DNA of 64,000 nucleotides from a virus, in the IMG/VR virus record IMGVR_UViG_3300042090_000199, positions 1 through 64,000 of that record, one strand, 5' to 3'. The notes beneath the pieces are model-generated. The model saw only the letters and a list, made by a program, of their open reading frames with translations, did no database searches and had not been told where the DNA came from. Of the stretch, positions 1-64,000 are shown piece after piece; positions within the stretch are counted from its first letter, which is position 1; each line of letters begins with the position of its first letter. The position numbers were made by a program, and so were the translations under genes.

Positions 1-26
1 AAAAAAAAACAGTAACTAAATACGTT

Positions 27-104
27 CGGAATCCTAGCAGCAAACCCGGAATCCTAGCAGCAAAACTAGGAGCGCTCACCGCGGAACAAAGTTTCTAGCA
101 GCAA
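27..104. repeat. CTAGCAGCAA repeats at the left edge
   Basis: The 18-base string CGGAATCCTAGCAGCAAA occurs twice in tandem with a 20-base period (27-44 and 47-64). The core CTAGCAGCAA recurs at 95-104. The repeats sit in the non-coding left edge before the first gene. Their role is not visible; a protein-binding iteron or regulatory site is possible. Confidence 0.6.
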
Positions 105-120
105 GCGCAACAGGGAGCTA

Positions 121-170
121 GTTAGGTTCCCACAATGATCGGTTACGGTCGGTCGTTGCGGGTACCTAAC
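121..170 (+). other. Leader hairpin before the first gene
   Basis: The 18-base arms 121-138 and 153-170 pair at about 16 of 18 positions around a 14-base loop. The hairpin lies just upstream of the ribosome site GAAGGGAG (173-180) of the gene at 191. It is the first of many hairpins between genes in this arm. Confidence 0.55.
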
Positions 171-190
171 CCGAAGGGAGAAACGGAACA

Positions 191-355
191 ATGAACGAAA
201 TGGTCGTAACGATGTTCGTGGCGGCGACGGACACCGAGCCTGCCTACACTAAGGTCGTTCGTGTCGAGTTCGACACGCCCGAGGCCATGGGAATAGCAGC
301 CAACGTGCTGTTCAGTGCCCAAGGAGTAACGAACGCAGAGTTCCTGCACGCCTGA
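191..355 (+). CDS. Small protein of unknown function (54 aa)
   Basis: The frame starts at ATG 191 after a strong GAAGGGAG ribosome site and stops at TGA 353-355. The product has 54 residues and is mixed hydrophobic/acidic, with no Cys pair, signal peptide or membrane segment. I recognise no family. It is the first gene of the rightward arm and is followed by a twin-hairpin spacer. Confidence 0.6.
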   Translation: MNEMVVTMFVAATDTEPAYTKVVRVEFDTPEAMGIAANVLFSAQGVTNAEFLHA

Positions 356-367
356 ACGATCACGATG

Positions 368-412
368 ACTGATCGAGTTCGGCTCGATCAGTTGTCGCGG
401 ACATTCAGTCCG
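368..412 (+). other. Twin intergenic hairpins
   Basis: The first hairpin has a 10-bp stem (368-377 with 383-392) and a TTCGG loop. The second has the 5-bp stem CGGAC/GTCCG (398-402 with 408-412) and loop ATTCA. The same two-hairpin layout recurs at 2,508 and 3,402 with different stem bases but the same second stem. No T-run follows, so these do not look like ordinary terminators. Confidence 0.65.
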
Positions 413-442
413 ATCAAAAAGGAACCCAGAAAGGGAACTGTC

Positions 443-787
443 ATGAGGATCCGCAGCATCATCGCCACCGGAGCTACCCTCGCTGCTGTCGCCGGAAGCG
501 CGATCGCGTTCAGCGGGACGGCAAACGCGAGCACGCTGACGACGTGCACCGACAAGGTCACGCATCACGTGTCGGCGACCAGCAACTACGTCACGCACAA
601 GTGGGGATGTGGCAAGAACTACACCGAGACCGAGGTCGGCACGACGCAGTCGGCGACCGGCGCCCACTCGACGTTCTCCTGGACCAAGTGGGAGACGTAC
701 CCGTGCTGGACCAAGATCGAGACTCGGGACGCGTGGACCGCCAAGGGCACGTACACCCATACGGTCACGCACAGCAGCGCCTGCTAG
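443..787 (+). CDS. Secreted Cys-containing small protein (114 aa)
   Basis: ATG 443 is chosen because it follows AGAAAGGGA and opens a clear signal peptide: positive MRIRS, a hydrophobic stretch, then a TANAS cleavage site near residue 30. An in-frame ATG at 365 lies inside the upstream hairpins. The mature part (about 84 residues) is rich in Thr, Ser, Trp and Lys and has four Cys, which could form disulfides outside the cell. No family is recognised. A secreted early phage protein could alter the host surface or block superinfection, but that is inference. Confidence 0.75.
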   Translation: MRIRSIIATGATLAAVAGSAIAFSGTANASTLTTCTDKVTHHVSATSNYVTHKWGCGKNYTETEVGTTQSATGAHSTFSWTKWETYPCWTKIETRDAWTAKGTYTHTVTHSSAC

Positions 788-792
788 GGTGA

Positions 793-857
793 CCTGAACG
801 AGTGAGGTGGCGCACCGAGGAGCCCAGAACCTCGGTGCGCTGCCTGATCCGTTCAGG
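793..857 (+). other. Nested hairpin with GCCCAG loop
   Basis: An outer 8-bp stem (793-800 with 850-857) encloses an 11-bp stem (810-820 with 830-840) closed by loop AGCCCAGAA. The loop core GCCCAG recurs in hairpins at 3,053, 5,511, 6,741 and 8,399, although the stems are unrelated. The structure ends just before the ribosome site of the gene at 875. Confidence 0.65.
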
Positions 858-874
858 ATCAAGAAGGGAGAATC

Positions 875-1276
875 ATGACCACGAAGCTGGTCAAGAAGCA
901 CAAGCGCGGAACGGCAACGTTCGAGTTGGGCATCAACACGCAAATGTGGTGCGAATTGTACGCGGCGCCGATTCAGGGCAAGCCGGATACCTACGAAGAC
1001 GAACACAAGCAGTTCGTGTTCGATCGGATTCGTTACCAGGAGGTCAGGGCCAAGCTCCTGAAGAAGTCGCAAGAGCTTCACGGCGACATCTACAGGAACA
1101 TGGGCTACGAGGCTGCAGGCCTAACCTATAGTCAGGTCACGTGGGCCATGGGACAGATCCCGCTCGACACGGTCACCGACAACAAGTACACTGCGACCGA
1201 GGATCTGCAGTTCCTGTATCAAGCGCTCGCCGAGATCTGGGAATGTCTGTTCGAGCTCGAGTCCGTGTTCGACTGA
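875..1276 (+). CDS. Conserved-type phage protein of unknown function (133 aa)
   Basis: ATG 875 follows GAAGGGAGAATC, a typical ribosome site here. The 133-residue product starts with a basic MTTKLVKKHKRG segment and is mostly predicted helical and soluble, with an acidic C-terminus. No catalytic motif is visible. Its stop overlaps the next start (TGATG), so the two genes are translationally coupled. Confidence 0.75.
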   Translation: MTTKLVKKHKRGTATFELGINTQMWCELYAAPIQGKPDTYEDEHKQFVFDRIRYQEVRAKLLKKSQELHGDIYRNMGYEAAGLTYSQVTWAMGQIPLDTVTDNKYTATEDLQFLYQALAEIWECLFELESVFD

Positions 1277-1494
1277 TGGTCGAGGGTCGATTCGAAATCG
1301 ATGGTCTCAACTGTCAGGACGCGCACGTTCGCGAACTTCGGAGCGGTCGTCCAGGCACCTTGAGGTACGGATGGGCAGTGGCTCCTGATGGACGCAGATA
1401 TCAACACTGCTGGATCCAAACTCCGGAAGGTCAGGTTGATGACCTGTTCGGCTGGACGGAGCATGAAGACCTAGGAGAAAGATACTGGAAGTGA
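1276..1494 (+). CDS. Small protein of unknown function (72 aa)
   Basis: ATG 1276 overlaps the upstream stop by one base (TGATG), which fixes this start. The 72-residue product is soluble and rich in aromatic and charged residues, including the segment WIQTPEGQVDDLFGW. No family is recognised. It is coupled to the gene at 875. Confidence 0.7.
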   Translation: MVEGRFEIDGLNCQDAHVRELRSGRPGTLRYGWAVAPDGRRYQHCWIQTPEGQVDDLFGWTEHEDLGERYWK

Positions 1495-1503
1495 TCACGC
1501 TGA

Positions 1504-1555
1504 CTAAGCGGCGTGGTGCACCGGATTCGTTCGGTGTGCCGCGCGGTCTAGTTAG
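1504..1555 (+). other. Intergenic hairpin
   Basis: A 9-bp stem (1515-1523 with 1532-1540, two G-T pairs) has an 8-base loop. An outer CTAA/TTAG pairing (1504-1507 with 1552-1555) surrounds it. It lies between a stop and the AGAAGGGA ribosome site, like the other spacers, but its loop lacks GCCCAG. Confidence 0.5.
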
Positions 1556-1569
1556 AAGGGAAAAAGACC

Positions 1570-1866
1570 ATGACCGGAGCAATTCCTCCTTACGGAGGCG
1601 ACTTCACTCGACAGCGTGCAGGCTCGTGGTGTCGCGGCTACAGCAACACCCTATACTGCTGGAAGGGTAACACCGAGTACTACTTGCGGTCCGACGACAC
1701 TAGCAAGCGGTGGTGGATCTTCCGCAGGGACGAGATCATCAGGGACGCGAGCTGCGATGTTCAGCTCTCCGAACAGCCTTACTCGTCGCTTACGAAAGCG
1801 ATGAACGGATTCCGAGAGGCAGCCAAGGCGCTTCGTCTCACGGACGAAAGGACCAAGAAGTCATGA
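1570..1866 (+). CDS. Small protein of unknown function (98 aa)
   Basis: ATG 1570 follows GAAGGGAAAAAG. The 98-residue product is soluble, basic and rich in Trp, Tyr and Arg, with a helical C-terminal half. I recognise no family. Its stop overlaps the start of the next gene by four bases (ATGA), indicating coupling. Confidence 0.7.
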   Translation: MTGAIPPYGGDFTRQRAGSWCRGYSNTLYCWKGNTEYYLRSDDTSKRWWIFRRDEIIRDASCDVQLSEQPYSSLTKAMNGFREAAKALRLTDERTKKS

Positions 1867-2327
1867 GCACCGTTATCGTCATGTGGTGTCCAGACGATCG
1901 CGGAGCCAAGCCTGTCGGAACTGTCGACAACGTCGATGCAGGCAAGGAGTGGTGCCAGGCTCAAGCCAACCGCTTGGCACAAGACGTCCTGCCGCTGCTC
2001 GAGTGGCAGCATTATCTGTCACGAGGCACCGGACCAAGCACAGCACACTACGTTTCGTCCTGGGACGATCGCTACGGTGCATTCGAGATCTGGATCGTAG
2101 GGTCGCTGAAGACCGAGCGTGCGAACGACGAGGTCTACGGAACGCAGCTGCGTGTCGGCGATATTGTCCCTGGAGTAGGGACAGTCGTAGACACGGCATA
2201 CGAAGGGACGAGCTGGTACCGTGTGATTTACGAAGGCGAACACAGTCGACGAACCCTCAAGTACAAGAACGGCGACAAGGTACGAGTCAGCCTGGAGCTG
2301 GCAGCGTACATTCGGGCCAACCGTTAG
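1863..2327 (+). CDS. Protein of unknown function (154 aa)
   Basis: The start at 1863 is set by the ATGA overlap with the upstream stop. The 154-residue product is soluble. Its second half (about residues 85-150, GTQLRVGDIVPGVGTVV onward) reads like a small beta-barrel with alternating hydrophobics. No catalytic motif is visible and the function is unknown. Confidence 0.7.
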   Translation: MSTVIVMWCPDDRGAKPVGTVDNVDAGKEWCQAQANRLAQDVLPLLEWQHYLSRGTGPSTAHYVSSWDDRYGAFEIWIVGSLKTERANDEVYGTQLRVGDIVPGVGTVVDTAYEGTSWYRVIYEGEHSRRTLKYKNGDKVRVSLELAAYIRANR

Positions 2328-2335
2328 GAGTCGAC

Positions 2336-2494
2336 ATGAGCACATGTGAAGAATGCGGCGCACGAGTCCAGGAGAACATGGACGGCGAGATCGTTCATGC
2401 ACGTGCGGGTACGATCGAGTGTCCTCCGGTACCTTTCTCTGAAGATCCCGTGCAGATGCTTCTGAACGTAATGCACGAGGTCCTCGAAGACTGA
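2336..2494 (+). CDS. Zinc-ribbon-like mini-protein (52 aa)
   Basis: ATG 2336 follows TTAGGAG closely. The 52-residue product opens with CEECGARV and has a further Cys at IECPP, so the pattern CxxC...C suggests a small metal-binding protein. Many small proteins in this arm carry such Cys pairs. Function unknown. Confidence 0.65.
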   Translation: MSTCEECGARVQENMDGEIVHARAGTIECPPVPFSEDPVQMLLNVMHEVLED

Positions 2495-2507
2495 TATTCA
2501 CGGTGGT

Positions 2508-2550
2508 CGATCGAGTGTCGCTCGATCGGCTGCCGCGGACATTCAGTCCG
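2508..2550 (+). other. Twin intergenic hairpins
   Basis: An 8-bp stem (2508-2515 with 2521-2528, loop TGTCG) is followed by CGGAC/GTCCG (2536-2540 with 2546-2550, loop ATTCA). The second hairpin is identical to that at 398-412. The ribosome site of the gene at 2567 follows directly. Confidence 0.65.
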
Positions 2551-2566
2551 GGAAGGGAGCCAAGAA

Positions 2567-2929
2567 ATGGACAACGAGGAGCGGACTGATAGTCCGACAA
2601 CCCCGATACCGCCTGAGTGTGCCGAAGTGTGCGTGCACTTCGGATACCCTCACGGCACACGAGTGATTCGTGAAGGTGTTTCGGAGGAGCCTCAGATCGA
2701 GGACACGACCTACGGGGACGGCGACGTGATCGCAACGTTCCATAAGGTTACGTTCGTGAACGTCGAAGGTGACGCGGTCACTGCCGATATCAGGATCGTC
2801 GCCGAAGAGTTCAGCCAGCTAGTCGAGTTCGCATACGCGTGCGGAACGTGCGAGACAGTCAACTGGATCGGTGTCGGTCTAGATCCCGGCGAGTACAGGT
2901 GTGCCAGCTGCGCCTTGTGGCTCACATGA
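2567..2929 (+). CDS. Cys-pair protein of unknown function (120 aa)
   Basis: ATG 2567 follows GGAAGGGAGCC. The 120-residue product has two Cys pairs near the C-terminus (CGTC and CASC, about residues 93-116), the usual spacing of a zinc ribbon, preceded by a beta-rich region. The stop overlaps the next start by four bases. Function unknown. Confidence 0.7.
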   Translation: MDNEERTDSPTTPIPPECAEVCVHFGYPHGTRVIREGVSEEPQIEDTTYGDGDVIATFHKVTFVNVEGDAVTADIRIVAEEFSQLVEFAYACGTCETVNWIGVGLDPGEYRCASCALWLT

Positions 2930-3042
2930 AGCGCTGGTTCCGCGAGCTCCTGCTTCGGTGGGAGCTCGCGTACGGCGGAATCCTCCTGGCAATGGAGGGC
3001 ATGAAAGAAATGGACGAAGCCTGTAAGAACCAGCAGGCCTGA
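2926..3042 (+). CDS. Very small protein (38 aa)
   Basis: ATG 2926 overlaps the previous stop (ATGA). The 38-residue product begins MKRWFREL and is one amphipathic to hydrophobic helix with a charged tail. Coupling to its neighbour and its place just before a twin hairpin support it as a real gene. Function unknown. Confidence 0.6.
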   Translation: MKRWFRELLLRWELAYGGILLAMEGMKEMDEACKNQQA

Positions 3043-3052
3043 CGCCCACGAT

Positions 3053-3107
3053 GGTCGATCGAGTGCCCAGATTCGATCGACTGTCGCGGACGCCAAGCTG
3101 GTGTTCG
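3053..3107 (+). other. Twin hairpins, first with GCCCAG loop
   Basis: The first stem of 10 bp (3053-3062 with 3073-3082, one G-T) closes on loop GTGCCCAGAT. The second stem of 8 bp (3087-3094 with 3100-3107) has loop AAGCT. This unit joins the two hairpin types seen at 368 and 793. The gene at 3120 follows. Confidence 0.6.
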
Positions 3108-3119
3108 GGGAAGGGAAAA

Positions 3120-3389
3120 ATGGGAATCCAGTTCAATGCCCTCGAGGGCGCACGCGAGTTCACGGACCAAGACCGGCGCAAGGTCCTCAAGGTTCTCGCG
3201 GACGTCGTTCACGAGATCCAGGACGCGCACAGGCTCGACGGGATGTTCGAGCCTTACGCTGAGATCGTCCACATGGTTCTGACGGACGACCGCATCGCGC
3301 GGAACTTCAAGGACGCGCGAGAGGAAGAGGCGCGCGGCAGGCACGAGCGCGCGGAAGACCATCACGGAACGCGTGACCACTTCATCTGA
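3120..3389 (+). CDS. Charged helical protein of unknown function (89 aa)
   Basis: ATG 3120 follows GGGAAGGGAAAA. An in-frame upstream ATG (3051) lies inside the hairpin, so the later start is preferred. The 89-residue product is highly charged and helical, with a His/Arg/Glu-rich C-terminus. No motif is recognised. Confidence 0.7.
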   Translation: MGIQFNALEGAREFTDQDRRKVLKVLADVVHEIQDAHRLDGMFEPYAEIVHMVLTDDRIARNFKDAREEEARGRHERAEDHHGTRDHFI

Positions 3390-3401
3390 CGATCACGATG
3401 G

Positions 3402-3443
3402 CGATCGAGCTACGGCTCGATCGTCGTCGCGGACGTCAGTCCG
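3402..3443 (+). other. Twin intergenic hairpins
   Basis: A 9-bp stem (3402-3410 with 3415-3423, tetraloop TACG) is followed by CGGAC/GTCCG (3430-3434 with 3439-3443, loop GTCA). The second stem matches those at 398 and 2,536, while the loop differs. It precedes a GTG-start gene. Confidence 0.65.
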
Positions 3444-3460
3444 GAAAGAAGGGAAACAAT

Positions 3461-3745
3461 GTGACTCCCAAGGAGAAGGTCGCCATAATTGAGGCGTGCT
3501 GGCTAGGAGCTCGCTCCGGTCCGCACTGCTTCATCGATGACGACGAACACTACCCGAGCTGGTTCGAGACAGTTCATCCAGACGGGATGTTCTGGTACTA
3601 CGATCAGTACCAGAGTGCGGTCCTAGAAATGGGCGGACTGCGAATTCCGCTCACGACACGCTGGATACTCTGCCCTGAGCACGAGTATCTTGCGAAAGAA
3701 GAAGTAGAAGGGAAGGCCGAAGATGGTCAAGCCCTTGGAGTGTAA
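3461..3745 (+). CDS. Protein of unknown function (94 aa)
   Basis: GTG 3461 is chosen because it follows AAGAAGGGAAACAAT; the overlapping ATG at 3459 is immediately closed by TGA. The 94-residue product is acidic and rich in Trp, Tyr and His, with an HCFIDDDEHYPSWF segment. It overlaps the next gene by 23 bases. No family is recognised. Confidence 0.65.
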   Translation: MTPKEKVAIIEACWLGARSGPHCFIDDDEHYPSWFETVHPDGMFWYYDQYQSAVLEMGGLRIPLTTRWILCPEHEYLAKEEVEGKAEDGQALGV

Positions 3746-3965
3746 CTGGTGCGGACTAGACGAGCCAATCATGTACACGCTCCTCGAAGACGTTATCCAG
3801 TTCGAGGACGGCTCGTATCACCCGTCATGCAAGGTGTCCTACGACGGGTATGCTAAGGTACGTGACGCTATCGCAGCGTTGCCTAAGGGCGATGCTGCAG
3901 GACTTGAAGACCTCATCAGGGAGGACCTCCGGAACAAGATCGAGAAGGATGAGGAAGATGCCTGA
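3723..3965 (+). CDS. Zinc-binding-type small protein (80 aa)
   Basis: ATG 3723 follows GGGAAGGCCGAAG inside the end of the previous gene. The 80-residue product starts CNWC and has SYHPSC further on, so a CxxC...HxxC metal site is plausible in residues 7-36. A helical acidic tail follows. Function unknown. Confidence 0.7.
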   Translation: MVKPLECNWCGLDEPIMYTLLEDVIQFEDGSYHPSCKVSYDGYAKVRDAIAALPKGDAAGLEDLIREDLRNKIEKDEEDA

Positions 3966-4143
3966 CCTTAAGGCCGGCGACAGGGCGATCTATCACGTCA
4001 AGGACGTCGAGGCACTCTCAGCACCTGTCCAGATCGACGAAGTCCTCGGCGACGACACCTACGCAGTAAGGTTCCTCGGTGACGACGAGATCTTCACCAC
4101 ATCAGGAGACCAGCTGACCGAGATGCGAGACAGGATGCACTAG
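3958..4143 (+). CDS. Small beta-rich protein (61 aa)
   Basis: ATG 3958 follows GAGGA and overlaps the previous stop by eight bases. The 61-residue product (LKAGDRAIYHVKDVE) looks like a small beta-barrel. No family is assigned. Confidence 0.65.
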   Translation: MPDLKAGDRAIYHVKDVEALSAPVQIDEVLGDDTYAVRFLGDDEIFTTSGDQLTEMRDRMH

Positions 4144-4161
4144 GAGAGGAGGTGTCACGCG

Positions 4162-4329
4162 ATGCCTGAACAACGTGATTTGCAGTCCTTCAAAGGAAAG
4201 CACCATCACGTGTACTACTTCCAAGGACGCAGGCACGTGATATTCCGAGGGAAACTTCTCCGGTCGATGCGGGTATTCCAGTGGTTCGAGTCACAGGAGT
4301 GCTACCGGGAGATATTCGATCGGTTCTAG
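4162..4329 (+). CDS. Small basic protein (55 aa)
   Basis: ATG 4162 follows a near-perfect GAGGAGGTG ribosome site. The 55-residue product is basic and aromatic, with a His cluster (KHHHVYYF). No family is recognised. It is the last gene before a large hairpin and the first strong promoter. Confidence 0.65.
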   Translation: MPEQRDLQSFKGKHHHVYYFQGRRHVIFRGKLLRSMRVFQWFESQECYREIFDRF

Positions 4330-4342
4330 GAAGTCAAGTCCT

Positions 4343-4390
4343 GACCACTACGGTGAGATACGTTCCGCGAGGGCGTATCTTGCCGTGGTC
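4343..4390 (+). other. Long hairpin before promoter P1
   Basis: GACCAC (4343-4348) and an 11-base inner arm (4352-4362) pair with 4374-4390, giving a 17-bp stem with a 3-base bulge and an 11-base loop. It follows the stop at 4329 and precedes promoter P1. It lacks a T-run, so a terminator role is only possible. Confidence 0.5.
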
Positions 4391-4431
4391 GCCAGAATCA
4401 GGAAGGCCAAAAAGATCTTGCTCTTGGAGAC

Positions 4432-4461
4432 TAGCTTTTGCAATGGGATGTGTAATATAAT
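4432..4461 (+). promoter_or_regulatory. Promoter P1 (TAGCTT-18-TATAAT)
   Basis: TAGCTT (4432-4437), 18 bases, then TATAAT (4456-4461). The upstream block AAAAAGATCTTGCT is also found upstream of P5. P1 would transcribe the genes from 4575. Confidence 0.75.
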
Positions 4462-4502
4462 AAAAAGAAACAACGCTTGCTCTTGGGTACCTTCCTTGCA
4501 GT

Positions 4503-4559
4503 CCGTGCTCCAGTTATCCACCCCGTTCTGGAGCACGGTCTGGAGGGAAGATCCTCCAG
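4503..4559 (+). other. Twin leader hairpins with DnaA-box-like loop
   Basis: An 11-bp stem (4503-4513 with 4528-4538) has a 14-base loop containing TTATCCACC, which resembles a DnaA box. A 7-bp stem (4540-4546 with 4553-4559) follows, then the ribosome site GAAGGGAG of the gene at 4575. The region 4330-4574 holds only these hairpins and P1. Confidence 0.55.
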
Positions 4560-4574
4560 AAGGGAGCAAGCAAG

Positions 4575-4769
4575 ATGTCCAAGCCGTTGAAGCATCACAG
4601 CAGGGAGTTCCTGGATAAGGCTCCGTGGGAGACGCTTGAGAAGATCATGGACAATCCAGACGAGTACGTCGATGGTACTGTTCAGGTGGCCTGCCAGGTC
4701 TTCGAGCAGCGTCGGGCGGACGAGATGGCTTCGTCCGACGCGATCGCCGCATTCTTCGAGAACCTGTAA
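4575..4769 (+). CDS. Small helical protein (64 aa)
   Basis: ATG 4575 follows AGAAGGGAGCAAGCAAG and is the first gene after promoter P1. The 64-residue product is helical and acidic. No motif is recognised. Confidence 0.7.
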   Translation: MSKPLKHHSREFLDKAPWETLEKIMDNPDEYVDGTVQVACQVFEQRRADEMASSDAIAAFFENL

Positions 4770-4780
4770 CGGAGGGTAAC

Positions 4781-5128
4781 ATGCCTCTTCACACGCAGGT
4801 TATCAGGGACGGCGAATCGGTAAAGATTCCATGGGGAGACTTCCACGTCGCGGCTATGGCTCTAGCGGCCGCCTTCGATGCTAAGGAAGGCCCGCTAGGA
4901 GACATGACCAAGATCTATGCGGACGAACTTCACGTTCATCCGCACATGCCGTATCCGATCACGCGAGGCGTGGCCTTCATGGTAACTACCTACGGTGCAC
5001 TCGCACAGACGCCGCTGAACGCGGGCAGCTACGTCCTCAAGCACGGTCACTCGTTCATCGATCTCGTCGATGGCGAGATCTTCGAACTCCTTCCCGGAGA
5101 CGAACTAATCATGTATCGAGGCTTCTGA
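4781..5128 (+). CDS. Protein of unknown function (115 aa)
   Basis: ATG 4781 follows CGGAGGGTAAC. The 115-residue product is soluble with mixed alpha/beta character and a His-containing HVHPHM segment. No family is recognised. The stop overlaps the next ATG by one base (TGATG). Confidence 0.7.
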   Translation: MPLHTQVIRDGESVKIPWGDFHVAAMALAAAFDAKEGPLGDMTKIYADELHVHPHMPYPITRGVAFMVTTYGALAQTPLNAGSYVLKHGHSFIDLVDGEIFELLPGDELIMYRGF

Positions 5129-5502
5129 TGGACGAGTTCGAGGAAGCCAAGGAATTCCTGGATAAGCTCTGGACCGAACACGTCGAGGAAGCAAAGCAGC
5201 ACGAACTCAATGTTCCGAAGCTGGATCCTATGGGACGTATCCAGGACTTCTTCTTGTATGTCACAAACATCTCAACGTACTGCTACATCCACAACAGAAA
5301 CGAGATAGCAAGACCTGACGGAAGGGTGTGCTTCGAATGCGAGCACAGCTACCCGAACGACGAGGCTATCAGGGAAGCTTTCCAGAAGATGCTTAAGCAA
5401 GTCGGTGAGGAAGGTCAGATTCTTCCGAACTCGATCGTGGTGCTAAAAGGTGACACGGTCGATGATATCGGGTTCTGCCCGCTCTGTCTTCACGACTGGT
5501 GA
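5128..5502 (+). CDS. Zinc-binding-type protein (124 aa)
   Basis: ATG 5128 overlaps the upstream stop. The 124-residue product has CYIH at about 53-56, CFEC at about 70-73 and a closing CPLCLH at about 117-122. Together these make a plausible Cys/His metal site. The N-terminal half is helical. Function unknown. Confidence 0.7.
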   Translation: MDEFEEAKEFLDKLWTEHVEEAKQHELNVPKLDPMGRIQDFFLYVTNISTYCYIHNRNEIARPDGRVCFECEHSYPNDEAIREAFQKMLKQVGEEGQILPNSIVVLKGDTVDDIGFCPLCLHDW

Positions 5503-5510
5503 TGGACATT

Positions 5511-5577
5511 CGTGCTGAATCGCCCAGCTTCAGCACGGATGCCTGACACTAGGTCAGGTACACCGGTAACGTCCGGT
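5511..5577 (+). other. Three consecutive hairpins, first with GCCCAG loop
   Basis: Hairpin 1 has a 9-bp stem (5511-5519 with 5529-5537) and loop TCGCCCAGC. Hairpin 2 is CCTGAC/GTCAGG (5542-5547 with 5553-5558). Hairpin 3 is ACCGG/CCGGT (5562-5566 with 5573-5577). They fill the spacer before the gene at 5600. Confidence 0.65.
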
Positions 5578-5599
5578 CAAGGGTCGAGGAGACCAAAAA

Positions 5600-5920
5600 A
5601 TGAAGAGCATCGGCAACGACACCGTGCAGGCGATGAAGCCAGCTCCGAAGGGCATTCGTCTGCCCGCCACGACCGATCTTTTCGTCTTCATCGCCGAGAA
5701 GACGGCCCAGGTCAATCAGGCGTGGAACGACGCCGACGACATCAAGATGTTCTGGAGCTCGCTCGACGAGCTCGGGTTCATCAAGAAGATCGACGGCGAC
5801 GACGAGAAGTACGGCGAGCGCAAGTTCGTCGGCTTCCCTGTGAGGAACAACGAGTTCCGCATCTCGGTCGTCCGCAAGGGCAGCGTCGTGTCGATCGACC
5901 TGCGCGAGTGGTACCTGTAG
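5600..5920 (+). CDS. Protein of unknown function (106 aa)
   Basis: ATG 5600 follows CGAGGAGACC. The 106-residue product has GC-rich, regular codons, suggesting high expression. It is an alpha/beta soluble protein with no recognised motif. A three-hairpin leader precedes it. Confidence 0.75.
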   Translation: MKSIGNDTVQAMKPAPKGIRLPATTDLFVFIAEKTAQVNQAWNDADDIKMFWSSLDELGFIKKIDGDDEKYGERKFVGFPVRNNEFRISVVRKGSVVSIDLREWYL

Positions 5921-5922
5921 TC

Positions 5923-6078
5923 ATGAAGGACTTCAGGGTCACGATCTACAGTCCTGCAGACCGTCAGGAGCAGGTCCACACCATGACTGTCGATCCGAAC
6001 CAACAGCTGGCAGCTATCAAGCTCCTGATAGACAGCATGGAGCCTGGTGCCTGGTTCAAGATCGAGCGCATGTCATGA
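5923..6078 (+). CDS. Small protein of unknown function (51 aa)
   Basis: ATG 5923 is two bases after the previous stop. The 51-residue product reads as beta-beta-alpha-beta (MKDFRVTIYSPA...). It overlaps the next gene by four bases (ATGA), indicating coupling. No family is assigned. Confidence 0.65.
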   Translation: MKDFRVTIYSPADRQEQVHTMTVDPNQQLAAIKLLIDSMEPGAWFKIERMS

Positions 6079-6347
6079 ACGACCAGGATCTCCTGGCTGT
6101 AGTCCTCCGTGTCGAAGACTGGCAGCGAATTCGAGACGAACTCCTCGAAGACGCTGACTCGCAGTCCTGCGGACCTGCAGAGACGGCCTACCACGAGGAC
6201 GAGCCTCCGGATCCGGAAGGCAAGGTCCACAGAGCCGCATACGACCACGACTACCAGCGCACGCCGGCACACAGCTGCGCTGCTGGAACGCGTCGTGCTG
6301 CGGACACTATCCACCAGACCCCCCTACAGCACGGCTGGACCCAGTAG
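6075..6347 (+). CDS. Protein of unknown function (90 aa)
   Basis: ATG 6075 overlaps the upstream stop (ATGA). The 90-residue product has a helical acidic N-terminal half (to about 28) and a His/Pro-rich, probably disordered C-terminal half. No family is recognised. Confidence 0.65.
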   Translation: MNDQDLLAVVLRVEDWQRIRDELLEDADSQSCGPAETAYHEDEPPDPEGKVHRAAYDHDYQRTPAHSCAAGTRRAADTIHQTPLQHGWTQ

Positions 6348-6348
6348 G

Positions 6349-6402
6349 TCCTTCCATGCGGGTCGTCCTCGGTATTCCCTTCCCGAGGGCGGCTCGGAAG
6401 GA
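6349..6402 (+). other. Nested intergenic hairpin
   Basis: The outer stem TCCTTCC/GGAAGGA (6349-6355 with 6396-6402) encloses CCTCGG/CCGAGG (6367-6372 with 6383-6388). The outer 3' arm abuts the GGAGGTG ribosome site of the gene at 6418, so its folding could affect translation. Confidence 0.5.
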
Positions 6403-6417
6403 AGGAGGTGAAACGAA

Positions 6418-6720
6418 ATGGCTAGTACGTGCAATACGTGCGGAACCAAGCACAAGCCGGGAGAGTGTCCGATGGTAGACGGGAGCACAGGGCGAAAGAA
6501 GCAAAAAGGTCGGCCCAGACCAGCGGCTCCTCCAGGACCCTGTCCGAAGTCAAGAAGCGGACAGCATGTATATGGCTTTCGTGCATGGGTTTACGTAAAT
6601 CAGAGCCTGTGCTCCCGAGAGCAGTACTGCAAGGAGTGCGGAAAGACGACCGGCCGCTCAAACACCGGCCACTCGCTCGATCGAAAGAACAAGTGTCAGC
6701 AGTGCGGCCACCAGTTCTGA
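6418..6720 (+). CDS. Multi-zinc-finger-type protein (100 aa)
   Basis: ATG 6418 follows GGAAGGAGGTGAAACGAA. The 100-residue product has CNTC and a GECP Cys near the start, a basic Pro-rich linker, then CKEC (about 71-74) and CQQCGH (about 94-99). Two Cys-rich metal sites joined by a basic linker suggest nucleic-acid binding. No named family is recognised. Confidence 0.75.
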   Translation: MASTCNTCGTKHKPGECPMVDGSTGRKKQKGRPRPAAPPGPCPKSRSGQHVYGFRAWVYVNQSLCSREQYCKECGKTTGRSNTGHSLDRKNKCQQCGHQF

Positions 6721-6740
6721 CAGGCACTTCTAGTGCAGGT

Positions 6741-6792
6741 CGTACTCGAACGCCCAGTCGAGTACGGCTTGGAAGAGAAGTACTCTTCCAAG
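6741..6792 (+). other. Twin hairpins, first with GCCCAG loop
   Basis: A 9-bp stem (6741-6749 with 6758-6766) closes on loop ACGCCCAG. A 10-bp stem (6768-6777 with 6783-6792, loop AAGTA) follows and ends two bases before the GAAGGGAG ribosome site of the gene at 6804. Confidence 0.7.
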
Positions 6793-6803
6793 AAGGGAGA
6801 ATC

Positions 6804-6971
6804 ATGGCTGACAAGACGCCGAGCGGTATCGGCAAGGCGATGAAGTTCTTTGGTCGCCTGCAGGGACAGTCGCTGAGCGCGTTCAAGGAGGAGTGGGATG
6901 CGTTGTCGGTCGAGTCGAAGGCGCAGATAACGGCCGGACTGTCCGGGGACGAGCCCTCGCTCACGTACTGA
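6804..6971 (+). CDS. Small helical protein (55 aa)
   Basis: ATG 6804 follows AGAAGGGAGAATC. The 55-residue product (MADKTPSGIGKAMKFFGRL) is helical and GC-rich in codon use. Function unknown. Confidence 0.7.
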   Translation: MADKTPSGIGKAMKFFGRLQGQSLSAFKEEWDALSVESKAQITAGLSGDEPSLTY

Positions 6972-6985
6972 TCTCCAGTGCGGAT

Positions 6986-7007
6986 CGCTCTCAGGAAACT
7001 GAGAGCG
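6986..7007 (+). other. Hairpin with GAAA tetraloop
   Basis: A perfect 9-bp stem (6986-6994 with 6999-7007) is closed by GAAA, a very stable RNA tetraloop. It lies between a stop and the GGAAAGGAG ribosome site of the gene at 7027. Confidence 0.65.
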
Positions 7008-7026
7008 GTTCGGAAAGGAGATAGGA

Positions 7027-7221
7027 ATGGCGAATAACAGTACACCTGAAGCAACAACCATTCTCCAGCGCCTACTCAGGCTGTCGGACAGCGATCTGCG
7101 CAACGCCCTAGGCATCGCGCTCGAATACTCCGACAAGTTCCATGGAAAGGGAGGTCCTCCAGGTAATCGTTTCATGGAGCAGATCAAGTTCGGGCTAGCA
7201 GAAGTCGAACCGGAGACCTGA
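7027..7221 (+). CDS. Small helical protein (64 aa)
   Basis: ATG 7027 follows GGAAAGGAGATAGG. The 64-residue product is mainly two helices with a Gly/Pro turn (HGKGGPPGNRF). No family is recognised. Confidence 0.7.
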   Translation: MANNSTPEATTILQRLLRLSDSDLRNALGIALEYSDKFHGKGGPPGNRFMEQIKFGLAEVEPET

Positions 7222-7222
7222 C

Positions 7223-7594
7223 GTGGAAACGTGCTATGTCGATAAAGACCATCGCGGGATAGCAGATCTGGTGCGTCCTGGCGAGCTAACGCCGAACTGG
7301 ACGATCACGCGGATCAATATCCCGTACGTACACAGAGGCAACGGTTACGGATCCGCTCTCCTCAAGCGTATCCTCGCAGATGCCGACAAGGAACAAGCAG
7401 TCCTGCAGCTAGAGGTCTTCCCCACAGGTGCCTTGAACTACGCTGAACTGGTAGCATGGTACGAGCGTAACGGCTTCGTCATGCAGGCGACAGGCTACAT
7501 GCGGAGGCCACCGCATCGTCACGATACGCGAGGAGTAGACTACTCCTGCTACGGCTGTAAAGACCCGACTAAAGCTAGCGAGTACGGCAAGTAA
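7223..7594 (+). CDS. GNAT-family N-acetyltransferase (123 aa)
   Basis: GTG 7223 starts two bases after the previous stop. The product resembles the GNAT fold. INIPYVHRGNGYGSALL (about 31-47) matches motif A, including the acetyl-CoA pyrophosphate-binding RGNGYG. LQLEVFP (about 61-67) and the AELVAWYERNGF segment (about 75-85) match later strands and the helix before the closing strand. The extra C-terminal tail has a CYGC pair. The family transfers an acetyl group from acetyl-CoA to an amine; the target here is unknown. Confidence 0.8.
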   Translation: METCYVDKDHRGIADLVRPGELTPNWTITRINIPYVHRGNGYGSALLKRILADADKEQAVLQLEVFPTGALNYAELVAWYERNGFVMQATGYMRRPPHRHDTRGVDYSCYGCKDPTKASEYGK

Positions 7595-7626
7595 GAAAGT
7601 TTATTGGGAAAACTTCAACTGGAGGC

Positions 7627-7656
7627 TAGCTTTCACCAGCGGAGCCAGCGTAAAAT
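7627..7656 (+). promoter_or_regulatory. Promoter P2 (TAGCTT-18-TAAAAT)
   Basis: TAGCTT (7627-7632), 18 bases, then TAAAAT (7651-7656), followed by AAAAGAAAAG. CTAGCTTT is shared with P1 and with the leftward promoter at 52,022. It drives the acidic-protein gene at 7774. Confidence 0.7.
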
Positions 7657-7691
7657 AAAAAGAAAAGGCAATTGCAAGAACCTGCGGGTGC

Positions 7692-7734
7692 GGTTCGTCT
7701 TCGGCTACGAAGGCGGATCGGACCACCACGGTCC
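7692..7734 (+). other. Twin leader hairpins
   Basis: A 12-bp stem with several G-T pairs (7692-7703 with 7708-7719, loop GCTA) is followed by GGACC/GGTCC (7720-7724 with 7730-7734). They form the leader between P2 and the gene at 7774. Confidence 0.5.
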
Positions 7735-7773
7735 AAGCGAACTAGTACGAACCACAACCTAAGGAGAGCCGAA

Positions 7774-8385
7774 ATGGCTGCTACCCGTACTGCGACTCGT
7801 AACCGCCGTCACGTCGCCGAGGAGACCCCCGAGGTCGAGACCCCCAAGGACGAGACCATCGAGGTCGAGGCCCCCAAGGACGAGACCGACGAGATCGCCT
7901 TCGACGACGGCGACGAGGTCGACGACCCCGAGGACGACGACGAGGCCGACGAGGACGAGGACGACGACGAGGACGAGGTCGACGACAAGGTCGAGACCAA
8001 GACCGAGCCTGTCAAGCCCACGCCTCACTCGCCAGTCACGCCCTTCCAGGCCTGCAAGCGTCTCAACGAGGCGCTCAAGGCCGCAGGCGTCAACAAGGTC
8101 ATCCAGGGCCCGATGATGTACACCTACGCCTCCAAGGGTAAGTTCAAGACGCGCTCGGCGACCAAGATCACCGCGAAGGGGATCTCCAAGCAGGTCCTCG
8201 AGATCGACGAGGAGTCCTTCACCGCCTGGATGACGGACTACATCGCCAGCGTCGTGGGCAAGAACGTCAACAAGGCCCAGCTCCAGAAGGTCGCCGACGA
8301 CGAGGCTGCGAAGGTCGACGTCGCCGAGGACCACGAGGACGACGGCGTCACGACGGGCGAGATCGAGGCCAGCGAGGCCGAGTGA
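7774..8385 (+). CDS. Acidic protein with HTH-like core (203 aa)
   Basis: ATG 7774 follows CTAAGGAGAGCCGAA. An in-frame upstream ATG at 7672 lies within the promoter leader. Residues 18-75 are almost all Glu/Asp and must be disordered. Residues about 85-160 form a globular core with a PMMYTYASKGKFKT segment typical of small actinophage HTH proteins. The C-terminus is acidic again. The gene at 15862 has the same acid-core-acid layout and may be a distant paralogue. Its own strong promoter and GC-rich codons suggest abundance. A nucleoid or DNA-mimic role is speculation. Confidence 0.75.
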   Translation: MAATRTATRNRRHVAEETPEVETPKDETIEVEAPKDETDEIAFDDGDEVDDPEDDDEADEDEDDDEDEVDDKVETKTEPVKPTPHSPVTPFQACKRLNEALKAAGVNKVIQGPMMYTYASKGKFKTRSATKITAKGISKQVLEIDEESFTAWMTDYIASVVGKNVNKAQLQKVADDEAAKVDVAEDHEDDGVTTGEIEASEAE

Positions 8386-8398
8386 TCGCGTGACGGTC

Positions 8399-8424
8399 AG
8401 CGGCGGGACGCCCAGCCCGCCGCT
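8399..8424 (+). other. Hairpin with GCCCAG loop
   Basis: A 9-bp GC stem (8399-8407 with 8416-8424) closes on loop ACGCCCAG, identical to the loop at 6750-6757. It lies in the spacer before the gene at 8458. Confidence 0.7.
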
Positions 8425-8457
8425 TGGCCGCCGGTGATCAATCGGAAGGGAGAAAGT

Positions 8458-8697
8458 ATGGCACTACCCATAAAACTCATAGGTCATGCTAGGAGGCTAA
8501 ACAAAGCTCTGTCGGATGCTAAGGCTAGTATTCCGGCGGAGCTTGATAATCTCCAGCGCATCGTAGATAGGATGAGAGGCCCTATGGGGTCTTGCAGTCC
8601 TGCAACTATTGCTAGCCTACGTCAAGCAATAAACCGGATAGACGCCGCGATTAGCGAAGTCGAAGGCGCGGTAGACGCAATCCAGGACGAGGCGTAG
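8458..8697 (+). CDS. Helical coiled-coil-type protein (79 aa)
   Basis: ATG 8458 follows GGAAGGGAGAAAGT; an upstream ATG-like start at 8434 would lie before this ribosome site. The 79-residue product is almost wholly helical with heptad-like hydrophobics. Function unknown. Confidence 0.7.
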   Translation: MALPIKLIGHARRLNKALSDAKASIPAELDNLQRIVDRMRGPMGSCSPATIASLRQAINRIDAAISEVEGAVDAIQDEA

Positions 8698-8702
8698 TAT
8701 GA

Positions 8703-8721
8703 CGTTCTAGAAGGGAGAACG
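8703..8721 (+). promoter_or_regulatory. Ribosome site inside a hairpin loop
   Basis: CGTTCT (8703-8708) pairs with AGAACG (8716-8721), leaving AGAAGGG, the ribosome site of the gene at 8725, in the loop. Such a layout may present or mask the site. Confidence 0.5.
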
Positions 8722-8724
8722 CGA

Positions 8725-8934
8725 ATGTGCATACACGATGGCATGAACGAAGACTGCCCAGGAAAAGGCTGTCCTTGTCCTTGCATGAACTGCCTCATGG
8801 GCCCGAAGATGTACCAAGTTAAGGTCATCGACGAGAACGGTGTTCAGCAGGGCGAAGCCAAGATGATGACCGAGGAGGAGCTCGACGATCTCGAAGACGG
8901 CCTACCAGAGGACTGGACGGTCGAGTATGTCTAG
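8725..8934 (+). CDS. Cys-rich N-terminus small protein (69 aa)
   Basis: ATG 8725 follows AAGGGAGAACGCGA. Residues 2-23 hold six Cys (CIHD, DCPGKGCPCPCMNC), suggesting a compact metal site. An acidic segment follows. It overlaps the next gene by eight bases. No family is recognised. Confidence 0.7.
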   Translation: MCIHDGMNEDCPGKGCPCPCMNCLMGPKMYQVKVIDENGVQQGEAKMMTEEELDDLEDGLPEDWTVEYV

Positions 8935-9316
8935 GGTTATCATCCTGTCGTTCCGAGACAACGATGTTGCGGAGCACTTCGCACGTCAAGTTCTCGAAGG
9001 ACAAGAGAACGCCATGTGCTCGGTCTTGCCTGCGACAGGTGTCAAGATCGAGGCACTGATCGCACGTCCTACACAGAAGTGCAAAGGACCTCATCGCGTC
9101 CCTGGTAAGCTCAGGTCGCAGATGGGCTGGAGCCGTACGAGGCGTTACGGCTGGTGGGTCTGTAGCGTCTGCAACAAGTGCGCGCCGAAGGTCGTTCGTG
9201 ACTTCATCACGAACATGATCGGTGGGTACAACAATCTCCTGACGGAGCTGACAGGCGAAAACCCAGAAGAACCAGCTCCTTGGTACCGATACAGAAGGCC
9301 ATACGGGACATTATGA
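8927..9316 (+). CDS. Protein with CxxC pair (129 aa)
   Basis: ATG 8927 lies inside the end of the previous gene. The 129-residue product has an alpha/beta N-terminal half (MSRVIILSFRDND) and a basic Trp-rich middle with CSVCNKC (about 83-89). Function unknown. The stop overlaps the next start (ATGA). Confidence 0.7.
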   Translation: MSRVIILSFRDNDVAEHFARQVLEGQENAMCSVLPATGVKIEALIARPTQKCKGPHRVPGKLRSQMGWSRTRRYGWWVCSVCNKCAPKVVRDFITNMIGGYNNLLTELTGENPEEPAPWYRYRRPYGTL

Positions 9317-9651
9317 GCAAGCTCGGGACGATCTATCTTCTCCACTGGGATGGTCGTCTCGGCTCTGGTGCTCCGCGTAATCAAGCCTGGCATTACACAG
9401 GCTGGTACAGGTCTGAGAGTCGTATCGACCATCACAGAAACGGTACATCAGACGTTGCAATCGTGAACGCCTTCCTAAGAGCTGGATTCGGATTCGTTAT
9501 TGCACGGACACGAGAAGGTACTAAGGAAGACGAACGTCGAATCAAGAATGCAGGTGGGGCTCGACGATACTGCCCTATCTGTACAGAACACCCAAGGGAA
9601 GGTGTATGGGGTGTATTACACGGAAGTGTTCCTAAGAGGCATAGGCAATAG
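9313..9651 (+). CDS. GIY-YIG-like nuclease domain protein (112 aa)
   Basis: ATG 9313 overlaps the previous stop. IYLLHWDG at residues 7-14 and HYTGWY about 20 residues on match the two signature strands of the GIY-YIG fold. Next come R and H residues (ESRIDHHRNG), then FVIARTREG and a closing RRIKNAGGARRYCPIC. This last pattern is seen in small actinobacterial GIY-YIG-like proteins. The family cuts or nicks DNA. The usual catalytic Glu is not obvious in this short copy, so activity is uncertain. Confidence 0.7.
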   Translation: MSKLGTIYLLHWDGRLGSGAPRNQAWHYTGWYRSESRIDHHRNGTSDVAIVNAFLRAGFGFVIARTREGTKEDERRIKNAGGARRYCPICTEHPREGVWGVLHGSVPKRHRQ

Positions 9652-9901
9652 CCTCTACTGGATGGGAATAACTGATCCTAGCCTAGCAGGCTACAACGAC
9701 GAAGACCCTGACGACCATTTCGTCTGGGTCTCCGCAGGTACCGGAGAGATCCACCTGAGCAACGAAGGTTGCTGGTGGCTCCACTGGGATCAAACGCACG
9801 GCGTCGATGACGAAAAGGAACTTACAGTGCCTGTCACAGAAGATCCTGCAGTCATAGCTCGGTGGCTTCTTGATCAGATCCCTCAGTTCGAGAAGCAGTA
9901 G
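9611..9901 (+). CDS. Protein of unknown function (96 aa), start uncertain
   Basis: The frame is open from before 9500, but GTG 9611 has the best-placed ribosome site (AAGGGAAGG at 9594-9602). Alternatives are ATG 9500, ATG 9548 and ATG 9662. The product has Trp-rich segments (HFVWVSAGTGEIHLS, CWWLHWDQ) and a helical end, and reads like a small beta-sheet protein. It overlaps the GIY-YIG gene by 41 bases with this start. Confidence 0.6.
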   Translation: MYYTEVFLRGIGNSLYWMGITDPSLAGYNDEDPDDHFVWVSAGTGEIHLSNEGCWWLHWDQTHGVDDEKELTVPVTEDPAVIARWLLDQIPQFEKQ

Positions 9902-9904
9902 ATC

Positions 9905-10168
9905 ATGGCACTCGAAGTCGTCGAAGTAGACGGCGAACACGTTACGTACTCGATTACAGAGGCTACCGACAAGTTCTCGATCGGTTATCTCGACCTCGTA
10001 TTCGAGATATGCACAGACGGAGACATGACCATTTACAACCCCCTGTCCAAGAAGCGCCTCTGGGTAGCTTCTGGTCTGGCACAAGACACGAACATCTACG
10101 ACGCTATGACACGCGTAATAAGAGTAGCCAAGGAACTGAAGTTCCTCGGCGACCCCGACGAAGACTAG
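9905..10168 (+). CDS. Small protein of unknown function (87 aa)
   Basis: ATG 9905 follows the previous stop by three bases. The 87-residue product is beta-rich at the N-terminus (MALEVVEVDGEHVTYSITE) and helical at the C-terminus. It is the last gene before a terminator. Function unknown. Confidence 0.7.
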   Translation: MALEVVEVDGEHVTYSITEATDKFSIGYLDLVFEICTDGDMTIYNPLSKKRLWVASGLAQDTNIYDAMTRVIRVAKELKFLGDPDED

Positions 10169-10188
10169 CGTTGACGAAGACTAGCGTT
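10157..10188 (+). repeat. Tandem 16-bp duplication at a gene end
   Basis: GACGAAGACTAGCGTT occurs at 10157-10172 and again at 10173-10188. The first copy holds the stop codon of the gene at 9905, so the duplication adds a second in-register stop region and does not change the protein. It looks like a recent slippage event. Confidence 0.7.
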
Positions 10189-10190
10189 AG

Positions 10191-10224
10191 AGACGCCGTC
10201 TGTCTCGGCAGACGGCATCTCTTT
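10191..10224 (+). terminator. Rho-independent-type terminator
   Basis: GCCGTCTG (10195-10202) pairs with CAGACGGC (10209-10216) around TCTCGG. AGA/TCT extends the stem, and CTCTTT follows. It closes the P2 block just before promoter P3. Confidence 0.7.
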
Positions 10225-10248
10225 GCTAAAACTTTGCGATTTTTTCCC

Positions 10249-10278
10249 TTGCGTTTGCTTATCGTCATCATTTATAAT
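10249..10278 (+). promoter_or_regulatory. Promoter P3 (TTGCGT-18-TATAAT)
   Basis: TTGCGT (10249-10254), 18 bases, then TATAAT (10273-10278). A T-run and CCC lie directly upstream, similar to P4. It drives the DUF3631 ATPase operon. Confidence 0.8.
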
Positions 10279-10315
10279 TAAGAAAGAAAAAAGAATGAAA
10301 GGAGGTACTGGTCTC

Positions 10316-10636
10316 TTGAGGCTGTCGATGCAGGACATTTATGAAGCTGTCAATGATCCACTATGGCAGCATTTCAGGAAGTCCCTAAAAGGTGTCTCCA
10401 CGGAAGCCAAGATAGGCAAGCTCAAGGAATACCTGAAAGACGTTGGACCGTTTGATAGCAGAGACTTTGACTCGACCAAGCCTTACATTCGAGTCCAGAA
10501 CTACATTAACGCACTTTCCAGAGGCGGGCAGATAGAGCCTACAGATCGGTCGCTATCTGTCCGGAGGCAACTAGAAGAGGTAGTAATCAAAAGGTTACAG
10601 TCTCTTCCCAACGAAAATGGAAGGAGGTACCAGTGA
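10316..10636 (+). CDS. Small helical protein upstream of ATPase (106 aa)
   Basis: TTG 10316 is preferred because GGAGGT (10301-10306) sits nine bases upstream. ATG 10295 would place that ribosome site inside the gene, and ATG 10328 is the other option. The product is helical and basic. Its end overlaps the ATPase start by four bases, so the two are coupled and may work together in replication. No family is recognised. Confidence 0.65.
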   Translation: MRLSMQDIYEAVNDPLWQHFRKSLKGVSTEAKIGKLKEYLKDVGPFDSRDFDSTKPYIRVQNYINALSRGGQIEPTDRSLSVRRQLEEVVIKRLQSLPNENGRRYQ

Positions 10637-11877
10637 CTAACACAAAGGAAATCGAAGGTCTAACCAACAACCTAGCTGCTGCATTCACTCCCAGAGAAGG
10701 TAGCAACCAAGTTCCGGCTAGGCTTCACGAAGCTGCGGTAGAGCTCGACAAGATGATGACGTCTAAAGAGCCCTGTCCGCTAGATGTCGTACGTGAATTC
10801 GTAGGACGTTTCGTCTACGCAAGCGACGCCGAGCTAGACATTCTTACTGTCTGGATCGCGCACACTTACGTGTTCCAAGCGTACTACGCGACTCCTCGTC
10901 TGGCAGTCATGGCGCCTATGAAAGAGGCAGGCAAGACAACTGTCCTCAACATGATCGCAGCCCTCGGCAAGAATGCGATCGTAACTATGAACGCGTCAGC
11001 GGCAGCGCTGTACGCGATCATCGATCAGGAGCACCCCACGATCGCTTTCGACGAGACGGACAACATGTGGGGCCCAACTGGGCAAGGTAGCAGATACCGT
11101 GAGCAACTGTCGATCCTCAACAACGGGTACACGCAGGACGGCTTCGTCCTGAGGAGTCGGAGCGGCAGCGCGTATAAGTACCCTGTCTTCGTGTGTGCTG
11201 CGTTCGCAGGTATCGGCAAGCTGCCAGACACGCTCGCGAGTCGGAGCATTCCGATCAACATGAGGCCGGTGCCAGACACTGTCGACCTGCAGGAGTACGA
11301 GCCAGATCTGTTCCGAGGCGAGGCAGCGAGGGTCGCGGAGATCCTTCAGTCCTGGCTGGCAGAACGGGGACCAGAGCTCGACCTCCAACCAGATATGCCC
11401 GAAGGTCTTAGGTCACGCAGACGTCAGATCATGAAGGTCATGATCGGAATAGGCGACCTAGCAGGACCAGACTGGAGTGCTCGAATCCGTCAGGCTTGCA
11501 GAGAGGTAGTCCTCGGCATTTCACGGACTGCCAAGGTCAGCCCTGCGGAAGAGCTCATCAGGATCGTCACGTCTGTCACAGGACAAGGGATCTTCCTACC
11601 GACAGGCGACTTGATCGCCCTACTCAAGATCCAGCGAGACCACGACAACAAGATCTCGTGGGCGACTTGGCTGGACAACCCGATTATCGCGGCGCGTCAG
11701 ATCGCCAACATTCTCAAGCCGTACGGAATCGAGACTCAGCAGAAGTGGCTCGACGGTGAAAACCGTAGAGGCTACAACACCAGTGACTTCCATATGTGGG
11801 CGCAAGCTCGCGCGGCCAAGGAAGAACCGCAGGTCGTCGTAGACGAAGATCCTGACGAGGAGGACGAAGCCGAATGA
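10633..11877 (+). CDS. DUF3631-type ATPase, primase/helicase-like (414 aa)
   Basis: GTG 10633 follows AAGGAGGTACCA. The product resembles DUF3631 proteins, P-loop ATPases of phages and plasmids related to D5/primase-associated helicases. APMKEAGKTT (94-103) is a Walker A variant and PTIAFDETD (135-143) a Walker B. A GIGKLPDTLASRSI segment near 194-207 matches the arginine-containing region after sensor 1, and an acidic tail closes the protein. It probably unwinds or remodels DNA at replication forks. The upstream small protein is coupled to it. Confidence 0.8.
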   Translation: MTNTKEIEGLTNNLAAAFTPREGSNQVPARLHEAAVELDKMMTSKEPCPLDVVREFVGRFVYASDAELDILTVWIAHTYVFQAYYATPRLAVMAPMKEAGKTTVLNMIAALGKNAIVTMNASAAALYAIIDQEHPTIAFDETDNMWGPTGQGSRYREQLSILNNGYTQDGFVLRSRSGSAYKYPVFVCAAFAGIGKLPDTLASRSIPINMRPVPDTVDLQEYEPDLFRGEAARVAEILQSWLAERGPELDLQPDMPEGLRSRRRQIMKVMIGIGDLAGPDWSARIRQACREVVLGISRTAKVSPAEELIRIVTSVTGQGIFLPTGDLIALLKIQRDHDNKISWATWLDNPIIAARQIANILKPYGIETQQKWLDGENRRGYNTSDFHMWAQARAAKEEPQVVVDEDPDEEDEAE

Positions 11878-12032
11878 TCCAGATTCGAGTGTTCTACTCG
11901 GACAACTTCATCCACGCCTCGAATTCCTACGTAGCACCAAGGAAGGTCACTGTGGTCGACCTTGAGCGTTACTTCAAGCAGTTTAACAAATACGGCTGGT
12001 CAGCTTGGGCTGAGATCGAAGTCGTATCATGA
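11874..12032 (+). CDS. Small protein of unknown function (52 aa)
   Basis: ATG 11874 overlaps the ATPase stop by four bases. The 52-residue product (MIQIRVFYSDNFIHASNS) reads as beta-beta-alpha-beta. It is coupled on both sides by ATGA overlaps. Function unknown. Confidence 0.65.
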   Translation: MIQIRVFYSDNFIHASNSYVAPRKVTVVDLERYFKQFNKYGWSAWAEIEVVS

Positions 12033-12229
12033 GTTACGAAGCAGTAAGCAGTCCGAACGCTCCGAGACCGGACGACCCTCTGGTCATTAGCATATCGGAA
12101 GGTCTGGCTGCGATAGCACGTAACTACGTGCGAGAAGGTTCCGGCCCGGGGTCTCGCTTCGAAGGGCGCCTACTTGAGGACGTCCAGGCAGAGTGGGTCG
12201 TGAGGGGGTTCAGAAGCAATGGGGCATGA
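12029..12229 (+). CDS. Small protein of unknown function (66 aa)
   Basis: ATG 12029 overlaps the upstream stop (ATGA). The 66-residue product has a short Pro-rich lead and two helices. It overlaps the next gene by 11 bases. No family is recognised. Confidence 0.65.
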   Translation: MSYEAVSSPNAPRPDDPLVISISEGLAAIARNYVREGSGPGSRFEGRLLEDVQAEWVVRGFRSNGA

Positions 12230-12554
12230 CTATCACCAAGGGCAGCCGAACTACAACCGGAAGCAGCTGTTTCATGATGGCTGTACCGAGTGTAAGCTAC
12301 GTGCAGAGAACCCCTCGTTCCTGTTCGACCATGTCGACATGCGAGAAGCATGGGCTCGAGCCATCAAGCTAGGCAAAGGCGAACTAGAAGACCATGATCT
12401 TCCGATCAGTGACATCGAGCAGCCAGTCCTGCGGATGCTGTGGTCCATGATCATAGGTCTCGAACGCCACGGACTCCCTATCGGGTCTTATCCACCAGAT
12501 GTAGCGGTAGTTCTAGGTCGTGCACGTCAGATCCTAGAGGACATTAAGAACTAG
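12219..12554 (+). CDS. Small protein with CxxC (111 aa)
   Basis: ATG 12219 lies within the end of the previous gene. The 111-residue product has HDGCTECK near residues 19-26, a possible metal site with the preceding His, then a helical body. Function unknown. Confidence 0.65.
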   Translation: MGHDYHQGQPNYNRKQLFHDGCTECKLRAENPSFLFDHVDMREAWARAIKLGKGELEDHDLPISDIEQPVLRMLWSMIIGLERHGLPIGSYPPDVAVVLGRARQILEDIKN

Positions 12555-12580
12555 TACGAACACACAGAAAGAACCCGGCT

Positions 12581-13048
12581 ATGGCATCAAAAGTTATCAG
12601 GATCGAATTCCGAGGAGCGCACAAGTGCTTTAACCAGCTGCGCTCGAACAACAACCGAGGCCTCATAGCGGCCTACAGGTTCGGCGAGATCATGATGGTT
12701 CTGAACAGGCAGGGCTTTACGCTCGACGAGCTCGGCGCAGAATTCGACCGCAAGGCCAGAACGATCTCCATGTACATCAAGCTGTTCAAGATGTACGAGG
12801 ACGAGCAGGCACTGCTCTCAACGGCAGACAAGATGAAGACCTGGAGCGTCTCGCGTCTCACCGGCAACACCGCGGTCGAGCTCATGGTCTTCCTCTACCA
12901 CTGCAGCAACTGCGGTGCCAAGGGCGACGACATCGTCAAGACCAAGAGGCGGAAGGACGAAGTCGAAGCCGAGAAGGAACTAGCCGACGCAGCTACCGGC
13001 GCTACTACGGTCGAGTTCAAGGCGCCCGAATACAAGCAGGCGAACTAG
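12581..13048 (+). CDS. HTH protein with C-terminal CxxC (155 aa)
   Basis: ATG 12581 follows AGAAAGAACCCGGCT. Residues about 38-80 (VLNRQGFTLDELGAEFDRKA then RTISMYIKLFKMY) read as a helix-turn-helix of the ParB/Spo0J-like KorB type. A CSNCG pair lies near 108-112, and a charged helical tail follows. It probably binds DNA and may regulate transcription or partition; the target is not visible. Its stop overlaps the next GTG. Confidence 0.65.
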   Translation: MASKVIRIEFRGAHKCFNQLRSNNNRGLIAAYRFGEIMMVLNRQGFTLDELGAEFDRKARTISMYIKLFKMYEDEQALLSTADKMKTWSVSRLTGNTAVELMVFLYHCSNCGAKGDDIVKTKRRKDEVEAEKELADAATGATTVEFKAPEYKQAN

Positions 13049-13281
13049 TGGACTCGATTAAGGCAGCTTTCGCAGCCGACATTCAGGAGCTCGTCAAGAA
13101 GGCTGTCGAAGACAAAGATACGGCCGTTCCTGACGGGTTTCCTAGGCTCAGCGATCAGTTCACAGATGTCGTCGCAATAGAGTATCAGCGCATCTCCGAT
13201 CTTGTAGGAGTAGTGCGAATCAACGGTGTATCAGGTAGAGGGCCTCGCTACTTCGAAGTCATCGTGAAGGAACGTTACTAG
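13048..13281 (+). CDS. Small protein of unknown function (77 aa)
   Basis: GTG 13048 shares its first base with the previous stop (TAGTG). The 77-residue product has a helical N-terminal half and a beta-rich C-terminal half. It ends the block before a 301-base gap. Confidence 0.65.
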   Translation: MDSIKAAFAADIQELVKKAVEDKDTAVPDGFPRLSDQFTDVVAIEYQRISDLVGVVRINGVSGRGPRYFEVIVKERY

Positions 13282-13582
13282 AGCCGTCGAGGCAGAGGCG
13301 AAACTCGCTCGATGCCTATAATTAAAGATATCCAACCACAGAACGGAAGGAGGTGAGGCTCCTAGATATCCTAATAGTCAAAGGCTAGTAGTCTCAGAAA
13401 TCCAACTAGTAACCGGAGCAACAAATCATCCCACCGCTGGAAGTATACGCGGGGATGCAGCTAGGCTCACAGGCACCGTGGCCTGTGAGGGTGCCACACG
13501 AACAAGGGTTCGCGGACACCCAAACCATGCCAGCGCTACCCGACTGGCCACGCAGCATCAACAGGAACAGGGAAGGTACATA
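13282..13582 (+). other. 301-base non-coding gap with hairpin and -10-like box
   Basis: A TATAAT box lies at 13317-13322 without a matching -35 at 18 bp. An isolated GGAAGGAGGTG ribosome-like site is at 13346-13356, followed only by an 11-codon frame. A 9-bp hairpin occurs at 13466-13489. AGATATCC occurs twice (13327 and 13364). I see no longer gene before 13583; a leader peptide or small RNA is possible. Confidence 0.4.
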
Positions 13583-13693
13583 ATGGTCCGAGGCGCGAGC
13601 AACTCGCAGGGCCCAGATCCCGCCCAGAGTGACTGGGAACTCCAGGAACTCCGCAAGGCTCAGACCGACACCTGGACGCTGCAGGGTCTCTAA
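13583..13693 (+). CDS. Very small protein (36 aa)
   Basis: ATG 13583 follows CAGGGAAGGTACATA, a good ribosome site. The 36-residue product is polar (MVRGASNSQGPDPAQSDW). A strong hairpin follows it. Codon use is GC-rich. Function unknown. Confidence 0.55.
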   Translation: MVRGASNSQGPDPAQSDWELQELRKAQTDTWTLQGL

Positions 13694-13714
13694 CCCTTAG
13701 CAGTCCTCAAGACT

Positions 13715-13742
13715 CCGGGGCGCCTGGAGACAGGCGTCCCGG
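13715..13742 (+). terminator. 12-bp hairpin with GAGA loop
   Basis: A 12-bp stem (13715-13726 with 13731-13742, one G-T) is closed by GAGA and followed by TTTGGGG. It could be a weak terminator or a processing site between the genes at 13583 and 13792. Confidence 0.5.
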
Positions 13743-13791
13743 TTTGGGGCGCAACTAGCGCCTGTAGTAACAACTGAAAGGAACCCGATCC

Positions 13792-14829
13792 ATGATTGGG
13801 AAGAAGAGGAAGCTGGTAGTAGGTGCGATCATCGCGGTCGTCATCGCTATCGTCGCTGCCGTCATCGGTTCCAACCGAGCAACTGCAGCGCCTATCTACG
13901 GCGATACGTCGGCCACGGTGAGTCCTTTCACCTTGACCGATCACGGACCTCACGTGAGTACGCCGACGCCTCTGACGACGCCAGTGACCGTCCTGCCTGC
14001 GAGCATCCAGTTTCAGGCGATCGGGACGCCGCCCTTCCTCGGGGCGGATACCTGGCAGGTCAGTCCGGCGACGCTGGATGGCTACGCACTCCAGATCAAC
14101 AGCGCAGGTCTCCTGACCCTGACGCCGATCAGTGGAGCGACGCAGACCATCGGGGCTGGTGCTATCGCGGTTTCGGCGACTGACGTCCTCGGCGCGACGG
14201 GGCTGGATACCGTCACTATCGGGTTCGTCGACGCCACACACTCCAGCCTGACACAGGTGTCACACAACCTGCTGAACAACATCTTCGGCCTGAACAACAA
14301 CGCCAACGGCCAGGTCGACTTCTCACTGGTACCGACGCCCGCTCCGGCCGTAACCTGGTCGGCAGGGAACCTGCCCAACGGCACGGCGATGGCATCGAAC
14401 GGTATCCTGACGGCGACGAGCTCGATCCCCGGCGCCTACAATGAGGTGCCTGTGAGGGCTACAGACAGTGGCGGGGCAACAGCCGTCGCGGTCGTGGACC
14501 TGACTATCAAGGGTGCGATCGTCGGTAACGATACGCCGAGGCTGTCGCATGGGTATGCGGTTGCGGGAATCAACAGTTCCCGTGAGAACGTGTTCTACGA
14601 GCAGGACGGGTCGCCGTCCTGGGACCACTTCACCATCGTGGGCCCCGGCGCGATCAACGGTCACCAGGGTTGGGTTCACGGCCAGCTCGGACTGAACGAA
14701 GCGGTCTACGGAGGCCTGCTGGCGGGTCACGGTTACACCGTGTTCTACCAGCCGGTGACCGGACCAGGCTCGACCACGCCGTGGCCGGGTGCACACTGGG
14801 GCTACGTCTACTTCATTAGCGGACGATAG
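13792..14829 (+). CDS. Membrane-anchored surface protein with Ig-like repeats (345 aa)
   Basis: ATG 13792 follows GAAAGGAACCCGATCC. The N-terminus is MIGKKRKLVV plus about 17 hydrophobic residues, a signal anchor or signal peptide ending near RATAAP. The exported part contains Ig/cadherin-like segments: GILTATSSIPGAYNEVPVRATD resembles the closing half of a He_PIG-type domain. A C-terminal Trp/Gly-rich domain ends near 345. The gene sits in the early arm, not with virion genes, so it may act on the infected cell surface. Binding partner unknown. Confidence 0.7.
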   Translation: MIGKKRKLVVGAIIAVVIAIVAAVIGSNRATAAPIYGDTSATVSPFTLTDHGPHVSTPTPLTTPVTVLPASIQFQAIGTPPFLGADTWQVSPATLDGYALQINSAGLLTLTPISGATQTIGAGAIAVSATDVLGATGLDTVTIGFVDATHSSLTQVSHNLLNNIFGLNNNANGQVDFSLVPTPAPAVTWSAGNLPNGTAMASNGILTATSSIPGAYNEVPVRATDSGGATAVAVVDLTIKGAIVGNDTPRLSHGYAVAGINSSRENVFYEQDGSPSWDHFTIVGPGAINGHQGWVHGQLGLNEAVYGGLLAGHGYTVFYQPVTGPGSTTPWPGAHWGYVYFISGR

Positions 14830-14906
14830 TTACCTGAACGTCCTGTCCGAGCCGTACGGCGCGGGAACGCCTTACGAGGCGGCTCGGGCAGGGCCTTGAG
14901 GTAACT
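14828..14906 (+). other. Long hairpin of the GTCCTG family (member 1)
   Basis: An outer 8-bp stem (14828-14835 with 14899-14906) and an inner 13-bp stem (14842-14854 with 14880-14892) enclose 25 bases. The 5' side reads GAACGTCCTG and the 3' side CAGGGCCTTGAGG. The outer stem starts within the stop codon of the preceding gene. The next hairpin repeats both motifs. Confidence 0.65.
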
Positions 14907-14914
14907 ATGGCAGT

Positions 14915-14965
14915 TGCCTTGAATGTCCTGTTCAGTTCTGGGTGCTGAACAGGGCTTTGAGGGCA
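14915..14965 (+). other. Long hairpin of the GTCCTG family (member 2)
   Basis: CCTGTTCAG (14927-14935) pairs with CTGAACAGG (14945-14953). TGCC (14915-14918) pairs with GGCA (14962-14965), and the side sequences GAATGTCCTG and CAGGGCTTTGAGG match member 1. It ends just before the ribosome site of the gene at 14989. Confidence 0.65.
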
Positions 14966-14988
14966 TTCTACAAAGGGAGGAACAAATA

Positions 14989-15312
14989 ATGACTAACTAC
15001 TACCCGAATAAGGACCGTACTGTACGTCTAGGGCGTCCACCAGCCTATCCTTGGAAAGAGTGGACTGACGGCACAGAGCGTCTTCTGGTTGAAGGGAAAG
15101 ACTTCCGGTGCATGGCTGAAAGCTTCGCCCTTCTAGCACGACGTACTGCACGTGTTCGAGGACTCCATGTGACAGTTTCTACCATAGCCGTTCCGAAGAG
15201 TGCAAAGACTCCGCTAGAGGTCAAAGTGAACGACGAACCTCAAAACCTTCAGCCAGGTAACACCTACGTCCTGCTCAAGTTCGAGCGGGAAGAGACTGAT
15301 GATGAGTCATGA
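14989..15312 (+). CDS. Small protein of unknown function (107 aa)
   Basis: ATG 14989 follows AAAGGGAGGAACAAATA; the in-frame ATG at 14923 lies inside a hairpin. The 107-residue product has a basic N-terminus and a beta-rich C-terminal half. The stop overlaps the next start by four bases. Function unknown. Confidence 0.7.
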   Translation: MTNYYPNKDRTVRLGRPPAYPWKEWTDGTERLLVEGKDFRCMAESFALLARRTARVRGLHVTVSTIAVPKSAKTPLEVKVNDEPQNLQPGNTYVLLKFEREETDDES

Positions 15313-15731
15313 CCATCGAAGTAGACCAGGATAAGTTCCGAGGCACTTGCCAGAACTATCGACACGGCCTAAGTTCGGACTACACCTGCCGCGTAGTACG
15401 ACCTGAAAACGGTCCTCTGAAGGTGTGCAGTAATTGTACTACATGGAGTATTACGGACGTTATCTACGAGGACTTGTACAAGGTCAGGATAGCGCAGACC
15501 TACGACTGGTGGCGCAGTGAGTTTATCAGGACAGGGCATTCTTACGCCAAGGACCGAATGACTGACCTGTATGCGGAACCTGTCACTACAGTAGCTGTCA
15601 AGGAGCCTATGCAAGTTCCAGTTAAGAGGCAGCCACCATCGTATCTATCCGTCGAAGACTCTGTCAGGGTAATACTGCTCTTCATCATAATCGTAGCCTT
15701 GTTCGTCGGGGTGTTCGTCGCGGTACTCTAG
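15309..15731 (+). CDS. Membrane protein with Cys pairs (140 aa)
   Basis: ATG 15309 overlaps the upstream stop. The N-terminal half carries C14, C27, C40 and C43 (the last two as CSNC). The last 24 residues are one strong membrane helix (VRVILLFIIIVALFVGVFVAVL), so the protein is tail-anchored with its N-terminus in the cytoplasm. Function unknown. Confidence 0.75.
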   Translation: MTIEVDQDKFRGTCQNYRHGLSSDYTCRVVRPENGPLKVCSNCTTWSITDVIYEDLYKVRIAQTYDWWRSEFIRTGHSYAKDRMTDLYAEPVTTVAVKEPMQVPVKRQPPSYLSVEDSVRVILLFIIIVALFVGVFVAVL

Positions 15732-15781
15732 TCACAAACACAGTCTGCGAAAATTCAAGAATTTTTCCCCTCAGTAGCCTC

Positions 15782-15811
15782 TTGCAAGCCTCTTGAGGCT
15801 GCAGCTATAAT
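15782..15811 (+). promoter_or_regulatory. Promoter P4 (TTGCAA-18-TATAAT)
   Basis: TTGCAA (15782-15787), 18 bases, then TATAAT (15806-15811). AGCCTC directly precedes the -35 box, as at P5 and P7. A 7-bp AAAATTC/GAATTTT hairpin lies upstream near 15752. It would drive the gene at 15862 and the structured region after it. Confidence 0.8.
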
Positions 15812-15861
15812 ATTAACATACGCAGAAATGTGAAGCAGACTAGGGACAACAGGAGCTGATC

Positions 15862-16473
15862 ATGGCAAGCAGGCGTAGAGCCGCTCAACAGCCTGTGTCG
15901 GCGGACGAGCAAGAAGGGACAAACGAGATGACCGAAACTGACTTCGACGAAACCGTCGCTGTCGACGAAAAGCCTGAGCCGACCTACGACGAGCTGAAGG
16001 CTCGCGTCGTCGAGCTCGAGGAGCAGCTGGCCGCGGCAACCAAGTCGAAGACCAAGAAGGACAAGCCGGAGAAGCGCAAGCCTGATCTTCCCGACGGCTA
16101 TATCTCCCCTGTAGCCTTCCGTCACAAGCTGGTGGAGCTCGGCCTGGCCAACGAGAGCATGAGCCCTGTGCAGGTTTACGGGCTGGTACGCAAGGCCTCG
16201 TCCAACGGCATGCCTGTCAAGCACTTCGACAAGGCCGGCAACGTGTACGACGAGATCCAGACGCACCCCGTCACCAACGAGACGCTCACGCGGCCCGGCC
16301 TCATCGAGGAAGACGCTCTCAAGTGGTGGAAGGACCGTCCGAAGCGTCAGCCTGGCCAGCCCAAGCCGAAGACCGAAGGTGAGTCTGCGGACGCCTCCGA
16401 GGACTCGGATCTCGAGGACGCCGCCGCGGCCGAAGACCTTGCGGCGGACGAGGATTTTGACGAGGCCGAGTAG
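15862..16473 (+). CDS. Acidic-tailed HTH-like protein (203 aa)
   Basis: ATG 15862 follows AACAGGAGCTGATC. Layout: acidic N-terminus (20-45), a coiled-coil segment (about 46-65, EELEARVVELEEQL type), a Lys-rich stretch, a globular core (about 80-155) with ISPVAFRHKLVELGL and SPVQVYGLVRKASSNG, then a long Asp/Glu/Ala tail. The core resembles the HTH-like segment of the gene at 7774. It is GC-rich and has its own promoter, so it is probably abundant. DNA binding is likely; its precise role is unknown. Confidence 0.75.
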   Translation: MASRRRAAQQPVSADEQEGTNEMTETDFDETVAVDEKPEPTYDELKARVVELEEQLAAATKSKTKKDKPEKRKPDLPDGYISPVAFRHKLVELGLANESMSPVQVYGLVRKASSNGMPVKHFDKAGNVYDEIQTHPVTNETLTRPGLIEEDALKWWKDRPKRQPGQPKPKTEGESADASEDSDLEDAAAAEDLAADEDFDEAE

Positions 16474-16744
16474 CAAACGTCCTGTCTGAGTGTTCCTAGG
16501 AATGGCGAGGCTCCGCTCAGACAGGATCCAAACGTCCTGTTCGGACCTGGGGTTTACAGCGGGCACCGAACAGGACCCAGACACCCTGATCTAGAGTCCC
16601 TAATAGGGTTCGTCCCAGTGGTAGGTATCTAGGTCAGGGCCCGAACGTCCTGCTCGGGAAGTGGCAACGATCCGTCTAGGAGCTCCTAGGCGACGACCAC
16701 ACGCCCGAGCAGGACTCAAACGTCCAGCTAGGCGCGTCTAGGAC
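16474..16744 (+). repeat. Array of five AACGTCCTG hairpins
   Basis: Four long hairpins follow each other: A 16480-16490 with 16516-16526 (11 bp), B 16534-16544 with 16566-16576 (11 bp), C 16584-16594 with 16629-16639 (11 bp, one G-T) and D 16647-16658 with 16704-16715 (12 bp). A short fifth (E) is at 16722-16744. Three begin AACGTCCTG, and the linkers resemble TC(C)AAACG. C and D contain inner hairpins. No T-runs follow. Members at 14,828 and 14,915 belong to the same family. Function unknown; repeated small RNAs or processing sites are possible. Confidence 0.65.
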
Positions 16745-16896
16745 ACCAAGGTTTCGATAGCTCGACCATGGTGTGGAAAGAAGCGGAAGCAGGACGAAAA
16801 GGCGAAGGGGACAACGCAGGTGAAGCGCAGACCAGCAGGCGCACCAGTCACACGTCCTGCCGAGTTGAACCACACCTCTGGTGTCCCCTTCGTCGC

Positions 16897-16975
16897 GTCG
16901 GGACGACACATGTGGGTGTCAGCACCGAGTACGCGCTCGGAACGTGTTGCACTGGTTCGAATCCAGGTCCCGGCT
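16897..16975 (+). tRNA. tRNA-like element, non-canonical
   Basis: A 7-bp acceptor-like stem (16897-16903 with 16968-16974, one G-T) encloses a D-like arm (16906-16909 with 16916-16919). It also encloses a 5-bp central stem CCGAG/CTCGG with a 6-base loop, and a T-arm with the hallmark GGTTCGAATCC (16954-16964). The central loop is one base short and the D loop lacks the usual final A, so I cannot assign an anticodon. It may be a decayed tRNA or a tRNA-shaped RNA. Confidence 0.35.
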
Positions 16976-16977
16976 CG

Positions 16978-17009
16978 AGGCTCCGTCGTTCTCCCGTTCG
17001 ACGGAGCCT
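16978..17009 (+). other. Perfect 11-bp hairpin after the tRNA-like element
   Basis: AGGCTCCGTCG (16978-16988) pairs with CGACGGAGCCT (16999-17009) around TTCTCCCGTT. It begins three bases after the tRNA-like element and might end or process its transcript. Confidence 0.6.
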
Positions 17010-17078
17010 GCCTAGGTCGACCATCCGCAAAGGGAGTACACACACGAGGATGCTTCGGTCAGACTCCACCTAGGCATT

Positions 17079-17419
17079 ACGCCGGCCCGGCGGCGTGCGT
17101 CTTGCTTCACCCTCCAGTGGCAGACGCGAAGGGTTCACCCCACTCACCGGGACCCACAATCGTAGCTGGCAGGAACACTCAACCTCGAGGACTCTTGAGT
17201 AAGGTCCGAAGCCGAGAGCACGTTTGCCTTATTGGCCCGTGCGCTAATATCGAGCCAGCCACTCAATCACCGGGCTGTCAGATGCGTAGTCTGAACAGCT
17301 GGCGGCCCGGCCATAACCCTGGGAGCACCTCCTATGGGCGGTCGATCGCGACAAGGCAAGCCGGGCCTGCTCTGCTGATCCTGCCCATGCGTGGCGGTGC
17401 AGCGGGAGGTGCTCCCAGG
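17079..17419 (+). ncRNA. Candidate structured non-coding RNA region
   Basis: Hairpins follow almost without gap: 17079-17096, 17098-17126, 17177-17200, 17215-17245 and 17270-17310 (CCGGGC/GCCCGG with an inner bulged stem). The last is a perfect 15-bp stem 17318-17332 with 17405-17419 enclosing a 72-base branched interior that has ATGGGC/GCCCAT and GTCG/CGAC stems. The one long frame across it (16820-17500) has the composition of a tRNA shadow and no ribosome site. The region lies downstream of P4 and next to the tRNA-like element, a setting shared by large phage RNAs such as GOLLD and ROOL. Identity unproven. Confidence 0.45.
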
Positions 17420-17499
17420 CCGACTGAAGGCTGCTGGATGTGTAGGCTTAATCTACAGCATAGAGTACCTGACCAGTGTGACGTAAGAGAGGAGCGGTA

Positions 17500-17883
17500 A
17501 TGCCTACAGCTGTTGACGCTCGTCTGTACGAGCAGTGCTGCAAGGTCTACGACGCCATGAACGAAGCCGCACAGACCCGTAACGCCGACGGAGTCGCTGT
17601 CTATCGAGGTTACACGACCTACCTTCTTGAGCAGTGCGGCTACTCGATCAGCATTTACACTCCGGTCATGCGTAGACTTCGATCCATGGGTTGCGTTCAG
17701 CAAAAGGTCCGCGGAGGCCGTGGTATTCCTAGCGAGTGGCTAGTCATTAAGCCTCCGACGCGTGCGGCCTTTGCTCAGGGTGGGCAGCGATGGATGGCAC
17801 AACAGGAGCGCATTTCGGATTTGGAAGCTCGTGTCGAGATTCTCGAGGCACGCCTGGAAGAAGTCCCAGAAGAAGCCGTATAA
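17500..17883 (+). CDS. Winged-helix-type protein with coiled-coil tail (127 aa)
   Basis: ATG 17500 follows AGAGAGGAGCGGTA. Residues about 8-85 read as a winged helix (VYDAMNEAAQ, YLLEQCGYSISIYTPVMRRL, then QQKVRGGRGIPSEW as the wing). Residues 103-125 form a short coiled coil (RISDLEARVEILEARLEE). It probably binds DNA as a dimer and may regulate transcription. It is the first gene after the structured region. Confidence 0.7.
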   Translation: MPTAVDARLYEQCCKVYDAMNEAAQTRNADGVAVYRGYTTYLLEQCGYSISIYTPVMRRLRSMGCVQQKVRGGRGIPSEWLVIKPPTRAAFAQGGQRWMAQQERISDLEARVEILEARLEEVPEEAV

Positions 17884-17967
17884 ATAATTCAGTAATAGCC
17901 AGTTCCTTTTTTCACTATAGGCCAGTAATCCAAATACTAAATACGAAATAGTCGGGAGGTGTTAGCA

Positions 17968-18036
17968 ATGCGTAACTGGCTACACGATCTGGTCGAGGCT
18001 CTTTGCGACCATCCGGAATTGGACGATGACCTGTGA
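17968..18036 (+). CDS. Tiny protein (22 aa)
   Basis: ATG 17968 follows GGGAGGTGTTAGCA, a strong ribosome site. The 22-residue frame (MRNWLHDLVEALCDHPELDD) ends at TGA 18034-18036, overlapping the next GTG start by four bases. This coupling suggests a real peptide or a translated leader. The 84 bases upstream of it (17884-17967) are AT-rich and hold no clear promoter. Confidence 0.5.
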   Translation: MRNWLHDLVEALCDHPELDDDL

Positions 18037-18278
18037 AGTGGCAAACAATTCACCCTGCTACATGCGCACACTGCGGGACTCCTGTAACAGATGTGAGACA
18101 CGTATGCGAACAGGCAATCAAGGACTGGCTAGCTCTGAATGCTGAGACATCTGTCCTACCTAAGCCTGGAAGATTCGTGTACGAAATCTTCCGAGAGCTT
18201 CAGGCCAAACCTTATCGTACGCTAGACCCTGATCCGTCTATACGTCCACCGATGGAAGACGTGATCAGCGACCTATAG
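18033..18278 (+). CDS. Zinc-ribbon-like small protein (81 aa)
   Basis: GTG 18033 overlaps the upstream stop (GTGA). The 81-residue product has CAHCG near residues 11-15 and a later HVC, a possible metal site, then a helical and basic C-terminus. Function unknown. Confidence 0.65.
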   Translation: MKWQTIHPATCAHCGTPVTDVRHVCEQAIKDWLALNAETSVLPKPGRFVYEIFRELQAKPYRTLDPDPSIRPPMEDVISDL

Positions 18279-18289
18279 GAGACAATAGT

Positions 18290-18412
18290 ATGCCCTGGTA
18301 CTTCTGGGTCTTCGTAGGTCTCTGCGGAGCCTGTGTTCTAGTTCTCCTGGTGTTCGTCGTCTTCCTAGGTTACATGCTAAAGCATTCCGGCGAAGGAAGA
18401 GGTAGTCGATAG
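18290..18412 (+). CDS. Single-pass membrane mini-protein (40 aa)
   Basis: ATG 18290 follows TAGGAGACAATAGT. The 40-residue product starts MPWYFWVFVGL and is one membrane helix of about 25 residues with a short basic tail. Function unknown; it is one of several such mini-proteins in this arm. Confidence 0.65.
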   Translation: MPWYFWVFVGLCGACVLVLLVFVVFLGYMLKHSGEGRGSR

Positions 18413-18415
18413 CAT

Positions 18416-18574
18416 ATGAACTGTCGAACTTGTGGGGCGGAACTAATTCCAGGCACAGTCTCCGAAGGCGGTAACTGGACTAAAGATCGTCAGCAGAGCC
18501 AAGCCTACGAGTGCACGCCCTGTAACGCTCCTCAGAATTGTAACTGTGTAAGTCTGTACGGAGTATTGTTGTGA
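18416..18574 (+). CDS. Cys-rich mini-protein (52 aa)
   Basis: ATG 18416 is three bases after the previous stop. The 52-residue product has CRTC (3-6), CTPC (33-36) and CNC near the end, consistent with a zinc ribbon. It overlaps the helicase start by four bases (GTGA), so it is coupled to it and may be a helper; that is inference. Confidence 0.65.
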   Translation: MNCRTCGAELIPGTVSEGGNWTKDRQQSQAYECTPCNAPQNCNCVSLYGVLL

Positions 18575-20061
18575 CTACGACACTATACCAGCAACTATAC
18601 AGGTTCCAACAAGAGCTCGTCGACAAGTTGGGAAGTCCTGATATTCCAGCCCGTCTCATTGGGGACGAAATGGGAACCGGCAAGACATATGAGGCTATAG
18701 CCATCGAAGACCGTCTACGACGCACACACACAGGCACCAAGATGCGCACCCTCATTGTTGCGCCTTGGAGCGTTCATGAAACCTGGAAACGTAAGCTCAT
18801 AGAGCTACTTGGTCTAAAGCCTGCTGATGTTGTTGTTATTGACCGTAAGAAGAGGACTACCTTTCTACGAGCTGTCCAGCTCGGCCAGGCCAAGTATTAT
18901 ATTGTGCACTACGAAGCTCTGCGCATTGCAGACATGCAGCCGTTGCAGCGCATCCATTGGTTCCATATCATTGCAGACGAGATTCATCGAATCAAGTCTC
19001 CTAAAGCATTGCAGACGAAAGCTTTTAAGCGTCTCAAGGCTCAGTTTAAGACAGGCATGTCTGGTTCGATTGCAGACGATCGCCCTCAGGACTTCTGGAG
19101 CCCTCTACACTGGGCTCGTCCTGATCTGTTTCCGAACGTCTCGACGAAGGACCCTACCAAACTATTCGTCAAGGACTGGTGCGAGACTGAAGAGTTCGAA
19201 GGCCGTTTTCTCGGTATCGACGACGATGGTAACGAACTCCATCAGATGCATAAGCGTGTCACAGGTATGCGTCAGGATCGTCTCGACGAGTTTCACGCGC
19301 TTATCGCGCCGTTCTATATGCGTCGGCTGAAAGAAGACGTTCTCGATCTGCCTGAGAAGGTTTTCAGTCCCGTTCACGTTACCTTGTACGCCGGACAGCA
19401 AAAGGTGTACGACCAGCTGAAGCGTGAGTTCATAGCTTGGATCGGCGAACACGAAGACGAAGAGCTACGAATCAACCGTATGTTCGTCTTCGCACAGCTC
19501 GTGCGTCTGCAGCAAGCTGCCCTAGCGTCCTTGATGTTCAGGGATACTGGCAAGGCTGACCGCTTCGGCAAGCCGATCAAGAAGGTTGCACTACGTGAAC
19601 CTTCAGCCAAACTAGATGCCTTTGTAGACTGGGCTTCTGACGTTAACAGTCCTGTCGTCGTGTTCAGTCAAAGCAGAGGCATGATAGACCTGACTGCAGC
19701 AAGACTTGATGCAGCCGGAGCTCGCGTAGGCGTTTACACAGGCGGAACTCCTGATAAAGTTCGTCAGCAAATCATAGACAACTTCAGCGCAGGCAAGCTA
19801 GACTTCTTTCTTGGCACGATCAAGGCTGGAGGAGAAGGCGTTGACGGTCTGCAACGAGCGTCTAGCACAATGGTGTTTTTTGATAGGGCCTGGGGACCGT
19901 TCAGGAATAAGCAAGCTGAAGATCGTCTGCATCGTGAAGGTCAGAAGAGTTCGGTCCAAATCGTTGACTTCTACGCTCCGAAAACTGTAGATGCAAAGGT
20001 TCGAGCGACAAATATCCGTAAGTGGCGAGACCTTCGCCAGATCCTAGGAGATGAGAGATAG
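18571..20061 (+). CDS. SNF2-family DNA helicase/translocase (496 aa)
   Basis: GTG 18571 overlaps the upstream stop. The protein has the superfamily-2 SNF2 layout: motif I GDEMGTGKT (31-39), motif Ia LIVAPWSVHETW, motif II ADEIH (135-139), motif III GMSGS, then the C-terminal half with VVFSQSRGMID, motif V GGEGVDGLQRAS and motif VI QAEDRLHREGQ (about 448-458). It is shorter than cellular SNF2 proteins and has no accessory domain. It hydrolyses ATP to translocate on double-stranded DNA; phage copies are thought to help replication, recombination or protein removal. Confidence 0.92.
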   Translation: MTTTLYQQLYRFQQELVDKLGSPDIPARLIGDEMGTGKTYEAIAIEDRLRRTHTGTKMRTLIVAPWSVHETWKRKLIELLGLKPADVVVIDRKKRTTFLRAVQLGQAKYYIVHYEALRIADMQPLQRIHWFHIIADEIHRIKSPKALQTKAFKRLKAQFKTGMSGSIADDRPQDFWSPLHWARPDLFPNVSTKDPTKLFVKDWCETEEFEGRFLGIDDDGNELHQMHKRVTGMRQDRLDEFHALIAPFYMRRLKEDVLDLPEKVFSPVHVTLYAGQQKVYDQLKREFIAWIGEHEDEELRINRMFVFAQLVRLQQAALASLMFRDTGKADRFGKPIKKVALREPSAKLDAFVDWASDVNSPVVVFSQSRGMIDLTAARLDAAGARVGVYTGGTPDKVRQQIIDNFSAGKLDFFLGTIKAGGEGVDGLQRASSTMVFFDRAWGPFRNKQAEDRLHREGQKSSVQIVDFYAPKTVDAKVRATNIRKWRDLRQILGDER

Positions 20062-20062
20062 C

Positions 20063-20482
20063 ATGGAAGACCTACAGGACCGTATCTACACCGTCGTCGA
20101 GGAAGCCCTTCCTCTGAGTAGTACAGGTCTCAATGTCCTGGGGTTCGACGTAGTCTTCGGCAACTGGGACGTCAACGGGAATCCTACTGCAGCCTACGCC
20201 ATAATCATCGTCGCTAGGCCTACGCTACCTGGAGGCGCGGCGCTCCTGGATAACAGTCCTGCAGACGTACACGTTCAGATCATCGGTCAGGTGACTCTTG
20301 AAGGACCTGCAGGAGACTTCTATCCCTCCGACAAGACTATTCGGGCACACGTCAAGACAGCCTGCGACGCGATGCGTCTGAAGGCGACGCAGAAGCAGGC
20401 ACCTTCTAACGGTGGTGCAGTACCACCTAACCCGTTCACGGAGGCTCTCAAGCGTCATCAACAGCAGCGTGAGCAAGGATAG
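20063..20482 (+). CDS. Protein of unknown function (139 aa)
   Basis: ATG 20063 is two bases after the helicase stop and is better spaced from AGGAG than ATG 20051. The product has an alpha/beta body with the strand AAYAIIIVARP and a polar tail of Gln and Pro. It is probably co-transcribed with the helicase. No family is recognised. Confidence 0.7.
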   Translation: MEDLQDRIYTVVEEALPLSSTGLNVLGFDVVFGNWDVNGNPTAAYAIIIVARPTLPGGAALLDNSPADVHVQIIGQVTLEGPAGDFYPSDKTIRAHVKTACDAMRLKATQKQAPSNGGAVPPNPFTEALKRHQQQREQG

Positions 20483-20516
20483 TAACGATACCTCAAAAAG
20501 ATCTTGCTGGAGCCTC

Positions 20517-20546
20517 TAGCATTTCTGTTAGGTCTCGTGATATAAT
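20517..20546 (+). promoter_or_regulatory. Promoter P5 (TAGCAT-18-TATAAT)
   Basis: TAGCAT (20517-20522), 18 bases, then TATAAT (20541-20546). AGCCTC precedes the -35 box, and AAAAAGATCTTGCT lies upstream as at P1. It opens the queE block. Confidence 0.8.
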
Positions 20547-20582
20547 TAAGTAAGGAAAGAATAGTGGTGTTCGGGAGCGGCT

Positions 20583-20780
20583 GTGAGTCGTAAGTATAAC
20601 TGTAAACATCCGAACCGTGGCATTTCGAAGTACATCGATCGTCTTAGACGTAGAGGCCTTAGTAAGGCGCCCAGGATGGAACCTCTAGCAGACCTGAAGA
20701 AGCGTCAGAAGATCGAACCTATTCCCGAGTCTGAGATAGTCCGAGCAGGCTGGGGTCTCGGAGGCGAAGATGTCGGCTGA
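20583..20780 (+). CDS. Small basic protein (65 aa)
   Basis: GTG 20583 is about 30 bases after the expected P5 start site. The 65-residue product is Lys/Arg-rich (MSRKYNCKHPNRGISKYI) and may bind nucleic acid. It overlaps the next gene by 11 bases. Function unknown. Confidence 0.65.
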   Translation: MSRKYNCKHPNRGISKYIDRLRRRGLSKAPRMEPLADLKKRQKIEPIPESEIVRAGWGLGGEDVG

Positions 20781-21066
20781 AGAAGACTTTCAGGCGTTCT
20801 GGGAAAAGAAGACAGGAACCTCCAATAGACATCCTAGAGAAGTCCTCATACGAGGTTACCAGTTTTACGATCTTCTTCTAGAGGCCTTCACAGCAGGGCG
20901 TGAAAGTGTCGAACCGGTTATCAATCCTGAATGGTGCAAGGAGATAGTTACCTTGCACAGGTCCAACTCGAACTTCTGGACCATACCAGAACTAGCCAAG
21001 CTATTCCAACTTCCAGAAGACCAAGTCAGGGAGATCCTGAATGCCAAGCAAGACGCTACTGGTTAA
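20770..21066 (+). CDS. Helical protein with HTH-like end (98 aa)
   Basis: ATG 20770 follows CGGAGGCGAAG. The 98-residue product is helical. Its last 25 residues (WTIPELAKLFQLPEDQVREIL) fit a helix-turn-helix, so DNA binding is possible. It overlaps queE by 26 bases. Confidence 0.7.
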   Translation: MSAEEDFQAFWEKKTGTSNRHPREVLIRGYQFYDLLLEAFTAGRESVEPVINPEWCKEIVTLHRSNSNFWTIPELAKLFQLPEDQVREILNAKQDATG

Positions 21067-21829
21067 CGAAATCTTCGGTCCAACGATACAGGGTGAAGGT
21101 CCTGCAATGGGCCGACGCTGTGCTTTCGTTCGGCTAGCAATCTGCCCGTTGCGCTGCAAGTGGTGCGACACTCCTTACACGTGGGCCTTCTCGAACCCTA
21201 TTGCCGCGCACCATCAGAGTCACAAGGTGTACGACTATACCGAGGAAGTTCGCGAGATGACCGTAGGCGACGTTGTCAGCCAGGCTATCTTCTGTGCATC
21301 AGGTGCTAACCTCGTAGTCCTATCAGGTGGTGAACCGCTAGCTCAGGTCCCTGTCCCGCTACAGGATCCTGGAATCAAGCTGGAAGAGTCTTACGGCGAC
21401 CCTGTAGGGCTCCTGGTAAATACGCTGCTAGAGGCAGGTATCGAGACGCATATCGAGACTGCAGGCGTTCGTAGACCTAGCCCGTTCTTGCACGAAGCTG
21501 TAGGTGGATATGTCGTTTCGCCTAAGCTGGTCACTAGTGGTAACAGTCTCAAGGTAAGACGAGACCTAGACGTCCTGAGGTTCTTCGCGGACACGAATAA
21601 GGCGTTCTTCAAGTTCGTGATTACGGAACCGAACGACTTCTCCGAGATCAGCCAGATAGCAGCCCTATGTAGTATCCCGCCGTGGCGCATATGGGTAATG
21701 CCGGAAGGCACGACGCCCAAAGCTATCCAGGAAAAGATGACGTTCGTAGCAGACCGTGGAATTCGAGCAGGCTACAACGTCTCGTCACGTCTACACATCC
21801 TGGCTTGGGGCGACCAGAGAGCACACTGA
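21041..21829 (+). CDS. queE: 7-carboxy-7-deazaguanine synthase QueE (262 aa)
   Basis: ATG 21041 lies within the end of the previous gene, after CAGGGAGATCCTGA. This radical SAM enzyme converts 6-carboxytetrahydropterin to 7-carboxy-7-deazaguanine, the ring contraction step to preQ0. FGPTIQGEG (12-20) is the QueE lead motif, C35-x3-C39-x2-C42 binds the 4Fe-4S cluster, and LSGGEP (94-99) contacts SAM. Length fits the family. It acts with FolE, QueD and QueC encoded downstream. The next gene starts within its stop codon. Confidence 0.93.
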   Translation: MPSKTLLVNEIFGPTIQGEGPAMGRRCAFVRLAICPLRCKWCDTPYTWAFSNPIAAHHQSHKVYDYTEEVREMTVGDVVSQAIFCASGANLVVLSGGEPLAQVPVPLQDPGIKLEESYGDPVGLLVNTLLEAGIETHIETAGVRRPSPFLHEAVGGYVVSPKLVTSGNSLKVRRDLDVLRFFADTNKAFFKFVITEPNDFSEISQIAALCSIPPWRIWVMPEGTTPKAIQEKMTFVADRGIRAGYNVSSRLHILAWGDQRAH

Positions 21830-22137
21830 TGTCTTACTCTTCCAAAGAACTATGCACTCGTGCGCGCATTACGAAACGCCAGATGGATAACTGGTATCGA
21901 ATGGGATGGCTAGAACCATTCGAACGTCGAGAGCAAGCAGGATCTGGAACGCCTCTGGAGTGGCCAACTCGGACCTTCGAGAAGGCTAAGCTAATGTCAC
22001 GTCTTATTCGTGCAGGGTTCAAGGTTCAGGAAGCTAACGAAATAGCTGACAGACTTATGAATGACACTACCGCGCGTGCGGATTCAATGCACGATATCGA
22101 CCTAGGCGATAATATACGACTCAGGCTGTTCGTATAG
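21829..22137 (+). CDS. MerR-like HTH protein (102 aa)
   Basis: ATG 21829 overlaps the queE stop (TGATG). Residues 6-70 (ELCTRARITKRQMDNWYRMGWLEP..., then LMSRLIRAGF) follow the winged-helix pattern of MerR-type domains. There is no long dimer helix or effector domain. It probably binds DNA, perhaps as a regulator or excisionase-like architectural protein. Confidence 0.7.
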   Translation: MSYSSKELCTRARITKRQMDNWYRMGWLEPFERREQAGSGTPLEWPTRTFEKAKLMSRLIRAGFKVQEANEIADRLMNDTTARADSMHDIDLGDNIRLRLFV

Positions 22138-22150
22138 GAGAGAAGTAATC

Positions 22151-22354
22151 ATGATGTGTCACCCTTGCAGGCAGGCTGGCGAAGTACTCAAGCTGACTCC
22201 GAGCGAAGAGCATCCTGATCCAGAGTCAGAGGCTATAGAACTACACCGGATGTGCCAAGAATCGAACTGTACTTGTCAGCACCGCACCGACAAGGACATT
22301 ATCAATCGAGAAAGGATACCTAGCAGTGACTCACAGCTACCAGGGACCGCCTGA
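22151..22354 (+). CDS. Cys-rich small protein (67 aa)
   Basis: ATG 22151 follows AGGAGAGAAGTAATC. Cys occur as CHPC (3-6) and near the middle as MCQESNCTC, a likely metal site. It overlaps the next gene by 29 bases. Function unknown. Confidence 0.65.
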   Translation: MMCHPCRQAGEVLKLTPSEEHPDPESEAIELHRMCQESNCTCQHRTDKDIINRERIPSSDSQLPGTA

Positions 22355-22871
22355 AGGGTTCCAGTTCAACAATGTCCCTTACCCACCACTGGCTGGAACC
22401 TGGGGAGTAGCGCACGGTACCGGACCTTTCGCTAGCGTCATCCGTACGGCCACGCAGAGCTGGGCAGGTCATGCTGTCTTGTACGTAGGAGACGGACTAG
22501 CAGTCGAGGCTCGCTGGCCAAAGGTCAAGATGGACGCAGCTCCTCGCGAAGACGTCGTCTGGGCTAACGGGCAGCCTCTGACGAGTGAACAACGAATGAG
22601 AGCTGTCACAGCTGCTCACCTTCTCATAGGCGCGGGCTACGACATCGCTATCTACCCAGCTCTTGTCGCAGCTCTGTTCAAGGCCTCAATCACCAAGGAC
22701 ATCGAACCGTTGTTCAACAGCGACAGATGGTGGGACTGCAGTGGCCTCGTCGAACACTGCGATGTCGTAGCCGGAGCAGCGATGTTCTCTGGTACAGTCG
22801 GTAGCGAGCACTTCGTTACGCCTGCCATGATGATGAACCTCGGCGTCCAGAAGGGGTGGTTCACAAAGTGA
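22326..22871 (+). CDS. Permuted papain-fold (NlpC/P60-like) hydrolase (181 aa)
   Basis: GTG 22326 follows GAAAGGATACCTAGCA. H49 in AGHAVLYVGDGLAVEA precedes C138 in WWDCSGLV, the reverse of the usual order. This indicates the circularly permuted papain-like branch of the NlpC/P60 superfamily (YiiX/YaeF type). Such enzymes hydrolyse amide or ester bonds. No signal peptide is present, so it acts inside the cell, and its early-arm position argues against a lysin. The substrate is unknown. Confidence 0.7.
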   Translation: MTHSYQGPPEGFQFNNVPYPPLAGTWGVAHGTGPFASVIRTATQSWAGHAVLYVGDGLAVEARWPKVKMDAAPREDVVWANGQPLTSEQRMRAVTAAHLLIGAGYDIAIYPALVAALFKASITKDIEPLFNSDRWWDCSGLVEHCDVVAGAAMFSGTVGSEHFVTPAMMMNLGVQKGWFTK

Positions 22872-23077
22872 ACTTGCCACAGTACCGTAGAGCGCTACGT
22901 CAGGCTCACGAGGAGTTCGCAGAACAGGTAGCGGCTATACGCGACAAGTTCGTCGAAGACATGCGTGAGGCAGGCGATCGACTAGAGAAGGCTCTAATGT
23001 CTGCTCACTCGCAGTTCATGGAAGACCCTGAAGAGACAGCCGAACATGCTCCAAAGCGCCTTAGGGAGCCCCACTGA
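22868..23077 (+). CDS. Helical coiled-coil protein (69 aa)
   Basis: GTG 22868 overlaps the upstream stop (GTGA). The 69-residue product is a long charged helix (QAHEEFAEQVAAIRDKFVEDMRE) with heptad spacing. Function unknown. Confidence 0.65.
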   Translation: MNLPQYRRALRQAHEEFAEQVAAIRDKFVEDMREAGDRLEKALMSAHSQFMEDPEETAEHAPKRLREPH

Positions 23078-23091
23078 TATACGAAGAAGGC

Positions 23092-23520
23092 TTGACACCA
23101 AGTCAGATCTTCGATCGTACCATGAGGGACTTTGTCGAAGCAATGACTAGAGAGCCTACGGAAATGCCAGAACGACACTACCATGTAGACGAGCTGCTTG
23201 AACAAGACGAAGTATGGCAATCTGGTGATCGAGAGATCCTTCGTATCGTCGACATGAAAGACGATCATCTAGTCAACCTGAAAGCGTTTCTGCTCAAGCA
23301 TGCCTTCAGGTATCAATCAGCCGTTCTTCAGTCTATGTTCACCTTTGCCTCTACGCTCGGAGGCGAGATGGCGCAGGATGCTATGGAGTCAGAGATCAGT
23401 CACGTAGCTGACAAACATGCGCTTCTCTGGATGGAAGAACGTCCTCTATACAAAGCAGTGCAAAACGAAATCTTCAGACGGCAGGGATATAGCGTCTGCC
23501 GCATCATAGAACAGGAGTAG
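23092..23520 (+). CDS. Helical protein of unknown function (142 aa)
   Basis: TTG 23092 follows GAAGAAGGC and is the best available start; no ATG lies near. The 142-residue product is acidic and helical with no recognised motif. The next gene starts two bases after its stop. Confidence 0.65.
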   Translation: MTPSQIFDRTMRDFVEAMTREPTEMPERHYHVDELLEQDEVWQSGDREILRIVDMKDDHLVNLKAFLLKHAFRYQSAVLQSMFTFASTLGGEMAQDAMESEISHVADKHALLWMEERPLYKAVQNEIFRRQGYSVCRIIEQE

Positions 23521-23522
23521 CA

Positions 23523-24314
23523 ATGCTATACCGAACTAGGACAGTTCTCGTCGAGACGGAACCAGGCACTGGAGAAGAGGAAGGCTTCACCAAGATCTCG
23601 ATCGGAGAATGCTGGGCATTTATCCCGAACGCCTTGTTCGAAGTTCTGTTCGAGGAGCTAGGTCCAGGACTCCAAGCAGACATAGGCAGTTCTGAAGGCA
23701 TCGTAGACGCAGCAGGCTTCGACCTCAGCTGGTGCAAGAGCGCCGAGCCCCGCAATCTGATCAACGAGATGCTGGCAATGGAAGCCATCACGACCGACAA
23801 CACCATCGACGGCCCGTCGTGGATGTTCAAGCCCTACCCGATCAGCATCTTCGGCAAGCTTCTTACCGCTGTTATCGAAGACATGGGCTGGATATGGAAT
23901 CCTGGAGTAGACGAGTCAGCCCCTAAGTTCCTCGAAGTCGGCTGTGGACCAGGTACGAAGCTAGTCGTAGCCGAGAAGGTATTCGGTCTCGATGCAGGAG
24001 GTTTCGACTACAACCCCGACTATGTGCGAGACGCGAACGAGCTACTGCAGTCTAAAGGCTGTCAGGGTGGTGCGTTCATAGCGGACGCTCGCACAGTAAC
24101 CACCCCCTATAGTCTCGCCGACGTGATATGGCTCAATCGTCCGTTCGTTCATCTCGAGATGACAAGACGTCTGGAAGAGACAGTTCTCAACCGTATGCAC
24201 CCAGGCGCATACATCATTCTCGGTAACTACGCTACCGATCCGAAAGAGCTCGGGTGGCAAGTCATCGCCGAAGACAAGATGGCGATCGTGCTCAGGAAGC
24301 CTGTACTCAAATAA
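23523..24314 (+). CDS. SAM-dependent methyltransferase-like protein (263 aa)
   Basis: ATG 23523 follows ACAGGAGTAGCA. Residues 136-145 (FLEVGCGPGT) form motif I of class I methyltransferases. DAGGFDYNPDYV supplies the acidic ribose contact, and GGAFIADARTV plus DVIWLNRP match motifs II-III. The first 110 residues are an extra domain I do not recognise. The catalytic motif NPPY for base methylation is absent, so the target is probably not adenine N6. It sits among the 7-deazaguanine genes, but a link is unproven. Confidence 0.75.
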   Translation: MLYRTRTVLVETEPGTGEEEGFTKISIGECWAFIPNALFEVLFEELGPGLQADIGSSEGIVDAAGFDLSWCKSAEPRNLINEMLAMEAITTDNTIDGPSWMFKPYPISIFGKLLTAVIEDMGWIWNPGVDESAPKFLEVGCGPGTKLVVAEKVFGLDAGGFDYNPDYVRDANELLQSKGCQGGAFIADARTVTTPYSLADVIWLNRPFVHLEMTRRLEETVLNRMHPGAYIILGNYATDPKELGWQVIAEDKMAIVLRKPVLK

Positions 24315-24334
24315 CCGATCAGGAGAAATAGAAC

Positions 24335-24652
24335 ATGAAACTCAACAAGCGCGACCTGACCTGGGCTGGCGTCGCCAGTACTGGCATCGCAGCGGCAGCA
24401 ATCATCGCCGGCTGCGCCAGCGGAAACCCTGTCGCCGATGACCTGCAGAACGTATCACCGTCATATCCGAACTACGTTGGGCTCTACCTCAACGTCGACG
24501 GCCATCCGAACATCGTCGAGATCTGTATCAACGGTGTAGGCTTCGCCACGACGACGCGCGAAGCCGCAGGCGCGATCACGCGCATCCCTGAATGGGATGC
24601 CTTCTGTCAGACGCAAGAAGGTAAGCAGGCTACCCAGAACGGTCAGCCTTAA
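24335..24652 (+). CDS. Lipoprotein (105 aa)
   Basis: ATG 24335 follows CAGGAGAAATAGAAC. MKLNKRDL plus a hydrophobic stretch ends in the lipobox AIIAGC, so Cys about 27 would be lipidated and the remaining 79 residues displayed outside the membrane. The mature part has two further Cys. A lipoprotein made by an infected cell may block superinfection; this is inference. Confidence 0.75.
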   Translation: MKLNKRDLTWAGVASTGIAAAAIIAGCASGNPVADDLQNVSPSYPNYVGLYLNVDGHPNIVEICINGVGFATTTREAAGAITRIPEWDAFCQTQEGKQATQNGQP

Positions 24653-24653
24653 C

Positions 24654-24899
24654 ATGGCTGTTCATCATAACAGGCTAGTTCCGTCTTCTCCAGAGCCTCC
24701 AGCTCCGATCCGAGGTGGCACGTTCTTCTACTGCCCTTGGGGTGAGAGGAGAAAAAGCGACTGGGGCTCAATTTCGTTTCTAGCCTGCGGCATCGTCCAC
24801 GCTGGATGGGCAACCGGCACGAGATTCCGAACATGCAAGGCTTACCGGCAGCACTGGCGAAGGTATCACTCGGAGGTGCAGCATGACGATGTCCGTTAA
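24654..24899 (+). CDS. Small protein of unknown function (81 aa)
   Basis: ATG 24654 is one base after the previous stop. The 81-residue product has FFYCPWGER, a later CGIVHAGW and HWRRYH, so a Cys/His metal site is possible. It overlaps the next gene by 17 bases. Confidence 0.65.
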   Translation: MAVHHNRLVPSSPEPPAPIRGGTFFYCPWGERRKSDWGSISFLACGIVHAGWATGTRFRTCKAYRQHWRRYHSEVQHDDVR

Positions 24900-25113
24900 G
24901 ACAATGGAGTTCGACACAATCATCGTCATCTACGACTACACGAGCCAGACCTTGACTATCAAGTCAAAGTCTGCTCCAGAGACTAAACCAGCTACTAGGC
25001 ACAATCTTCAACCCGAAGGCGAGATCAAGCTGCCTAGCTTCAGTATTCAGGAGCTGCGAGAAGGTCTCGAAGGCATCGGTCAGCAAGTCCCATCAGGTCG
25101 ACGTTTATCTTAA
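24883..25113 (+). CDS. Small protein of unknown function (76 aa)
   Basis: ATG 24883 follows CGGAGGTGCAGC. The 76-residue product is beta-rich at the N-terminus (MEFDTIIVIYDYTSQTLTI) with a polar tail. No family is recognised. Confidence 0.7.
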   Translation: MTMSVKTMEFDTIIVIYDYTSQTLTIKSKSAPETKPATRHNLQPEGEIKLPSFSIQELREGLEGIGQQVPSGRRLS

Positions 25114-25122
25114 TCAGCAACG

Positions 25123-25150
25123 AGGCCCGCCGGAACACGCCGGCGGGCCT
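25123..25150 (+). terminator. 11-bp GC hairpin
   Basis: AGGCCCGCCGG (25123-25133) pairs perfectly with CCGGCGGGCCT (25140-25150) around AACACG. It lies 9 bases after a stop and just before the next ribosome site. There is no T-run, so it may protect or process the mRNA instead of ending it. Confidence 0.55.
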
Positions 25151-25165
25151 GATAAGGAGAGTATC

Positions 25166-25480
25166 ATGGAAATGAGCCGTTGGACGCTAGTTGTAGAGTT
25201 CGACTCTATCCAGGAAATGATAGCCGAAGATGACTACGAAGGAGGCCTAGCTGAAGCGGAAGAGTTCTACCAGTACATACGTGAGTACTGGAACGGCATG
25301 GATGAAGATTGGCTCAACGAAGACACGAACCTGACAGGTGACACAGTAACAGTCACCTTCCCAGTTCTGGATGATATCGAAGAGCCGCTTCGATGGCTCA
25401 CTATGAAGTCTGTACCCAAGAAGATCACCTTGTCTCGTAACGATACTCGAACAGGAGGACCTGCTAGGCATGAAGACTAG
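25166..25480 (+). CDS. Acidic protein of unknown function (104 aa)
   Basis: ATG 25166 follows TAAGGAGAGTATC. The 104-residue product is very acidic and alpha/beta (MEMSRWTLVVEFDSI...). The pattern is like a small ferredoxin-like fold, but no family is assigned. It overlaps the next gene by 11 bases. Confidence 0.65.
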   Translation: MEMSRWTLVVEFDSIQEMIAEDDYEGGLAEAEEFYQYIREYWNGMDEDWLNEDTNLTGDTVTVTFPVLDDIEEPLRWLTMKSVPKKITLSRNDTRTGGPARHED

Positions 25481-25595
25481 GGACCGGGAGCTTCTCGTCT
25501 ACTTGATATGTATACTAGTCCTGACAGGACTAGTTGTCTTTGCTATAGTGCATGCTGTTGCAACCAACTGCGAGTACAACGCTTGTGGTCATTAG
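25470..25595 (+). CDS. Single-pass membrane mini-protein (41 aa)
   Basis: ATG 25470 follows CAGGAGGACCTGCTAGGC. The 41-residue product has a charged start (MKTRDREL), one membrane helix and a short CEYNACGH end. Function unknown. Confidence 0.6.
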   Translation: MKTRDRELLVYLICILVLTGLVVFAIVHAVATNCEYNACGH

Positions 25596-25607
25596 TTGAC
25601 TAGTGTA

Positions 25608-25638
25608 TTAAGGGAAATTTCAGAATAATTTCCTTTAA
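25608..25638 (+). other. AT-rich hairpin upstream of P6
   Basis: An 11-bp stem (25608-25618 with 25628-25638, one G-T) contains GGGAAA/TTTCC. Similar AT-rich inverted repeats lie upstream of P2 and P4. It may be a weak terminator or a regulator site next to the promoter. Confidence 0.45.
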
Positions 25639-25645
25639 GGCTCCA

Positions 25646-25675
25646 TTGTTGTTCCCTCGATTCTTGTAGTATAAT
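25646..25675 (+). promoter_or_regulatory. Promoter P6 (TTGTTG-18-TATAAT)
   Basis: TTGTTG (25646-25651), 18 bases, then TATAAT (25670-25675). It heads the queC operon that continues through polA. Confidence 0.75.
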
Positions 25676-25713
25676 TATATTATACGAAAAGCGAGAATCC
25701 AGGAGCAAACATT

Positions 25714-26421
25714 ATGGGCGGTATAGCAATCGTGTCCGGCGGGCTTGACAGCACCACGATGCTGTACGATCTTGTGAATAGCGGAACAGACGTAGACGTA
25801 GTGTCCTTCAACTACGGGCAGCGTCACATCAGGGAACTGATTCAGGCAAGAGCTATCACTTCAGCTCTTCGTCTCCATCACCTGATCATAGACATTCCGT
25901 CCTATGGACGCTCGATCGTGTCCAGCGCGAGCTCTCTGGTAGACCCTAACGCTGAGGTCCCGGAAGGCAGCTACGACGCCGAAAGCATGAAAGCGACTGT
26001 TGTCCCGAACCGTAATATGGTCATGATAGCTATGGCGTCGGGAGTAGCAATCTCTACCAAGGCCCAGTTTGTCGCTACGGCAGTCCATGCAGGTGACCAC
26101 GCGATCTACCCCGACTGTAGGCCTGAGTTTATCAGGAGCCTAGAGACGGCTATCAAGATCGGTAACGAAGGGTTCATTGACCCTGGGTTCGAAATCAGGA
26201 CCCCTTACATCTACAGGACTAAGGCCGATATCGCCAGGCGAGCAGGCGAACTTCGTGTTCCTGTCGATCTCACGTGGTCGTGCTATAAGGGCGGAACTTC
26301 CCACTGCGGACGATGCGGGACCTGCGTAGAACGTCTCGAAGCCTTTCACGAGGCAGACGTGTTCGACCCTACGGTGTACATGGACACCGAATTCTGGAAG
26401 ACAGCGGTCGCGGCTAAGTAA
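25714..26421 (+). CDS. queC: 7-cyano-7-deazaguanine synthase QueC (235 aa)
   Basis: ATG 25714 is the first gene after P6, with CCAGGAGCAAAC as ribosome site. The ATP-dependent enzyme converts 7-carboxy-7-deazaguanine and ammonia to preQ0. SGGLDS (8-13) is the pyrophosphatase P-loop. C190, C198, C201 and C204 form the zinc site. No glutamine amidotransferase domain is fused, unlike phages that make archaeosine-type DNA bases. Length matches the family. Confidence 0.94.
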   Translation: MGGIAIVSGGLDSTTMLYDLVNSGTDVDVVSFNYGQRHIRELIQARAITSALRLHHLIIDIPSYGRSIVSSASSLVDPNAEVPEGSYDAESMKATVVPNRNMVMIAMASGVAISTKAQFVATAVHAGDHAIYPDCRPEFIRSLETAIKIGNEGFIDPGFEIRTPYIYRTKADIARRAGELRVPVDLTWSCYKGGTSHCGRCGTCVERLEAFHEADVFDPTVYMDTEFWKTAVAAK

Positions 26422-26435
26422 CGGCGGCAATCTCA

Positions 26436-26876
26436 ATGGACGAACAGCTGCCAGGGTCCTGCTCTTGTGCGATAGACTGTTTCCCGCCAACGACGTCTAT
26501 CATCAACTGCGCAGAGCATGGTATGCCTCAGAACCTGGGGGACACTGAATACCCGGGGACTATGCCTAAGTTCGGGCTACCGATTCACGGTTTCGGAGAA
26601 ACTGGTTACGTAGCGCCTCTGTACGATCAGCAGCAGATAGAAGAGGCCGCCCAACTAGCAAAGGCTATTGGCTACAAGGTAGGACGTCCTGTCCAGATAT
26701 GCTCTCTAGCCGACCTTAAGAGGATCGCAGCTTCCACAAGTCCTGGAAGTCCTCCTCCGAGTCTTCAGTATCATAAGCCTGGCTGCATCTATAGCACTGG
26801 TCCGCACCCTGGTGACTGTTATGTCGAGCCGCTGCCAGGGCCTAGCAGGATTCATGATGGAGACCCCAAGCAATGA
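26436..26876 (+). CDS. Protein of unknown function (146 aa)
   Basis: ATG 26436 follows the queC stop by 14 bases. The 146-residue product has Cys/His in the first 35 residues (CSCAIDC, CAEHG) and a closing HKPGCIYSTGPHPGDC, with low-complexity Pro/Ser between. Two loosely spaced metal sites are possible. It overlaps the nuclease gene by four bases. Confidence 0.65.
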   Translation: MDEQLPGSCSCAIDCFPPTTSIINCAEHGMPQNLGDTEYPGTMPKFGLPIHGFGETGYVAPLYDQQQIEEAAQLAKAIGYKVGRPVQICSLADLKRIAASTSPGSPPPSLQYHKPGCIYSTGPHPGDCYVEPLPGPSRIHDGDPKQ

Positions 26877-28039
26877 GTGAACTCGTCCACGAGATCCATT
26901 CGTCTCAGCTTCGTGGTTACCGTACATGCAGACGTATGTGGGACTGGCGCTATCGTGACAACTGGGAGCCGATCAAGCGTCCGGCGCCTCTCGAAGATGG
27001 TACTGTCTGGCATAAGGCTCTAGAAGTCTTGTACAACCCTGAGACTTGGCGCGTTCCTCTAGCGGACTTGCACAGGTTTGCTCAGGAAGCTCTTATCGCC
27101 GAAGCTGATCGGCAACGTACGGATTATCTCCATCGTGCAGGCAAGTACCAGTTGGACGAAGAGGAAGCTCTCGACTATGGCGAGCGTCTCAGTATCCTAC
27201 GGAGCATGTTGGTCAAGCTGTGTCGTAGTCTCGACCGTTCGGCCTATAAGCCGCTATTCGTAGAGCGTGAATTCGAGTGTCCTGTTGTTGACGACGCAGG
27301 CAACCAGCTTCACTGTGTCTGCAAGGAATGCATCGCACAGTACCGAAAGCATAACGAGTTTCCGGATTCATACGACATTACAGGACAGTTTACAGGTCTT
27401 CCAGTTGTATTCAGCTGTCGCATCGATGCAGTCTTCGAAGACCGTGAAGGATTCGTCTTCGTAACCGACCACAAGTCAGCCGCCAGCTTGTACAAAGAAG
27501 ACTCAGTAATCCCAGAGCTCGAAGACCAGCTTCCTTCGTACCTGTGGTGCGTTCGTCAGAACGGTTACCCGGCTACCGGCATTATCCTCAATCAGTTCCG
27601 AAAGGCTTACCCGAAGCCTCCTAAGAGACTGCAGACTCCTGGACAGGGACGCTGGTACAGCGTCAATAAGCAGCAGCTCACGGACTACCACACAGCACGA
27701 CAAGTCTTCGAACGCAAGGACAACAGAGCTTATCGTCACGGCTTGTACAACGACTACCTAGAGTGGCTCAAGGCTCACGGTCCAGAATATTCCAGGCAGT
27801 TCGTGATCCTCAAGACTAACGAACACCTGGAAGAAGCTGGCCGTAATATACTGCTACAAGCTAAGGAGGTGATCGGCGAGCCAGCTATCTACAAGAACGC
27901 GAATCAACCGAACTGTCAGTCATGTTCATTCCAGCTACCCTGTCTTACAGCTTCTGGCGGTCTAGACCCGACAGGAGACCTTGAGGCAGGCTTCGTCAAG
28001 TCAGAACCGTACTATATACAGAGACGGCGGCAGTCATGA
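26873..28039 (+). CDS. Cas4/RecB-like PD-(D/E)XK exonuclease with Fe-S site (388 aa)
   Basis: ATG 26873 overlaps the upstream stop (ATGA). C19 and the C-terminal C348, C351 and C357 (NCQSCSFQLPC) have the spacing of the Cas4/AddB iron-sulfur site. The nuclease core includes SCRIDAVFED and FVFVTDHKSA, the D...DxK of PD-(D/E)XK enzymes. A CxxC insert near 145 (CVCKECI) is extra. Such phage nucleases process DNA ends in recombination with a Sak4-type ATPase, which is the next gene and is coupled by overlap. Confidence 0.87.
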   Translation: MSELVHEIHSSQLRGYRTCRRMWDWRYRDNWEPIKRPAPLEDGTVWHKALEVLYNPETWRVPLADLHRFAQEALIAEADRQRTDYLHRAGKYQLDEEEALDYGERLSILRSMLVKLCRSLDRSAYKPLFVEREFECPVVDDAGNQLHCVCKECIAQYRKHNEFPDSYDITGQFTGLPVVFSCRIDAVFEDREGFVFVTDHKSAASLYKEDSVIPELEDQLPSYLWCVRQNGYPATGIILNQFRKAYPKPPKRLQTPGQGRWYSVNKQQLTDYHTARQVFERKDNRAYRHGLYNDYLEWLKAHGPEYSRQFVILKTNEHLEEAGRNILLQAKEVIGEPAIYKNANQPNCQSCSFQLPCLTASGGLDPTGDLEAGFVKSEPYYIQRRRQS

Positions 28040-28872
28040 GCGACGTTAGCACCGCACTAGTCCCTACTATGACAGACTTCGGAGGCGTTCCCATAGCGCC
28101 TATCCGAGACAAGCCACAGTACATGAAGGCTCTGGTCTACGGTAAGCCAGGCGTCGGCAAGACAACTCTGGTAGCCCAGGCTCAGAAGATCCCAGGCATG
28201 TCACCTGTGCTCTTCATGACACCGGATCAGGCGGAGGCAGACACGCTGCGTAAGGAAGCTCCAGACGCGCAGGTAGCCTTCATCAGGAAGTTCTCACAGT
28301 TCGACCAGATCTACAAGGCAGCAGCTAAGCTGTCTGCCGCCGGTACGCCTATTCCGTTCAAGACCTTCGTGGTCGACACAGGTACCGAAGCGCAGAAGCT
28401 ATCCATGAACGACATCATGACAGCTCTTCTTATCTCGGGTCGACCTGGAGGCGGAGAGGTTAACTTCGACGTCCCGAGCATGCGTGAGTGGGGCGAATCG
28501 ATTAGCCAGATGCGGACGCTCGTTCGGCACTTCCGCGATCTACCGGTCAACTTCATCATGAACTGTCACGAAGCGGAAGCCAAGGACAACCGTTCCATCA
28601 ACTGGATCGTTCCAGACCTGCCCGGCAAGCTCAAGAACCAGGTCTGCGGTATGTTCAGTAACGTGTTCTACCTCGGAGTAGAACGTACAACAGTGACAGA
28701 AGGCCGAAGCAAGATCGTCGAAGCCGAACGTCGCATTCTCTTGACAGGCCTTACGGAAGGCTACCTAGCTAAGTCAAGAACCGGACTCTTCGAGAGGGTT
28801 GTTCAGGAACCTAAACTCGAAGACCTCTATAAGGCAATTATCAGTATGCCTGCAGAGGAGACCGCCCGATAG
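28036..28872 (+). CDS. Sak4-like RecA-fold ATPase (278 aa)
   Basis: ATG 28036 overlaps the nuclease stop. YGKPGVGKTT (35-44) is the Walker A and FVVDTG (111-116) the Walker B of a RecA-core protein. Short length and gene context (nuclease before, binding protein after) fit the Sak4 group of phage single-strand annealing ATPases. It likely promotes strand annealing or exchange during replication and repair. Confidence 0.83.
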   Translation: MSDVSTALVPTMTDFGGVPIAPIRDKPQYMKALVYGKPGVGKTTLVAQAQKIPGMSPVLFMTPDQAEADTLRKEAPDAQVAFIRKFSQFDQIYKAAAKLSAAGTPIPFKTFVVDTGTEAQKLSMNDIMTALLISGRPGGGEVNFDVPSMREWGESISQMRTLVRHFRDLPVNFIMNCHEAEAKDNRSINWIVPDLPGKLKNQVCGMFSNVFYLGVERTTVTEGRSKIVEAERRILLTGLTEGYLAKSRTGLFERVVQEPKLEDLYKAIISMPAEETAR

Positions 28873-28908
28873 GGCAAAGTAACTAGTACAGAAAGAGAAA
28901 ACGGAACT

Positions 28909-29427
28909 ATGGGTATCAAGGTAAGTCTCAGCGACCAGGAAGCTTCGTCAGGCGACCGCAGCTTCGACCCGATGCCGATCGGCAAGTACCACGCCGTGAT
29001 CCACGCCGTGGAGCTGGCGGAGTCAGAATCGGATAACAACCCTGGCAAGCCGATGCTCAACTTCGAGTTCGTCGTTCAGGACACGCCGGGACGCTGGCAG
29101 GAGTACGCCAACAGGCACGACTTCGTCAACGCGTGCCTCTGGGAAGGCGCGATGTACACCATCGTCGGCATCCTCAAGGCACTGCCTTCCCAGAAGGGCA
29201 ACAAGAACGCCTACGAGGACAACCTCGACTCTGACGGCAATCTCGAAGTCCCGACCGAGCCAGAGTACTACGAGGGTCAGGAGCTCTTCATCCGGCGCGG
29301 CAAGAACAAGCGGCAGGTCGAGAAGTTCCCTGACATGCCCGAGCGCCACATCGAGGTCCGCGGCTACGGGATGTTCTCCGAAGACCAGCTCGGGTCTCCG
29401 AAGAGCGAGACCGACGTTCCGTTCTAG
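28909..29427 (+). CDS. Probable single-stranded-DNA-binding protein, DUF669-like (172 aa)
   Basis: ATG 28909 follows AAGAGAAAACGGAACT. FDPMPIGKYHAVIHAVELAESES followed by LNFEFVVQDTPG and an acidic PF end resembles DUF669/phage SSB-like OB-fold proteins. The acidic C-terminus ends in DVPF, like the partner-binding tip of SSBs. GC-rich codons suggest high expression. It follows the Sak4-like gene, consistent with a recombination module. Confidence 0.75.
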   Translation: MGIKVSLSDQEASSGDRSFDPMPIGKYHAVIHAVELAESESDNNPGKPMLNFEFVVQDTPGRWQEYANRHDFVNACLWEGAMYTIVGILKALPSQKGNKNAYEDNLDSDGNLEVPTEPEYYEGQELFIRRGKNKRQVEKFPDMPERHIEVRGYGMFSEDQLGSPKSETDVPF

Positions 29428-29436
29428 CTAGACCAT

Positions 29437-29523
29437 GAAGATGAAGGTTCGAGTCGCGGCGTAAGAGACTGGTACCTGTAAGAGAGCGACTAGGGCCAGA
29501 GGCCTTCATCTTCAGCACCAGGG
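29437..29523 (+). other. Branched hairpin between binding-protein gene and queD block
   Basis: GAAGATGAAGG (29437-29447) pairs perfectly with CCTTCATCTTC (29513-29523), enclosing 65 bases with an inner AGTCGC/GCGACT stem (29452-29457 with 29486-29491). It ends eight bases before the GTG at 29531, after which the ribosome site overlaps. It could be a regulatory leader. Confidence 0.6.
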
Positions 29524-29530
29524 AGACAGA

Positions 29531-29911
29531 GTGCCTAATTACGACTTCAGTTCCAGCTTTCCTCATCCACAGTGGAGTATCTGCGGCATGGAGCTTCCTG
29601 ACGGAAGAGTCCGTATTATTGCTAGCAAGGAGCTCAGTTATGCGGAACTCCGATACGAAGCGGGGTTCCACCAAGTGTTCGACGGAATCTTCCCGATTCA
29701 TGCAGGTATCACGCATACGGATCTGACACTGACGACACATATGCGCACCTGTGTCCTTATCGACGGACCCGACTACGCTACCTGTATCAAGCATCTATTC
29801 GAGACTTGGAAGCCTGACGACCTTAAGCGCAAGGCTATCGGTCCGAAGCAACTCGGTATCGAAGGTTCTCCTACCGGCCGTACACCCACGCCTCCTCCGA
29901 TCGGATACTAG
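29531..29911 (+). CDS. Protein of unknown function (126 aa)
   Basis: GTG 29531 follows CAGGGAGACAGA. The 126-residue product begins beta-rich (SICGMELPDGRVRIIASKEL) and ends in a Pro-rich tail. It lies directly before queD, and no preQ0-pathway family fits. Function unknown. Confidence 0.65.
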   Translation: MPNYDFSSSFPHPQWSICGMELPDGRVRIIASKELSYAELRYEAGFHQVFDGIFPIHAGITHTDLTLTTHMRTCVLIDGPDYATCIKHLFETWKPDDLKRKAIGPKQLGIEGSPTGRTPTPPPIGY

Positions 29912-29912
29912 C

Positions 29913-30419
29913 ATGTGGCGCATCAGTAAGACATTTCAGTTCTCAGCAGCGCACTATCTCAATGATCTTGCAGAAGGCCACCCTTGTGGACGCTTGCATG
30001 GGCACAATTACGAGGTCGAACTGTATCTAGAAAGTCCTGCGCTCGACGATGTAGGCTTCGTACGTGACTACGGAGAGCTAGGACGCTTCAAGACCTGGCT
30101 GGACAACACGTTCGACCACAGGCAGATCAACGACACGATCGAACAGCCTACAGCCGAGAACATGGCGAAGATGTTCTACGAGCGAGCAGTAGTCTTGTAC
30201 CCCGAAGTCGTAGCTGTACGTGTCAGCGAGACACCGAAGACAACCGCCTGGTATTCGCCGCACTCACTACCGCCGCTAGACACCGTGCTCGATGTCATAG
30301 AGTCACTCGCAGGAGAGCCGGTTTCTAGTCCAGATCGTCAGCGCCTCATAGACGCACTAACTCAGCTTCTTCCGTTCCGGTCTATATTCGGCGTGGGAGA
30401 GCCTGGTGGAGGGAAGTAA
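29913..30419 (+). CDS. queD: 6-carboxytetrahydropterin synthase QueD (168 aa)
   Basis: ATG 29913 is one base after the previous stop. QueD converts 7,8-dihydroneopterin triphosphate to 6-carboxytetrahydropterin. FQFSAAHYL gives zinc ligand H14, and HPCGRLHGHNYEVEL gives catalytic C25 and ligands H29 and H31. DYGELGRFKTWLDNTFDHRQIN and ENMAKMFYE match later QueD motifs. An extra C-terminal helix (about 135-168) is unusual. Coupled to folE (TAATG). Confidence 0.93.
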   Translation: MWRISKTFQFSAAHYLNDLAEGHPCGRLHGHNYEVELYLESPALDDVGFVRDYGELGRFKTWLDNTFDHRQINDTIEQPTAENMAKMFYERAVVLYPEVVAVRVSETPKTTAWYSPHSLPPLDTVLDVIESLAGEPVSSPDRQRLIDALTQLLPFRSIFGVGEPGGGK

Positions 30420-31033
30420 TGCCTTTCGAACCTGATGGCTTGATATACAGAGATTCCGTAACAGGTCAAGAAGTTCTAGACGTTCAAACAGCTAGACCTG
30501 AGACCCTGATGAGAATCCTTCTAGAAAAGGTTCTACCAGACTTCGACTGGGACGGCGACGACGTCAGGGATACTCCGAAGCGCTTCGTCAAGATGCTACG
30601 CGAGCTAACAGATGCTAGCGAGCATTGGCAATTTACAACCTTCAAGACAGACGCTCACGAACTAGTGGTTGTCAAGAACATTCGGTTCGTAAGTCTATGC
30701 TCACACCATCTAGCGCCTTTCACAGGTATCTGCCATGTAGGCTACGTACCTGATGGACTCATTGCAGGTCTATCCAAGATAGCGCGTCAGGTTCAGACAG
30801 CAGCTAAGACTCCCGCAGTCCAGGAAGAACTAACTACAGACCTGGCAGATACGTTCAATGATATCCTGAATCCACAAGGTATCATTGTCGTCATGAAGGC
30901 GTTCCACAGCTGCATGTCGCTGCGAGGCGCACTAGCACACGAGACCGAAACGGTCACCAGCGCTGTCAGAGGCGTCTTCGTCGATAACAAGCGCCACGTC
31001 AAAGAGGAATTCTTCAAGCTGTTGGGGCTGTAA
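30419..31033 (+). CDS. folE: GTP cyclohydrolase I FolE (204 aa)
   Basis: ATG 30419 overlaps the queD stop. FolE converts GTP to dihydroneopterin triphosphate, the first step to preQ0. DTPKRFVKML (51-60), SLCSHHLAPF with C94, H96 and H97, GLSKIARQVQ and FHSCMSLRG with zinc ligand C165 are all present. It feeds QueD encoded just upstream. Length is normal. Confidence 0.95.
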   Translation: MPFEPDGLIYRDSVTGQEVLDVQTARPETLMRILLEKVLPDFDWDGDDVRDTPKRFVKMLRELTDASEHWQFTTFKTDAHELVVVKNIRFVSLCSHHLAPFTGICHVGYVPDGLIAGLSKIARQVQTAAKTPAVQEELTTDLADTFNDILNPQGIIVVMKAFHSCMSLRGALAHETETVTSAVRGVFVDNKRHVKEEFFKLLGL

Positions 31034-31869
31034 TGATTCCGATAGAAGTAGCAATTATCCCTCCAGGCGCTCTCGCACAGCGGTACTGCGAAAACCGTCG
31101 TATACAGATGGCTCTGGCAGGCGAACTCATTCATCCTAACGGAGGAGAACCTCCGAACGGTCACTATCTCGACTTCTACAACCAGGCATGGAAGAGTCAC
31201 CATGTCGAGTGGCTACTAGACAACGGCGCCTGGGAAGGTCAACGTCTGAACAACAACGACCTTCTGCGAGTCGCTGCACGCTACGGTGCAACAGAGCTAG
31301 TAGCACCTGACGTCCTAGGTGATCCTTCCGCGACGCTAGCACTCACTCAAGAGTTCCTGGGACTTCTACGAGACTCGCCGAAGCTGCCTTTCGGACAGGT
31401 CCCACGCATTGCAGTCGTAGCTCACGGGCAGAGTCTTAACGAGTCTCTGGCGTTCGTATCCGAACTGAACCACTGCGACACGAGTCATCATGTCAAGACG
31501 ATCTCTATCAGCCGAACTACCTGCTACAGGTCAGGCAACCCTACAGCTAGGTTTGAACTGGCTCTAGAAATCAAGAAGCGCTACGGTATTCGTTACGATA
31601 TTCACCTGCTAGGCTTTAGTGACCAATGGCCAACAGAGCTTCAGCACTGCGCCTCGGTATCTGGTCTAGTTCGGAGCATGGATACTATTGCGCCCTTCTC
31701 GTATGCACACAGAGGAGTAAGCATAGAAGAAGTCGGCAGAGTAGAAGTACCGCGGCCTGATAACTACTTCGAACTCACTTATGCAGACTTCGATCACGAC
31801 CTACTGCTGCACAACATCAACGTCCTCGACCAGTGGGGTCGTACTCCGATTCAGAGGTGGAAATCATGA
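31033..31869 (+). CDS. dpdA: DpdA-like DNA 7-deazaguanine transglycosylase (278 aa)
   Basis: ATG 31033 overlaps the folE stop. The sequence has the phage DpdA pattern, distantly related to tRNA-guanine transglycosylase. DNGAWEG (63-69) contains the acidic entry residue, APDVLGD (91-97) the catalytic-type Asp, and HLLGFSD (191-197) the second barrel strand motif. DpdA exchanges guanine in DNA for a 7-deazaguanine. With FolE, QueD, QueE and QueC in the same arm, the expected product is DNA carrying preQ0. It acts in the host cytoplasm and would protect phage DNA from restriction. Confidence 0.85.
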   Translation: MIPIEVAIIPPGALAQRYCENRRIQMALAGELIHPNGGEPPNGHYLDFYNQAWKSHHVEWLLDNGAWEGQRLNNNDLLRVAARYGATELVAPDVLGDPSATLALTQEFLGLLRDSPKLPFGQVPRIAVVAHGQSLNESLAFVSELNHCDTSHHVKTISISRTTCYRSGNPTARFELALEIKKRYGIRYDIHLLGFSDQWPTELQHCASVSGLVRSMDTIAPFSYAHRGVSIEEVGRVEVPRPDNYFELTYADFDHDLLLHNINVLDQWGRTPIQRWKS

Positions 31870-32435
31870 CAGAGCGTATAGTTATCATTCCACGCAACGA
31901 GAACTGGGAAACACCTTCAGGCTGGTTCGTGATAGAGTACTACGCAGGCTACGGTCTACTAGGCAGTGCTGGTATACCTTCTGCAGCACGTATCACAGAC
32001 GACCCTGAACACCATGAGCTTATACAAGTCCTACAGTCGTTTCCTTCCGAACACGTCTGTACTCAAGGTGTCTGTAACGAGCACGCAGGAATTCATCCTG
32101 AGAACATCCACATGACAGAAAGCATCGATCTACGTACTCAGGGTGAACTGCGCCCAGAGTACTACAAGACTGAGTCAGGTCTGGAACCATGGGACGTTAT
32201 TAAGGCCTTTCGTCTAGATTACTGGCGAGGCAATGCAGTTGCATATCTCCTGCGAGCAGGTCGTAAGCCTGGAGATAGCGGCGGCAACGGTGCTATATCA
32301 GACATACGGAAAGCGTATACGTTTCTAGGCGAACGTCTACGTATGCTAGACGAAGAACGATATCCACTTCATGTAGTAACTATTCAGGACGCAGAAGATG
32401 AACCGAAGCGTAGAGGACCTACTGACGTGGGGTGA
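31866..32435 (+). CDS. DUF3310-containing protein (189 aa)
   Basis: ATG 31866 overlaps the dpdA stop (ATGA). Residues about 100-165 (YYKTESGLEPWDVIKAF..., AYLLRAGRKPGDS, ISDIRKAYTFL) match DUF3310, common in phages and often labelled nucleotide-kinase-like without proof. The first 95 residues are an extra domain. Function unknown; it may relate to nucleotide metabolism. Confidence 0.78.
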   Translation: MTERIVIIPRNENWETPSGWFVIEYYAGYGLLGSAGIPSAARITDDPEHHELIQVLQSFPSEHVCTQGVCNEHAGIHPENIHMTESIDLRTQGELRPEYYKTESGLEPWDVIKAFRLDYWRGNAVAYLLRAGRKPGDSGGNGAISDIRKAYTFLGERLRMLDEERYPLHVVTIQDAEDEPKRRGPTDVG

Positions 32436-32550
32436 AAACTGCAACGTTCGGTTGCGTGACACAGACATTTACTGCTTGCGCAACGAACATGGCGATGACA
32501 CTCCTCACCAGAACGGGGACGTAACGTGGTGGAACAATCAGGTGAACTAG
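32398..32550 (+). CDS. Small protein overlapping polA start (50 aa)
   Basis: ATG 32398 lies within the end of the DUF3310 gene and the frame runs 25 bases into polA. The 50-residue product (MNRSVEDLLTWGENCNVRL) is soluble. Tight overlaps on both sides support it. Function unknown. Confidence 0.55.
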   Translation: MNRSVEDLLTWGENCNVRLRDTDIYCLRNEHGDDTPHQNGDVTWWNNQVN

Positions 32551-35500
32551 TTCAGCCGAAAGCACGTCGTCATCCTCTAGCAGCCTGCGAGACTTGTCCG
32601 CTTAACACCTCTGAATACGGATTCGTTCCTAGCTCTGGACCTGACCGAGCCAGGATCGCTCTAGTGGGTCAGAATCCTGGGCGAGCAGAGATTAGGCTAG
32701 GCAGACCATTCATTGGACCAAGTGGCAAACTCCTAGACAAGGTTCTGCAAGCCTACCGTCTGAGGCGAGATGAGATGTTCATTACGAACGCTTGTCTCTG
32801 CACGTCTAAGGACAACCCAAGCTTCACGCCTCCTCCGGGAGCGGTAACTGCTTGTCGACAAAGACTGCTAACCGAGCTTAGGCAGCACGGCGTCGAACAG
32901 ATCGTGGCCCTGGGGAACACTGCAGCACAGTCGTTGCTGAGAACTAAGATCGGTATTACTCAGCTACGCGTAGGACCGTTCCGTGAGACAGACGACCTGC
33001 CAGATGTCAAGATCATTCCGACCTTTCATCCTGCTGCATGCGTCGATCCGGCTACGAAAATTCTCAAGGCAGACCTTTCATGGATACCTGCCTCTGATAT
33101 CCAAGTAGGAGACGAACTAATAGGCTTCGACGAGAACAAGCCTCGCGAACCATACTCCCGGAGAGAATGGAAGCCTACTGCAGTCACGGAAGCTTACAAT
33201 ATAGTGACTTCTAGATACAGGATTACCCTAGAGAATGGAGATACTCTCACTTGTAGTTCGGATCATCTATGGCTCGCCTGGGATCCTAGTGACAGGTCAA
33301 TGCATTGGATGGTTCCAGAGCGTCTAAAGAAACGACTAGGTCGAGCAACTCTACAACTGTTCATGAAGCCTTGGGAACTAGCTGAAGGATCATCAGCAGG
33401 CTATATAGCAGGGTTCCTTGATGGTGAGGGAACTATCCATCCTCAAGATGGTCTACAGTGGGGTCAGAACAACGGAGCCGTAGCAGACCATATAGTCCGA
33501 CTGTTCAAGGAATACGAATTCGATATTCGCGTCAGCAAGGGATGGTCGGGAACTCACAAATATACAGGCAATAAGGAGTCAGGAGAATGCAGACATTATC
33601 ACACGCGTGGACGTAGAGAGGGGTTGCGAGCAGTCGGAATGTTTCGACCCGTTCGTCTCCTACCTAAGGCTCGCAAGATATGGGAAGGATGGGGTGTCAG
33701 AGCTGATAAGGTACTAGTAACAAACGTCGAGAAGATCGAAGACGGTGTAGTTCGTGTCATAAACACAACTGAGCGAACCTATATAGCAGACGGCTACATG
33801 TCTCATAACTGCCTACGTGCTCCTGCTGCTTTCCCTTCGATGTGCAACGACTTCCAGAAGCTTGTAGTCGCTGCTCCTCCCTGGAAGAAGCCTAAGGTAG
33901 TCGTCATTGATACTGAAAAGGGAGCGCTCCGTGCAATAGCCATTTTGCGACGGAAGTACAATAAAGCCGTAGTTGACATTGAAACCGACCTAGATAAGGA
34001 AAAGTCGTTCGACCACCCGAGCAGGTTCGCACTGCTCTGCATAGGCATATGTGTACAGAAAGGTGTAGGCATTGTATTCGGAGAACGAGCCTGTAGATCT
34101 GAAGCAGTCCTCAAATCGATGGCCGATTGGCTGCGAGGTATTGAACTCATATTTCAGAACGGGAAATTCGACGTCAGTGGCTTGTATCCTAAGGGATTCA
34201 CCGACCTTGTCATCGGACAAGACACCATGCTCAAATCCTACGTGCTGGATGAACGCTCGGGTATCCACGGACTGAAGTACAACGCCGTCGAGAAACTAGG
34301 TGCTCCCCGTTATGACGAAGATCTCGACCAATACACCGGAAAAGGGAAGAACAAGCGCTTCGGTAATATCCCAAGGTCTATCCTATACGAATACAACGGC
34401 TACGATGTCGTTTGCACCTGGGAACTCGATGAGTTCTTCGATGCCGATATCGACCGAGAAGATGGTCTACGCCTTCCGCCTATACGCGATCGCGCTGACG
34501 GTGAATGGTGGGGACTCCGACATCTGCATGACTTTCTATGCGAGGCTGCCACAGGGTTCGTCTACCTAGAACTCAACGGGTTCGCTGTAGACCTGACTTA
34601 TAATCGTCAGCTGCAAAGAGAGTACGCAATCGAAGCTAAGGGCTACGAGCGTACTATGTTCAGGATAGCAGGAGAGTTCAACCCGAAATCGCCTATGCAG
34701 GTCAAGGCTGTTCTTCACGATCTGGGTGTCAAGATACCCATGAAGAAGAACCTCAAAGGTGACATGGTTGAAACTACCGATGCCGAAGCATTGACCTTGA
34801 TGTACGAAGCTGCCAAAGCGCGTAGAGACAGAACTAAGTCAGGGAGAACAGCTCAGGCTCCGGGTCGTGTAGTTCTACAAGGCACGATCGATCATGGCGG
34901 CTCGAACCAGATCGGTCCTGAAGTCGTAGAGGTAAGTACTGAAGACAGCATCGTTACGTTTCTGGAGACGATGCTTAAGTACCGTAAGGTGGCTAAACTA
35001 GATGGTACGTATGTCACAGGACTCCGGAAATACGTTTACCGCGGTAGGGTTTATCCCACCGTAATGCTTCATAGTACTAGTACCGGAAGACTATCCCAAA
35101 AGAAGCCCTCGCTCCAGGTCATTCCTCGGGGTGATAAGCTGCGTAGACAGTACAAGGTCGCTAAGGATGATCACGTCCTTGTTGGTGCGGACTACGGTCA
35201 GCTTGAACTCCGAGTTCTAACCTGGCTAGCCCAGGAGCCATATTTTGCAGAAATCTTCCGTGATCCTTCTCGAGACCTGTTTGACGAACTACTTCCTATC
35301 GTTAGACCTGAACGATCATACAGACTAGCATCGGCTTCAGCTAAGGACAAGCGTATCATCGTTAAGGCCTTCGTATACGGTCTAGCGTACGGTCGTGAAG
35401 CCAAGTCCATTTCGGACGAACTAGATATTCCGCTTCGCGACGCACAAGCCATGTATCGTGACTTCTTCGTGGTCATTCCCCGAATCGTAGCCTTTCGCGA

Positions 35501-35960
35501 GAAGATCAAGTGGGCTGCCACGCACGGCGAAGATCTGATTACGCCTTTTGGTCGACGTCGTCGATTCAACCTCGTTACGGACGAGAACCTCAAGGACGTC
35601 CAGAACGAAGCCATGGCTTTCCTTCCGCAGTCTACAGGGTCTGATATCTGCGTTCAGGCCTTCATTAACCTGCGTAAGGAACTCAAGGGTGTCGCTTGGT
35701 GTCGTAATACCATCCATGACGCTCTGTACTTTGAGACGCATCAGGGCAACGTCGAATACGTAGGCAACCTAATGCGCCAGCGCATGGCAGAGTCCGCATA
35801 CAGGATCTGCGGCGACTACGTACCATTCATAGTCGACGTAGAAGTAGGTCGCAACTGGGGCGACATGAATCATCTCGAAGAATGGCTCAAGGGAGAACGT
35901 CCCTATCCGTGTGCAGTCGAACTCTGGAAGCCTCCTATGTTTCAGGAATACGCAGCATGA
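32526..35960 (+). CDS. polA: DNA polymerase I with UDG-like domain and intein (1144 aa)
   Basis: GTG 32526 overlaps the upstream gene. Residues 15-171 plus 429-450 form a family-4 uracil-DNA-glycosylase-like domain: CETC (21-24), VGQNPGRAEIRLGRPFIGPS and FHPAA. An intein occupies 172-428. The 3'-5' exonuclease follows with DIE at 484-486, QNGKFD and YNGYD. The family A polymerase then has motif A DYGQLELR (889-896), motif B KAFVYGLAYG, TPFGRRRRF and motif C HD (1064-1065). It is the phage replicative polymerase; the UDG-like domain may sense uracil. Splicing would yield 887 residues. Confidence 0.93.
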   Translation: MVEQSGELVQPKARRHPLAACETCPLNTSEYGFVPSSGPDRARIALVGQNPGRAEIRLGRPFIGPSGKLLDKVLQAYRLRRDEMFITNACLCTSKDNPSFTPPPGAVTACRQRLLTELRQHGVEQIVALGNTAAQSLLRTKIGITQLRVGPFRETDDLPDVKIIPTFHPAACVDPATKILKADLSWIPASDIQVGDELIGFDENKPREPYSRREWKPTAVTEAYNIVTSRYRITLENGDTLTCSSDHLWLAWDPSDRSMHWMVPERLKKRLGRATLQLFMKPWELAEGSSAGYIAGFLDGEGTIHPQDGLQWGQNNGAVADHIVRLFKEYEFDIRVSKGWSGTHKYTGNKESGECRHYHTRGRREGLRAVGMFRPVRLLPKARKIWEGWGVRADKVLVTNVEKIEDGVVRVINTTERTYIADGYMSHNCLRAPAAFPSMCNDFQKLVVAAPPWKKPKVVVIDTEKGALRAIAILRRKYNKAVVDIETDLDKEKSFDHPSRFALLCIGICVQKGVGIVFGERACRSEAVLKSMADWLRGIELIFQNGKFDVSGLYPKGFTDLVIGQDTMLKSYVLDERSGIHGLKYNAVEKLGAPRYDEDLDQYTGKGKNKRFGNIPRSILYEYNGYDVVCTWELDEFFDADIDREDGLRLPPIRDRADGEWWGLRHLHDFLCEAATGFVYLELNGFAVDLTYNRQLQREYAIEAKGYERTMFRIAGEFNPKSPMQVKAVLHDLGVKIPMKKNLKGDMVETTDAEALTLMYEAAKARRDRTKSGRTAQAPGRVVLQGTIDHGGSNQIGPEVVEVSTEDSIVTFLETMLKYRKVAKLDGTYVTGLRKYVYRGRVYPTVMLHSTSTGRLSQKKPSLQVIPRGDKLRRQYKVAKDDHVLVGADYGQLELRVLTWLAQEPYFAEIFRDPSRDLFDELLPIVRPERSYRLASASAKDKRIIVKAFVYGLAYGREAKSISDELDIPLRDAQAMYRDFFVVIPRIVAFREKIKWAATHGEDLITPFGRRRRFNLVTDENLKDVQNEAMAFLPQSTGSDICVQAFINLRKELKGVAWCRNTIHDALYFETHQGNVEYVGNLMRQRMAESAYRICGDYVPFIVDVEVGRNWGDMNHLEEWLKGERPYPCAVELWKPPMFQEYAA
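33039..33809 (+). other. Intein with LAGLIDADG-type endonuclease (257 aa)
   Basis: The intein runs from Cys172 to Asn428 of the polymerase precursor. CVDPATKIL is block A, LTCSSDHLWL is block B, and VTNVEKIEDG...YIADGYMSHN is blocks F-G, followed by Cys429 as the +1 residue. AGYIAGFLDGEGTI (291-304) is one LAGLIDADG motif; a second is not clear, so nicking or cutting ability is uncertain. It sits exactly after the HPAA motif of the UDG-like domain, a typical conserved-site insertion. Confidence 0.9.
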
Positions 35961-36094
35961 ACCAGTTCGAACGAGATAAGTCTGAGCTCGGATGGCGAGT
36001 AGCTATGGCGCTTTGGCTCGAGAATCGCACGACCGCTCCTAGGATCATTAATTGGCAAGACCCGATGCGCATCAGGAGTACGCGGCATGAGTAG
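35957..36094 (+). CDS. Small protein (45 aa)
   Basis: ATG 35957 overlaps the polA stop (ATGA). The 45-residue product (MNQFERDKSELGWRVAMALWLENR) is helical then basic. It overlaps the next membrane protein by eight bases. Function unknown. Confidence 0.6.
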   Translation: MNQFERDKSELGWRVAMALWLENRTTAPRIINWQDPMRIRSTRHE

Positions 36095-36209
36095 CATACC
36101 AACTTGGCTCCTAGCTGTGCTACTTCTCAACAGCTTCCTGCTTGCCTGCATGACTCTCAAGTATGGCGGCTGGTTTCGTCGGTTCAGGGACTGGTATGAG
36201 AGCAGATAG
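36087..36209 (+). CDS. Single-pass membrane mini-protein (40 aa)
   Basis: ATG 36087 lies in the end of the previous gene. The 40-residue product starts MSSIPTWLLAVLLLNSFLL and has one membrane helix and a basic tail (GGWFRRFRDWYESR). It resembles the mini-protein at 36530, suggesting duplication. Confidence 0.62.
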   Translation: MSSIPTWLLAVLLLNSFLLACMTLKYGGWFRRFRDWYESR

Positions 36210-36218
36210 GAGAGTTTC

Positions 36219-36533
36219 GTGATCGAGTACTTTATCTTCCCGCTAGTTTCCTTCGTAGCCATGAGCGCTCAGGATATCCTCTGCGTATGGATGGTTCGTG
36301 CAGAAGCACAGGGACGGTCCAGCGACGCAGGAAACTGGGACATGGCGGGCGATGCTTGTCGCATGGCCTGGCTATACTGCGGTGGCGACGCCATTTTCGT
36401 CAGCAAGAACTACCTACTAGCGATCCTGTGTGTCATAGCAACCCTGGTGGCTGACAAGTGGGGTACTTACTGGGGAAGTGAACTTGCCAAGAAGATGGAA
36501 GCTCGACACGCTGAGGAGCACCTAGAACCATGA
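36219..36533 (+). CDS. Multi-pass membrane protein (104 aa)
   Basis: GTG 36219 follows ATAGGAGAGTTTC. Hydrophobic segments at about 3-24 and 60-82, with a CGGDAIF start to the second, indicate two or three membrane passes. The C-terminus is charged. It is flanked by two related mini membrane proteins, so the three may form a complex. Function unknown. Confidence 0.7.
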   Translation: MIEYFIFPLVSFVAMSAQDILCVWMVRAEAQGRSSDAGNWDMAGDACRMAWLYCGGDAIFVSKNYLLAILCVIATLVADKWGTYWGSELAKKMEARHAEEHLEP

Positions 36534-36643
36534 TATCCATCCCGATTTGGCTCCTAGTAGTTCTTATCGTCGGGATAATCTTGGGAGCAGGAGCGGTCAT
36601 ATGGTTCCTTAACTGGATATCGCACTTCATGGACGGCTTTTGA
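36530..36643 (+). CDS. Single-pass membrane mini-protein (37 aa)
   Basis: ATG 36530 overlaps the upstream stop (ATGA). The 37-residue product starts MISIPIWLLVVLIVGIILG, close to the N-terminus of the 36087 product (SIPTWLLAVL). One membrane helix and a short end. Function unknown. Confidence 0.62.
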   Translation: MISIPIWLLVVLIVGIILGAGAVIWFLNWISHFMDGF

Positions 36644-36644
36644 C

Positions 36645-36800
36645 ATGAAGAGTCAAGCCCTAGACTCTTGCTTCGACATGATCTGCAAACACATGGTCTG
36701 CGCCATCTCATCTCCTGAGGACTCCTATGCTTGGAAGTGGAGATGGCAACTAGTAGAGACCTGGCTCGCAGCAGCAGCGAATATCATAGAAGCCGAATAA
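36645..36800 (+). CDS. Small protein (51 aa)
   Basis: ATG 36645 is one base after the previous stop. The 51-residue product has CFDMICKHMVC and a Trp-rich helical end. It lacks a clear membrane helix. The P7 promoter begins right after its stop. Function unknown. Confidence 0.58.
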   Translation: MKSQALDSCFDMICKHMVCAISSPEDSYAWKWRWQLVETWLAAAANIIEAE

Positions 36801-36818
36801 AAACCTTGCTGTAGCCTC

Positions 36819-36848
36819 TTGCTTTAGACTATCATATTGATATATAAT
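36819..36848 (+). promoter_or_regulatory. Promoter P7 (TTGCTT-18-TATAAT)
   Basis: TTGCTT (36819-36824), 18 bases, then TATAAT (36843-36848). AGCCTC precedes the -35 box, and AAAAACCTTGCT lies upstream. It drives the last rightward genes. Confidence 0.8.
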
Positions 36849-36868
36849 TAAAAGAACGGAGGTGCTGA

Positions 36869-37459
36869 ATGTCAGCTTACGACTACAAGTACACGGACAG
36901 AGACGTTCGTGAGAACATTAATCTCATGAAGGCTGCTCAAGACTATCTGTTGCAGTACGGAGGAGACTTCGACTACCTAGTCAGAGCTCGACAGTACTTG
37001 GTTATTCAAGGCAGTCTACCAACAAGTATAGCGCGTGGAGTTCTCAACTGCATGCGCAGCGACCCTTACTGGGTAGGTCGAATACCTGCTCCTAGGCTCG
37101 AAAACTACTTTATGTCACCACCGGAGTCTCCCAGGAGGCTATACGCTGTCGACCTTCAACGTCCTCGGCGCATCAGGCTCAACGCTACGTTCAACAAGCC
37201 ATACGTTATGTCTCCTTGGAAGACTGCATATCTAGTTCATCTGCTAGACCAGCGAGACTCACAGCTCTGGTATCATCCGCACACAGGCACCTACGAATGT
37301 CTACTACAAGGCTGGTGCAACATCAGCTACGGCCAACGTCGAAACCTAATCATGACCGACACTATCCCAGAAGGCAGGAGAGAATGCGACCGTTGTCGGC
37401 GCGCTTTGGAGGCGTCCCAACATGATCCATCGTATAGTAGGCGTCCCCGATGGCCTTAA
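36869..37459 (+). CDS. Protein of unknown function with CxxC end (196 aa)
   Basis: ATG 36869 follows ACGGAGGTGCTGA and is the first gene after P7. The helical N-terminal 70 residues (RENINLMKAAQDYLLQYGGDF...) and a basic middle resemble small phage recruiters, and CDRC lies near 174-177. No family is assigned. It overlaps the next gene by 38 bases. Confidence 0.7.
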   Translation: MSAYDYKYTDRDVRENINLMKAAQDYLLQYGGDFDYLVRARQYLVIQGSLPTSIARGVLNCMRSDPYWVGRIPAPRLENYFMSPPESPRRLYAVDLQRPRRIRLNATFNKPYVMSPWKTAYLVHLLDQRDSQLWYHPHTGTYECLLQGWCNISYGQRRNLIMTDTIPEGRRECDRCRRALEASQHDPSYSRRPRWP

Positions 37460-37559
37460 GCCGGGCGAATATGAAGTTCGCCTAGTACGTACATGTGGTG
37501 ACATCATTATGTTCGAGTACGTTGAGCCTGAAACTACAAGTGAGCAGACTAATGACTGA
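37422..37559 (+). CDS. Small protein (45 aa)
   Basis: ATG 37422 lies inside the end of the previous gene after GGAGGCGTCCCAAC, a good ribosome site. The 45-residue product is beta-rich with an acidic tail. It overlaps the next gene by eight bases. Function unknown. Confidence 0.58.
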   Translation: MIHRIVGVPDGLKPGEYEVRLVRTCGDIIMFEYVEPETTSEQTND

Positions 37560-37743
37560 GATCGAAACTATCAGGAAGATCGTTCGCGACATGCTTGCAA
37601 GTCACGACCTAGAAGCTGTTCTCGTAGTCAGAGACAGAAATAGTAAGGAAGTCTTGTACGAAGTAGGACATACCAATATTGGACTTGAAGATCAAGTCAC
37701 TATCAGACACGTAGTGGGCGACTTCGAAGTCTCGGAAGTCTAG
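37552..37743 (+). CDS. Small protein (63 aa)
   Basis: ATG 37552 overlaps the upstream stop region. The 63-residue product has a helical N-terminal third (MTEIETIRKIVRDML) and a beta-rich remainder. Function unknown. Confidence 0.62.
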   Translation: MTEIETIRKIVRDMLASHDLEAVLVVRDRNSKEVLYEVGHTNIGLEDQVTIRHVVGDFEVSEV

Positions 37744-37747
37744 ACCC

Positions 37748-37816
37748 GTGAACTACAGTAGATACTGCCACAGATGTCGTAAGTACGTTACGCGATGGCC
37801 GCATTGGTGTAGATAA
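37748..37816 (+). CDS. Possible tiny Cys-rich peptide (22 aa)
   Basis: GTG 37748 opens a 22-codon frame with CHRC and a closing WC, resembling the zinc-type pairs of other early proteins. No separate ribosome site is visible, so it is tentative. It is the last possible rightward gene before the convergence hairpin. Confidence 0.35.
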   Translation: MNYSRYCHRCRKYVTRWPHWCR

Positions 37817-37817
37817 A

Positions 37818-37858
37818 GCCTGACCCTCCCTCGGGCGGACGGCGAGAGAGGGCCAGGC
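37818..37858 (-). terminator. Convergence terminator
   Basis: GCCTGACCCTC (37818-37828) pairs with GAGGGCCAGGC (37848-37858) with one mismatch. Read leftward, the stem is followed by TTTATC, so it would end the late transcript after the lysin gene. It may also slow rightward transcription. Confidence 0.6.
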
Positions 37859-37866
37859 GCCTAAGG

Positions 37867-38925
37867 CTAGGTCGTAACGAACTGGACCCAGCTAGACCAG
37901 ACATGGTCCGTAGTGTTTGCCGCCACCCTCCATCTGTAAGTCGTTCGAGGTGCCAACGCCGCTATCTGCGTTAGCGCCTTAACTGTCTCGTCGATCGACA
38001 GAACCCACCCGAAGCCTGACTTATCCCACTCGACCTGCAGGTGGTATCCTTCTGCTAGAGTCACTCCCGCGACTGGCTGCCACGAGAAGATAGCCTCAGA
38101 TGCCGTCGACCGAACGGTTTGCTTCAGACCTCCTGGAGCAGACGATGGCGTCGGAACGGGGACTGGATCGGGTGCAGAAGGCTCAAGAGCCTTCCAGGTT
38201 GCAGACCCGATGACGCCATCGACTGTCAGCTTCTTGAGCGTCTGAAATGCTTCAGTCGCCGCTAGTGTGCCTTCGCCGAAAAGACCGTCGACTACTAGCC
38301 TACCTGGATACCAGGTGTTCAGAGCCTCCTGAGCAGCCCTAACCGCCGGTCCTGAAGAACCTTGCGACACTAGGTTTCCTGCGACGCCTGACTGGTCCGC
38401 CAACCATGACGTCGAGAATACATCCAGGTCGTAGGATCCTCCGCCTCCTAGGTCACTGAACTGGATAGCGATGATTGGGAACGGACCGGACGCTGTGAGA
38501 ACTTCTACGACTGCCTGCGCGTCGGTTAGATTCCAGTTCGCGATCCATAGCCCGACACCACTCGTAACGCCTGCAGCTACAAGAGCGTTGACGACGTTCG
38601 AGACGTTACTCGCTGAGCAGTAGATAGCAGGTCTGCGCTGTCCTGGCCTCTTGTTCGTTGCGAATGCCGCCTGCATCGCGATAGCCCAAGGCCCGCAGTC
38701 TGCGTAGGTGGCTGCACCGCCCTCTACGTCTAGGATATCAGGGAACGGACTTTCGTCGACCGCGAGCCCAACCGCCTGAGCGATCAGGACGACTCCAGGG
38801 TTAGCGACTAGCTCTGCAGTGCTCCAAAGAATGTCTGGAGTTCCTGTGACGTAAGCACATCGCTGGCCTGGAGGTAGTGCTCCGTAGTCCGCTGATGTTG
38901 CATCGAACGCTGGTATAACACCCAT
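37867..38925 (-). CDS. Endolysin: DUF1906-like hydrolase, PG-binding, FN3 (352 aa)
   Basis: Residues 1-175 resemble the DUF1906/GH25-like glycoside hydrolase fold (FDAT near 7, DILDVEGG at 63-70, YCSASN, LWIANWN). Residues about 188-247 are a PG_binding_1 domain (GPAVRAAQEALN...VDGLFGEGTLAATEAFQ). Residues about 262-352 are an FN3 domain. It would cut the sugar backbone or bridges of host peptidoglycan at lysis. There is no signal peptide, so export depends on holin. It is the last gene of the late arm. Confidence 0.85.
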   Translation of the reverse strand: MGVIPAFDATSADYGALPPGQRCAYVTGTPDILWSTAELVANPGVVLIAQAVGLAVDESPFPDILDVEGGAATYADCGPWAIAMQAAFATNKRPGQRRPAIYCSASNVSNVVNALVAAGVTSGVGLWIANWNLTDAQAVVEVLTASGPFPIIAIQFSDLGGGGSYDLDVFSTSWLADQSGVAGNLVSQGSSGPAVRAAQEALNTWYPGRLVVDGLFGEGTLAATEAFQTLKKLTVDGVIGSATWKALEPSAPDPVPVPTPSSAPGGLKQTVRSTASEAIFSWQPVAGVTLAEGYHLQVEWDKSGFGWVLSIDETVKALTQIAALAPRTTYRWRVAANTTDHVWSSWVQFVTT

Positions 38926-38943
38926 AGTTGTCCGCCTTCCTGA

Positions 38944-39141
38944 TTAAGACGTCGGCGGATTGATAACCGTGGACGTCGGAGGCTTAGGCTGGTTCGGGAC
39001 GAGGTAAACGACGATCGCTGCGATCGCAGCCACGACTGTCGACGTCAGAGGCGAGTTGTGGCCGAAGGTCGTGACTCCTGTGGAGATCGCGCCGAGAACG
39101 GCTACGATGAACTTGCTGTACTGCCCGATGTTGCTGAACAT
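38944..39141 (-). CDS. Holin-like protein (65 aa)
   Basis: The 65-residue protein has two close hydrophobic segments (about 10-26 and 34-48) and a Pro-rich tail. It lies next to the lysin, as actinophage holins do. It probably forms the membrane pores that release the lysin. Ribosome site GAAGGAATAG precedes its ATG. Confidence 0.7.
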   Translation of the reverse strand: MFSNIGQYSKFIVAVLGAISTGVTTFGHNSPLTSTVVAAIAAIVVYLVPNQPKPPTSTVINPPTS

Positions 39142-39144
39142 GAT

Positions 39145-39564
39145 CTATTCCTTCCTTTGTACCGCCTGAGCCTTGTCATCAATAATTTGCTGTGCGACAT
39201 GCAGGCGATCTGCAATCTCCTGCTCCAATCGCGAGACCTTTACCTCCGCTCCTGCCATCGCTGCATACGTTTCAGGGCTAGTAACTATACCGTTCTCCTT
39301 TTGTATCGCAACTAGCTCCTGAATCTTGAGCAGGAGCGCTTTAGTCGCACTTAGATCCGACTCGATTGATGCTGTCAGAGTAGAGTTCACTAGCGAGTGA
39401 ATGAGATCCAGCTTGCTATTAGTGTCCGCACCCTGCTTACGGATACCTGTGACTTGTCTGAAGCCTATGATTGCTGCTAGGAGCAAGAGGACTGCTGTTA
39501 CGATACTGGCTATGGAAGTGACTATGCCGGCATCAGATGAAGCTGCCACTGAAATGCTAATCAC
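39145..39564 (-). CDS. Membrane protein with coiled coil, lysis cassette (139 aa)
   Basis: GTG 39564 overlaps the upstream stop by one base. One membrane helix (about 13-34) is followed by a long helical region with heptads (about 50-139). Its place between the DUF1003-like and holin-like genes suggests a lysis or spanin-like role; not proven. Confidence 0.68.
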   Translation of the reverse strand: MISISVAASSDAGIVTSIASIVTAVLLLLAAIIGFRQVTGIRKQGADTNSKLDLIHSLVNSTLTASIESDLSATKALLLKIQELVAIQKENGIVTSPETYAAMAGAEVKVSRLEQEIADRLHVAQQIIDDKAQAVQRKE

Positions 39565-40031
39565 TAACCATTACTCCTAGTCTGCAGTTGAGTTACCTGC
39601 GCTCGTAGCTCCTGAACTTCATCTAGGATAGCCTTAAGACCTCCTTCAGTATGTATATCCGTCCGATCGATAAGCACTTCAGTATCCTCGAAGGTCTTAG
39701 CAGCCCGCGCGTCGGATGCCTTCGACTGGCCATCCTGACCGACCATAATGATGGACAGCAGGACTAGCTGCAGGAAGAATGACGCCGTCCACTGGACCAT
39801 GCCATACAGTCCGCCCTGGATAGCCTGCGGCAGCGCGAGTAGGTCTAGAGCCGCGAAGACATAGGCACACCACATCGTGCCTACACCCTTAGTAATCTTC
39901 AAGGCTAGCCAGGCGTTGACCTTAGCGTACCAGGGCGCATCACTAGCAGCCCGCAGATGATCATGACCATGTAGATGTACTGCTAGGCCATGCTTCGTGT
40001 GCCCGAAGTGCGGCTTGTGGTCGTCCGCCAT
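39564..40031 (-). CDS. DUF1003-like membrane protein (155 aa)
   Basis: The His-rich start is followed by KVNAWLALKITKGVGTMWCAYVFAALDLLALPQAI and FFLQLVLLSIIMVGQ, the two-helix pattern of DUF1003-like proteins, with a coiled coil at the C-terminus. Actinophages often encode this protein next to the lysin. A holin or lysis-helper role is likely. Confidence 0.75.
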   Translation of the reverse strand: MADDHKPHFGHTKHGLAVHLHGHDHLRAASDAPWYAKVNAWLALKITKGVGTMWCAYVFAALDLLALPQAIQGGLYGMVQWTASFFLQLVLLSIIMVGQDGQSKASDARAAKTFEDTEVLIDRTDIHTEGGLKAILDEVQELRAQVTQLQTRSNG

Positions 40032-40043
40032 AGCCTTACCTCC

Positions 40044-40376
40044 TTACTGTACGAGACCCGCCCAAAGAGGTGCGAGTGCGGTATCGTAATTGTATGCACT
40101 CGGCTGCGTAGCCGTGCCGTAGTATAGCGCGGATACAGTATTAAACAGGCCAATCATGTATGCCGCGTAGGCGGCATCAGACTGGTTACCAGGAGCGTTT
40201 GAGTTAGCGTTGTTGTATCCTGCCGCCGTCAGGATCTGTACAGGCGTCCCGCCTGCGCCGTTGTTCACGAATGTGCTCAGGCGTCGGAGCTCCTCCATGA
40301 TATTCCGCAACGACGTAGCTAGAGTGGTCAGCGTCTGGTCGATCGTCAGGTTCGTTGCTTGCATGCCGACAGGCAT
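40044..40376 (-). CDS. Small structural-type protein (110 aa)
   Basis: The 110-residue product has a helical N-terminal half and a Tyr/Asn/Ala-rich C-terminal half. It lies between tail-tip and lysis genes, so it may be a virion accessory protein. No family is recognised. Confidence 0.65.
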   Translation of the reverse strand: MPVGMQATNLTIDQTLTTLATSLRNIMEELRRLSTFVNNGAGGTPVQILTAAGYNNANSNAPGNQSDAAYAAYMIGLFNTVSALYYGTATQPSAYNYDTALAPLWAGLVQ

Positions 40377-40384
40377 CTTACCTC

Positions 40385-40663
40385 CTATGAAGCGTGCTCC
40401 TCCGACGGCTCGTCGATCGACAAGTCGTCCTCATCATCACTGTACATATCAGCCGCAGACAACGCTGCGACTTGTTCCTTGAGCGAATCTAGTTCCTTCA
40501 CGCAACTCTGGAATGACTCAGCTAGAATACGCTCACGCTCACGGCCTTCCTCGATCGCCACTTCCAGGATCGCCTGCTGGATAATCGCGTCCGATATCTT
40601 GTCGCGCAGCTTCCGCACGAGCACGTCTGCATTGACCTGCACATTTGCCTGGTTGTCCGCCAT
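40385..40663 (-). CDS. Coiled-coil protein (92 aa)
   Basis: The 92-residue product is helical (residues 10-65, with KLRDKISDAIIQQAILEVAIEEG) and ends in an acidic tail (YSDDEDDLSIDEPSEEH). It may be a tail accessory or chaperone. No family is recognised. Confidence 0.65.
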   Translation of the reverse strand: MADNQANVQVNADVLVRKLRDKISDAIIQQAILEVAIEEGRERERILAESFQSCVKELDSLKEQVAALSAADMYSDDEDDLSIDEPSEEHAS

Positions 40664-40675
40664 ATCTGCCTGCTC

Positions 40676-42022
40676 CTAATCTAGTGGTACAATCACGTGC
40701 CAGAAGATCTCCTGTCCGGCCGTCTGAATACCAGTTATCTGCACGTTTCCTGTGGTATGGTCTATAAAGATCCATGGAGGATCGACGCTACTCGGGAAGG
40801 CTGCCCAGCCCGCTTCGCGGTTGCGGTCGTTCGGCGGAACGTATCCAGAAGGCAGTGTCATGCAGACACTGTTTCCGGTCACCCCGCCAGGGCCGACAAC
40901 ATCACCCTCAATCTCGACGGCGCCTGCAACGCCCCACGGTATACACCGATATCGAATACCGACACCACCGATCTTCGGAGAGGCGGCAGTCCAGGAATTA
41001 AGCAACGAAGCATTGTGCCAGGTCTCGGAGCCTGTAGGAGTCACTCCAGAAACAGTACCTGGTACTGTTCCGACGAGGGTATTACATGCATAGATGTTAA
41101 CTCCGGTACAGTCCAGCTGCATGTAATCATGATGTGTCTGGCCATCATCGACGAAAGTGAAGTGTAGTTTTGCGTAGAAGCCTGACGCATCGGACAGGAG
41201 TCCCATCTGGACCCAGTCTCGGTTTCCCACCTGTGACAGACTAGGTCCTGAGACGAATAGCTGTCCGGAACTGCTCGGGCTGAGCGCTCCGATGTTCGGC
41301 TGGTTCCCGAAGAATGACGTCGGAGACAACGGAAACACTAGGAGCGCCGGATTTCCAGGACCTCCAGCTGAGGGCACTAGAGCTACCTGCGGGGTGCTGC
41401 CTGAAGCGTTTCCAACATATAGGCCGGCGGGAATAGTGTTGCCAACAGAGTCGGTCGTCGTCACGTTAGATAGCGAAATAAATACATTGCCAAGCGTCGG
41501 GGCTGCAGTAGTGTAGGCTATGTAGTCCGCAAGCGGGTCTGTACTAAATGATAGGAACTCAGCCGCGCTAATCGTGGTGGCGTCAACGATGCCAGCTACA
41601 ACGATACCGGCTACTAGTAGGTTAGCAGAGATCGTGCCGGCTGCAATCGATGGTGTACCAAACTGGTACAGGTCGAATTCGGACGTACCCGCGTTATACA
41701 CCTTCATAACGGGGTAGCCACTGCTCGTGTCGAACCAGAACGTCCCGTTCGGAGGAGACACCGGAGGAGTTGGTCCGATGAATACCTGCGTGCCACCTTC
41801 GGTGAGGACTACGTCGCCGTTGACCTCACCGCTACCGTCGGCATTGAGGATCCAACCCGCAGTGCCAGGACTATAGGTGCTGGACTGAATAGATGTTCTA
41901 TTCAGCGTCGTACCAATAGCCACAGGATCATTAATGATGTTCTCAACATTGAGCATCCGACGCCGCAAGTCAGCTATCGTGCTCATAAGCCGACGATCTA
42001 GTGGAACAGGATGATCGGTCAT
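40676..42022 (-). CDS. Minor tail protein, probable receptor-binding (448 aa)
   Basis: After an N-terminal helical attachment segment (MSTIADLRRRMLNVENII), the protein is Gly/Thr/Ser-rich and beta-like, with NGTFWFDTSSGYPVMKVYN typical of phage fibre proteins. It lies last in the tail-tip cluster, where host-recognition proteins are usual. It overlaps the upstream gene by four bases. Confidence 0.72.
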   Translation of the reverse strand: MTDHPVPLDRRLMSTIADLRRRMLNVENIINDPVAIGTTLNRTSIQSSTYSPGTAGWILNADGSGEVNGDVVLTEGGTQVFIGPTPPVSPPNGTFWFDTSSGYPVMKVYNAGTSEFDLYQFGTPSIAAGTISANLLVAGIVVAGIVDATTISAAEFLSFSTDPLADYIAYTTAAPTLGNVFISLSNVTTTDSVGNTIPAGLYVGNASGSTPQVALVPSAGGPGNPALLVFPLSPTSFFGNQPNIGALSPSSSGQLFVSGPSLSQVGNRDWVQMGLLSDASGFYAKLHFTFVDDGQTHHDYMQLDCTGVNIYACNTLVGTVPGTVSGVTPTGSETWHNASLLNSWTAASPKIGGVGIRYRCIPWGVAGAVEIEGDVVGPGGVTGNSVCMTLPSGYVPPNDRNREAGWAAFPSSVDPPWIFIDHTTGNVQITGIQTAGQEIFWHVIVPLD

Positions 42023-43176
42023 GTCAACGGTCCTTCCACTAGTGCACCTAGCTGCCAGCTTGTCTGCTCAGCTTGGTCCCCTGTTGGGAAGTTCAAGGTC
42101 CAACCTGTCATCTGAAACAGCTGTGTTATTCCAGGCACACCGTTAGGGCCTGCAGGATGCAAATCTGACGTCCCGATGAAGTACATCTCATCGCCGAGAA
42201 GCGTATCCTTAATCGCCGGATATTGACCTGCTCCTGCCAAGACAATCGGTGTCAGATTGCCTAGAATTGACGTCGAATACATAGACCCGATAGTGTAATT
42301 AATAATCTGCGCTTCGCTAGTAACGGTACCGTTATACGAACCGCTATTTTCCAACAACGGAAAGCCTTGTATCATCTCAGGCTCGGCAATACCAACAATA
42401 ACGAAGGCCTCTGTAGTGCCAGTCCCTGTCACAGTGAACTTATTAGCAGGATCAGTAGGCGTCCATTGCCATCCATAATCCTGCATATGTTCGCTAGGTA
42501 CTATCAATTGGAAGCCTGTCTGGTCATAAGTACGACCCATCTGTGGCAGTCCTAGTTGCGCAACCGTGTATAGGGACCCGCCGTCCGTCATTGCGGGAGC
42601 CAAGGTATATTCCATCAGATACGTCGTAACAAGGTCGCTCCAGGCGTCATAGATCTTCTTTCGCGAGGCTGACTCAGTCACGGACCCTAGGACGCCTGAG
42701 TACTCTACCGTATCAACAATGCCTGCTTGGTTCTGGAACTGACCACTGCCTGCTATGTTACCGTTCGGCTGCTTTGAGACCGCATATAGCAATTCCTGTC
42801 GAAAGATCTCGAAGATGTCCATGTTGTCATACTCTAGATCGTCGCTGATCTCACGGTGCTTAAAGAACTCCTCCATAGTGGCGCCTTGCAGAGGCAAGTT
42901 CCCACCGGACAGACTTGTGTGCGGCCAACCCGTGATCGGCCCATTCCAAATCGGATGACCATCCTGTAGAACCCACAAAATGCTCTTCCACGGAATCAAC
43001 GCATTCGTCCAGATGGCACGTTGCATGGCCGTTGCATTCTGCGGGAACGTCAAAGTGCCACTGAAAGATCCGACCGCATTGATCTGCCTCGAACAAGTCT
43101 GCCCTACGATAGGCAGACTATCGCACATCATCCGACCAGTAACTGTGTCAGTCGAGACGAACCGATACGTAGACAT
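42019..43176 (-). CDS. Minor tail (hub-like) protein (385 aa)
   Basis: The segments SILWVLQDGHPIWNGPITGWPHT (about 64-86) and the following HREISDDLEYDNMDIFEI resemble the DUF5047/gp27-like hub family of actinophage minor tail proteins. It probably forms the tail hub between Dit and fibres. Coupled to both neighbours. Confidence 0.75.
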   Translation of the reverse strand: MSTYRFVSTDTVTGRMMCDSLPIVGQTCSRQINAVGSFSGTLTFPQNATAMQRAIWTNALIPWKSILWVLQDGHPIWNGPITGWPHTSLSGGNLPLQGATMEEFFKHREISDDLEYDNMDIFEIFRQELLYAVSKQPNGNIAGSGQFQNQAGIVDTVEYSGVLGSVTESASRKKIYDAWSDLVTTYLMEYTLAPAMTDGGSLYTVAQLGLPQMGRTYDQTGFQLIVPSEHMQDYGWQWTPTDPANKFTVTGTGTTEAFVIVGIAEPEMIQGFPLLENSGSYNGTVTSEAQIINYTIGSMYSTSILGNLTPIVLAGAGQYPAIKDTLLGDEMYFIGTSDLHPAGPNGVPGITQLFQMTGWTLNFPTGDQAEQTSWQLGALVEGPLT

Positions 43177-44264
43177 TACTGCATCACCGGCTCCACCCGC
43201 ATGTATGCGTGCTGTCCTGAACCTGCGACGACACTGACAGTCTCAGACACAGACTGCTGATTAGCTAGTGCTCGCCATGTAATCGTATGCGCTGCAGCTG
43301 ATGGAGTGTCACCAGCACCTGCTGACGTCGTGTAGATACTAGTGTTGCCTGCGACTGGATAGGTCTGACTAGTAGTCCCGATGAGGATCTCGAGCAGGTC
43401 AATCTGGGTGCTGTCCAGGAAGATCCCGAACTGTACTAGCGTCGGCGTCGGCGTAGCCATAGACATGCCTGCCCAGTGTGTCGTGATTCTGAGATCAGTA
43501 GCGCCATCAGTCGTGACTGAGGCAGACATCGACTGGGAGCCGAACACGATCGTCGACAAGGCGCCTGAACCTCCGACAACTCCTGTCAGACTAGCTGCTG
43601 CGCTACCAACAACATGCGCAGGCACGAACGGCATCGCCCTAAACGGCTTCGCCCCAGTAGCCGTTAGCATGAAGTAACGGTTATTGGTAACATCGAAGCC
43701 TAGCGTCCCCGTGTCGCCAGGCTGTAGAGAAGCCATGTTCGGGCAGACAATGACTCCGCCAGCCTCAGCAGTCCAGATTCGCTCATCGGTGATATTACCC
43801 TGATTGATCGTTACGACACTAGAACCGACGAAGACCTGTGCAAGAGCGATCGAGTTGGTCGGCAATGCCGGCGCTGAAGGGCTGGTCGCAGGCGTGCCTG
43901 CTATGATCTGAACTTCAGAGAACGAGCTAGAGTTGCCATTGTCTACGACCGTAGCGCAGACCAGGTCGATGCGCGAATTCGGACTCGAAGGCGCAGTCGA
44001 GACAGTCAGCGACGCTGCTGTAGGGTTGAACACTCTATACTGGCCGCTACCACTGCCGTTCGGGATGATCGCGGTTCCAGGGCTGACCTGAATAGTCATG
44101 CCACTGAACGCTAGTACCGCCATATCTCCAACGCCGGTTGCTAGGACCCCTCCTAGAGTCTGCGCACCGTAAGTAGTGGAATCAATATCCGCACGCCCGA
44201 TGCTATCTGACCATGTCGACCCAGCCAGCCACGGGCAATATCCTAGGTTCACACTGCTCGGCAT
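43176..44264 (-). CDS. Minor tail protein (362 aa)
   Basis: The N-terminus (SVNLGYCPWLAGSTWSDSIG) and RVFNPTAASLTVSTAPSSPNSRIDLVCA match the tail-tip domain found in many actinophage minor tail proteins that self-assemble near the hub. The C-terminal half (about 220-362) is a beta-rich, jelly-roll-like domain. It overlaps the next gene by one base. Confidence 0.72.
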   Translation of the reverse strand: MPSSVNLGYCPWLAGSTWSDSIGRADIDSTTYGAQTLGGVLATGVGDMAVLAFSGMTIQVSPGTAIIPNGSGSGQYRVFNPTAASLTVSTAPSSPNSRIDLVCATVVDNGNSSSFSEVQIIAGTPATSPSAPALPTNSIALAQVFVGSSVVTINQGNITDERIWTAEAGGVIVCPNMASLQPGDTGTLGFDVTNNRYFMLTATGAKPFRAMPFVPAHVVGSAAASLTGVVGGSGALSTIVFGSQSMSASVTTDGATDLRITTHWAGMSMATPTPTLVQFGIFLDSTQIDLLEILIGTTSQTYPVAGNTSIYTTSAGAGDTPSAAAHTITWRALANQQSVSETVSVVAGSGQHAYMRVEPVMQ

Positions 44265-44276
44265 AGCTACACCTCC

Positions 44277-45182
44277 CTAGATCCATGCCGCCTGATAAGC
44301 TGCGACTAGTTGCCCGCCAGCTGCACCTGCTATTGAAGAAACGATAACCGTATTAAATCCTGGATTGATAGTAAACCAACTTGAGCTCACATCTGCAGGT
44401 ACGTAGACGCCGTTCAAGAAAGACTGCTTAGCATCGAAGTCGATAACCATGCGGTCACCGGTCTGCAATGTGACTAGCTGATTCCACCAAGTAACAGTCT
44501 GTCCGGTCTGAACCAGCGTGATTGCAGGCCCCTTGAGCGGCCCCCAGATCGTCATCTCTGGAAACGATGGAAAGTTCCCAGGATCCATAAACTGAATCGA
44601 TCCCGGGACTACACCATTGTTCAGTGTGAAAGGAACGGTCACTGGTATCGTGATCGGGGACGCTGCGGAGGAACTAGCCGATCCAGAAGCGTAAATCGTT
44701 TGGGAGTACTTCCGCGGGTCTGGCGCGACCAGCAGAATTGAGAACACGACTTCACACAGATTGTCGTACTGCTCAGTAATCTTGCCAGAACGCCTAACGT
44801 ACGCAACCTTCGGAATCGGCTCATTGTAGTTAAACGCGCATAGGTCGTTAACCGGAATAACCTGTCCCAAGATCGACCTAGCAAGGTCCCGCGTAGCCTG
44901 GTCTGGAGCCGACGCGCGTAGCGTCAGCGTCATCATGCGAGGTCCGAAGAACTGCGCTGCTGGATACGCGCCGTGATCAGCAGCTTTCTGGATGACCTGA
45001 CCGACGACGTCTGGCCCGTCCCAGCCCTCCAGCTTCTCGATGATCCATGCAATACCGTTCGTATCTGGGCCCGCACCCATATTGAGTACCATTGGCGTAG
45101 TCATGTACGGCGCCTGATACGAGAACGACCCTGTCCAGAGACCTGTGTCCTGCGATATCGTGCCCGAGCCAGTATAAGTCAT
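44277..45182 (-). CDS. Distal tail protein (Dit-like) (301 aa)
   Basis: The gene directly after the tape measure usually encodes Dit. The sequence has RMMTLTLRASAPDQATRDLARSILGQ and FSILLVAPDPRKYS, a pattern typical of siphovirus distal tail proteins with an SHS-type N-domain and a beta-sandwich end. It would form the ring joining tail tube to tip. It overlaps the tape measure stop by four bases. Confidence 0.78.
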   Translation of the reverse strand: MTYTGSGTISQDTGLWTGSFSYQAPYMTTPMVLNMGAGPDTNGIAWIIEKLEGWDGPDVVGQVIQKAADHGAYPAAQFFGPRMMTLTLRASAPDQATRDLARSILGQVIPVNDLCAFNYNEPIPKVAYVRRSGKITEQYDNLCEVVFSILLVAPDPRKYSQTIYASGSASSSAASPITIPVTVPFTLNNGVVPGSIQFMDPGNFPSFPEMTIWGPLKGPAITLVQTGQTVTWWNQLVTLQTGDRMVIDFDAKQSFLNGVYVPADVSSSWFTINPGFNTVIVSSIAGAAGGQLVAAYQAAWI

Positions 45183-48100
45183 GGGGCCACCGCCAATGCC
45201 AACGCCATGTCGCGCATCTGCTGCGCCTTCATCTCCGTAGTCGGGTACTGCGTACCGAAGTACTGGAAGTATTGATGAACTGGCTGCTTACTACCCTGAG
45301 CTGTCGGCCTGATATCAACCCCGCCGCCCGGACGTGCGCTAGCAATCTCGGTCCCCGACTCGCCTACGTAGCCCCACCGTCCCGGAGGAAGGAAGCCGCC
45401 TGCAGCATATCCATGTCCCGAGCCGATACCTGCGCCACTAGCGTTCTGCAGTGTAGGTCCATAGACATGTGCAGCATAATTAAGCGCAGCTGCAACGTTC
45501 GCCAACGGGTCATAGATGTTCATGCTCGTACCCGGAACATGGTACGCCAAAAACGTCGCCATGATCGTCTGCATCAGTCCGCGTGAAGGGTCACCCTCCT
45601 GTGCATTAATGTCCGTCAGGTTGATCGCGTTCGGATTACCTCCGGACTCAGTCTGCATCTGGAACAGTACCTTGTTCTCCAATGCTGATGCCAAATGCAG
45701 CATAGCCAAAGCCTGCAGAACAATAGGTGCCCACTGTGTAACACCTGAGCCAAGATTCATGGTCGCCGCAGCTGCGGCCACCTTCGCCGCCATGTCCGCA
45801 ATCATCTTCTGGGCTGAGCTACCCTCTGTACTCTGGCCAGCCTGGGTCATAGCAGTACCCATGAAGTCCTGTCCCACACCTGACAGAACACCGTAAGGCC
45901 CGACTAGGCCGCCAGTCGCAAATCCTGGCAGCTTACCCTTCAAGTGGTCAACGCTACCTGACGCCACCATGTCTGCCGGAACGACTAGTTCCCCAGGCAT
46001 CAACACGCCGAGCACACTGTCCCTGCCTGGCGTACCGCCCTTGATGAGACCGCCCGCGGCGTGAAACTCGAGGTATCCAGTAGCTGCATTCTTGATGTTC
46101 TGCTCTGCAAACGTGATCGTGCCTGTGCCGGAACCGACAACTGTAATCGGCAGGTTCTTGCCGTGCATGCTGTTGATCTCATTCTGCAACCCTGGCAGGT
46201 ACGTCTTCCACAGGTCATCTGCTTGAGTTTTCGTCAGACCTAGACCCTGCTCCGCATAATTCTCGAATGCCCGCTGCGCTGCTGGCAGATTATTGTTCGC
46301 CTGAATCGTCAGCTGGGTCATAACGTCGATCGCAGCTTGACGGAAGTCCTTATTACTCGTCGTGCCCTTTTCGATGTCCGTCGTGAAGGTGTTCCAGGCC
46401 TGCTGTCCACCTTGCGCCTGCCAAATAGCTACAGCCTGCATGCTCTTTAGGGACGCATTCAGCGCATCAGTAAGTCCTCCAGCCTTGACTGTTGACTGTC
46501 CGATAATCCCATTCATATTGGACAGCGATGTTGCATTCGTCCCAACCCATTGGTTCAAGGTCTTAAGTGAGACCGTACCAGGACCTAGGGCGTTGTTAAT
46601 CAGGTCGACCATCGTAGAACGAGCCGCAGTATTGCTGCCAGCATACTGCAGCATCTGCTCCGTCATCGTAGCGGTAACCTTAGTCAGGTCCCCTTGCGAA
46701 ATACTCTGTGACATGAGCGCGCTGACCACGTTCTGAGCTGCACTAATCTGTCCGTAGAAAGCTTGGTTCAGTGTATAGCTCGCCTGCGACGTGCCAGCTA
46801 TGGCGGCACCTGCCGTGGACACGCTAGATTTCAATCCATCGAACGTATGGCTAGTCGATCCCGTCGCCTGCTCTGCGGCGCTCAAGTTAGTCGTCATCGA
46901 TGCCATGTTCAGCTCAAAGGTATCGAATGTAGACTGGCCTCCCGTGATCACATTCATCAAGTCGGTTTCCGCACCGGTAATCTTCTTGATCGCAGGGACC
47001 GTTTCCTGCATATACAGGTTCGTCAACGCATTCTGAGCAGCCGCGGCCTGCCCACCCTGATATCCAGCTAGCTGCTCGGTAGCTGTTGTCAAAGCCTTAA
47101 TCTGTGTGACCTGATTCGCGAACGCAGCGGCGCTCTCAGTGGCGATCGCGCCAGCCTTAACGCCCATCGCGTTCAGGTCGGACAACGAGGCGGTCTGACT
47201 ACCAGTAATCTGGTCCAGTGTAGCCATCCGCGAAGTCAAAGTTTGCTGCTGATCACCGAACGCCTTAACATTCGACGTTAGGCCTTGCCATGCAGGGTTC
47301 AGCTCCGTCACTGTCGACGTAAGTCCATGCATCCCCGAAGTCGTTACCTTGATATATTCAGGCGTTTGAGACAGCTGATCATTGGTCTGCTTAATACCTT
47401 GTGCCAAGATAGTCTGAGCCTGTACAAACGTAGTCGCCGCATTAAGCTGCTGCTCCACAGAATTGTAAGCGTCCTGCGCAGCTGTCTTAACACTACTTAG
47501 CCATACACCTAGCGCGACGAGCGCGCCTATCGCGACAGCTGCCCAGACAAAGGGATTAACGGCTCCCAACGCAGCCATGATGCCCTCTAGCGCAGCGCTA
47601 GCCGCGGCTGCTATACCCTCCGCACCGGCCACAGCTATCAGCGACGACACATACAGTGCGACAGCCCCAGCGGCATTCATGGCCCAGCCGCCTACGGCTA
47701 GCAGCGGCCCTTGCAAGGACATAATCGCAGTCACTGCGAGCCCGCCCCACAGGACTGCACCGTGGAACCACAAACCGATGTTCAAGAGTCCTTGCACAAT
47801 CGAGTTGCCAGTAATAGCCTCGAGCGCCCCAGTTACGTCCTGTAGAGCTCCGAACAACATCTGTGCATAGCCTGGCAACGTGTGCAGGATATTACCGAAG
47901 ATACCAAATACGTTCCCGATGATATTACCGAGTGTTTGTAGGTCCTGAACTCCCTTACCGACGAGCCCGTCTAGCCCATTGCCTCCGAGGGCGTTCTCTA
48001 TACGCGCCCCAAGATTATCCATGACGCGGCCTGCACCGGTAGCCAATGTAGTGAACACACTAGCGTGGTTGTTAATAATACCCAAGGCCTCGCCAAACAG

Positions 48101-48850
48101 TACATAGACCTGAGGCTTCACTGAGTCAGTGAAGTTCTGCAGGCTACTAGTCACGCCTGGAAAGGTAGTACCCAGAGCTGTCGTGATCGTGAGGAACGCT
48201 TGCTCCGAGTGTACGATGTCGTTAACCGTCGAGCTGGCAGCTATCCCGAACGCCGTCAAGGCAATCAGTGCCGGAACAACTTCGGCAGTGACTTCCAGGA
48301 TGGCGTCCAGTAGTAGGTGCCATACCGCGACAGAGTTAACAAACGGCACACCGCTAAGTAGACCGCCGAACAGTGGAATCTTTGCGCCAAGTGCTGTTAG
48401 TGCTCCGCCAAACCCGAGAGCTGCACCAGTTAGGCCCCAGAAACCTGTGCCGCCTCCGCCTGTCGTACCCGGAGTCCCAGTAGCTGCATCAGCCGCTACT
48501 CTAATCGCGGTCAGGTCTGCCAGCGCAGCGCTAACCCCAGACACCTTCAAGTCGATACCGGTTAGTGTCTGAAGTCCTGCTAGCTTCGCCCGAATTTCAG
48601 CTATCGAAGCATCCAGCTCGGTTTGATTGATCCCACCGATCGACAGCGCCTTAACCTGCAGCGCCATGAGCTTAGTTGAGATCTCCAGAAGCGCTGCGTC
48701 GACCGCCTTCTGATCAATACCCGCCTTAATTGACAAGTCTTTAACCGCGGCTAGCTTCGCCTCAATCGAAGCAATGCCTTTATCCAACGCAGCGGCGTCT
48801 ACGTCGACTTCAAGGTATCCCTGCCCTACCTTGAACCCTCCTGCGGCCAT
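45179..48850 (-). CDS. Tape measure protein with lytic transglycosylase domain (1223 aa)
   Basis: Length and composition (helical repeats at 1-110, hydrophobic segments about 135-460, Gln/Ala/Thr-rich middle) define a tape measure. Near 1060-1160, QMQTESGGNPNAIN with the catalytic-type Glu and RGLMQTI form an SLT lysozyme-like domain that would open peptidoglycan during DNA entry. A RPGGGVDIRPT linker and short helical tail follow. A tape measure of 1,223 residues suggests a tail near 180 nm by the usual rule. Confidence 0.92.
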   Translation of the reverse strand: MAAGGFKVGQGYLEVDVDAAALDKGIASIEAKLAAVKDLSIKAGIDQKAVDAALLEISTKLMALQVKALSIGGINQTELDASIAEIRAKLAGLQTLTGIDLKVSGVSAALADLTAIRVAADAATGTPGTTGGGGTGFWGLTGAALGFGGALTALGAKIPLFGGLLSGVPFVNSVAVWHLLLDAILEVTAEVVPALIALTAFGIAASSTVNDIVHSEQAFLTITTALGTTFPGVTSSLQNFTDSVKPQVYVLFGEALGIINNHASVFTTLATGAGRVMDNLGARIENALGGNGLDGLVGKGVQDLQTLGNIIGNVFGIFGNILHTLPGYAQMLFGALQDVTGALEAITGNSIVQGLLNIGLWFHGAVLWGGLAVTAIMSLQGPLLAVGGWAMNAAGAVALYVSSLIAVAGAEGIAAAASAALEGIMAALGAVNPFVWAAVAIGALVALGVWLSSVKTAAQDAYNSVEQQLNAATTFVQAQTILAQGIKQTNDQLSQTPEYIKVTTSGMHGLTSTVTELNPAWQGLTSNVKAFGDQQQTLTSRMATLDQITGSQTASLSDLNAMGVKAGAIATESAAAFANQVTQIKALTTATEQLAGYQGGQAAAAQNALTNLYMQETVPAIKKITGAETDLMNVITGGQSTFDTFELNMASMTTNLSAAEQATGSTSHTFDGLKSSVSTAGAAIAGTSQASYTLNQAFYGQISAAQNVVSALMSQSISQGDLTKVTATMTEQMLQYAGSNTAARSTMVDLINNALGPGTVSLKTLNQWVGTNATSLSNMNGIIGQSTVKAGGLTDALNASLKSMQAVAIWQAQGGQQAWNTFTTDIEKGTTSNKDFRQAAIDVMTQLTIQANNNLPAAQRAFENYAEQGLGLTKTQADDLWKTYLPGLQNEINSMHGKNLPITVVGSGTGTITFAEQNIKNAATGYLEFHAAGGLIKGGTPGRDSVLGVLMPGELVVPADMVASGSVDHLKGKLPGFATGGLVGPYGVLSGVGQDFMGTAMTQAGQSTEGSSAQKMIADMAAKVAAAAATMNLGSGVTQWAPIVLQALAMLHLASALENKVLFQMQTESGGNPNAINLTDINAQEGDPSRGLMQTIMATFLAYHVPGTSMNIYDPLANVAAALNYAAHVYGPTLQNASGAGIGSGHGYAAGGFLPPGRWGYVGESGTEIASARPGGGVDIRPTAQGSKQPVHQYFQYFGTQYPTTEMKAQQMRDMALALAVAP

Positions 48851-48853
48851 AAG

Positions 48854-49237
48854 CTACTCCGTCGGTATCGCGATCTCAAAGATAGGCGCAAGCTCGCCAA
48901 ACATCGGCATAGGTGGACCTGCCTGGAGTAGCTCATCGAGCGTTGCGGCTCGATCTTCATGCTTCACTGTAGGCATGGGCACCTGGCTCTCTCGGACGTC
49001 CTCTACTTCGTCATACACATAACGCGGCGGTAGTCCTTCAGTTGCTTGACGCTCGATCTGCTTTCGTTCTTCCTCCTGTATGTCTTCCAACCAGCCCTCG
49101 AGGTCTACCTTAGCAGCCCCTGAATACGCTGGCAGTCGGTACGCCAAGCGGAAAAATGTCGGTCCATCTAGCTCGTAGATGTCCTCGACACGATGCAGCA
49201 CGCTCATGTCGCTGCATACGCTGTCGAGGCAATCCAC
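48854..49237 (-). CDS. Tail assembly chaperone, T part of G-T
   Basis: This frame lies between G and the tape measure, as gpT does. It is open upstream through the CCCAAAA site of the G gene, so it is probably made mainly as a -1 fusion of 267 residues (49656-48854). A GTG at 49237 can start a separate 127-residue product, but no good ribosome site is seen. Acidic and Pro-rich C-terminus. It helps tail-tube assembly around the tape measure. Confidence 0.82.
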   Translation of the reverse strand: MDCLDSVCSDMSVLHRVEDIYELDGPTFFRLAYRLPAYSGAAKVDLEGWLEDIQEEERKQIERQATEGLPPRYVYDEVEDVRESQVPMPTVKHEDRAATLDELLQAGPPMPMFGELAPIFEIAIPTE

Positions 49238-49245
49238 GATCCATA

Positions 49246-49656
49246 CTATCTGCGCCGTCCTGATCGCCCAGGCAGGCGGTTCTGCTGATTCCCTTTTGGG
49301 CGCTCGGTCTTACCTGTTGCGATCCGAAGCGCTGCCGCGAGGATGAAGTCATATTGCGGCTGTGTTAGGGCTTCATAATTCAGAAGAGCCTCGTAGCCTT
49401 CCTCGCTGAGCATGTTGTTCAGCAAGTAGTACGCCGCCTGACCTTCACCCTCTTCCTTCAGGATCTTCAAGTAGCGCAGCCCGACGGTCGGCGACGGGTT
49501 CTTCGGTACCTTGAACGCCCTATCGTCTAGCTCGAAGAGCGTAATGTACTCGATCTCCTCGCCTTCGTCCTTGGACGAGAGCTTCAGGATATCGAGATCG
49601 CCTGGAACGATATCGATCGTTCCAGACTCGTCGGGCTGCCTTCTGGTGTCCGCCAT
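49246..49656 (-). CDS. Tail assembly chaperone, G part (136 aa)
   Basis: The 136-residue protein lies right after the tail-tube gene. The acidic N-terminus (IDIVPGDLDILKLSSKDEGEEIEYI) and helical core, with LNYEALTQPQYDFILAAALRIATGK, are typical of actinophage chaperone G proteins. It ends in a basic tail when no frameshift occurs. It overlaps nothing and starts after GGAAGGAACTG. Confidence 0.85.
   Translation of the reverse strand: MADTRRQPDESGTIDIVPGDLDILKLSSKDEGEEIEYITLFELDDRAFKVPKNPSPTVGLRYLKILKEEGEGQAAYYLLNNMLSEEGYEALLNYEALTQPQYDFILAAALRIATGKTERPKGNQQNRLPGRSGRRR
49294..49300 (-). promoter_or_regulatory. Programmed -1 frameshift site CCCAAAA
   Basis: In the G frame the leftward strand reads C CCA AAA, a classic XXXYYYZ slippery heptamer. 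After slipping one base back, the reading continues without stop into the chaperone T frame (146 further codons). The slip happens at codon 121 of G. Confidence 0.85.
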
Positions 49657-49669
49657 AGCAGTTCCTTCC

Positions 49670-50302
49670 TTATGCCGTCTGGTCGTAGATCACGAACGGT
49701 GAGATCGCAGCGCTCACGTAGAACGCTGTGAACGTGCACGCCCACACCGATTGAGTTGCCAGGTCGTACTTCGCCGTCGCCTTGACGTCGTTGAGGACCT
49801 TGCGTACGATGAAGCGCCGCCGCGCAACCGCACCGCTACCCAGGTTCGGTGCCCAGCCATCGATGAGCAACGCGCTATACGTTGGCTGGGTGATCGTCGG
49901 CGTGTTTGTCCCAGGAGCAGCAACCGCACCTCCTGGGTCGAGAGTGTTGATACCAGAGCCGACGGTTAGAATCGGCGACTGGTTCATTGCTTCCTGCAGG
50001 TTGGCCAGCGTCGCCTCGAGTAGCGACACCGTCACCGTGATTGCTCGTCCCGTGAGTCGAGCGCCGATCGGGTCGACAGACTGGTCTGCCTTGATCTGGC
50101 CGTACGTGTACGCCGCCTCCCACTGGACGCCGCCCATCGTGCCGCCGAAGTCGGTGTACCCTGCACCGCCAGCCGAGACCGGGTCTGTCTTGATCGACGT
50201 GTTAGTCACCGGAGGCTCAGTTACCGCCCCGAAGGTGCCCCAGTAGATCGTCGCAGGTCCCTGAACGACGTTACCAGGAGTGACGCCTACGTATCCTGTC
50301 AT
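49670..50302 (-). CDS. Major tail (tube) protein (210 aa)
   Basis: It lies between connectors and tail chaperones, the usual tail-tube position. The sequence has VVQGPATIYWGTFGAVTEP, TMGGVQWEAAYTYGQIKADQSVDPI and a beta-rich C-half with RRRFIVRKVLNDVKATAKYDL. Both the pattern and the length fit tail-tube proteins of the actinophage type. A strong GGAGGTG ribosome site precedes it. Confidence 0.85.
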   Translation of the reverse strand: MTGYVGVTPGNVVQGPATIYWGTFGAVTEPPVTNTSIKTDPVSAGGAGYTDFGGTMGGVQWEAAYTYGQIKADQSVDPIGARLTGRAITVTVSLLEATLANLQEAMNQSPILTVGSGINTLDPGGAVAAPGTNTPTITQPTYSALLIDGWAPNLGSGAVARRRFIVRKVLNDVKATAKYDLATQSVWACTFTAFYVSAAISPFVIYDQTA

Positions 50303-50317
50303 GTTGTCTCACACCTC

Positions 50318-50701
50318 CTAGTAAACGCCGCCGGACTGGATAACAACGACACCCGACACGTTCGCCGGAGTACCGAAGTTGATCTGAACGGTGTTGGTAC
50401 CTGCGTTCGCGTCCACCGTATAGAATGGGCCGAGCAGGTACACGTGAGCTGGAGTCGCCTCCGTGAAGGCGATCGCAGGAATGCTCACACCCAGGATCTG
50501 AGCGCCTGGAGTGATAGTAGCTGCAGGGTCGCCTGTGACTGTCTTACAGAACACGAGCGTGAGCCCTGGAATGTTGGGAAACGTGATACCGGTGTTAGCA
50601 CCAAGTGTCGCGTATGTCATCGCGGTCGTGTCGAGCACGCCGTTTCCTACCAGCTGCTGGAACCCTGGCGAAACGCCGGGCCCGAGCGCGAGAACTGTCA
50701 T
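50318..50701 (-). CDS. Small beta-rich structural protein (127 aa)
   Basis: The 127-residue product is beta-rich, with GTNTVQINFGTPANVSGVVVIQ at the C-terminus. Its end resembles that of the protein at 62383 (GTKTIQIDFSSNTGLVVALF), suggesting paralogous virion proteins. It overlaps the basic protein upstream by four bases. A capsid decoration or tail-associated role is possible. Confidence 0.7.
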   Translation of the reverse strand: MTVLALGPGVSPGFQQLVGNGVLDTTAMTYATLGANTGITFPNIPGLTLVFCKTVTGDPAATITPGAQILGVSIPAIAFTEATPAHVYLLGPFYTVDANAGTNTVQINFGTPANVSGVVVIQSGGVY

Positions 50702-50949
50702 CCCCGCCTCCTACGGGTCGCTGCGGCCTTACGACCGACTGCTTTCGCCTTAGCCGTTCCGGCTCGACGATGTGACGCTCCACCAAAGTTCTTGGCGAAG
50801 TTTGCCTGACGGACTGTAGACGCGGGATACGTTCCCTTCTTAGCTGACAGAACCTTACGAGCGTAAGCCTGATTACTCATCCCAGCAGCCTTCGACTTCT
50901 TAGAGAAAGCTCCAGGATGCTTGATAGTGATCTTCATCTTCCCAGCCAC
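50698..50949 (-). CDS. Very basic small protein (83 aa)
   Basis: The 83-residue product is about one-third Lys/Arg, begins MAGKMKITIKHPGAFSKKSKAAGM and ends in TRRRRG. It probably binds nucleic acid or a capsid surface. Its position between tail terminator and tail tube is unusual for a DNA-binding protein. Ribosome site GAGGAGGAACCGTGGCTGGGAAG precedes the start. Confidence 0.72.
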   Translation of the reverse strand: MAGKMKITIKHPGAFSKKSKAAGMSNQAYARKVLSAKKGTYPASTVRQANFAKNFGGASHRRAGTAKAKAVGRKAAATRRRRG

Positions 50950-50981
50950 GGTTCCTCCTCCCGAAACCAGTCCGCCATATC

Positions 50982-51479
50982 TTACTGAACCACAAGTCCT
51001 ACTTCACGCCAAGAAAACGCCATGTCCATCGAGTATGCTGCCCAGTTACGCGCGTCGCTATATATTCTCCTCGCTTCCGTATGAACCTCTGCATGTATAA
51101 CACATGCAGGCGCGTAAGCCTTTCCCCCGAAATCAATCGTCAGAGCACGTCCGAAGACACCTGGGAGCTTACTCATTGAAGCAAGCCAGATCTGCTGCAG
51201 CAGGTTGTTAGCTGCGTACCAAGGTGGCTTATTCGATCCAGGCTTAGTCGCGTAAGCCTTAACCTCAATTAGAGGCTGTGCAATCGGCATACCTACCATA
51301 GGAGTTCCTCCTACAGCGGTTACCGTAATAAAGTTAGAGATCCCGTCTAGGTTCAGAGGCCACTGCTGTTCAGCAGGAGGCTGAGTAGACACCATACCAG
51401 GATTGAAGACACCAAACTGACCCGGAATACTGCCGATCCAGGCCATAGCAACCAGTTCGCTATTGGGGTGAAGAGCCAT
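50982..51479 (-). CDS. Tail terminator-like protein (165 aa)
   Basis: The ATG at 51479 follows AGAAAGAGGGGTGGCTT. The sequence has HPNSELVAMAWIGSIPGQ, ITVTAVGGTPMVGMPIAQPLIEVKAYATKPGSNKPPWYAANNLL, matching the tail terminator (neck) proteins of actinophages. It would end tail-tube growth and join tail to head. Its start lies within the preceding neck gene by 127 bases. Confidence 0.8.
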   Translation of the reverse strand: MALHPNSELVAMAWIGSIPGQFGVFNPGMVSTQPPAEQQWPLNLDGISNFITVTAVGGTPMVGMPIAQPLIEVKAYATKPGSNKPPWYAANNLLQQIWLASMSKLPGVFGRALTIDFGGKAYAPACVIHAEVHTEARRIYSDARNWAAYSMDMAFSWREVGLVVQ

Positions 51480-51913
51480 AAGCCACCCCTCTTTCTCCGC
51501 TGTTGCGAAGCACGGAGCTGGATCCACTGATCGAGAGTAGTCGGACGACCAAAGTGTTGAATACCAGGAGCTACCAACGGAGTAGTGCCCTCAGGGTCCT
51601 CTGGCGTCCTATACTTGTACAACGCAGGTCTCAAGAACGGCTCTTCAGGAACTATTTCAGGACCGACAGTATGAGTAAAGCGATGGAAGACACGGTGACC
51701 GAATTCTACATCCAACGTGTAAGCAGCCGTAGAGTAGATAATCAGTGTCAGGTTGTCTACGTAGTACTCAATTCCCGCTGCGAGTGCCCCCGTACGCTTA
51801 GGTGCATATCGTATCGCGTCTGCTGTGATCAAAGGCCCAAGAGTCACGTCGAGAAATTCTTCGACGTCAGCCTCTATATGCCCGATCGCATCGGGATCGA
51901 TATAAACACGCAC
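51353..51913 (-). CDS. HK97 gp10-like neck protein (186 aa)
   Basis: Residues 30-110 (ADAIRYAPKRTGALAAGIEYYVDN..., YTLDVEFGHRVFHRFTHTVGPEIVPEEPFLRPALYKY) match the HK97 gp10/neck family. After about 140 the sequence (RRKRGGLWLFTPIANWLLWPGSA...) overlaps the tail terminator gene in another frame and looks unlike the family, so the true end may be functional overlap. It is the first gene after the leftward promoter at 52,022. Confidence 0.77.
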   Translation of the reverse strand: MRVYIDPDAIGHIEADVEEFLDVTLGPLITADAIRYAPKRTGALAAGIEYYVDNLTLIIYSTAAYTLDVEFGHRVFHRFTHTVGPEIVPEEPFLRPALYKYRTPEDPEGTTPLVAPGIQHFGRPTTLDQWIQLRASQQRRKRGGLWLFTPIANWLLWPGSAVFRVSLVSSILVWCLLSLLLNSSGL

Positions 51914-51992
51914 TCGCCACGTCCCTCTACGTCAGTGGCACGACAAAGTTCCTAGGCGTCTACCGCCCTGCAGATTTCGTCGCTCTATTCTA

Positions 51993-52022
51993 ATAATAAC
52001 ACACAACACACTAGGAAAGCTA
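51993..52022 (-). promoter_or_regulatory. Leftward promoter P8 (TAGCTT-18-TATTAT)
   Basis: On the minus strand TAGCTT (52022-52017), 18 bases, then TATTAT (51998-51993). CTAGCTTT is shared with P1 and P2. The 146-base gap 51,914-52,059 holds only this. It would boost the neck and tail genes. Confidence 0.65.
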
Positions 52023-52059
52023 GGGTAAGTCACTAAAATACTTAACGATACTAGTAAAA

Positions 52060-52434
52060 TTACAATTCCCTCCAGGTGTTCCCTTCATCGAGATAGCCAT
52101 GCCAGTAGAAAGGCGAACTACCGCAGCCTATTGATGCACGGATCTCAAGAGAGCCATCTATGCACTCACGAAACGTCCAAGGAGGTTCGTACACACCATG
52201 GAGCCCGCTATGCTCATCAGGACGATCGAACTTGTCGACACCCTTATGTGTTGGGAGCAGAAACCATACGACACGATCTTCATGGCCTCCACTTATGATC
52301 GGATGCGGGCCAGTATAGTCACCGGCCCGCTCCAGATCATCAAGCGTCGGGACTCTACGAGCTGGAGTCAGGTTCACGGATCCGGTATCCATCTCGCCTG
52401 AAACCAGGGTTCTTTGGATCAGGGCAGTGCCCAT
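52060..52434 (-). CDS. Conserved phage protein, DUF6527-like end (124 aa)
   Basis: The C-terminal half (GLHGVYEPPWTFRECIDGSLEIRASIGCGSSPFYWHGYLDEGNTW) resembles small phage proteins with a DGSL-xx-SIxC and YWHG pattern. Start is uncertain: ATG 52434 overlaps the neighbour by 80 bases, and ATG 52392 (MDTGSV) is an alternative. Function unknown. Confidence 0.65.
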   Translation of the reverse strand: MGTALIQRTLVSGEMDTGSVNLTPARRVPTLDDLERAGDYTGPHPIISGGHEDRVVWFLLPTHKGVDKFDRPDEHSGLHGVYEPPWTFRECIDGSLEIRASIGCGSSPFYWHGYLDEGNTWREL

Positions 52435-52537
52435 CCATATGGTGTAGAGTAGCTCCTTCCAGGCTTTCGTACCACGGAAGTATGAACCAGTCGAAGAACC
52501 AGTCGACTAGGAGAACGAACTTGCTCTTGTTATACAT
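52355..52537 (-). CDS. Small protein with hydrophobic N-terminus (60 aa)
   Basis: ATG 52537 is one base after the protease-like gene stop. The 60-residue product begins MYNKSKFVLLVDWFFDWFILPWYESL, a possible membrane-surface helix, then a His/Cys/Pro polar tail. It overlaps the gene at 52060-52434. Function unknown. Confidence 0.5.
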   Translation of the reverse strand: MYNKSKFVLLVDWFFDWFILPWYESLEGATLHHMDGHCPDPKNPGFRRDGYRIREPDSSS

Positions 52538-52538
52538 G

Positions 52539-53387
52539 TCACACGATCATCTGCTTGTAGTCGACGTAGTTCCCGAGTAGGCCCAGAGTGGACGCATGAA
52601 TCAGATAATCGCCGTCTAGACCGAAGCTCGGGCTCCAGGAGTTCCGGACCTTGATGATCGTCTTCTGCAGGTCGATAGCACCGGTAGCCTTGGCCTGTGC
52701 CAGCTGGACGATACCTCGCTCGCAGGTTTCGTGACCGCCTGCCACACCTGACTCGATTGCCGCTTGAAGAGCGTCTACCGAACCGTCGCCATCGACGAAG
52801 CCATCTGAGTCGGGCTGCATCCAGGACTTGAACCATGGAGCGCCCTGAATGACCGTACCTGTCTGGAGAGCGAGCAGCGCTCCCTGAACATTGTGCGGAA
52901 CGTTGTAGTCCTTGACAAGCCCGCTAGCTACCGCGAACTCGCAGCAGTACGACCCTGTCGAACCGCAGTCTGCAGGAGGCCACTCCTGAGACTGGTCTTG
53001 AGTCTGATCGGTATCCAGGTGGTAGAACACGATAGCCCACTGCTCGTTAGCTGCGGGCGAGTTAGGCGACATACGCCAGATCTTGCCACCGAAACCGATC
53101 TCGAGCGACTCGAGATCCTTGCCTGCTGTAACCGACAGCTGAGCGATATGCGCCGTCGAAGCATTCGCAGTACAGGACCCAAGCGCGTCTACCGTAGGCG
53201 CTCCAGGAACCAAAGTCGACGTATCGATCGACTGTGCGAGTAGGTCCTCCTGGTCAAGAACCGGAATCGGGATATCCCAGTTGACTTCCTTGAGAGACTC
53301 CGTCGAGTGAAACAGAGCTCTCGGGAGCAGATGCTTCTCATCGATGCTGTACTGACCGAACTTGGTCCGTGTCGCGCCTGCGTACAT
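52539..53387 (-). CDS. Papain-family (C1A-like) cysteine protease (282 aa)
   Basis: The start is ATG 53387, as upstream codons belong to the HNH-gene overlap. LGSCTANAST (69-78) with C72, GGHETCERG with H219 and KVRNSWSPSFG with N249 form the Cys-His-Asn triad of papain-like peptidases. YCCEFAVASGLV matches a family strand. No signal peptide. Located among head-completion genes, it may act in virion maturation or enter with the virion; substrate unknown. Confidence 0.8.
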   Translation of the reverse strand: MYAGATRTKFGQYSIDEKHLLPRALFHSTESLKEVNWDIPIPVLDQEDLLAQSIDTSTLVPGAPTVDALGSCTANASTAHIAQLSVTAGKDLESLEIGFGGKIWRMSPNSPAANEQWAIVFYHLDTDQTQDQSQEWPPADCGSTGSYCCEFAVASGLVKDYNVPHNVQGALLALQTGTVIQGAPWFKSWMQPDSDGFVDGDGSVDALQAAIESGVAGGHETCERGIVQLAQAKATGAIDLQKTIIKVRNSWSPSFGLDGDYLIHASTLGLLGNYVDYKQMIV

Positions 53388-53827
53388 AAGGAGATCATGC
53401 CTTTCACGAATTCGTAAGCTGCCCAGTCTGACGCGCTGACGAGGTGAACTCCACCATGTCCGCGATGATGCCATACGCACAGCAACGTCAGGTTCTGGTC
53501 GGAATCGATCCATGCGCCGATTCCCTCTTGTGAAACACCTGGATAGAACTGTTCCAGGAGCTTGATATCGACGCCATTCTGGAGCGCGAACTCGATAACT
53601 GAGTGATGCGCTTCCAGAGGCTTCGTGAGATCGCACTCAGAGAAGTCAGGACGATACCTCTTAGCGAAGTCGCAGTCGTACGTACCTGCAGCTCTTCGTC
53701 GCCGCTTCCACTCCTCGAAATCGACGTGGTGAGGATCGTTTGCTCGAGGCTCGTGGGCTGGATAATGGACGGTGTAGTTATGGGCGACTGTCTGTACATG
53801 AGCAGGCACCTCCTGTGGAGTAGTCAC
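53189..53827 (-). CDS. HNH-like endonuclease with extended C-terminus (212 aa)
   Basis: EAHHSVIEFALQNG (72-85), DSDQNLTLLCVWHHRGHGGVH (108-128) contain the His-His...Asn...His pattern of an HNH nuclease. C52 and C65 may bind zinc. After VKGMI (about 145) the sequence becomes Arg/Ser-rich and overlaps the protease gene by 199 bases, like a shadow. Either the gene lost its normal stop or the overlap is coding. HNH proteins near the packaging genes can help terminase cutting. Confidence 0.75.
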   Translation of the reverse strand: MTTPQEVPAHVQTVAHNYTVHYPAHEPRANDPHHVDFEEWKRRRRAAGTYDCDFAKRYRPDFSECDLTKPLEAHHSVIEFALQNGVDIKLLEQFYPGVSQEGIGAWIDSDQNLTLLCVWHHRGHGGVHLVSASDWAAYEFVKGMISLCTQARHGPSSVSTASMRSICSRELCFTRRSLSRKSTGISRFRFLTRRTYSHSRSIRRLWFLERLR

Positions 53828-53842
53828 AGGTGGAGTCCTTTA

Positions 53843-54004
53843 CTAAGGCCTAGTCCAAGGCGACCAGCCCCATACTGTCTGGAGCGCGAGAAACGCGAGT
53901 CCTGCAGCGACGATCGCGATCAGGTGTGAGACGGACACTGTCTTGTCGATCCACGCCAGGATCGTTACGATGACGAAGAGTACGAATGCGATGAGACCGA
54001 ACAT
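53843..54004 (-). CDS. Small membrane protein (53 aa)
   Basis: ATG 54004 follows AGGAGGATTAGAC, better than upstream ATG 54034. The 53-residue product has two membrane helices (MFGLIAFVLFVIVTILAWI and LIAIVAAGLAFLAL). It could be a second holin-like protein, but it lies away from the lysin. Function unknown. Confidence 0.68.
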   Translation of the reverse strand: MFGLIAFVLFVIVTILAWIDKTVSVSHLIAIVAAGLAFLALQTVWGWSPWTRP

Positions 54005-54024
54005 GTCTAATCCTCCTAGAGATT

Positions 54025-54417
54025 CTATCCGCAACCAAACTCCTCGCGGATAGTTACGAAGCCCAAGTACAACTCATATTGCTGTTCCCGGGCTACATTG
54101 GTTGTAGGATTCGGTGGAGCAGTTACAGGAGTAGCCGTCAGTAGCCTCATAATCGAGCACCACTTAGCGTCATTGTCCAGTACTGCTTGATGCGCGGCTA
54201 TCTGTACATGCTGTGTTGCGTGAGCCTGCGCTATCACGAGATAGACGACAGCCCCGATAAGCCCTGCAATAACAAGGCCTTGACAGAACACTAGCCACCA
54301 GTATACCTTCATGCCCGCGCTTGCGAAGCGCTGCAAATCCGTCTTCGCTTGATAATGTTGATTTGGATCTGGGTGTTCAGGGAATGGTTCAGGAAGCGCG
54401 ATCGGTCCGTCCGGCAT
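54025..54417 (-). CDS. Single-pass membrane protein (130 aa)
   Basis: The Pro-rich N-terminus is followed by one membrane helix (about 40-66, WWLVFCQGLVIAGLIGAVVYLVI) and a soluble C-terminal half with Cys. It is coupled by overlap to the coiled-coil membrane protein upstream. Function unknown. Confidence 0.7.
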   Translation of the reverse strand: MPDGPIALPEPFPEHPDPNQHYQAKTDLQRFASAGMKVYWWLVFCQGLVIAGLIGAVVYLVIAQAHATQHVQIAAHQAVLDNDAKWCSIMRLLTATPVTAPPNPTTNVAREQQYELYLGFVTIREEFGCG

Positions 54418-54745
54418 GCGACATTCCTTCCAGTATTGTCTGTATATGTTCTACTTTCTCAAGCAGTTGACCTATGACTTGTCGACCTGTCGCTAGGTCC
54501 TTCAGCATAGAGACCTGTCCTCGAAGATCCGCTATCTCCGCAGCCTGTCCCTTATTCTGTTCCTGTAGTTCCTTAATCTGATCCGCATACGCAGCTGCTC
54601 GCTCCTGCCAAGCATTTGCCGTACCTTGATAGACCTGGATCAGTTGAGTATTCCGAGACGTCTTGAACGCAAAGTATGCTCCCGCAGCGGTTGCGAAAGC
54701 AAGAGCAGCCCCTAGAACCGCCGTGAGCACATAGACCGAGTTCAC
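54389..54745 (-). CDS. Membrane-anchored coiled-coil protein (118 aa)
   Basis: GTG 54745 shares a base with the upstream stop. The first 28 residues are a membrane helix, and residues 40-105 form a coiled coil (DQIKELQEQNKGQAAEIADLRGQVSMLKD). It resembles spanin-like or membrane-tether proteins but sits among head genes. Function unknown. Confidence 0.7.
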   Translation of the reverse strand: MNSVYVLTAVLGAALAFATAAGAYFAFKTSRNTQLIQVYQGTANAWQERAAAYADQIKELQEQNKGQAAEIADLRGQVSMLKDLATGRQVIGQLLEKVEHIQTILEGMSHAGRTDRAS

Positions 54746-55119
54746 TAAGCCGCCTCAGTAGTAGTTACGCGCTTCAGAGTAACTAGAATGTCAGGCGTCG
54801 CCCCTGCATTTCCAAGCACAGTCACTGCATACACCTGATAGATAAGACCTGTATACTGATCAAGCACTTGATCAGTATTTCTGATATCGGTCCCCGAAGG
54901 AAGAGTACAGGCAGCTAGACGCGTCGTGCTAGGCTCAGGCATAGCAGGCTCGAAGACCTGCTGACCTAGAACGATAGGACGCAGAGGGCTCATAGTCGGA
55001 TAACTAAGGAACGCTATGATGTTCGTGTATACAGCTACAGGCGTATCGATCGTGTCGCCGAAACTGTCTGTTGACGTTCCTCTCAGGATCGTCACCAGTG
55101 TGTTAGCGATTGCATACAT
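54745..55119 (-). CDS. Head-tail connector (head closure-like) (124 aa)
   Basis: ATG 55119 follows CTAGGAGAAGCG; an in-frame GTG/ATG at 55179 lies in the previous gene. MYAIANTLVTILRGTSTDSFGDTIDTPVAVYTNI fits head-closure or stopper proteins of actinophages, beta-barrel-like, with ITVLKRV-type end. It would close the portal channel after packaging. Confidence 0.74.
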   Translation of the reverse strand: MYAIANTLVTILRGTSTDSFGDTIDTPVAVYTNIIAFLSYPTMSPLRPIVLGQQVFEPAMPEPSTTRLAACTLPSGTDIRNTDQVLDQYTGLIYQVYAVTVLGNAGATPDILVTLKRVTTTEAA

Positions 55120-55127
55120 CGCTTCTC

Positions 55128-55661
55128 CTAGTAGTCCGGACCTGAGGGAGCACCGCCGTAACCACCTATCGGGCTCCACGGGAAGATGTACTCACCGAAG
55201 TTCACACTGTTCGCAGCATACAGGTCTTCGAAGGGCGACCTGACGTGCAGCGCACGACTACGTAGCCATGAGACCCTAGACAGAGCCTTTCTAACTAGGG
55301 GCCCGACCATGAGAGCATTGTCGTTGTTCAACTTGATTGGTGCACGCATCGTCTGGATAGAATCCAGCTCGAGGCGTGTGAAGAGGTCGGGCTGCTGCTG
55401 CATCCACAGCGTCTGGTATACAACAGCCAACGTCAAGTAGTAATAGTCAGTTGCGCCGACATTTTCGAACCAGTTGTACGTGATCGCTTCCTGAGAACTC
55501 GGATCGGTCCAGGTGAATACATAAGGCCGTCCGGTAAACAGATCGACAATCGATCCTGCATACTGAACCTGGGATAGTGTAACCGTCTGGCCTGTAATGT
55601 TCAGAACATCTGAAGGCATAGCCCAGGTGTTCGAAGCGTTAGCTGCCATCTTGGTCATCAT
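55128..55661 (-). CDS. Head-tail adaptor protein (177 aa)
   Basis: The 177-residue protein, with a helical core (YYYLTLAVVYQTLWMQQQPDLFTRLELDSIQT), resembles gp6/adaptor-like proteins that bind the portal. Its position before the head-closure protein fits. It overlaps the end of the repeat protein by 23 bases. Confidence 0.7.
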   Translation of the reverse strand: MMTKMAANASNTWAMPSDVLNITGQTVTLSQVQYAGSIVDLFTGRPYVFTWTDPSSQEAITYNWFENVGATDYYYLTLAVVYQTLWMQQQPDLFTRLELDSIQTMRAPIKLNNDNALMVGPLVRKALSRVSWLRSRALHVRSPFEDLYAANSVNFGEYIFPWSPIGGYGGAPSGPDY

Positions 55662-57537
55662 CCTCTCTAAGCTTCTGGCGCTCCTGGGCAGCCAAGCGAG
55701 CTCCCTTTATTTGCCTACGTCTAGCTGTGCGAGCCTGCTTAGCACGAGCCCAACTTGCCATAGGAATTTGCTTCTCCCTAACTAGTTGGGCTTCCAGTTG
55801 CAAGATAGGTCTAGGAACCTCCAAGACCAAGTCTCCTCGTGACTCGCATCCGAACATCTCATAGCGCGTCAATGGCAGCATCATGCTGCCACAATTCAGG
55901 AACAGAATCAGCAACACGCCGTTATGCACCACTACACCATTGAGATTCGTGGACACAGTCGGCAGATTCAGCTGCAGGGATCCCGTTTCGCGCCCAACAC
56001 GCCCCACGATGTTAGTCACTACCGTCGGGATCGTCAGCGCTAGCGCTCCCGACTCCGTTAGCTGAACGACTCCTAGCCAGTTATAGATCAAAGGCGCTGG
56101 CAAGACAATATTCAGCTGCCCATGGTAAACCTTGCCCTGCAAGTTTAGGACCGGAGGCGGCAGGTAGATATTCAGCAAACCAGATTCGAGTATACTACGA
56201 CACCCAGGAGGCAAGATGATAATTAGCGCACCTGAGTGCGTCGGGATAATTACATTGCCTGCCAGTGGCATCAGCGGCAGTGGCAACACAATTGACAATG
56301 CGCCGTAGTGAGTTACAACACCCGACAAACTCACGCTTGGAGGCGGCAAGGTCCAAGCAATGAAATTGGTCGGCGTCTTCGCTGTCTGAACGACCTGCTG
56401 CCGTCGATAATGGAAGCGCCGATAAGCTGCACCGCCAGGCTGCTGTACCGGCGAAGGTATCGTGACCAATCCAGACAATGATGTCTGGACTGTAGGTACC
56501 GTAATCGCCAGCGCGCCTGCATGACCGTCGGTTCCAGTCAATGCCGGAACGAGCGTCGGCAATAGGATCGCGAGCGAGCCTGTATGAACCGGAGCACCTG
56601 TTAGCGTCACTACAGGCTTTGGCAAGGTGATAGCCAGGGAGCCCTGGTGCGCGACCTTACCAGATATCGCTGTGACTAGTGTTGGCACCGTAACGGCAAG
56701 CGAGCCCTTATGGACAACTACACCTGTTAGGCTCGTAGTCAGCGTCGGGACTACAATCGTTAGCGATCCAGACTCACAAACCGGATTCGTAACCTGACGC
56801 TGTATTCTGTAACGGCGCCGACGATACTTCGGGCCTCCAAGCTGCTGAGGCTGCGGCGGAGGCGCGAGAGCGGCAGTAGCAAAGAACGTTGCAACGATAG
56901 CAGCATAGTCGGATGACGCAGCGAACGACCCCGAGTATGTGAATGAGCTTATTGAAGAGACAACCTGATACCCGACCAACAGACCAAAGTGCGCGCTGGC
57001 ACTAGTTTCCTGCGTCAGGTTAGTCCAGGGCGAAGTCGGCCCAGTAATCGAGCCGATACCGGACGCATTAAAACCAAGAACGCATCCGATTACTACTTCG
57101 TTCGACTGAGTAGTCGTACCTGACGCCAAAGAAGACCAAGACGAGCTGGCAGTGCCTGGCTGTCCATTCGTCTTATCGACCGGACTAGAAGGAACTATTC
57201 CAGACCATTCCATAACTATGACATCGGCCGAGCCGCTATCAGTTGTAGGAGTGATCGCTATCGAGAGGGCAGTCTGTCCGCCAGCACAGCCTGGGTCCGC
57301 CCACATGAACCCTGTGTTGCTAGCAGATGTTGGATTTCCTACAGGAGCGATAACTTGAGCAAAGTTGCCAGCCGCTCCGCCCAGGGTAATACCGCTGATC
57401 GTTGGGTTGCCTGGACTCGCGCTAGTGCCGAAACAGACAATCAAGCAGTTGCCTGGTCCTGTCGGCGCCAAGGTTACGCCGATCGGCCCGGTAAGCGTCG
57501 CTGTGGTGGCTGGAACGGCTTGGATGAGTGACGCCAT
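55639..57537 (-). CDS. Repeat-containing virion protein (632 aa)
   Basis: Residues 1-222 are a beta-sandwich-like domain (ADVIVMEWSGI, DYAAIVATFF). From 257 the protein has about twelve repeats of roughly 21 residues with pattern G-S-L-x-I-x-x-P-x5-L-x-G-x-V-x-H. Five are regular (257-361), then two basic RRFHYRR-type linkers and less regular copies follow to about 560. The C-terminus is basic and helical. The regular spacing suggests a beta-solenoid or fibre. It lies among head genes, so a capsid fibre is possible. Confidence 0.72.
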   Translation of the reverse strand: MASLIQAVPATTATLTGPIGVTLAPTGPGNCLIVCFGTSASPGNPTISGITLGGAAGNFAQVIAPVGNPTSASNTGFMWADPGCAGGQTALSIAITPTTDSGSADVIVMEWSGIVPSSPVDKTNGQPGTASSSWSSLASGTTTQSNEVVIGCVLGFNASGIGSITGPTSPWTNLTQETSASAHFGLLVGYQVVSSISSFTYSGSFAASSDYAAIVATFFATAALAPPPQPQQLGGPKYRRRRYRIQRQVTNPVCESGSLTIVVPTLTTSLTGVVVHKGSLAVTVPTLVTAISGKVAHQGSLAITLPKPVVTLTGAPVHTGSLAILLPTLVPALTGTDGHAGALAITVPTVQTSLSGLVTIPSPVQQPGGAAYRRFHYRRQQVVQTAKTPTNFIAWTLPPPSVSLSGVVTHYGALSIVLPLPLMPLAGNVIIPTHSGALIIILPPGCRSILESGLLNIYLPPPVLNLQGKVYHGQLNIVLPAPLIYNWLGVVQLTESGALALTIPTVVTNIVGRVGRETGSLQLNLPTVSTNLNGVVVHNGVLLILFLNCGSMMLPLTRYEMFGCESRGDLVLEVPRPILQLEAQLVREKQIPMASWARAKQARTARRRQIKGARLAAQERQKLREDDDQDGS

Positions 57538-57577
57538 CAGCTCACCTCACCTCGCTAGTAGGCGCGCGCCTCCGGAG

Positions 57578-58159
57578 CTAGTTCTCGCCATACACCTTGA
57601 ACTGCTGCAGCGTCGTTGTGTTGCTCGCAGACGATGCCGACCAGGTCCCGAAGAGTTCTAGCCAGAACGGGATCTCATTGTTCAGACCTGTCAGGTTGTT
57701 CGCGAACTGTGCGGTCTGCATGCCAGTGCCCCATGCGCCAGAGGACGCTACGTTGTTCACCCTCGCAGTGCCATTGAACTGCAGCGTAGTCCCAAGGTTA
57801 CCAACAGCCTGACACGTAATGTCGCCGACTAGGTCCCACGTTGCAGTGACAGAAGCCGTAGGTGTCAGCGCGGCTGACGTGAATAGCGTCGCGCCGCCCG
57901 AGCCTGCGATCGTTCCTGCTGCAGCATCGAGACCAGCCGCGAAAATGAACGTTGCCGCACCAGTATTCGCGATCGTGCCTGCCGCCCAAAAGTGGATCGA
58001 CTTGCCAACCGCACTGAAGTACAGTGCCGGAATTAGGCATCGCGGGACTGAGCTAGACGCGATCGCCGAAATAGGCGCCTGCGTCGTGTAGGTGTTCTTG
58101 GTGACCGCAGTCGTTAGCTCGTAGTACAGCTCACCTTGCGTCAGTGTGTAACCAGACAT
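57578..58159 (-). CDS. Beta-rich virion protein (193 aa)
   Basis: The sequence is Ala/Thr/Gly-rich and beta-like (IHFWAAGTIANTGAATFIFAAGLD, TVTATWDLVGDITCQ). Such proteins in actinophages are labelled minor capsid or decoration proteins. It sits between capsid and connectors. Role as decoration is probable. Confidence 0.7.
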   Translation of the reverse strand: MSGYTLTQGELYYELTTAVTKNTYTTQAPISAIASSSVPRCLIPALYFSAVGKSIHFWAAGTIANTGAATFIFAAGLDAAAGTIAGSGGATLFTSAALTPTASVTATWDLVGDITCQAVGNLGTTLQFNGTARVNNVASSGAWGTGMQTAQFANNLTGLNNEIPFWLELFGTWSASSASNTTTLQQFKVYGEN

Positions 58160-58171
58160 GTAACCTCCCTA

Positions 58172-58588
58172 CTACGTAGTCGTCCAGGCGATCGTCGGCG
58201 TACCAGTAATCGCCACGTTGTCGCCGGAGGTGATACCTGTAGACGACAAGTTGAAGTCTGCGCCTGACGTACCGACGGTTCCCTGCAGAAGCGCTGTACT
58301 GCCGGAGTTTAGGACACGAAAGAACGTTGCCGTGCCGGTAGCACTGGCAGTTACTGTGGTCGTCGGGATGTCTAGCGTCTCGACACCACCTGACGGCGCC
58401 GCCCAAGAGGTAGCAGCTGCGAAGGCCCACGTCGCCAGTACAGTGTTACCCGACAAGGCTTCGTTCGGGCCTGTCGGCGGGGTGCCGCTATAGACCACGA
58501 TCGATCCGCCGCCGAACTGGTCAGCAAGCGACGTGCCGCTATGCTGAAGCAGGGCGTTCGCGAACGCGTTCGAGAGGAGAATCGTCAC
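58172..58588 (-). CDS. Virion protein, probable decoration (138 aa)
   Basis: TILLSNAFANALL...IVVYSGTPPTGPNEALSGNTVLATWAF matches a small beta protein often found just after the capsid gene in actinophages. The length and Thr/Gly-rich sequence are consistent with a decoration or head-associated protein. Confidence 0.72.
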   Translation of the reverse strand: MTILLSNAFANALLQHSGTSLADQFGGGSIVVYSGTPPTGPNEALSGNTVLATWAFAAATSWAAPSGGVETLDIPTTTVTASATGTATFFRVLNSGSTALLQGTVGTSGADFNLSSTGITSGDNVAITGTPTIAWTTT

Positions 58589-58596
58589 GATAGCTC

Positions 58597-58929
58597 CTAG
58601 GCGTAACGAACCGCAACGCGGAAGCTATTATCGTCCTTGTTGTAGGGAAGTACGTCACCATCGACGACGTAACCAGCCCTACGAACTCGGTCCTCGACGT
58701 GGTGACGTACAGCCTCGATGCTAGGCTCTATCTCACCTGGGGAAGGATACTCGAACACCGCCCAGCCACCGCCTTGATGACTAGCCCCATCTGGGTTGTA
58801 CTGATCGACGACGAGGTCCTTAGGGGGACGAGGCCTAGCAGTCCTCTTCGGGTTATCCTTGCCACCCTTGGGGTAGGAGTCGCCCTTGCCGACAGCACTC
58901 GCCGACAGTTCCTCTTCGTTCTCGGCCAT
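58597..58929 (-). CDS. Small protein downstream of capsid (110 aa)
   Basis: The N-terminal half is Lys/Pro-rich and probably disordered (YPKGGKDNPKRTARPRPPKD). The C-terminal half is alpha/beta (EPSIEAVRHHVEDRVRRAGYVVDGD). It follows a strong hairpin after the capsid gene. Function unknown. Confidence 0.7.
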   Translation of the reverse strand: MAENEEELSASAVGKGDSYPKGGKDNPKRTARPRPPKDLVVDQYNPDGASHQGGGWAVFEYPSPGEIEPSIEAVRHHVEDRVRRAGYVVDGDVLPYNKDDNSFRVAVRYA

Positions 58930-58946
58930 TGAAGGTCTCCTCTCTA

Positions 58947-58986
58947 GGCGGGGACGGACGGTCTTCCATACCGCCCGTCCCCCGCC
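58947..58986 (-). terminator. Strong hairpin after the capsid gene
   Basis: A 16-bp GC stem with one bulge and one mismatch (58947-58962 with 58970-58986) has a 7-base loop. It lies between the capsid stop (58990) and the next gene. No T-run follows leftward, so it may stabilise capsid mRNA or partly end transcription, giving more capsid than downstream protein. Confidence 0.65.
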
Positions 58987-58989
58987 GAA

Positions 58990-60027
58990 CTAGTTGCAGG
59001 CCTCGAACGCGGCGAACGCGTACTCGACACCCATCGAGAACGCACGCCTCATGCGACCACGCAGGATGGTCGTGTCTGTACCGCTGTACATGGGCGGCAC
59101 GATCTGGAACTCAGGCGTGGCCTGTGGGTTGTTCGGGTTCGTGGTTCTCTTACCCGCGAGCAGGTACAGGCGGTTGCAGAAGATGAGAAGACGGTTACCC
59201 GCCGTACCAGCCGCCGCGGAGCCTGTCGAGCCTGAGTAGTTCGGCACCGCGAACGTCGAAGCAGGAGCGGTCGTGACCGTCGCACCCAGACTCCAGAACA
59301 CCGGGATGCGGAAGATCAGGTCCGGAGTCGGACCCTGGCCGCCGCCGGGGAACCCGCCAGACGACTCCTGGAAGATCGGTCGGCTCTGCCCGTCCACGAT
59401 ACCTCGCAGCTGCTGCCGGAAGTACGGGTGGGCAATGCAGATCATGTCCTCCTCGTTGAAGTAGTCACCCTGTTCGACCTGTCCTAGCGTCGTCGAGAGC
59501 TGTGCGTACGTGACCGCTCCGTGCGACAGCGCTGCACCCGAAGTCAGGTTCGCACCACCGGTGTACCCGTCAGACGCATTGGTGTGACCCAAGCCGTAGT
59601 AGACCGACGTGGTCTGCGCGTTCGTAGCACCCGGCGCCGCGTTGACTCCGAGAGCCGCGTTGTCATAGACCTTGGCGAGAGCCGTACCGATCGCGTTGGA
59701 CTTGGAGTTGATGATGTCAGCGAGGGAGTCCATGATGTCTTCCTCGGCGATGTCAACTTCCGTACCCCACTTGCCGGCGGTCAGAAGCACCGCGTCTTCA
59801 GCGTCGTCGTTGGTACCGAAGCCCTGCGAACCGCCGCCGACCGCGTACGTGCTGCCCTTAGTCACAAGGCCAGCCTGGACACCCTGGTCACGCGACACGT
59901 AGCGTGAATTGGACGTCATCATGATCTGCTGACCGAACGACTCAACAGCGCTGTGCTGGGTGACCCTCTGGATCACCTGGGCCCCGTATTCAACCGGGAT
60001 CCAGTTGGTAAACGTGGACTGAGCCAC
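58990..60027 (-). CDS. Major capsid protein, HK97 type (345 aa)
   Basis: The gene follows scaffold and portal in the standard order. The sequence has an N-arm (QSTFTNWIPVEYGAQVIQRVTQ), the E-loop/A-domain pattern DIAEEDIMDSLADIINSKSNAIGTALAKVYD and a HPYFRQQLRGI segment, matching HK97-fold capsids of actinophages. 345 residues is normal. GC-rich codons and the strong hairpin behind it agree with high expression. Confidence 0.92.
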   Translation of the reverse strand: MAQSTFTNWIPVEYGAQVIQRVTQHSAVESFGQQIMMTSNSRYVSRDQGVQAGLVTKGSTYAVGGGSQGFGTNDDAEDAVLLTAGKWGTEVDIAEEDIMDSLADIINSKSNAIGTALAKVYDNAALGVNAAPGATNAQTTSVYYGLGHTNASDGYTGGANLTSGAALSHGAVTYAQLSTTLGQVEQGDYFNEEDMICIAHPYFRQQLRGIVDGQSRPIFQESSGGFPGGGQGPTPDLIFRIPVFWSLGATVTTAPASTFAVPNYSGSTGSAAAGTAGNRLLIFCNRLYLLAGKRTTNPNNPQATPEFQIVPPMYSGTDTTILRGRMRRAFSMGVEYAFAAFEACN

Positions 60028-60074
60028 GCTTCACCTCCTTTATCAAAGTCGTCACACAGCGGTGGCCGACTTAC

Positions 60075-60815
60075 CTATCTGCGTACTACGCCCTGGCCTA
60101 TGGGCTCAGCCCCCATGACCTGGTCTGCAAGAAGCTGGGCGAAGCCCTTTGGCTCCTGGCGATCCTGCTTGTCCTTCGTCCGCCCGTTACCGGCGCCGCC
60201 GTTCACGTTCGGTGCTCTAGTTCCGCTACCGTTCGCAGGCGCGAACAGATTCGGGAATTCAGTCTTGAGCTCGTCGACCTGGTCGTCGAGACCGATAACC
60301 TCGCCCTCAGCGTCCAGGTCGATCTTGTCGAGATCCAACAGTCTTACGAGCCTAGGAGTATTCGTGCCCTGGACTCCGGCCGCTTCCAGCTTCGCAGCTA
60401 CGAGAGCCTTTACTAGAGGCTCTCGAGTATTGGTTCTGCCTTCTTCGATACCCTGTTCCTTGGCGTCGAGTAGCGCACGCTCTTCTGCCGACGCGTGTTG
60501 GCGCTGAAGCGCCTTAAGATCGGCTGTAGCCTTGCGTGCATCCTGCCTAGCAGCCTGCAACGCCTTCCTCAGACCCGCTGTCGGATCGTCAGGGTCCTGC
60601 TTGGACTGACTCTGCTGCGTGCGGGGCTTAGGCTTCCTGCCCTGGCCCTGCTGAGTGTCGTCCTGGACATCGTCCTGCTGGTCCTGACTATCCGCGCTGT
60701 CGTCCGTAGCGTCGTCGGTTGCGTCGTCAGTAACATCGTCACCAGAAGTATCGTCGGTAACGTCGTCGTCTGTGACATCGTCGTTAACGTCGTCGTTCTG
60801 CGGCCTACCAGGCAT
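60075..60815 (-). CDS. Scaffolding protein (246 aa)
   Basis: The first 55 residues are Asp repeats (VTDDDVTDDTSGDDVTDDA), then a Gln/Lys-rich linker, a coiled coil (about 80-130, AARQDARKATADLKALQRQH) and a soluble end with a helical capsid-binding-type tail. This layout and position between portal and capsid define a phage scaffold. It is removed from the mature head. Confidence 0.85.
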   Translation of the reverse strand: MPGRPQNDDVNDDVTDDDVTDDTSGDDVTDDATDDATDDSADSQDQQDDVQDDTQQGQGRKPKPRTQQSQSKQDPDDPTAGLRKALQAARQDARKATADLKALQRQHASAEERALLDAKEQGIEEGRTNTREPLVKALVAAKLEAAGVQGTNTPRLVRLLDLDKIDLDAEGEVIGLDDQVDELKTEFPNLFAPANGSGTRAPNVNGGAGNGRTKDKQDRQEPKGFAQLLADQVMGAEPIGQGVVRR

Positions 60816-60836
60816 CTCGCCCTCCTATTGGAAGCA

Positions 60837-62363
60837 TCACACTTCCTCGCTAGTTCCCGGCTCACCGGTATCAGACTCCGTAGAGAAGCCCTGACCGGTA
60901 TTAGCCGTCCTAAACTCGATCGTGACTCCCCACGTGTCGAGCTGCTCAGGTGTGTATCCCTGCTCCTCCAAGAGTTGCCGCGGAGGCACCCCGAGCTGTT
61001 CCTTTATTGCCTGTCCCTGCAAGGTATTCAGGTCGTTGACAGTAGCTGCCGGAACCCAGTGGATAGTTACATCCGCAGGAATCGCTTGGCCACGAATCTT
61101 CAACACGAACCTGAAAATGTCTCGCCAAGTCGCACCAAACGACATCTGACGATTGCGCACCTTCTTCGCGAAAGGCGCTTCTAGTACCCTGAGGGACTCT
61201 CCCGACACATTTGACACGATTGGATCGAGGAAATGCATCGGAGTCTGTGAGATAACCGCCATCGCATGCACGTACTGCATGAACGGGTTAAGAAATGCCG
61301 TTGGGTCGCCTACAGGGAACTGTCCATAAGACGTGATGCCCTTCATGAACCAGACCGAAGCAGGATCAGCCGTTAGTTGCGACTTCGGGTCCATGCCCTG
61401 ATCAAGCGTAGCGCCTGAGTCGATCGAGAACGCGAACTCGCCCTCGTCTCCCATAGCCGCTTCGGACGTGTCGTACGCGGGGTCCATGATCGCGTATCGC
61501 TGCGGAAACGCATTGTAGTCGACCGAGGCCATGTGGCTGACGACTAGCTTGTGGATCGCATCCTGCGGCCCATAAGCATTGACATGCTCTGGTACTCCGT
61601 AAGGGTACTCATTACGGAAGTGGAAAACAGGAACTTCGCCGAATGGGTTGACAACAGGCCACTCACCGTTGTCGCTGCTGTCTAGACGCTTCTCCCACTT
61701 AGGCTTTTCACCTGACTGTGGCAGAGGCGCCAGCATGTACTTCTCAACGCGATCCGGGTAGTACAGGTTAGCAAACGTAAAACCACTGTTCGGGTCCTGC
61801 CACCGCTTGATCGCATAACGCTTACGGTTCTCGTTCTCGTCGTCGTAGAACACCCGCATGACACGAGGCGACTGATAAAAGATGTCTACCGATAGCTGGT
61901 TGCCTTCGGAATCCGTCTGACTATCAACATTCGGCCAGACGAACATATAAGCGTCACCGAGCTTGCAGGCCTTCTTCATCACGTCTGGTGCGTGGAGGTC
62001 TAGCTGGTTGTCCTTCCAAGCCTGCCGAATAATGCCAACAGCAGCTTCGTCATCGGAAAAGATCGATGCTACTTCGAGACGTTCAGCAACAGCATCTACA
62101 GGCAGCTTAGCGAAGTTGAAGTTGAACACAACACCGGTCGCACCCATCGCAATGCGCAGGCGTAGCGAGGCGAAGAACTCTGGCATAGACCCGTTGTAGT
62201 ACTGGATAGCCTTCACGAAGTCTGGCTGGGCTTCGTCAAGACTCAAGATCCCGTTGCGTAGATCGGCACCCGGGTCATCGTAAGGCTCAGGAGCCGGACG
62301 AGGTATCGCCATGCCGAGGAACGTATTGCCTGGCATCATCTGACCATGCATGATATCAGTCAT
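60837..62363 (-). CDS. Portal protein (508 aa)
   Basis: The 508-residue protein lies between terminase and scaffold. LPVDAVAERLEVASI, FEVPVFHFRNEYPYGVPEHVNAYGPQDAIHKLVVSHM and TQTPMHFLDPIVSNVSGESLRVLEAP-type segments match SPP1/HK97-type portal proteins of actinophages. Twelve copies would form the DNA gate of the head. ATG 62363 follows GGAGGTGAACAGCG. Confidence 0.92.
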   Translation of the reverse strand: MTDIMHGQMMPGNTFLGMAIPRPAPEPYDDPGADLRNGILSLDEAQPDFVKAIQYYNGSMPEFFASLRLRIAMGATGVVFNFNFAKLPVDAVAERLEVASIFSDDEAAVGIIRQAWKDNQLDLHAPDVMKKACKLGDAYMFVWPNVDSQTDSEGNQLSVDIFYQSPRVMRVFYDDENENRKRYAIKRWQDPNSGFTFANLYYPDRVEKYMLAPLPQSGEKPKWEKRLDSSDNGEWPVVNPFGEVPVFHFRNEYPYGVPEHVNAYGPQDAIHKLVVSHMASVDYNAFPQRYAIMDPAYDTSEAAMGDEGEFAFSIDSGATLDQGMDPKSQLTADPASVWFMKGITSYGQFPVGDPTAFLNPFMQYVHAMAVISQTPMHFLDPIVSNVSGESLRVLEAPFAKKVRNRQMSFGATWRDIFRFVLKIRGQAIPADVTIHWVPAATVNDLNTLQGQAIKEQLGVPPRQLLEEQGYTPEQLDTWGVTIEFRTANTGQGFSTESDTGEPGTSEEV

Positions 62364-62382
62364 CGCTGTTCACCTCCGCACA

Positions 62383-62775
62383 TCAGTAAACCGCCGGCAA
62401 TTGAAATAGTGCTACAACTAGTCCAGTATTCGAGCTAAAGTCAATCTGGATCGTCTTCGTGCCCGACTGCTGTACAATTGAATGAAACGCAGCGATGACG
62501 CCAATTGCGCTCGTCGGCAGGACAATCGGATACGTTGTGGGGCTCAGGCCGGGCAAACCTTGCATACCAACCTGTACAGTCGCAGTACAAGCAGTTGCGC
62601 CAAGGCTAACTCCGAACTGGATCAGACCCGCAACGTTATTGAACTGCACTCCGTTACCCGCGCCTGCGCTCGGCACTACCGCATTAGGGTTACCGCCGGT
62701 AGTCAGCAACGTAGTCAGGTTCGAGATCGCATTGTCTCCGGACAGGAGCGTCGGTGTCAGCGTCACCCTAGTCAT
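62383..62775 (-). CDS. Small beta-rich protein between terminase and portal (130 aa)
   Basis: The product is Gly/Thr/Val-rich with GTKTIQIDFSSNTGLVVALFQLP at the C-terminus, similar to the end of the protein at 50318. A small structural protein between terminase and portal is unusual. It overlaps the terminase stop by eight bases. A decoration role is possible. Confidence 0.7.
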   Translation of the reverse strand: MTRVTLTPTLLSGDNAISNLTTLLTTGGNPNAVVPSAGAGNGVQFNNVAGLIQFGVSLGATACTATVQVGMQGLPGLSPTTYPIVLPTSAIGVIAAFHSIVQQSGTKTIQIDFSSNTGLVVALFQLPAVY

Positions 62776-64000
62776 CGCTGCTCACCCCTACAGGTGTCCT
62801 ACGGCCGTAGCTGTAAGTTCCGCCTTTAAGGATCTTAGGAACAGTTATGAAGTGCCTAACGCCTATCTCGACAGCGTCCAGGATGTCCTTGTCTTCGCTA
62901 CCGTCATAAGAACACTGATTCTGTTCCAGCCTAGGCAGCCGCATCGAGTGAGTTACTCGACCACGCTGATACAGATTCAGAAGTCGTACCTGACGGACAG
63001 ACTTCTTGAGACCGCTCCAGGAAAGCTTCATCCTGACAGGCATGTGGTGAAACACCATAGTCCAGGTGTCACCACCCTGGTTCGACTCTACGACAACTTC
63101 GCCGATTTCAGGCCACTGCTCGAGATACCACATGACAGTGTCACGCAGCTGCTTCGGAGGTAGCTTCACGATAGTTGCGAACTTGACTACAACCTTTGGC
63201 TGCAGCATGTTGCCTTGAAGGCTGGGCGGGAGAGGAAAGTCATCAAGAGACAATCCAGCTCTAGGGTGCCAGAGGCCTATAATCGCGATACCAGTATCGT
63301 GAGAGTTCTCGTGCGACGTAACCGCAGGGTCAATCGCCAGCGCTGTTCGAACACAAGGCAAGTCGGCGTAAACGTAGTCGTCTTCAGACCAGTATGTACC
63401 GTTCGCCGAGACAGGCTGGTTCTTGAACTCCTTCTTGTACTCACGCGTGTGCTCATGCTTCTTGAGGTACTCCAACGACCACTTGCCGGGCCAACAAGAG
63501 CGCTCAGTACCGTCGTCGTTCAGGAGAATAGGTTCGTAGTAATGAACCTGAATGTTCTGATCATCGATCCAGGGATCTTCGACCGTTTCAGGGTGCAGCT
63601 CCGATTCAACCATCTGGTGCATGATCGATCCAGGAGCTGTTACAGTCCCGACGATAATGACGCGTGCGAATTCGTTCAGGTGAAAAACAGTCTCAAGCAT
63701 CCACCTAAGGCGCTGACGCATTAGCGTCGGGCTGTACTTTTCCTCACCAGGTTCGATGTCATCGAGCACGATCAGGTCAGGGCGCTGCTTACCAACCTTC
63801 AGACCTCGTGCAGCCGTGCCAGATCCCTTAGCCATCATGACGAAGCCGTTACGCTGCTCGATCATGTCAACTCGGCTCGCGACTAGCTTCTTACCGACTG
63901 GCCCACCCTGACGACGCACCTTAGGTTCACACAGGTCTGGGAAGTCCTGAATAAGAAGGTCGTTCATGTCGAACTCGCCACGAATCGTAGCAAGGTGGTT
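62768..64000 (-). CDS. Large terminase subunit, C-terminal part (partial)
   Basis: The frame is open to the window edge, so the N-terminus lies beyond 64,000. DLIVLDDIEPGEE is the Walker B, VIIVGTVTAPGS the coupling segment, and AIDPAVT, VVVESNQGG and DKDILDAVEIG the Asp residues of the RNase H-type nuclease. The Walker A should lie just outside. It cuts and pumps DNA into the head through the portal encoded downstream. Confidence 0.92.
   Translation of the reverse strand, partial: NHLATIRGEFDMNDLLIQDFPDLCEPKVRRQGGPVGKKLVASRVDMIEQRNGFVMMAKGSGTAARGLKVGKQRPDLIVLDDIEPGEEKYSPTLMRQRLRWMLETVFHLNEFARVIIVGTVTAPGSIMHQMVESELHPETVEDPWIDDQNIQVHYYEPILLNDDGTERSCWPGKWSLEYLKKHEHTREYKKEFKNQPVSANGTYWSEDDYVYADLPCVRTALAIDPAVTSHENSHDTGIAIIGLWHPRAGLSLDDFPLPPSLQGNMLQPKVVVKFATIVKLPPKQLRDTVMWYLEQWPEIGEVVVESNQGGDTWTMVFHHMPVRMKLSWSGLKKSVRQVRLLNLYQRGRVTHSMRLPRLEQNQCSYDGSEDKDILDAVEIGVRHFITVPKILKGGTYSYGRRTPVGVSSDD

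Follow-up and report, generated by a model that had tools for sequence, protein, structure and literature searches.

A gap of 1,026 nt between two phage genes, A and B, is structured and non-coding over its whole length (16474–17499), a conclusion in which we have high confidence, and the pattern of paired substitutions in related phages shows, at the level of sequence comparison, that selection acts on its base pairing. Taken as a whole, the gap is best explained as encoding a discrete, multi-domain structural RNA, an explanation that we consider about evenly poised. It contains a tRNA-like element that is very likely non-decoding.

The DNA analysed here, referred to as the window, is a stretch of 64,000 nt from the 77.7-kb IMG/VR virus record IMGVR_UViG_3300042090_000199, whose phage genes include a phage-type helicase and a QueE-like gene. 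The gap runs exactly from the stop of gene A to the start of gene B (Table 1). Homologues of gene A were found in L003, L009, L011–L013 and L019, and relatives of gene B were present in viral contigs by profile search; gene B gave no family match in PDB or Pfam. Near the gap, the sole promoter-like site on the + strand is the one before gene A. The same holds for L009, whose gene A follows a similar site (TATAAT, 18-nt spacer). Neither a separate promoter nor a strong terminator was seen for the gap. The promoter-like site is the probable start of the transcript containing the RNA and, since it stands alone and precedes gene A, gene A, the RNA and gene B probably form one transcript. Elsewhere in the window, 21041–31033 holds a QueE-like gene (PHROGs) and QueC-like, QueD-like and FolE-like genes (judged by eye), which suggests 7-deazaguanine synthesis. 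At 32526–35960 a 1,144-aa frame appears, by eye, to encode a uracil-DNA-glycosylase-type domain with an intein-like insert, and what was likewise judged to be a family A DNA polymerase comes next.

Table 1. Features of the gap and its flanks in the window
Feature	Position	Strand	Description
Promoter-like site	15782..15811	+	TTGCAA, 18 nt, TATAAT; upstream of gene A; consensus scan 10/12
Gene A	15862..16473	+	ORF, 203 aa; upstream neighbour in all relatives
Tandem hairpin array	16479..16796	+	Five units; repeat family D1/D2, inverted repeats
Long imperfect hairpin	16801..16894	+	Arms 16803–16839 / 16856–16892; z −4.6; ends just before tRNA-like element
tRNA-like element	16897..16975	+	79 nt; 7-bp acceptor, 5-bp D-arm, arm in anticodon place, T-arm
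11-bp hairpin	16978..17009	+	Directly 3′ of tRNA-like element; z −6.3; 3 double compensatory changes in L003
Middle domain	17010..17261	+	RNAalifold consensus of window and L003; conserved strand GAGUAAGGUCCGAAG
Penultimate hairpin	17270..17310	+	12 pairs, 2 doubly changed across three phages; conserved loop GCGUA...CAG
Last stem-loop	17318..17419	+	15-bp outer stem around junction, strand GGUYGAUCGCG; z −4.6
Gene B	17500..17883	+	127 aa; downstream neighbour in L003, L009 and others

An earlier reading made from the letters alone (the sequence-only reading) had described 16897–17419 as almost entirely hairpins. The structure is there, but its extent was understated: it starts at 16479, five bases past the stop of gene A, and the degree of structure is higher still over the first 417 nt than over the rest. 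The segment 16890–17430 folds at −245.7 kcal/mol against −219.5 ± 6.6 kcal/mol for shuffled versions (z = −4.0; 0 of 100 shuffles as low), which bears out the expectation, set as a test in that reading, of folding below shuffled sequence. The segment 16474–16890 folds more strongly (z = −7.0). The perfect 15-bp stem that had been noticed was located with its arms at 17318–17332 and 17405–17419 and exactly 72 nt between them. In the relatives, z was −7.1 for the 5′ part of L003 and −5.7 for L009. Taken singly, most hairpins have z of −4 to −7; for two pieces from the middle and for the tRNA-like element it is only about −2.4. In a 200-nt scan of the window, with a window-wide mean z of −0.8, 16601–16900 is extreme (−5.5, −4.8), and the scores within 16900–17400 (−1.0 to −1.4) are near that average. 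Since this latter part is only mildly stable, folding energy alone is weak evidence there and comparative evidence carries it. Two other regions, 2401–3100 and 5401–5800, were also unusually stable in the scan and lie in or near coding sequence. Long inverted repeats cluster here too: 5 of the 13 in the 64 kb whose arms reach 12 bp or more (no more than one G-U) sit in a 940-nt stretch at this locus (P ∼2e-4 by simulation).

The five array units (16479–16527, 16534–16576, 16584–16639, 16647–16715 and 16720–16796) each have z of −4.2 to −7.1, and four of them have in common the base ACGUCC[UA]G...CAGGA[CU] or GGAC. L003 has three units versus five in the window. L003 retains the long imperfect hairpin that follows; 3 changes in it are one-sided. 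Hairpins of the ACGUCCUG family occur also after the gene ending at 14829, after other genes in L003's record and after one in L009's; judged by sequence, this is a dispersed intercistronic hairpin family. At 14834–14968, directly after the stop of the gene at 13792–14829, stand two strong hairpins that share the base GAA[CU]GUCCUG...CAGGGC with the array at 16479–16796.

The consensus fold of the window and L003 over 16640–17425 has 219 pairs, of which 187 are unchanged, 17 carry one-sided changes that still pair and 15 are double compensatory changes. Displaced controls, in which the partner was slid by 1–3 bases, gave 0–2 double changes. The lack of broken pairs in this consensus arises partly by construction, as the fold was computed from both sequences, and the divergent third sequence, L009, is a stronger test. 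A covariance model of the 3′ domain (R1), built from the window and L003 only, finds L009:5946–6085, at the same gene position, with 54.6 bits (E 5.6e-12); in eleven other related records it finds nothing. In the alignment of the three sequences 99.2% of cells are paired and six pairs are doubly changed, versus 0–1 in slid versions, figures that are favoured by the fitting of the alignment to R1. Thus, the covariation in related phages that had been proposed as a check is present, with the 15 double changes in L003 and the six pairs compensated with L009, and compensatory changes in two relatives, together with the covariance-model match, support the claim that the region is a large structured RNA which includes a tRNA-like element.

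The conserved 3′ domain (17262–17424), which has a three-way junction, is the part kept farthest among the relatives. In the outer and inner stems of the last stem-loop, 27 pairs in all, 4 are doubly changed across the three phages and none is broken. The loop sequences GCGUA...CAG and GGUYGAUCGCG stay constant while the surrounding stems change, and the former, that of the penultimate hairpin, is kept in L009. The stems of the middle domain lie at 17011–17074, 17078–17097 and 17162–17262; no homologue of this domain was detectable in L009.

The long frame at 16820–17500 had been set aside as a non-gene lacking a ribosome site. The second part does not hold: a possible Shine-Dalgarno sequence (AAGGGG in the window, GGAGGGG in L003) lies ∼9 nt before the GTG. 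The frame is moreover open in both phages, the indels between them preserve it, and its stop overlaps the ATG of gene B. A fast-evolving protein, with the folding secondary, would explain these features, and the open frame in L003, the possible Shine-Dalgarno sequence and the stop overlap were the grounds for putting it through coding tests. These were negative, so the non-gene status stands. Substitutions at codon positions 1/2/3 number 32/44/45, with no third-position excess, compared to 18/13/40 in gene A. The dN/dS of 0.64–0.67 is like that of stop-rich frames (0.66–0.71), the values for genes A and B being 0.23 and 0.07. GC at codon position 2 is 0.62, versus 0.37–0.53 in nine other genes, the codon score is negative, and Pfam gave no match for the frame. 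In L009, the conserved strand falls in another reading frame. We therefore regard a protein as extremely improbable.

The tRNA-like element was found where the sequence-only reading had put it, with a canonical T-arm (CUGG-UUCGAAU-CCAG) and other loops irregular. The features of a tRNA fold are all present (acceptor, D-arm with GG in its loop, T-arm with a UUCRANN loop) with their pairing kept; a 3′ CCA is not encoded. The anticodon place is taken by CCGAG-UACGCG-CUCGG, which in both the window and L003 gives a 5-bp stem with a 6-nt loop or a 6-bp stem with a 4-nt loop. Because there is no 7-nt anticodon loop, the element should not decode normally. The description of the region as lying next to a tRNA fails, as ARAGORN found no tRNA gene in the window and the element itself lacks a normal anticodon loop. 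In L003, 22 of 22 pairs are kept with 3 double changes, although the element's covariation alone is not clearly better than shuffles (53/500). A permissive Rfam scan gave tRNA-Sec with 17.1 bits at 16897–16974; the L003 element scored 17.1 bits with the Rfam tRNA model, under the cut-off. A model trained on the elements of the window and L003 (R2) was searched against 413 kb, and its five best matches beyond the training sequences were all tRNA genes or tRNA-like elements (5/5, E 0.04–0.84). R2 detected no such element in L009, where a candidate at 5773–5850 has only an acceptor and a T-arm and is not claimed.

Altered anticodon arms are found in two further phages. The tRNA-like element of L027 has CCGG-GACG-CCGG in this place (39.1 bits with the tRNA model). 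In L019, 2764–2853 is a tRNA (46.9 bits) with a UACG-capped hairpin replacing the anticodon arm, adjoined by normal tRNA-Ala and tRNA-Met genes. Thus, this phage group seems to carry several tRNA-shaped RNAs that are predicted not to decode normally. Tests of other contigs gave tRNA-like elements with an unusual anticodon arm at L011 12742–12810 and L013 11938–12006 (22.6 and 22.3 bits, under the cut-off); both lie off the A–B locus, that of L013 just after a QueE-like gene.

Viral contigs with the gap flanked by genes A and B are L002, L003 and L009. L002, compared in part, is identical over 20 kb and is possibly the same phage as the window. L003 is 92% identical in gene B and ∼80% in the RNA region; L009 is ∼69% identical in gene B and 74% in the helicase. 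In the collections searched, the RNA is thus known in three distinct phage types, two of them close, with only the 3′ domain demonstrably shared with L009, and the comparison shows that its position between genes A and B is the same in all three of these divergent phages. L011–L013 were rejected as carriers: the flanking genes are the same, but the gap is ∼190 nt and has no unusual fold. L027 has between genes A and B a long hairpin, a tRNA-like element and long hairpins (z = −5.4), a similar order of parts, and because significant sequence similarity is lacking it is not claimed as a homologue; the strand common to the window and L027 (GUAAGGUCCGAAG / GUAAGAGUCGAAG) may be chance. GenBank phages gave no match by DNA or by gene A and B protein, and neither the gene B profile nor a 3′-domain pattern gave a relative in ∼85,000 bacterial and archaeal genomes, where the longest chance stem was 11 bp versus 15–17 in real members. 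Three DNA patterns returned nothing from viral contigs beyond those already known.

If a structural RNA is encoded, we envisage that gene A, the RNA and gene B would be co-transcribed from the promoter before gene A. On general knowledge, the tRNA-like shape predicts recognition by RNase P and the long hairpins predict cutting by RNase III, and the two enzymes together would cut the RNA free from between two mRNAs. Once free, it would have a structural or scaffolding role, in which the conserved loops of the 3′ domain might form the active surface and tRNA-binding factors would use the tRNA-like element as a handle. Release as a discrete molecule has, in our estimate, roughly an even chance, and action in trans a little under that. 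In its fullest form, which is tentative and on balance unlikely, the proposal is of a new class among the large phage RNAs, with no relation to GOLLD and ROOL. A tRNA mimic that does not decode would be one of the molecule's working domains (for release by RNase P and as the handle), the 5′ part would grow and shrink by tandem hairpin copies, and related phages would more than once have turned tRNA-gene loci into structural RNA.

The gap might instead be a cis-acting intercistronic region, with hairpins that protect the 3′ end of the gene A mRNA, a 3′ domain that is the leader of gene B and affects its translation or stability, a tRNA-like element that is a mere cleavage site, and no free-acting RNA. 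That the region fills exactly the space from the stop of A to the start of B, with no promoter of its own and no strong terminator seen, fits this, and the recurrence of the array's hairpin family after other genes keeps it alive. Yet a length of ∼1 kb, a 3′ domain built on a three-way junction and the presence of a tRNA-like element exceed the needs of an operon spacer, the most conserved part stops ∼75 nt short of the start of gene B, and no known riboswitch or leader model in Rfam matches, so that we judge a purely cis-acting region possible though rather unlikely. The inverted repeats, dense and long as they are, could also form a DNA-level element, an origin or packaging site, but the stems tolerate G-U pairs, the conserved loops and the tRNA fold exist on one strand only, and the region shows no skew extreme as for a replication origin; we consider this highly improbable.

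Two further explanations start from the tRNA-like element. Since L019, L015, L017 and L078–L080, all distant relatives, have tRNA genes upstream of gene B (in L019 as a cluster between genes A and B), the gap could be the degenerate remains of such a cluster. Decay would break stems, whereas the acceptor and D-arm are kept by paired changes, and the larger part of the region does not derive from tRNA; this explanation is already disfavoured and we hold it to be decidedly improbable. A phage Y RNA, a tRNA mimic that would modulate RNA decay as the partner of a Ro60/Rsr protein, is very improbable. Bacterial Y RNAs are tRNA mimics and have been reported in mycobacteriophages, as cited in PMC12282133. 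The record of L018 (G008 4473–5513), a distant relative with many tRNA genes, encodes a TROVE/Ro60-type protein. However, searches of the records for the window, L003, L009 and L027 gave no TROVE match, and the YrlA model (RF02553) found nothing in the window's record or L003. The records may be incomplete, and a Ro protein could come from the host or from a missing part of the genome.

A structural RNA of this kind would suggest that the evolution of large RNAs connected with tRNA handling has happened repeatedly in phages, here with the tRNA neighbour turned into a non-decoding domain. GOLLD and ROOL, large phage RNAs beside tRNA genes, have no known function, and an unrelated RNA similar in size and setting would stand next to them. 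The 79-nt tRNA-like element offers a simple experimental entry point.

At gathering thresholds, Rfam gave no match over the gap, and the permissive scan (E up to 10) added only miRNA-like chance matches to the tRNA-Sec match above. No group I intron or riboswitch was matched by Rfam, and no tmRNA by ARAGORN or Rfam. The sequence-only reading had raised identity with GOLLD or ROOL and named the model searches that would decide. GOLLD (RF02032) had no match in the permissive scan or in a direct model search of the window's record, L003 and L009, and neither kind of search matched ROOL (RF03087), its direct search being run without a positive control; the suggested identity was thus not confirmed. 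With no match to the GOLLD, ROOL and YrlA models and no Ro gene, the RNA was filed as a new family. In our judgement this family of large structured phage RNA is both new and rare, GOLLD/ROOL-like in kind without being a member of either.

GOLLD assembles into an RNA-only multimer, a cage. It is a large structured phage RNA often found beside tRNA genes, with a conserved 3′ region, a variable 5′ region and tRNAs sometimes inside a linker region, and ROOL is a large RNA of phages and prophages near tRNA islands (PMC12286853). The gap resembles GOLLD in size, phage context, link to tRNA and the combination of a conserved 3′ with a variable 5′ part, and ROOL in size, phage context and link to tRNAs. 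It differs from GOLLD in that its tRNA-like element is predicted not to decode and the window has no tRNA genes; the carrier is a phage, and it is in distant relatives that tRNA genes occupy the equivalent locus. With Y RNA and YrlA it shares the character of a tRNA-mimicking non-coding RNA, but it is far longer and has a separate conserved 3′ domain. In MALAT1, a long non-coding transcript, the tRNA-like element (mascRNA) is an RNase P site, and this non-homologous case may serve as a model for how the element in the gap works.
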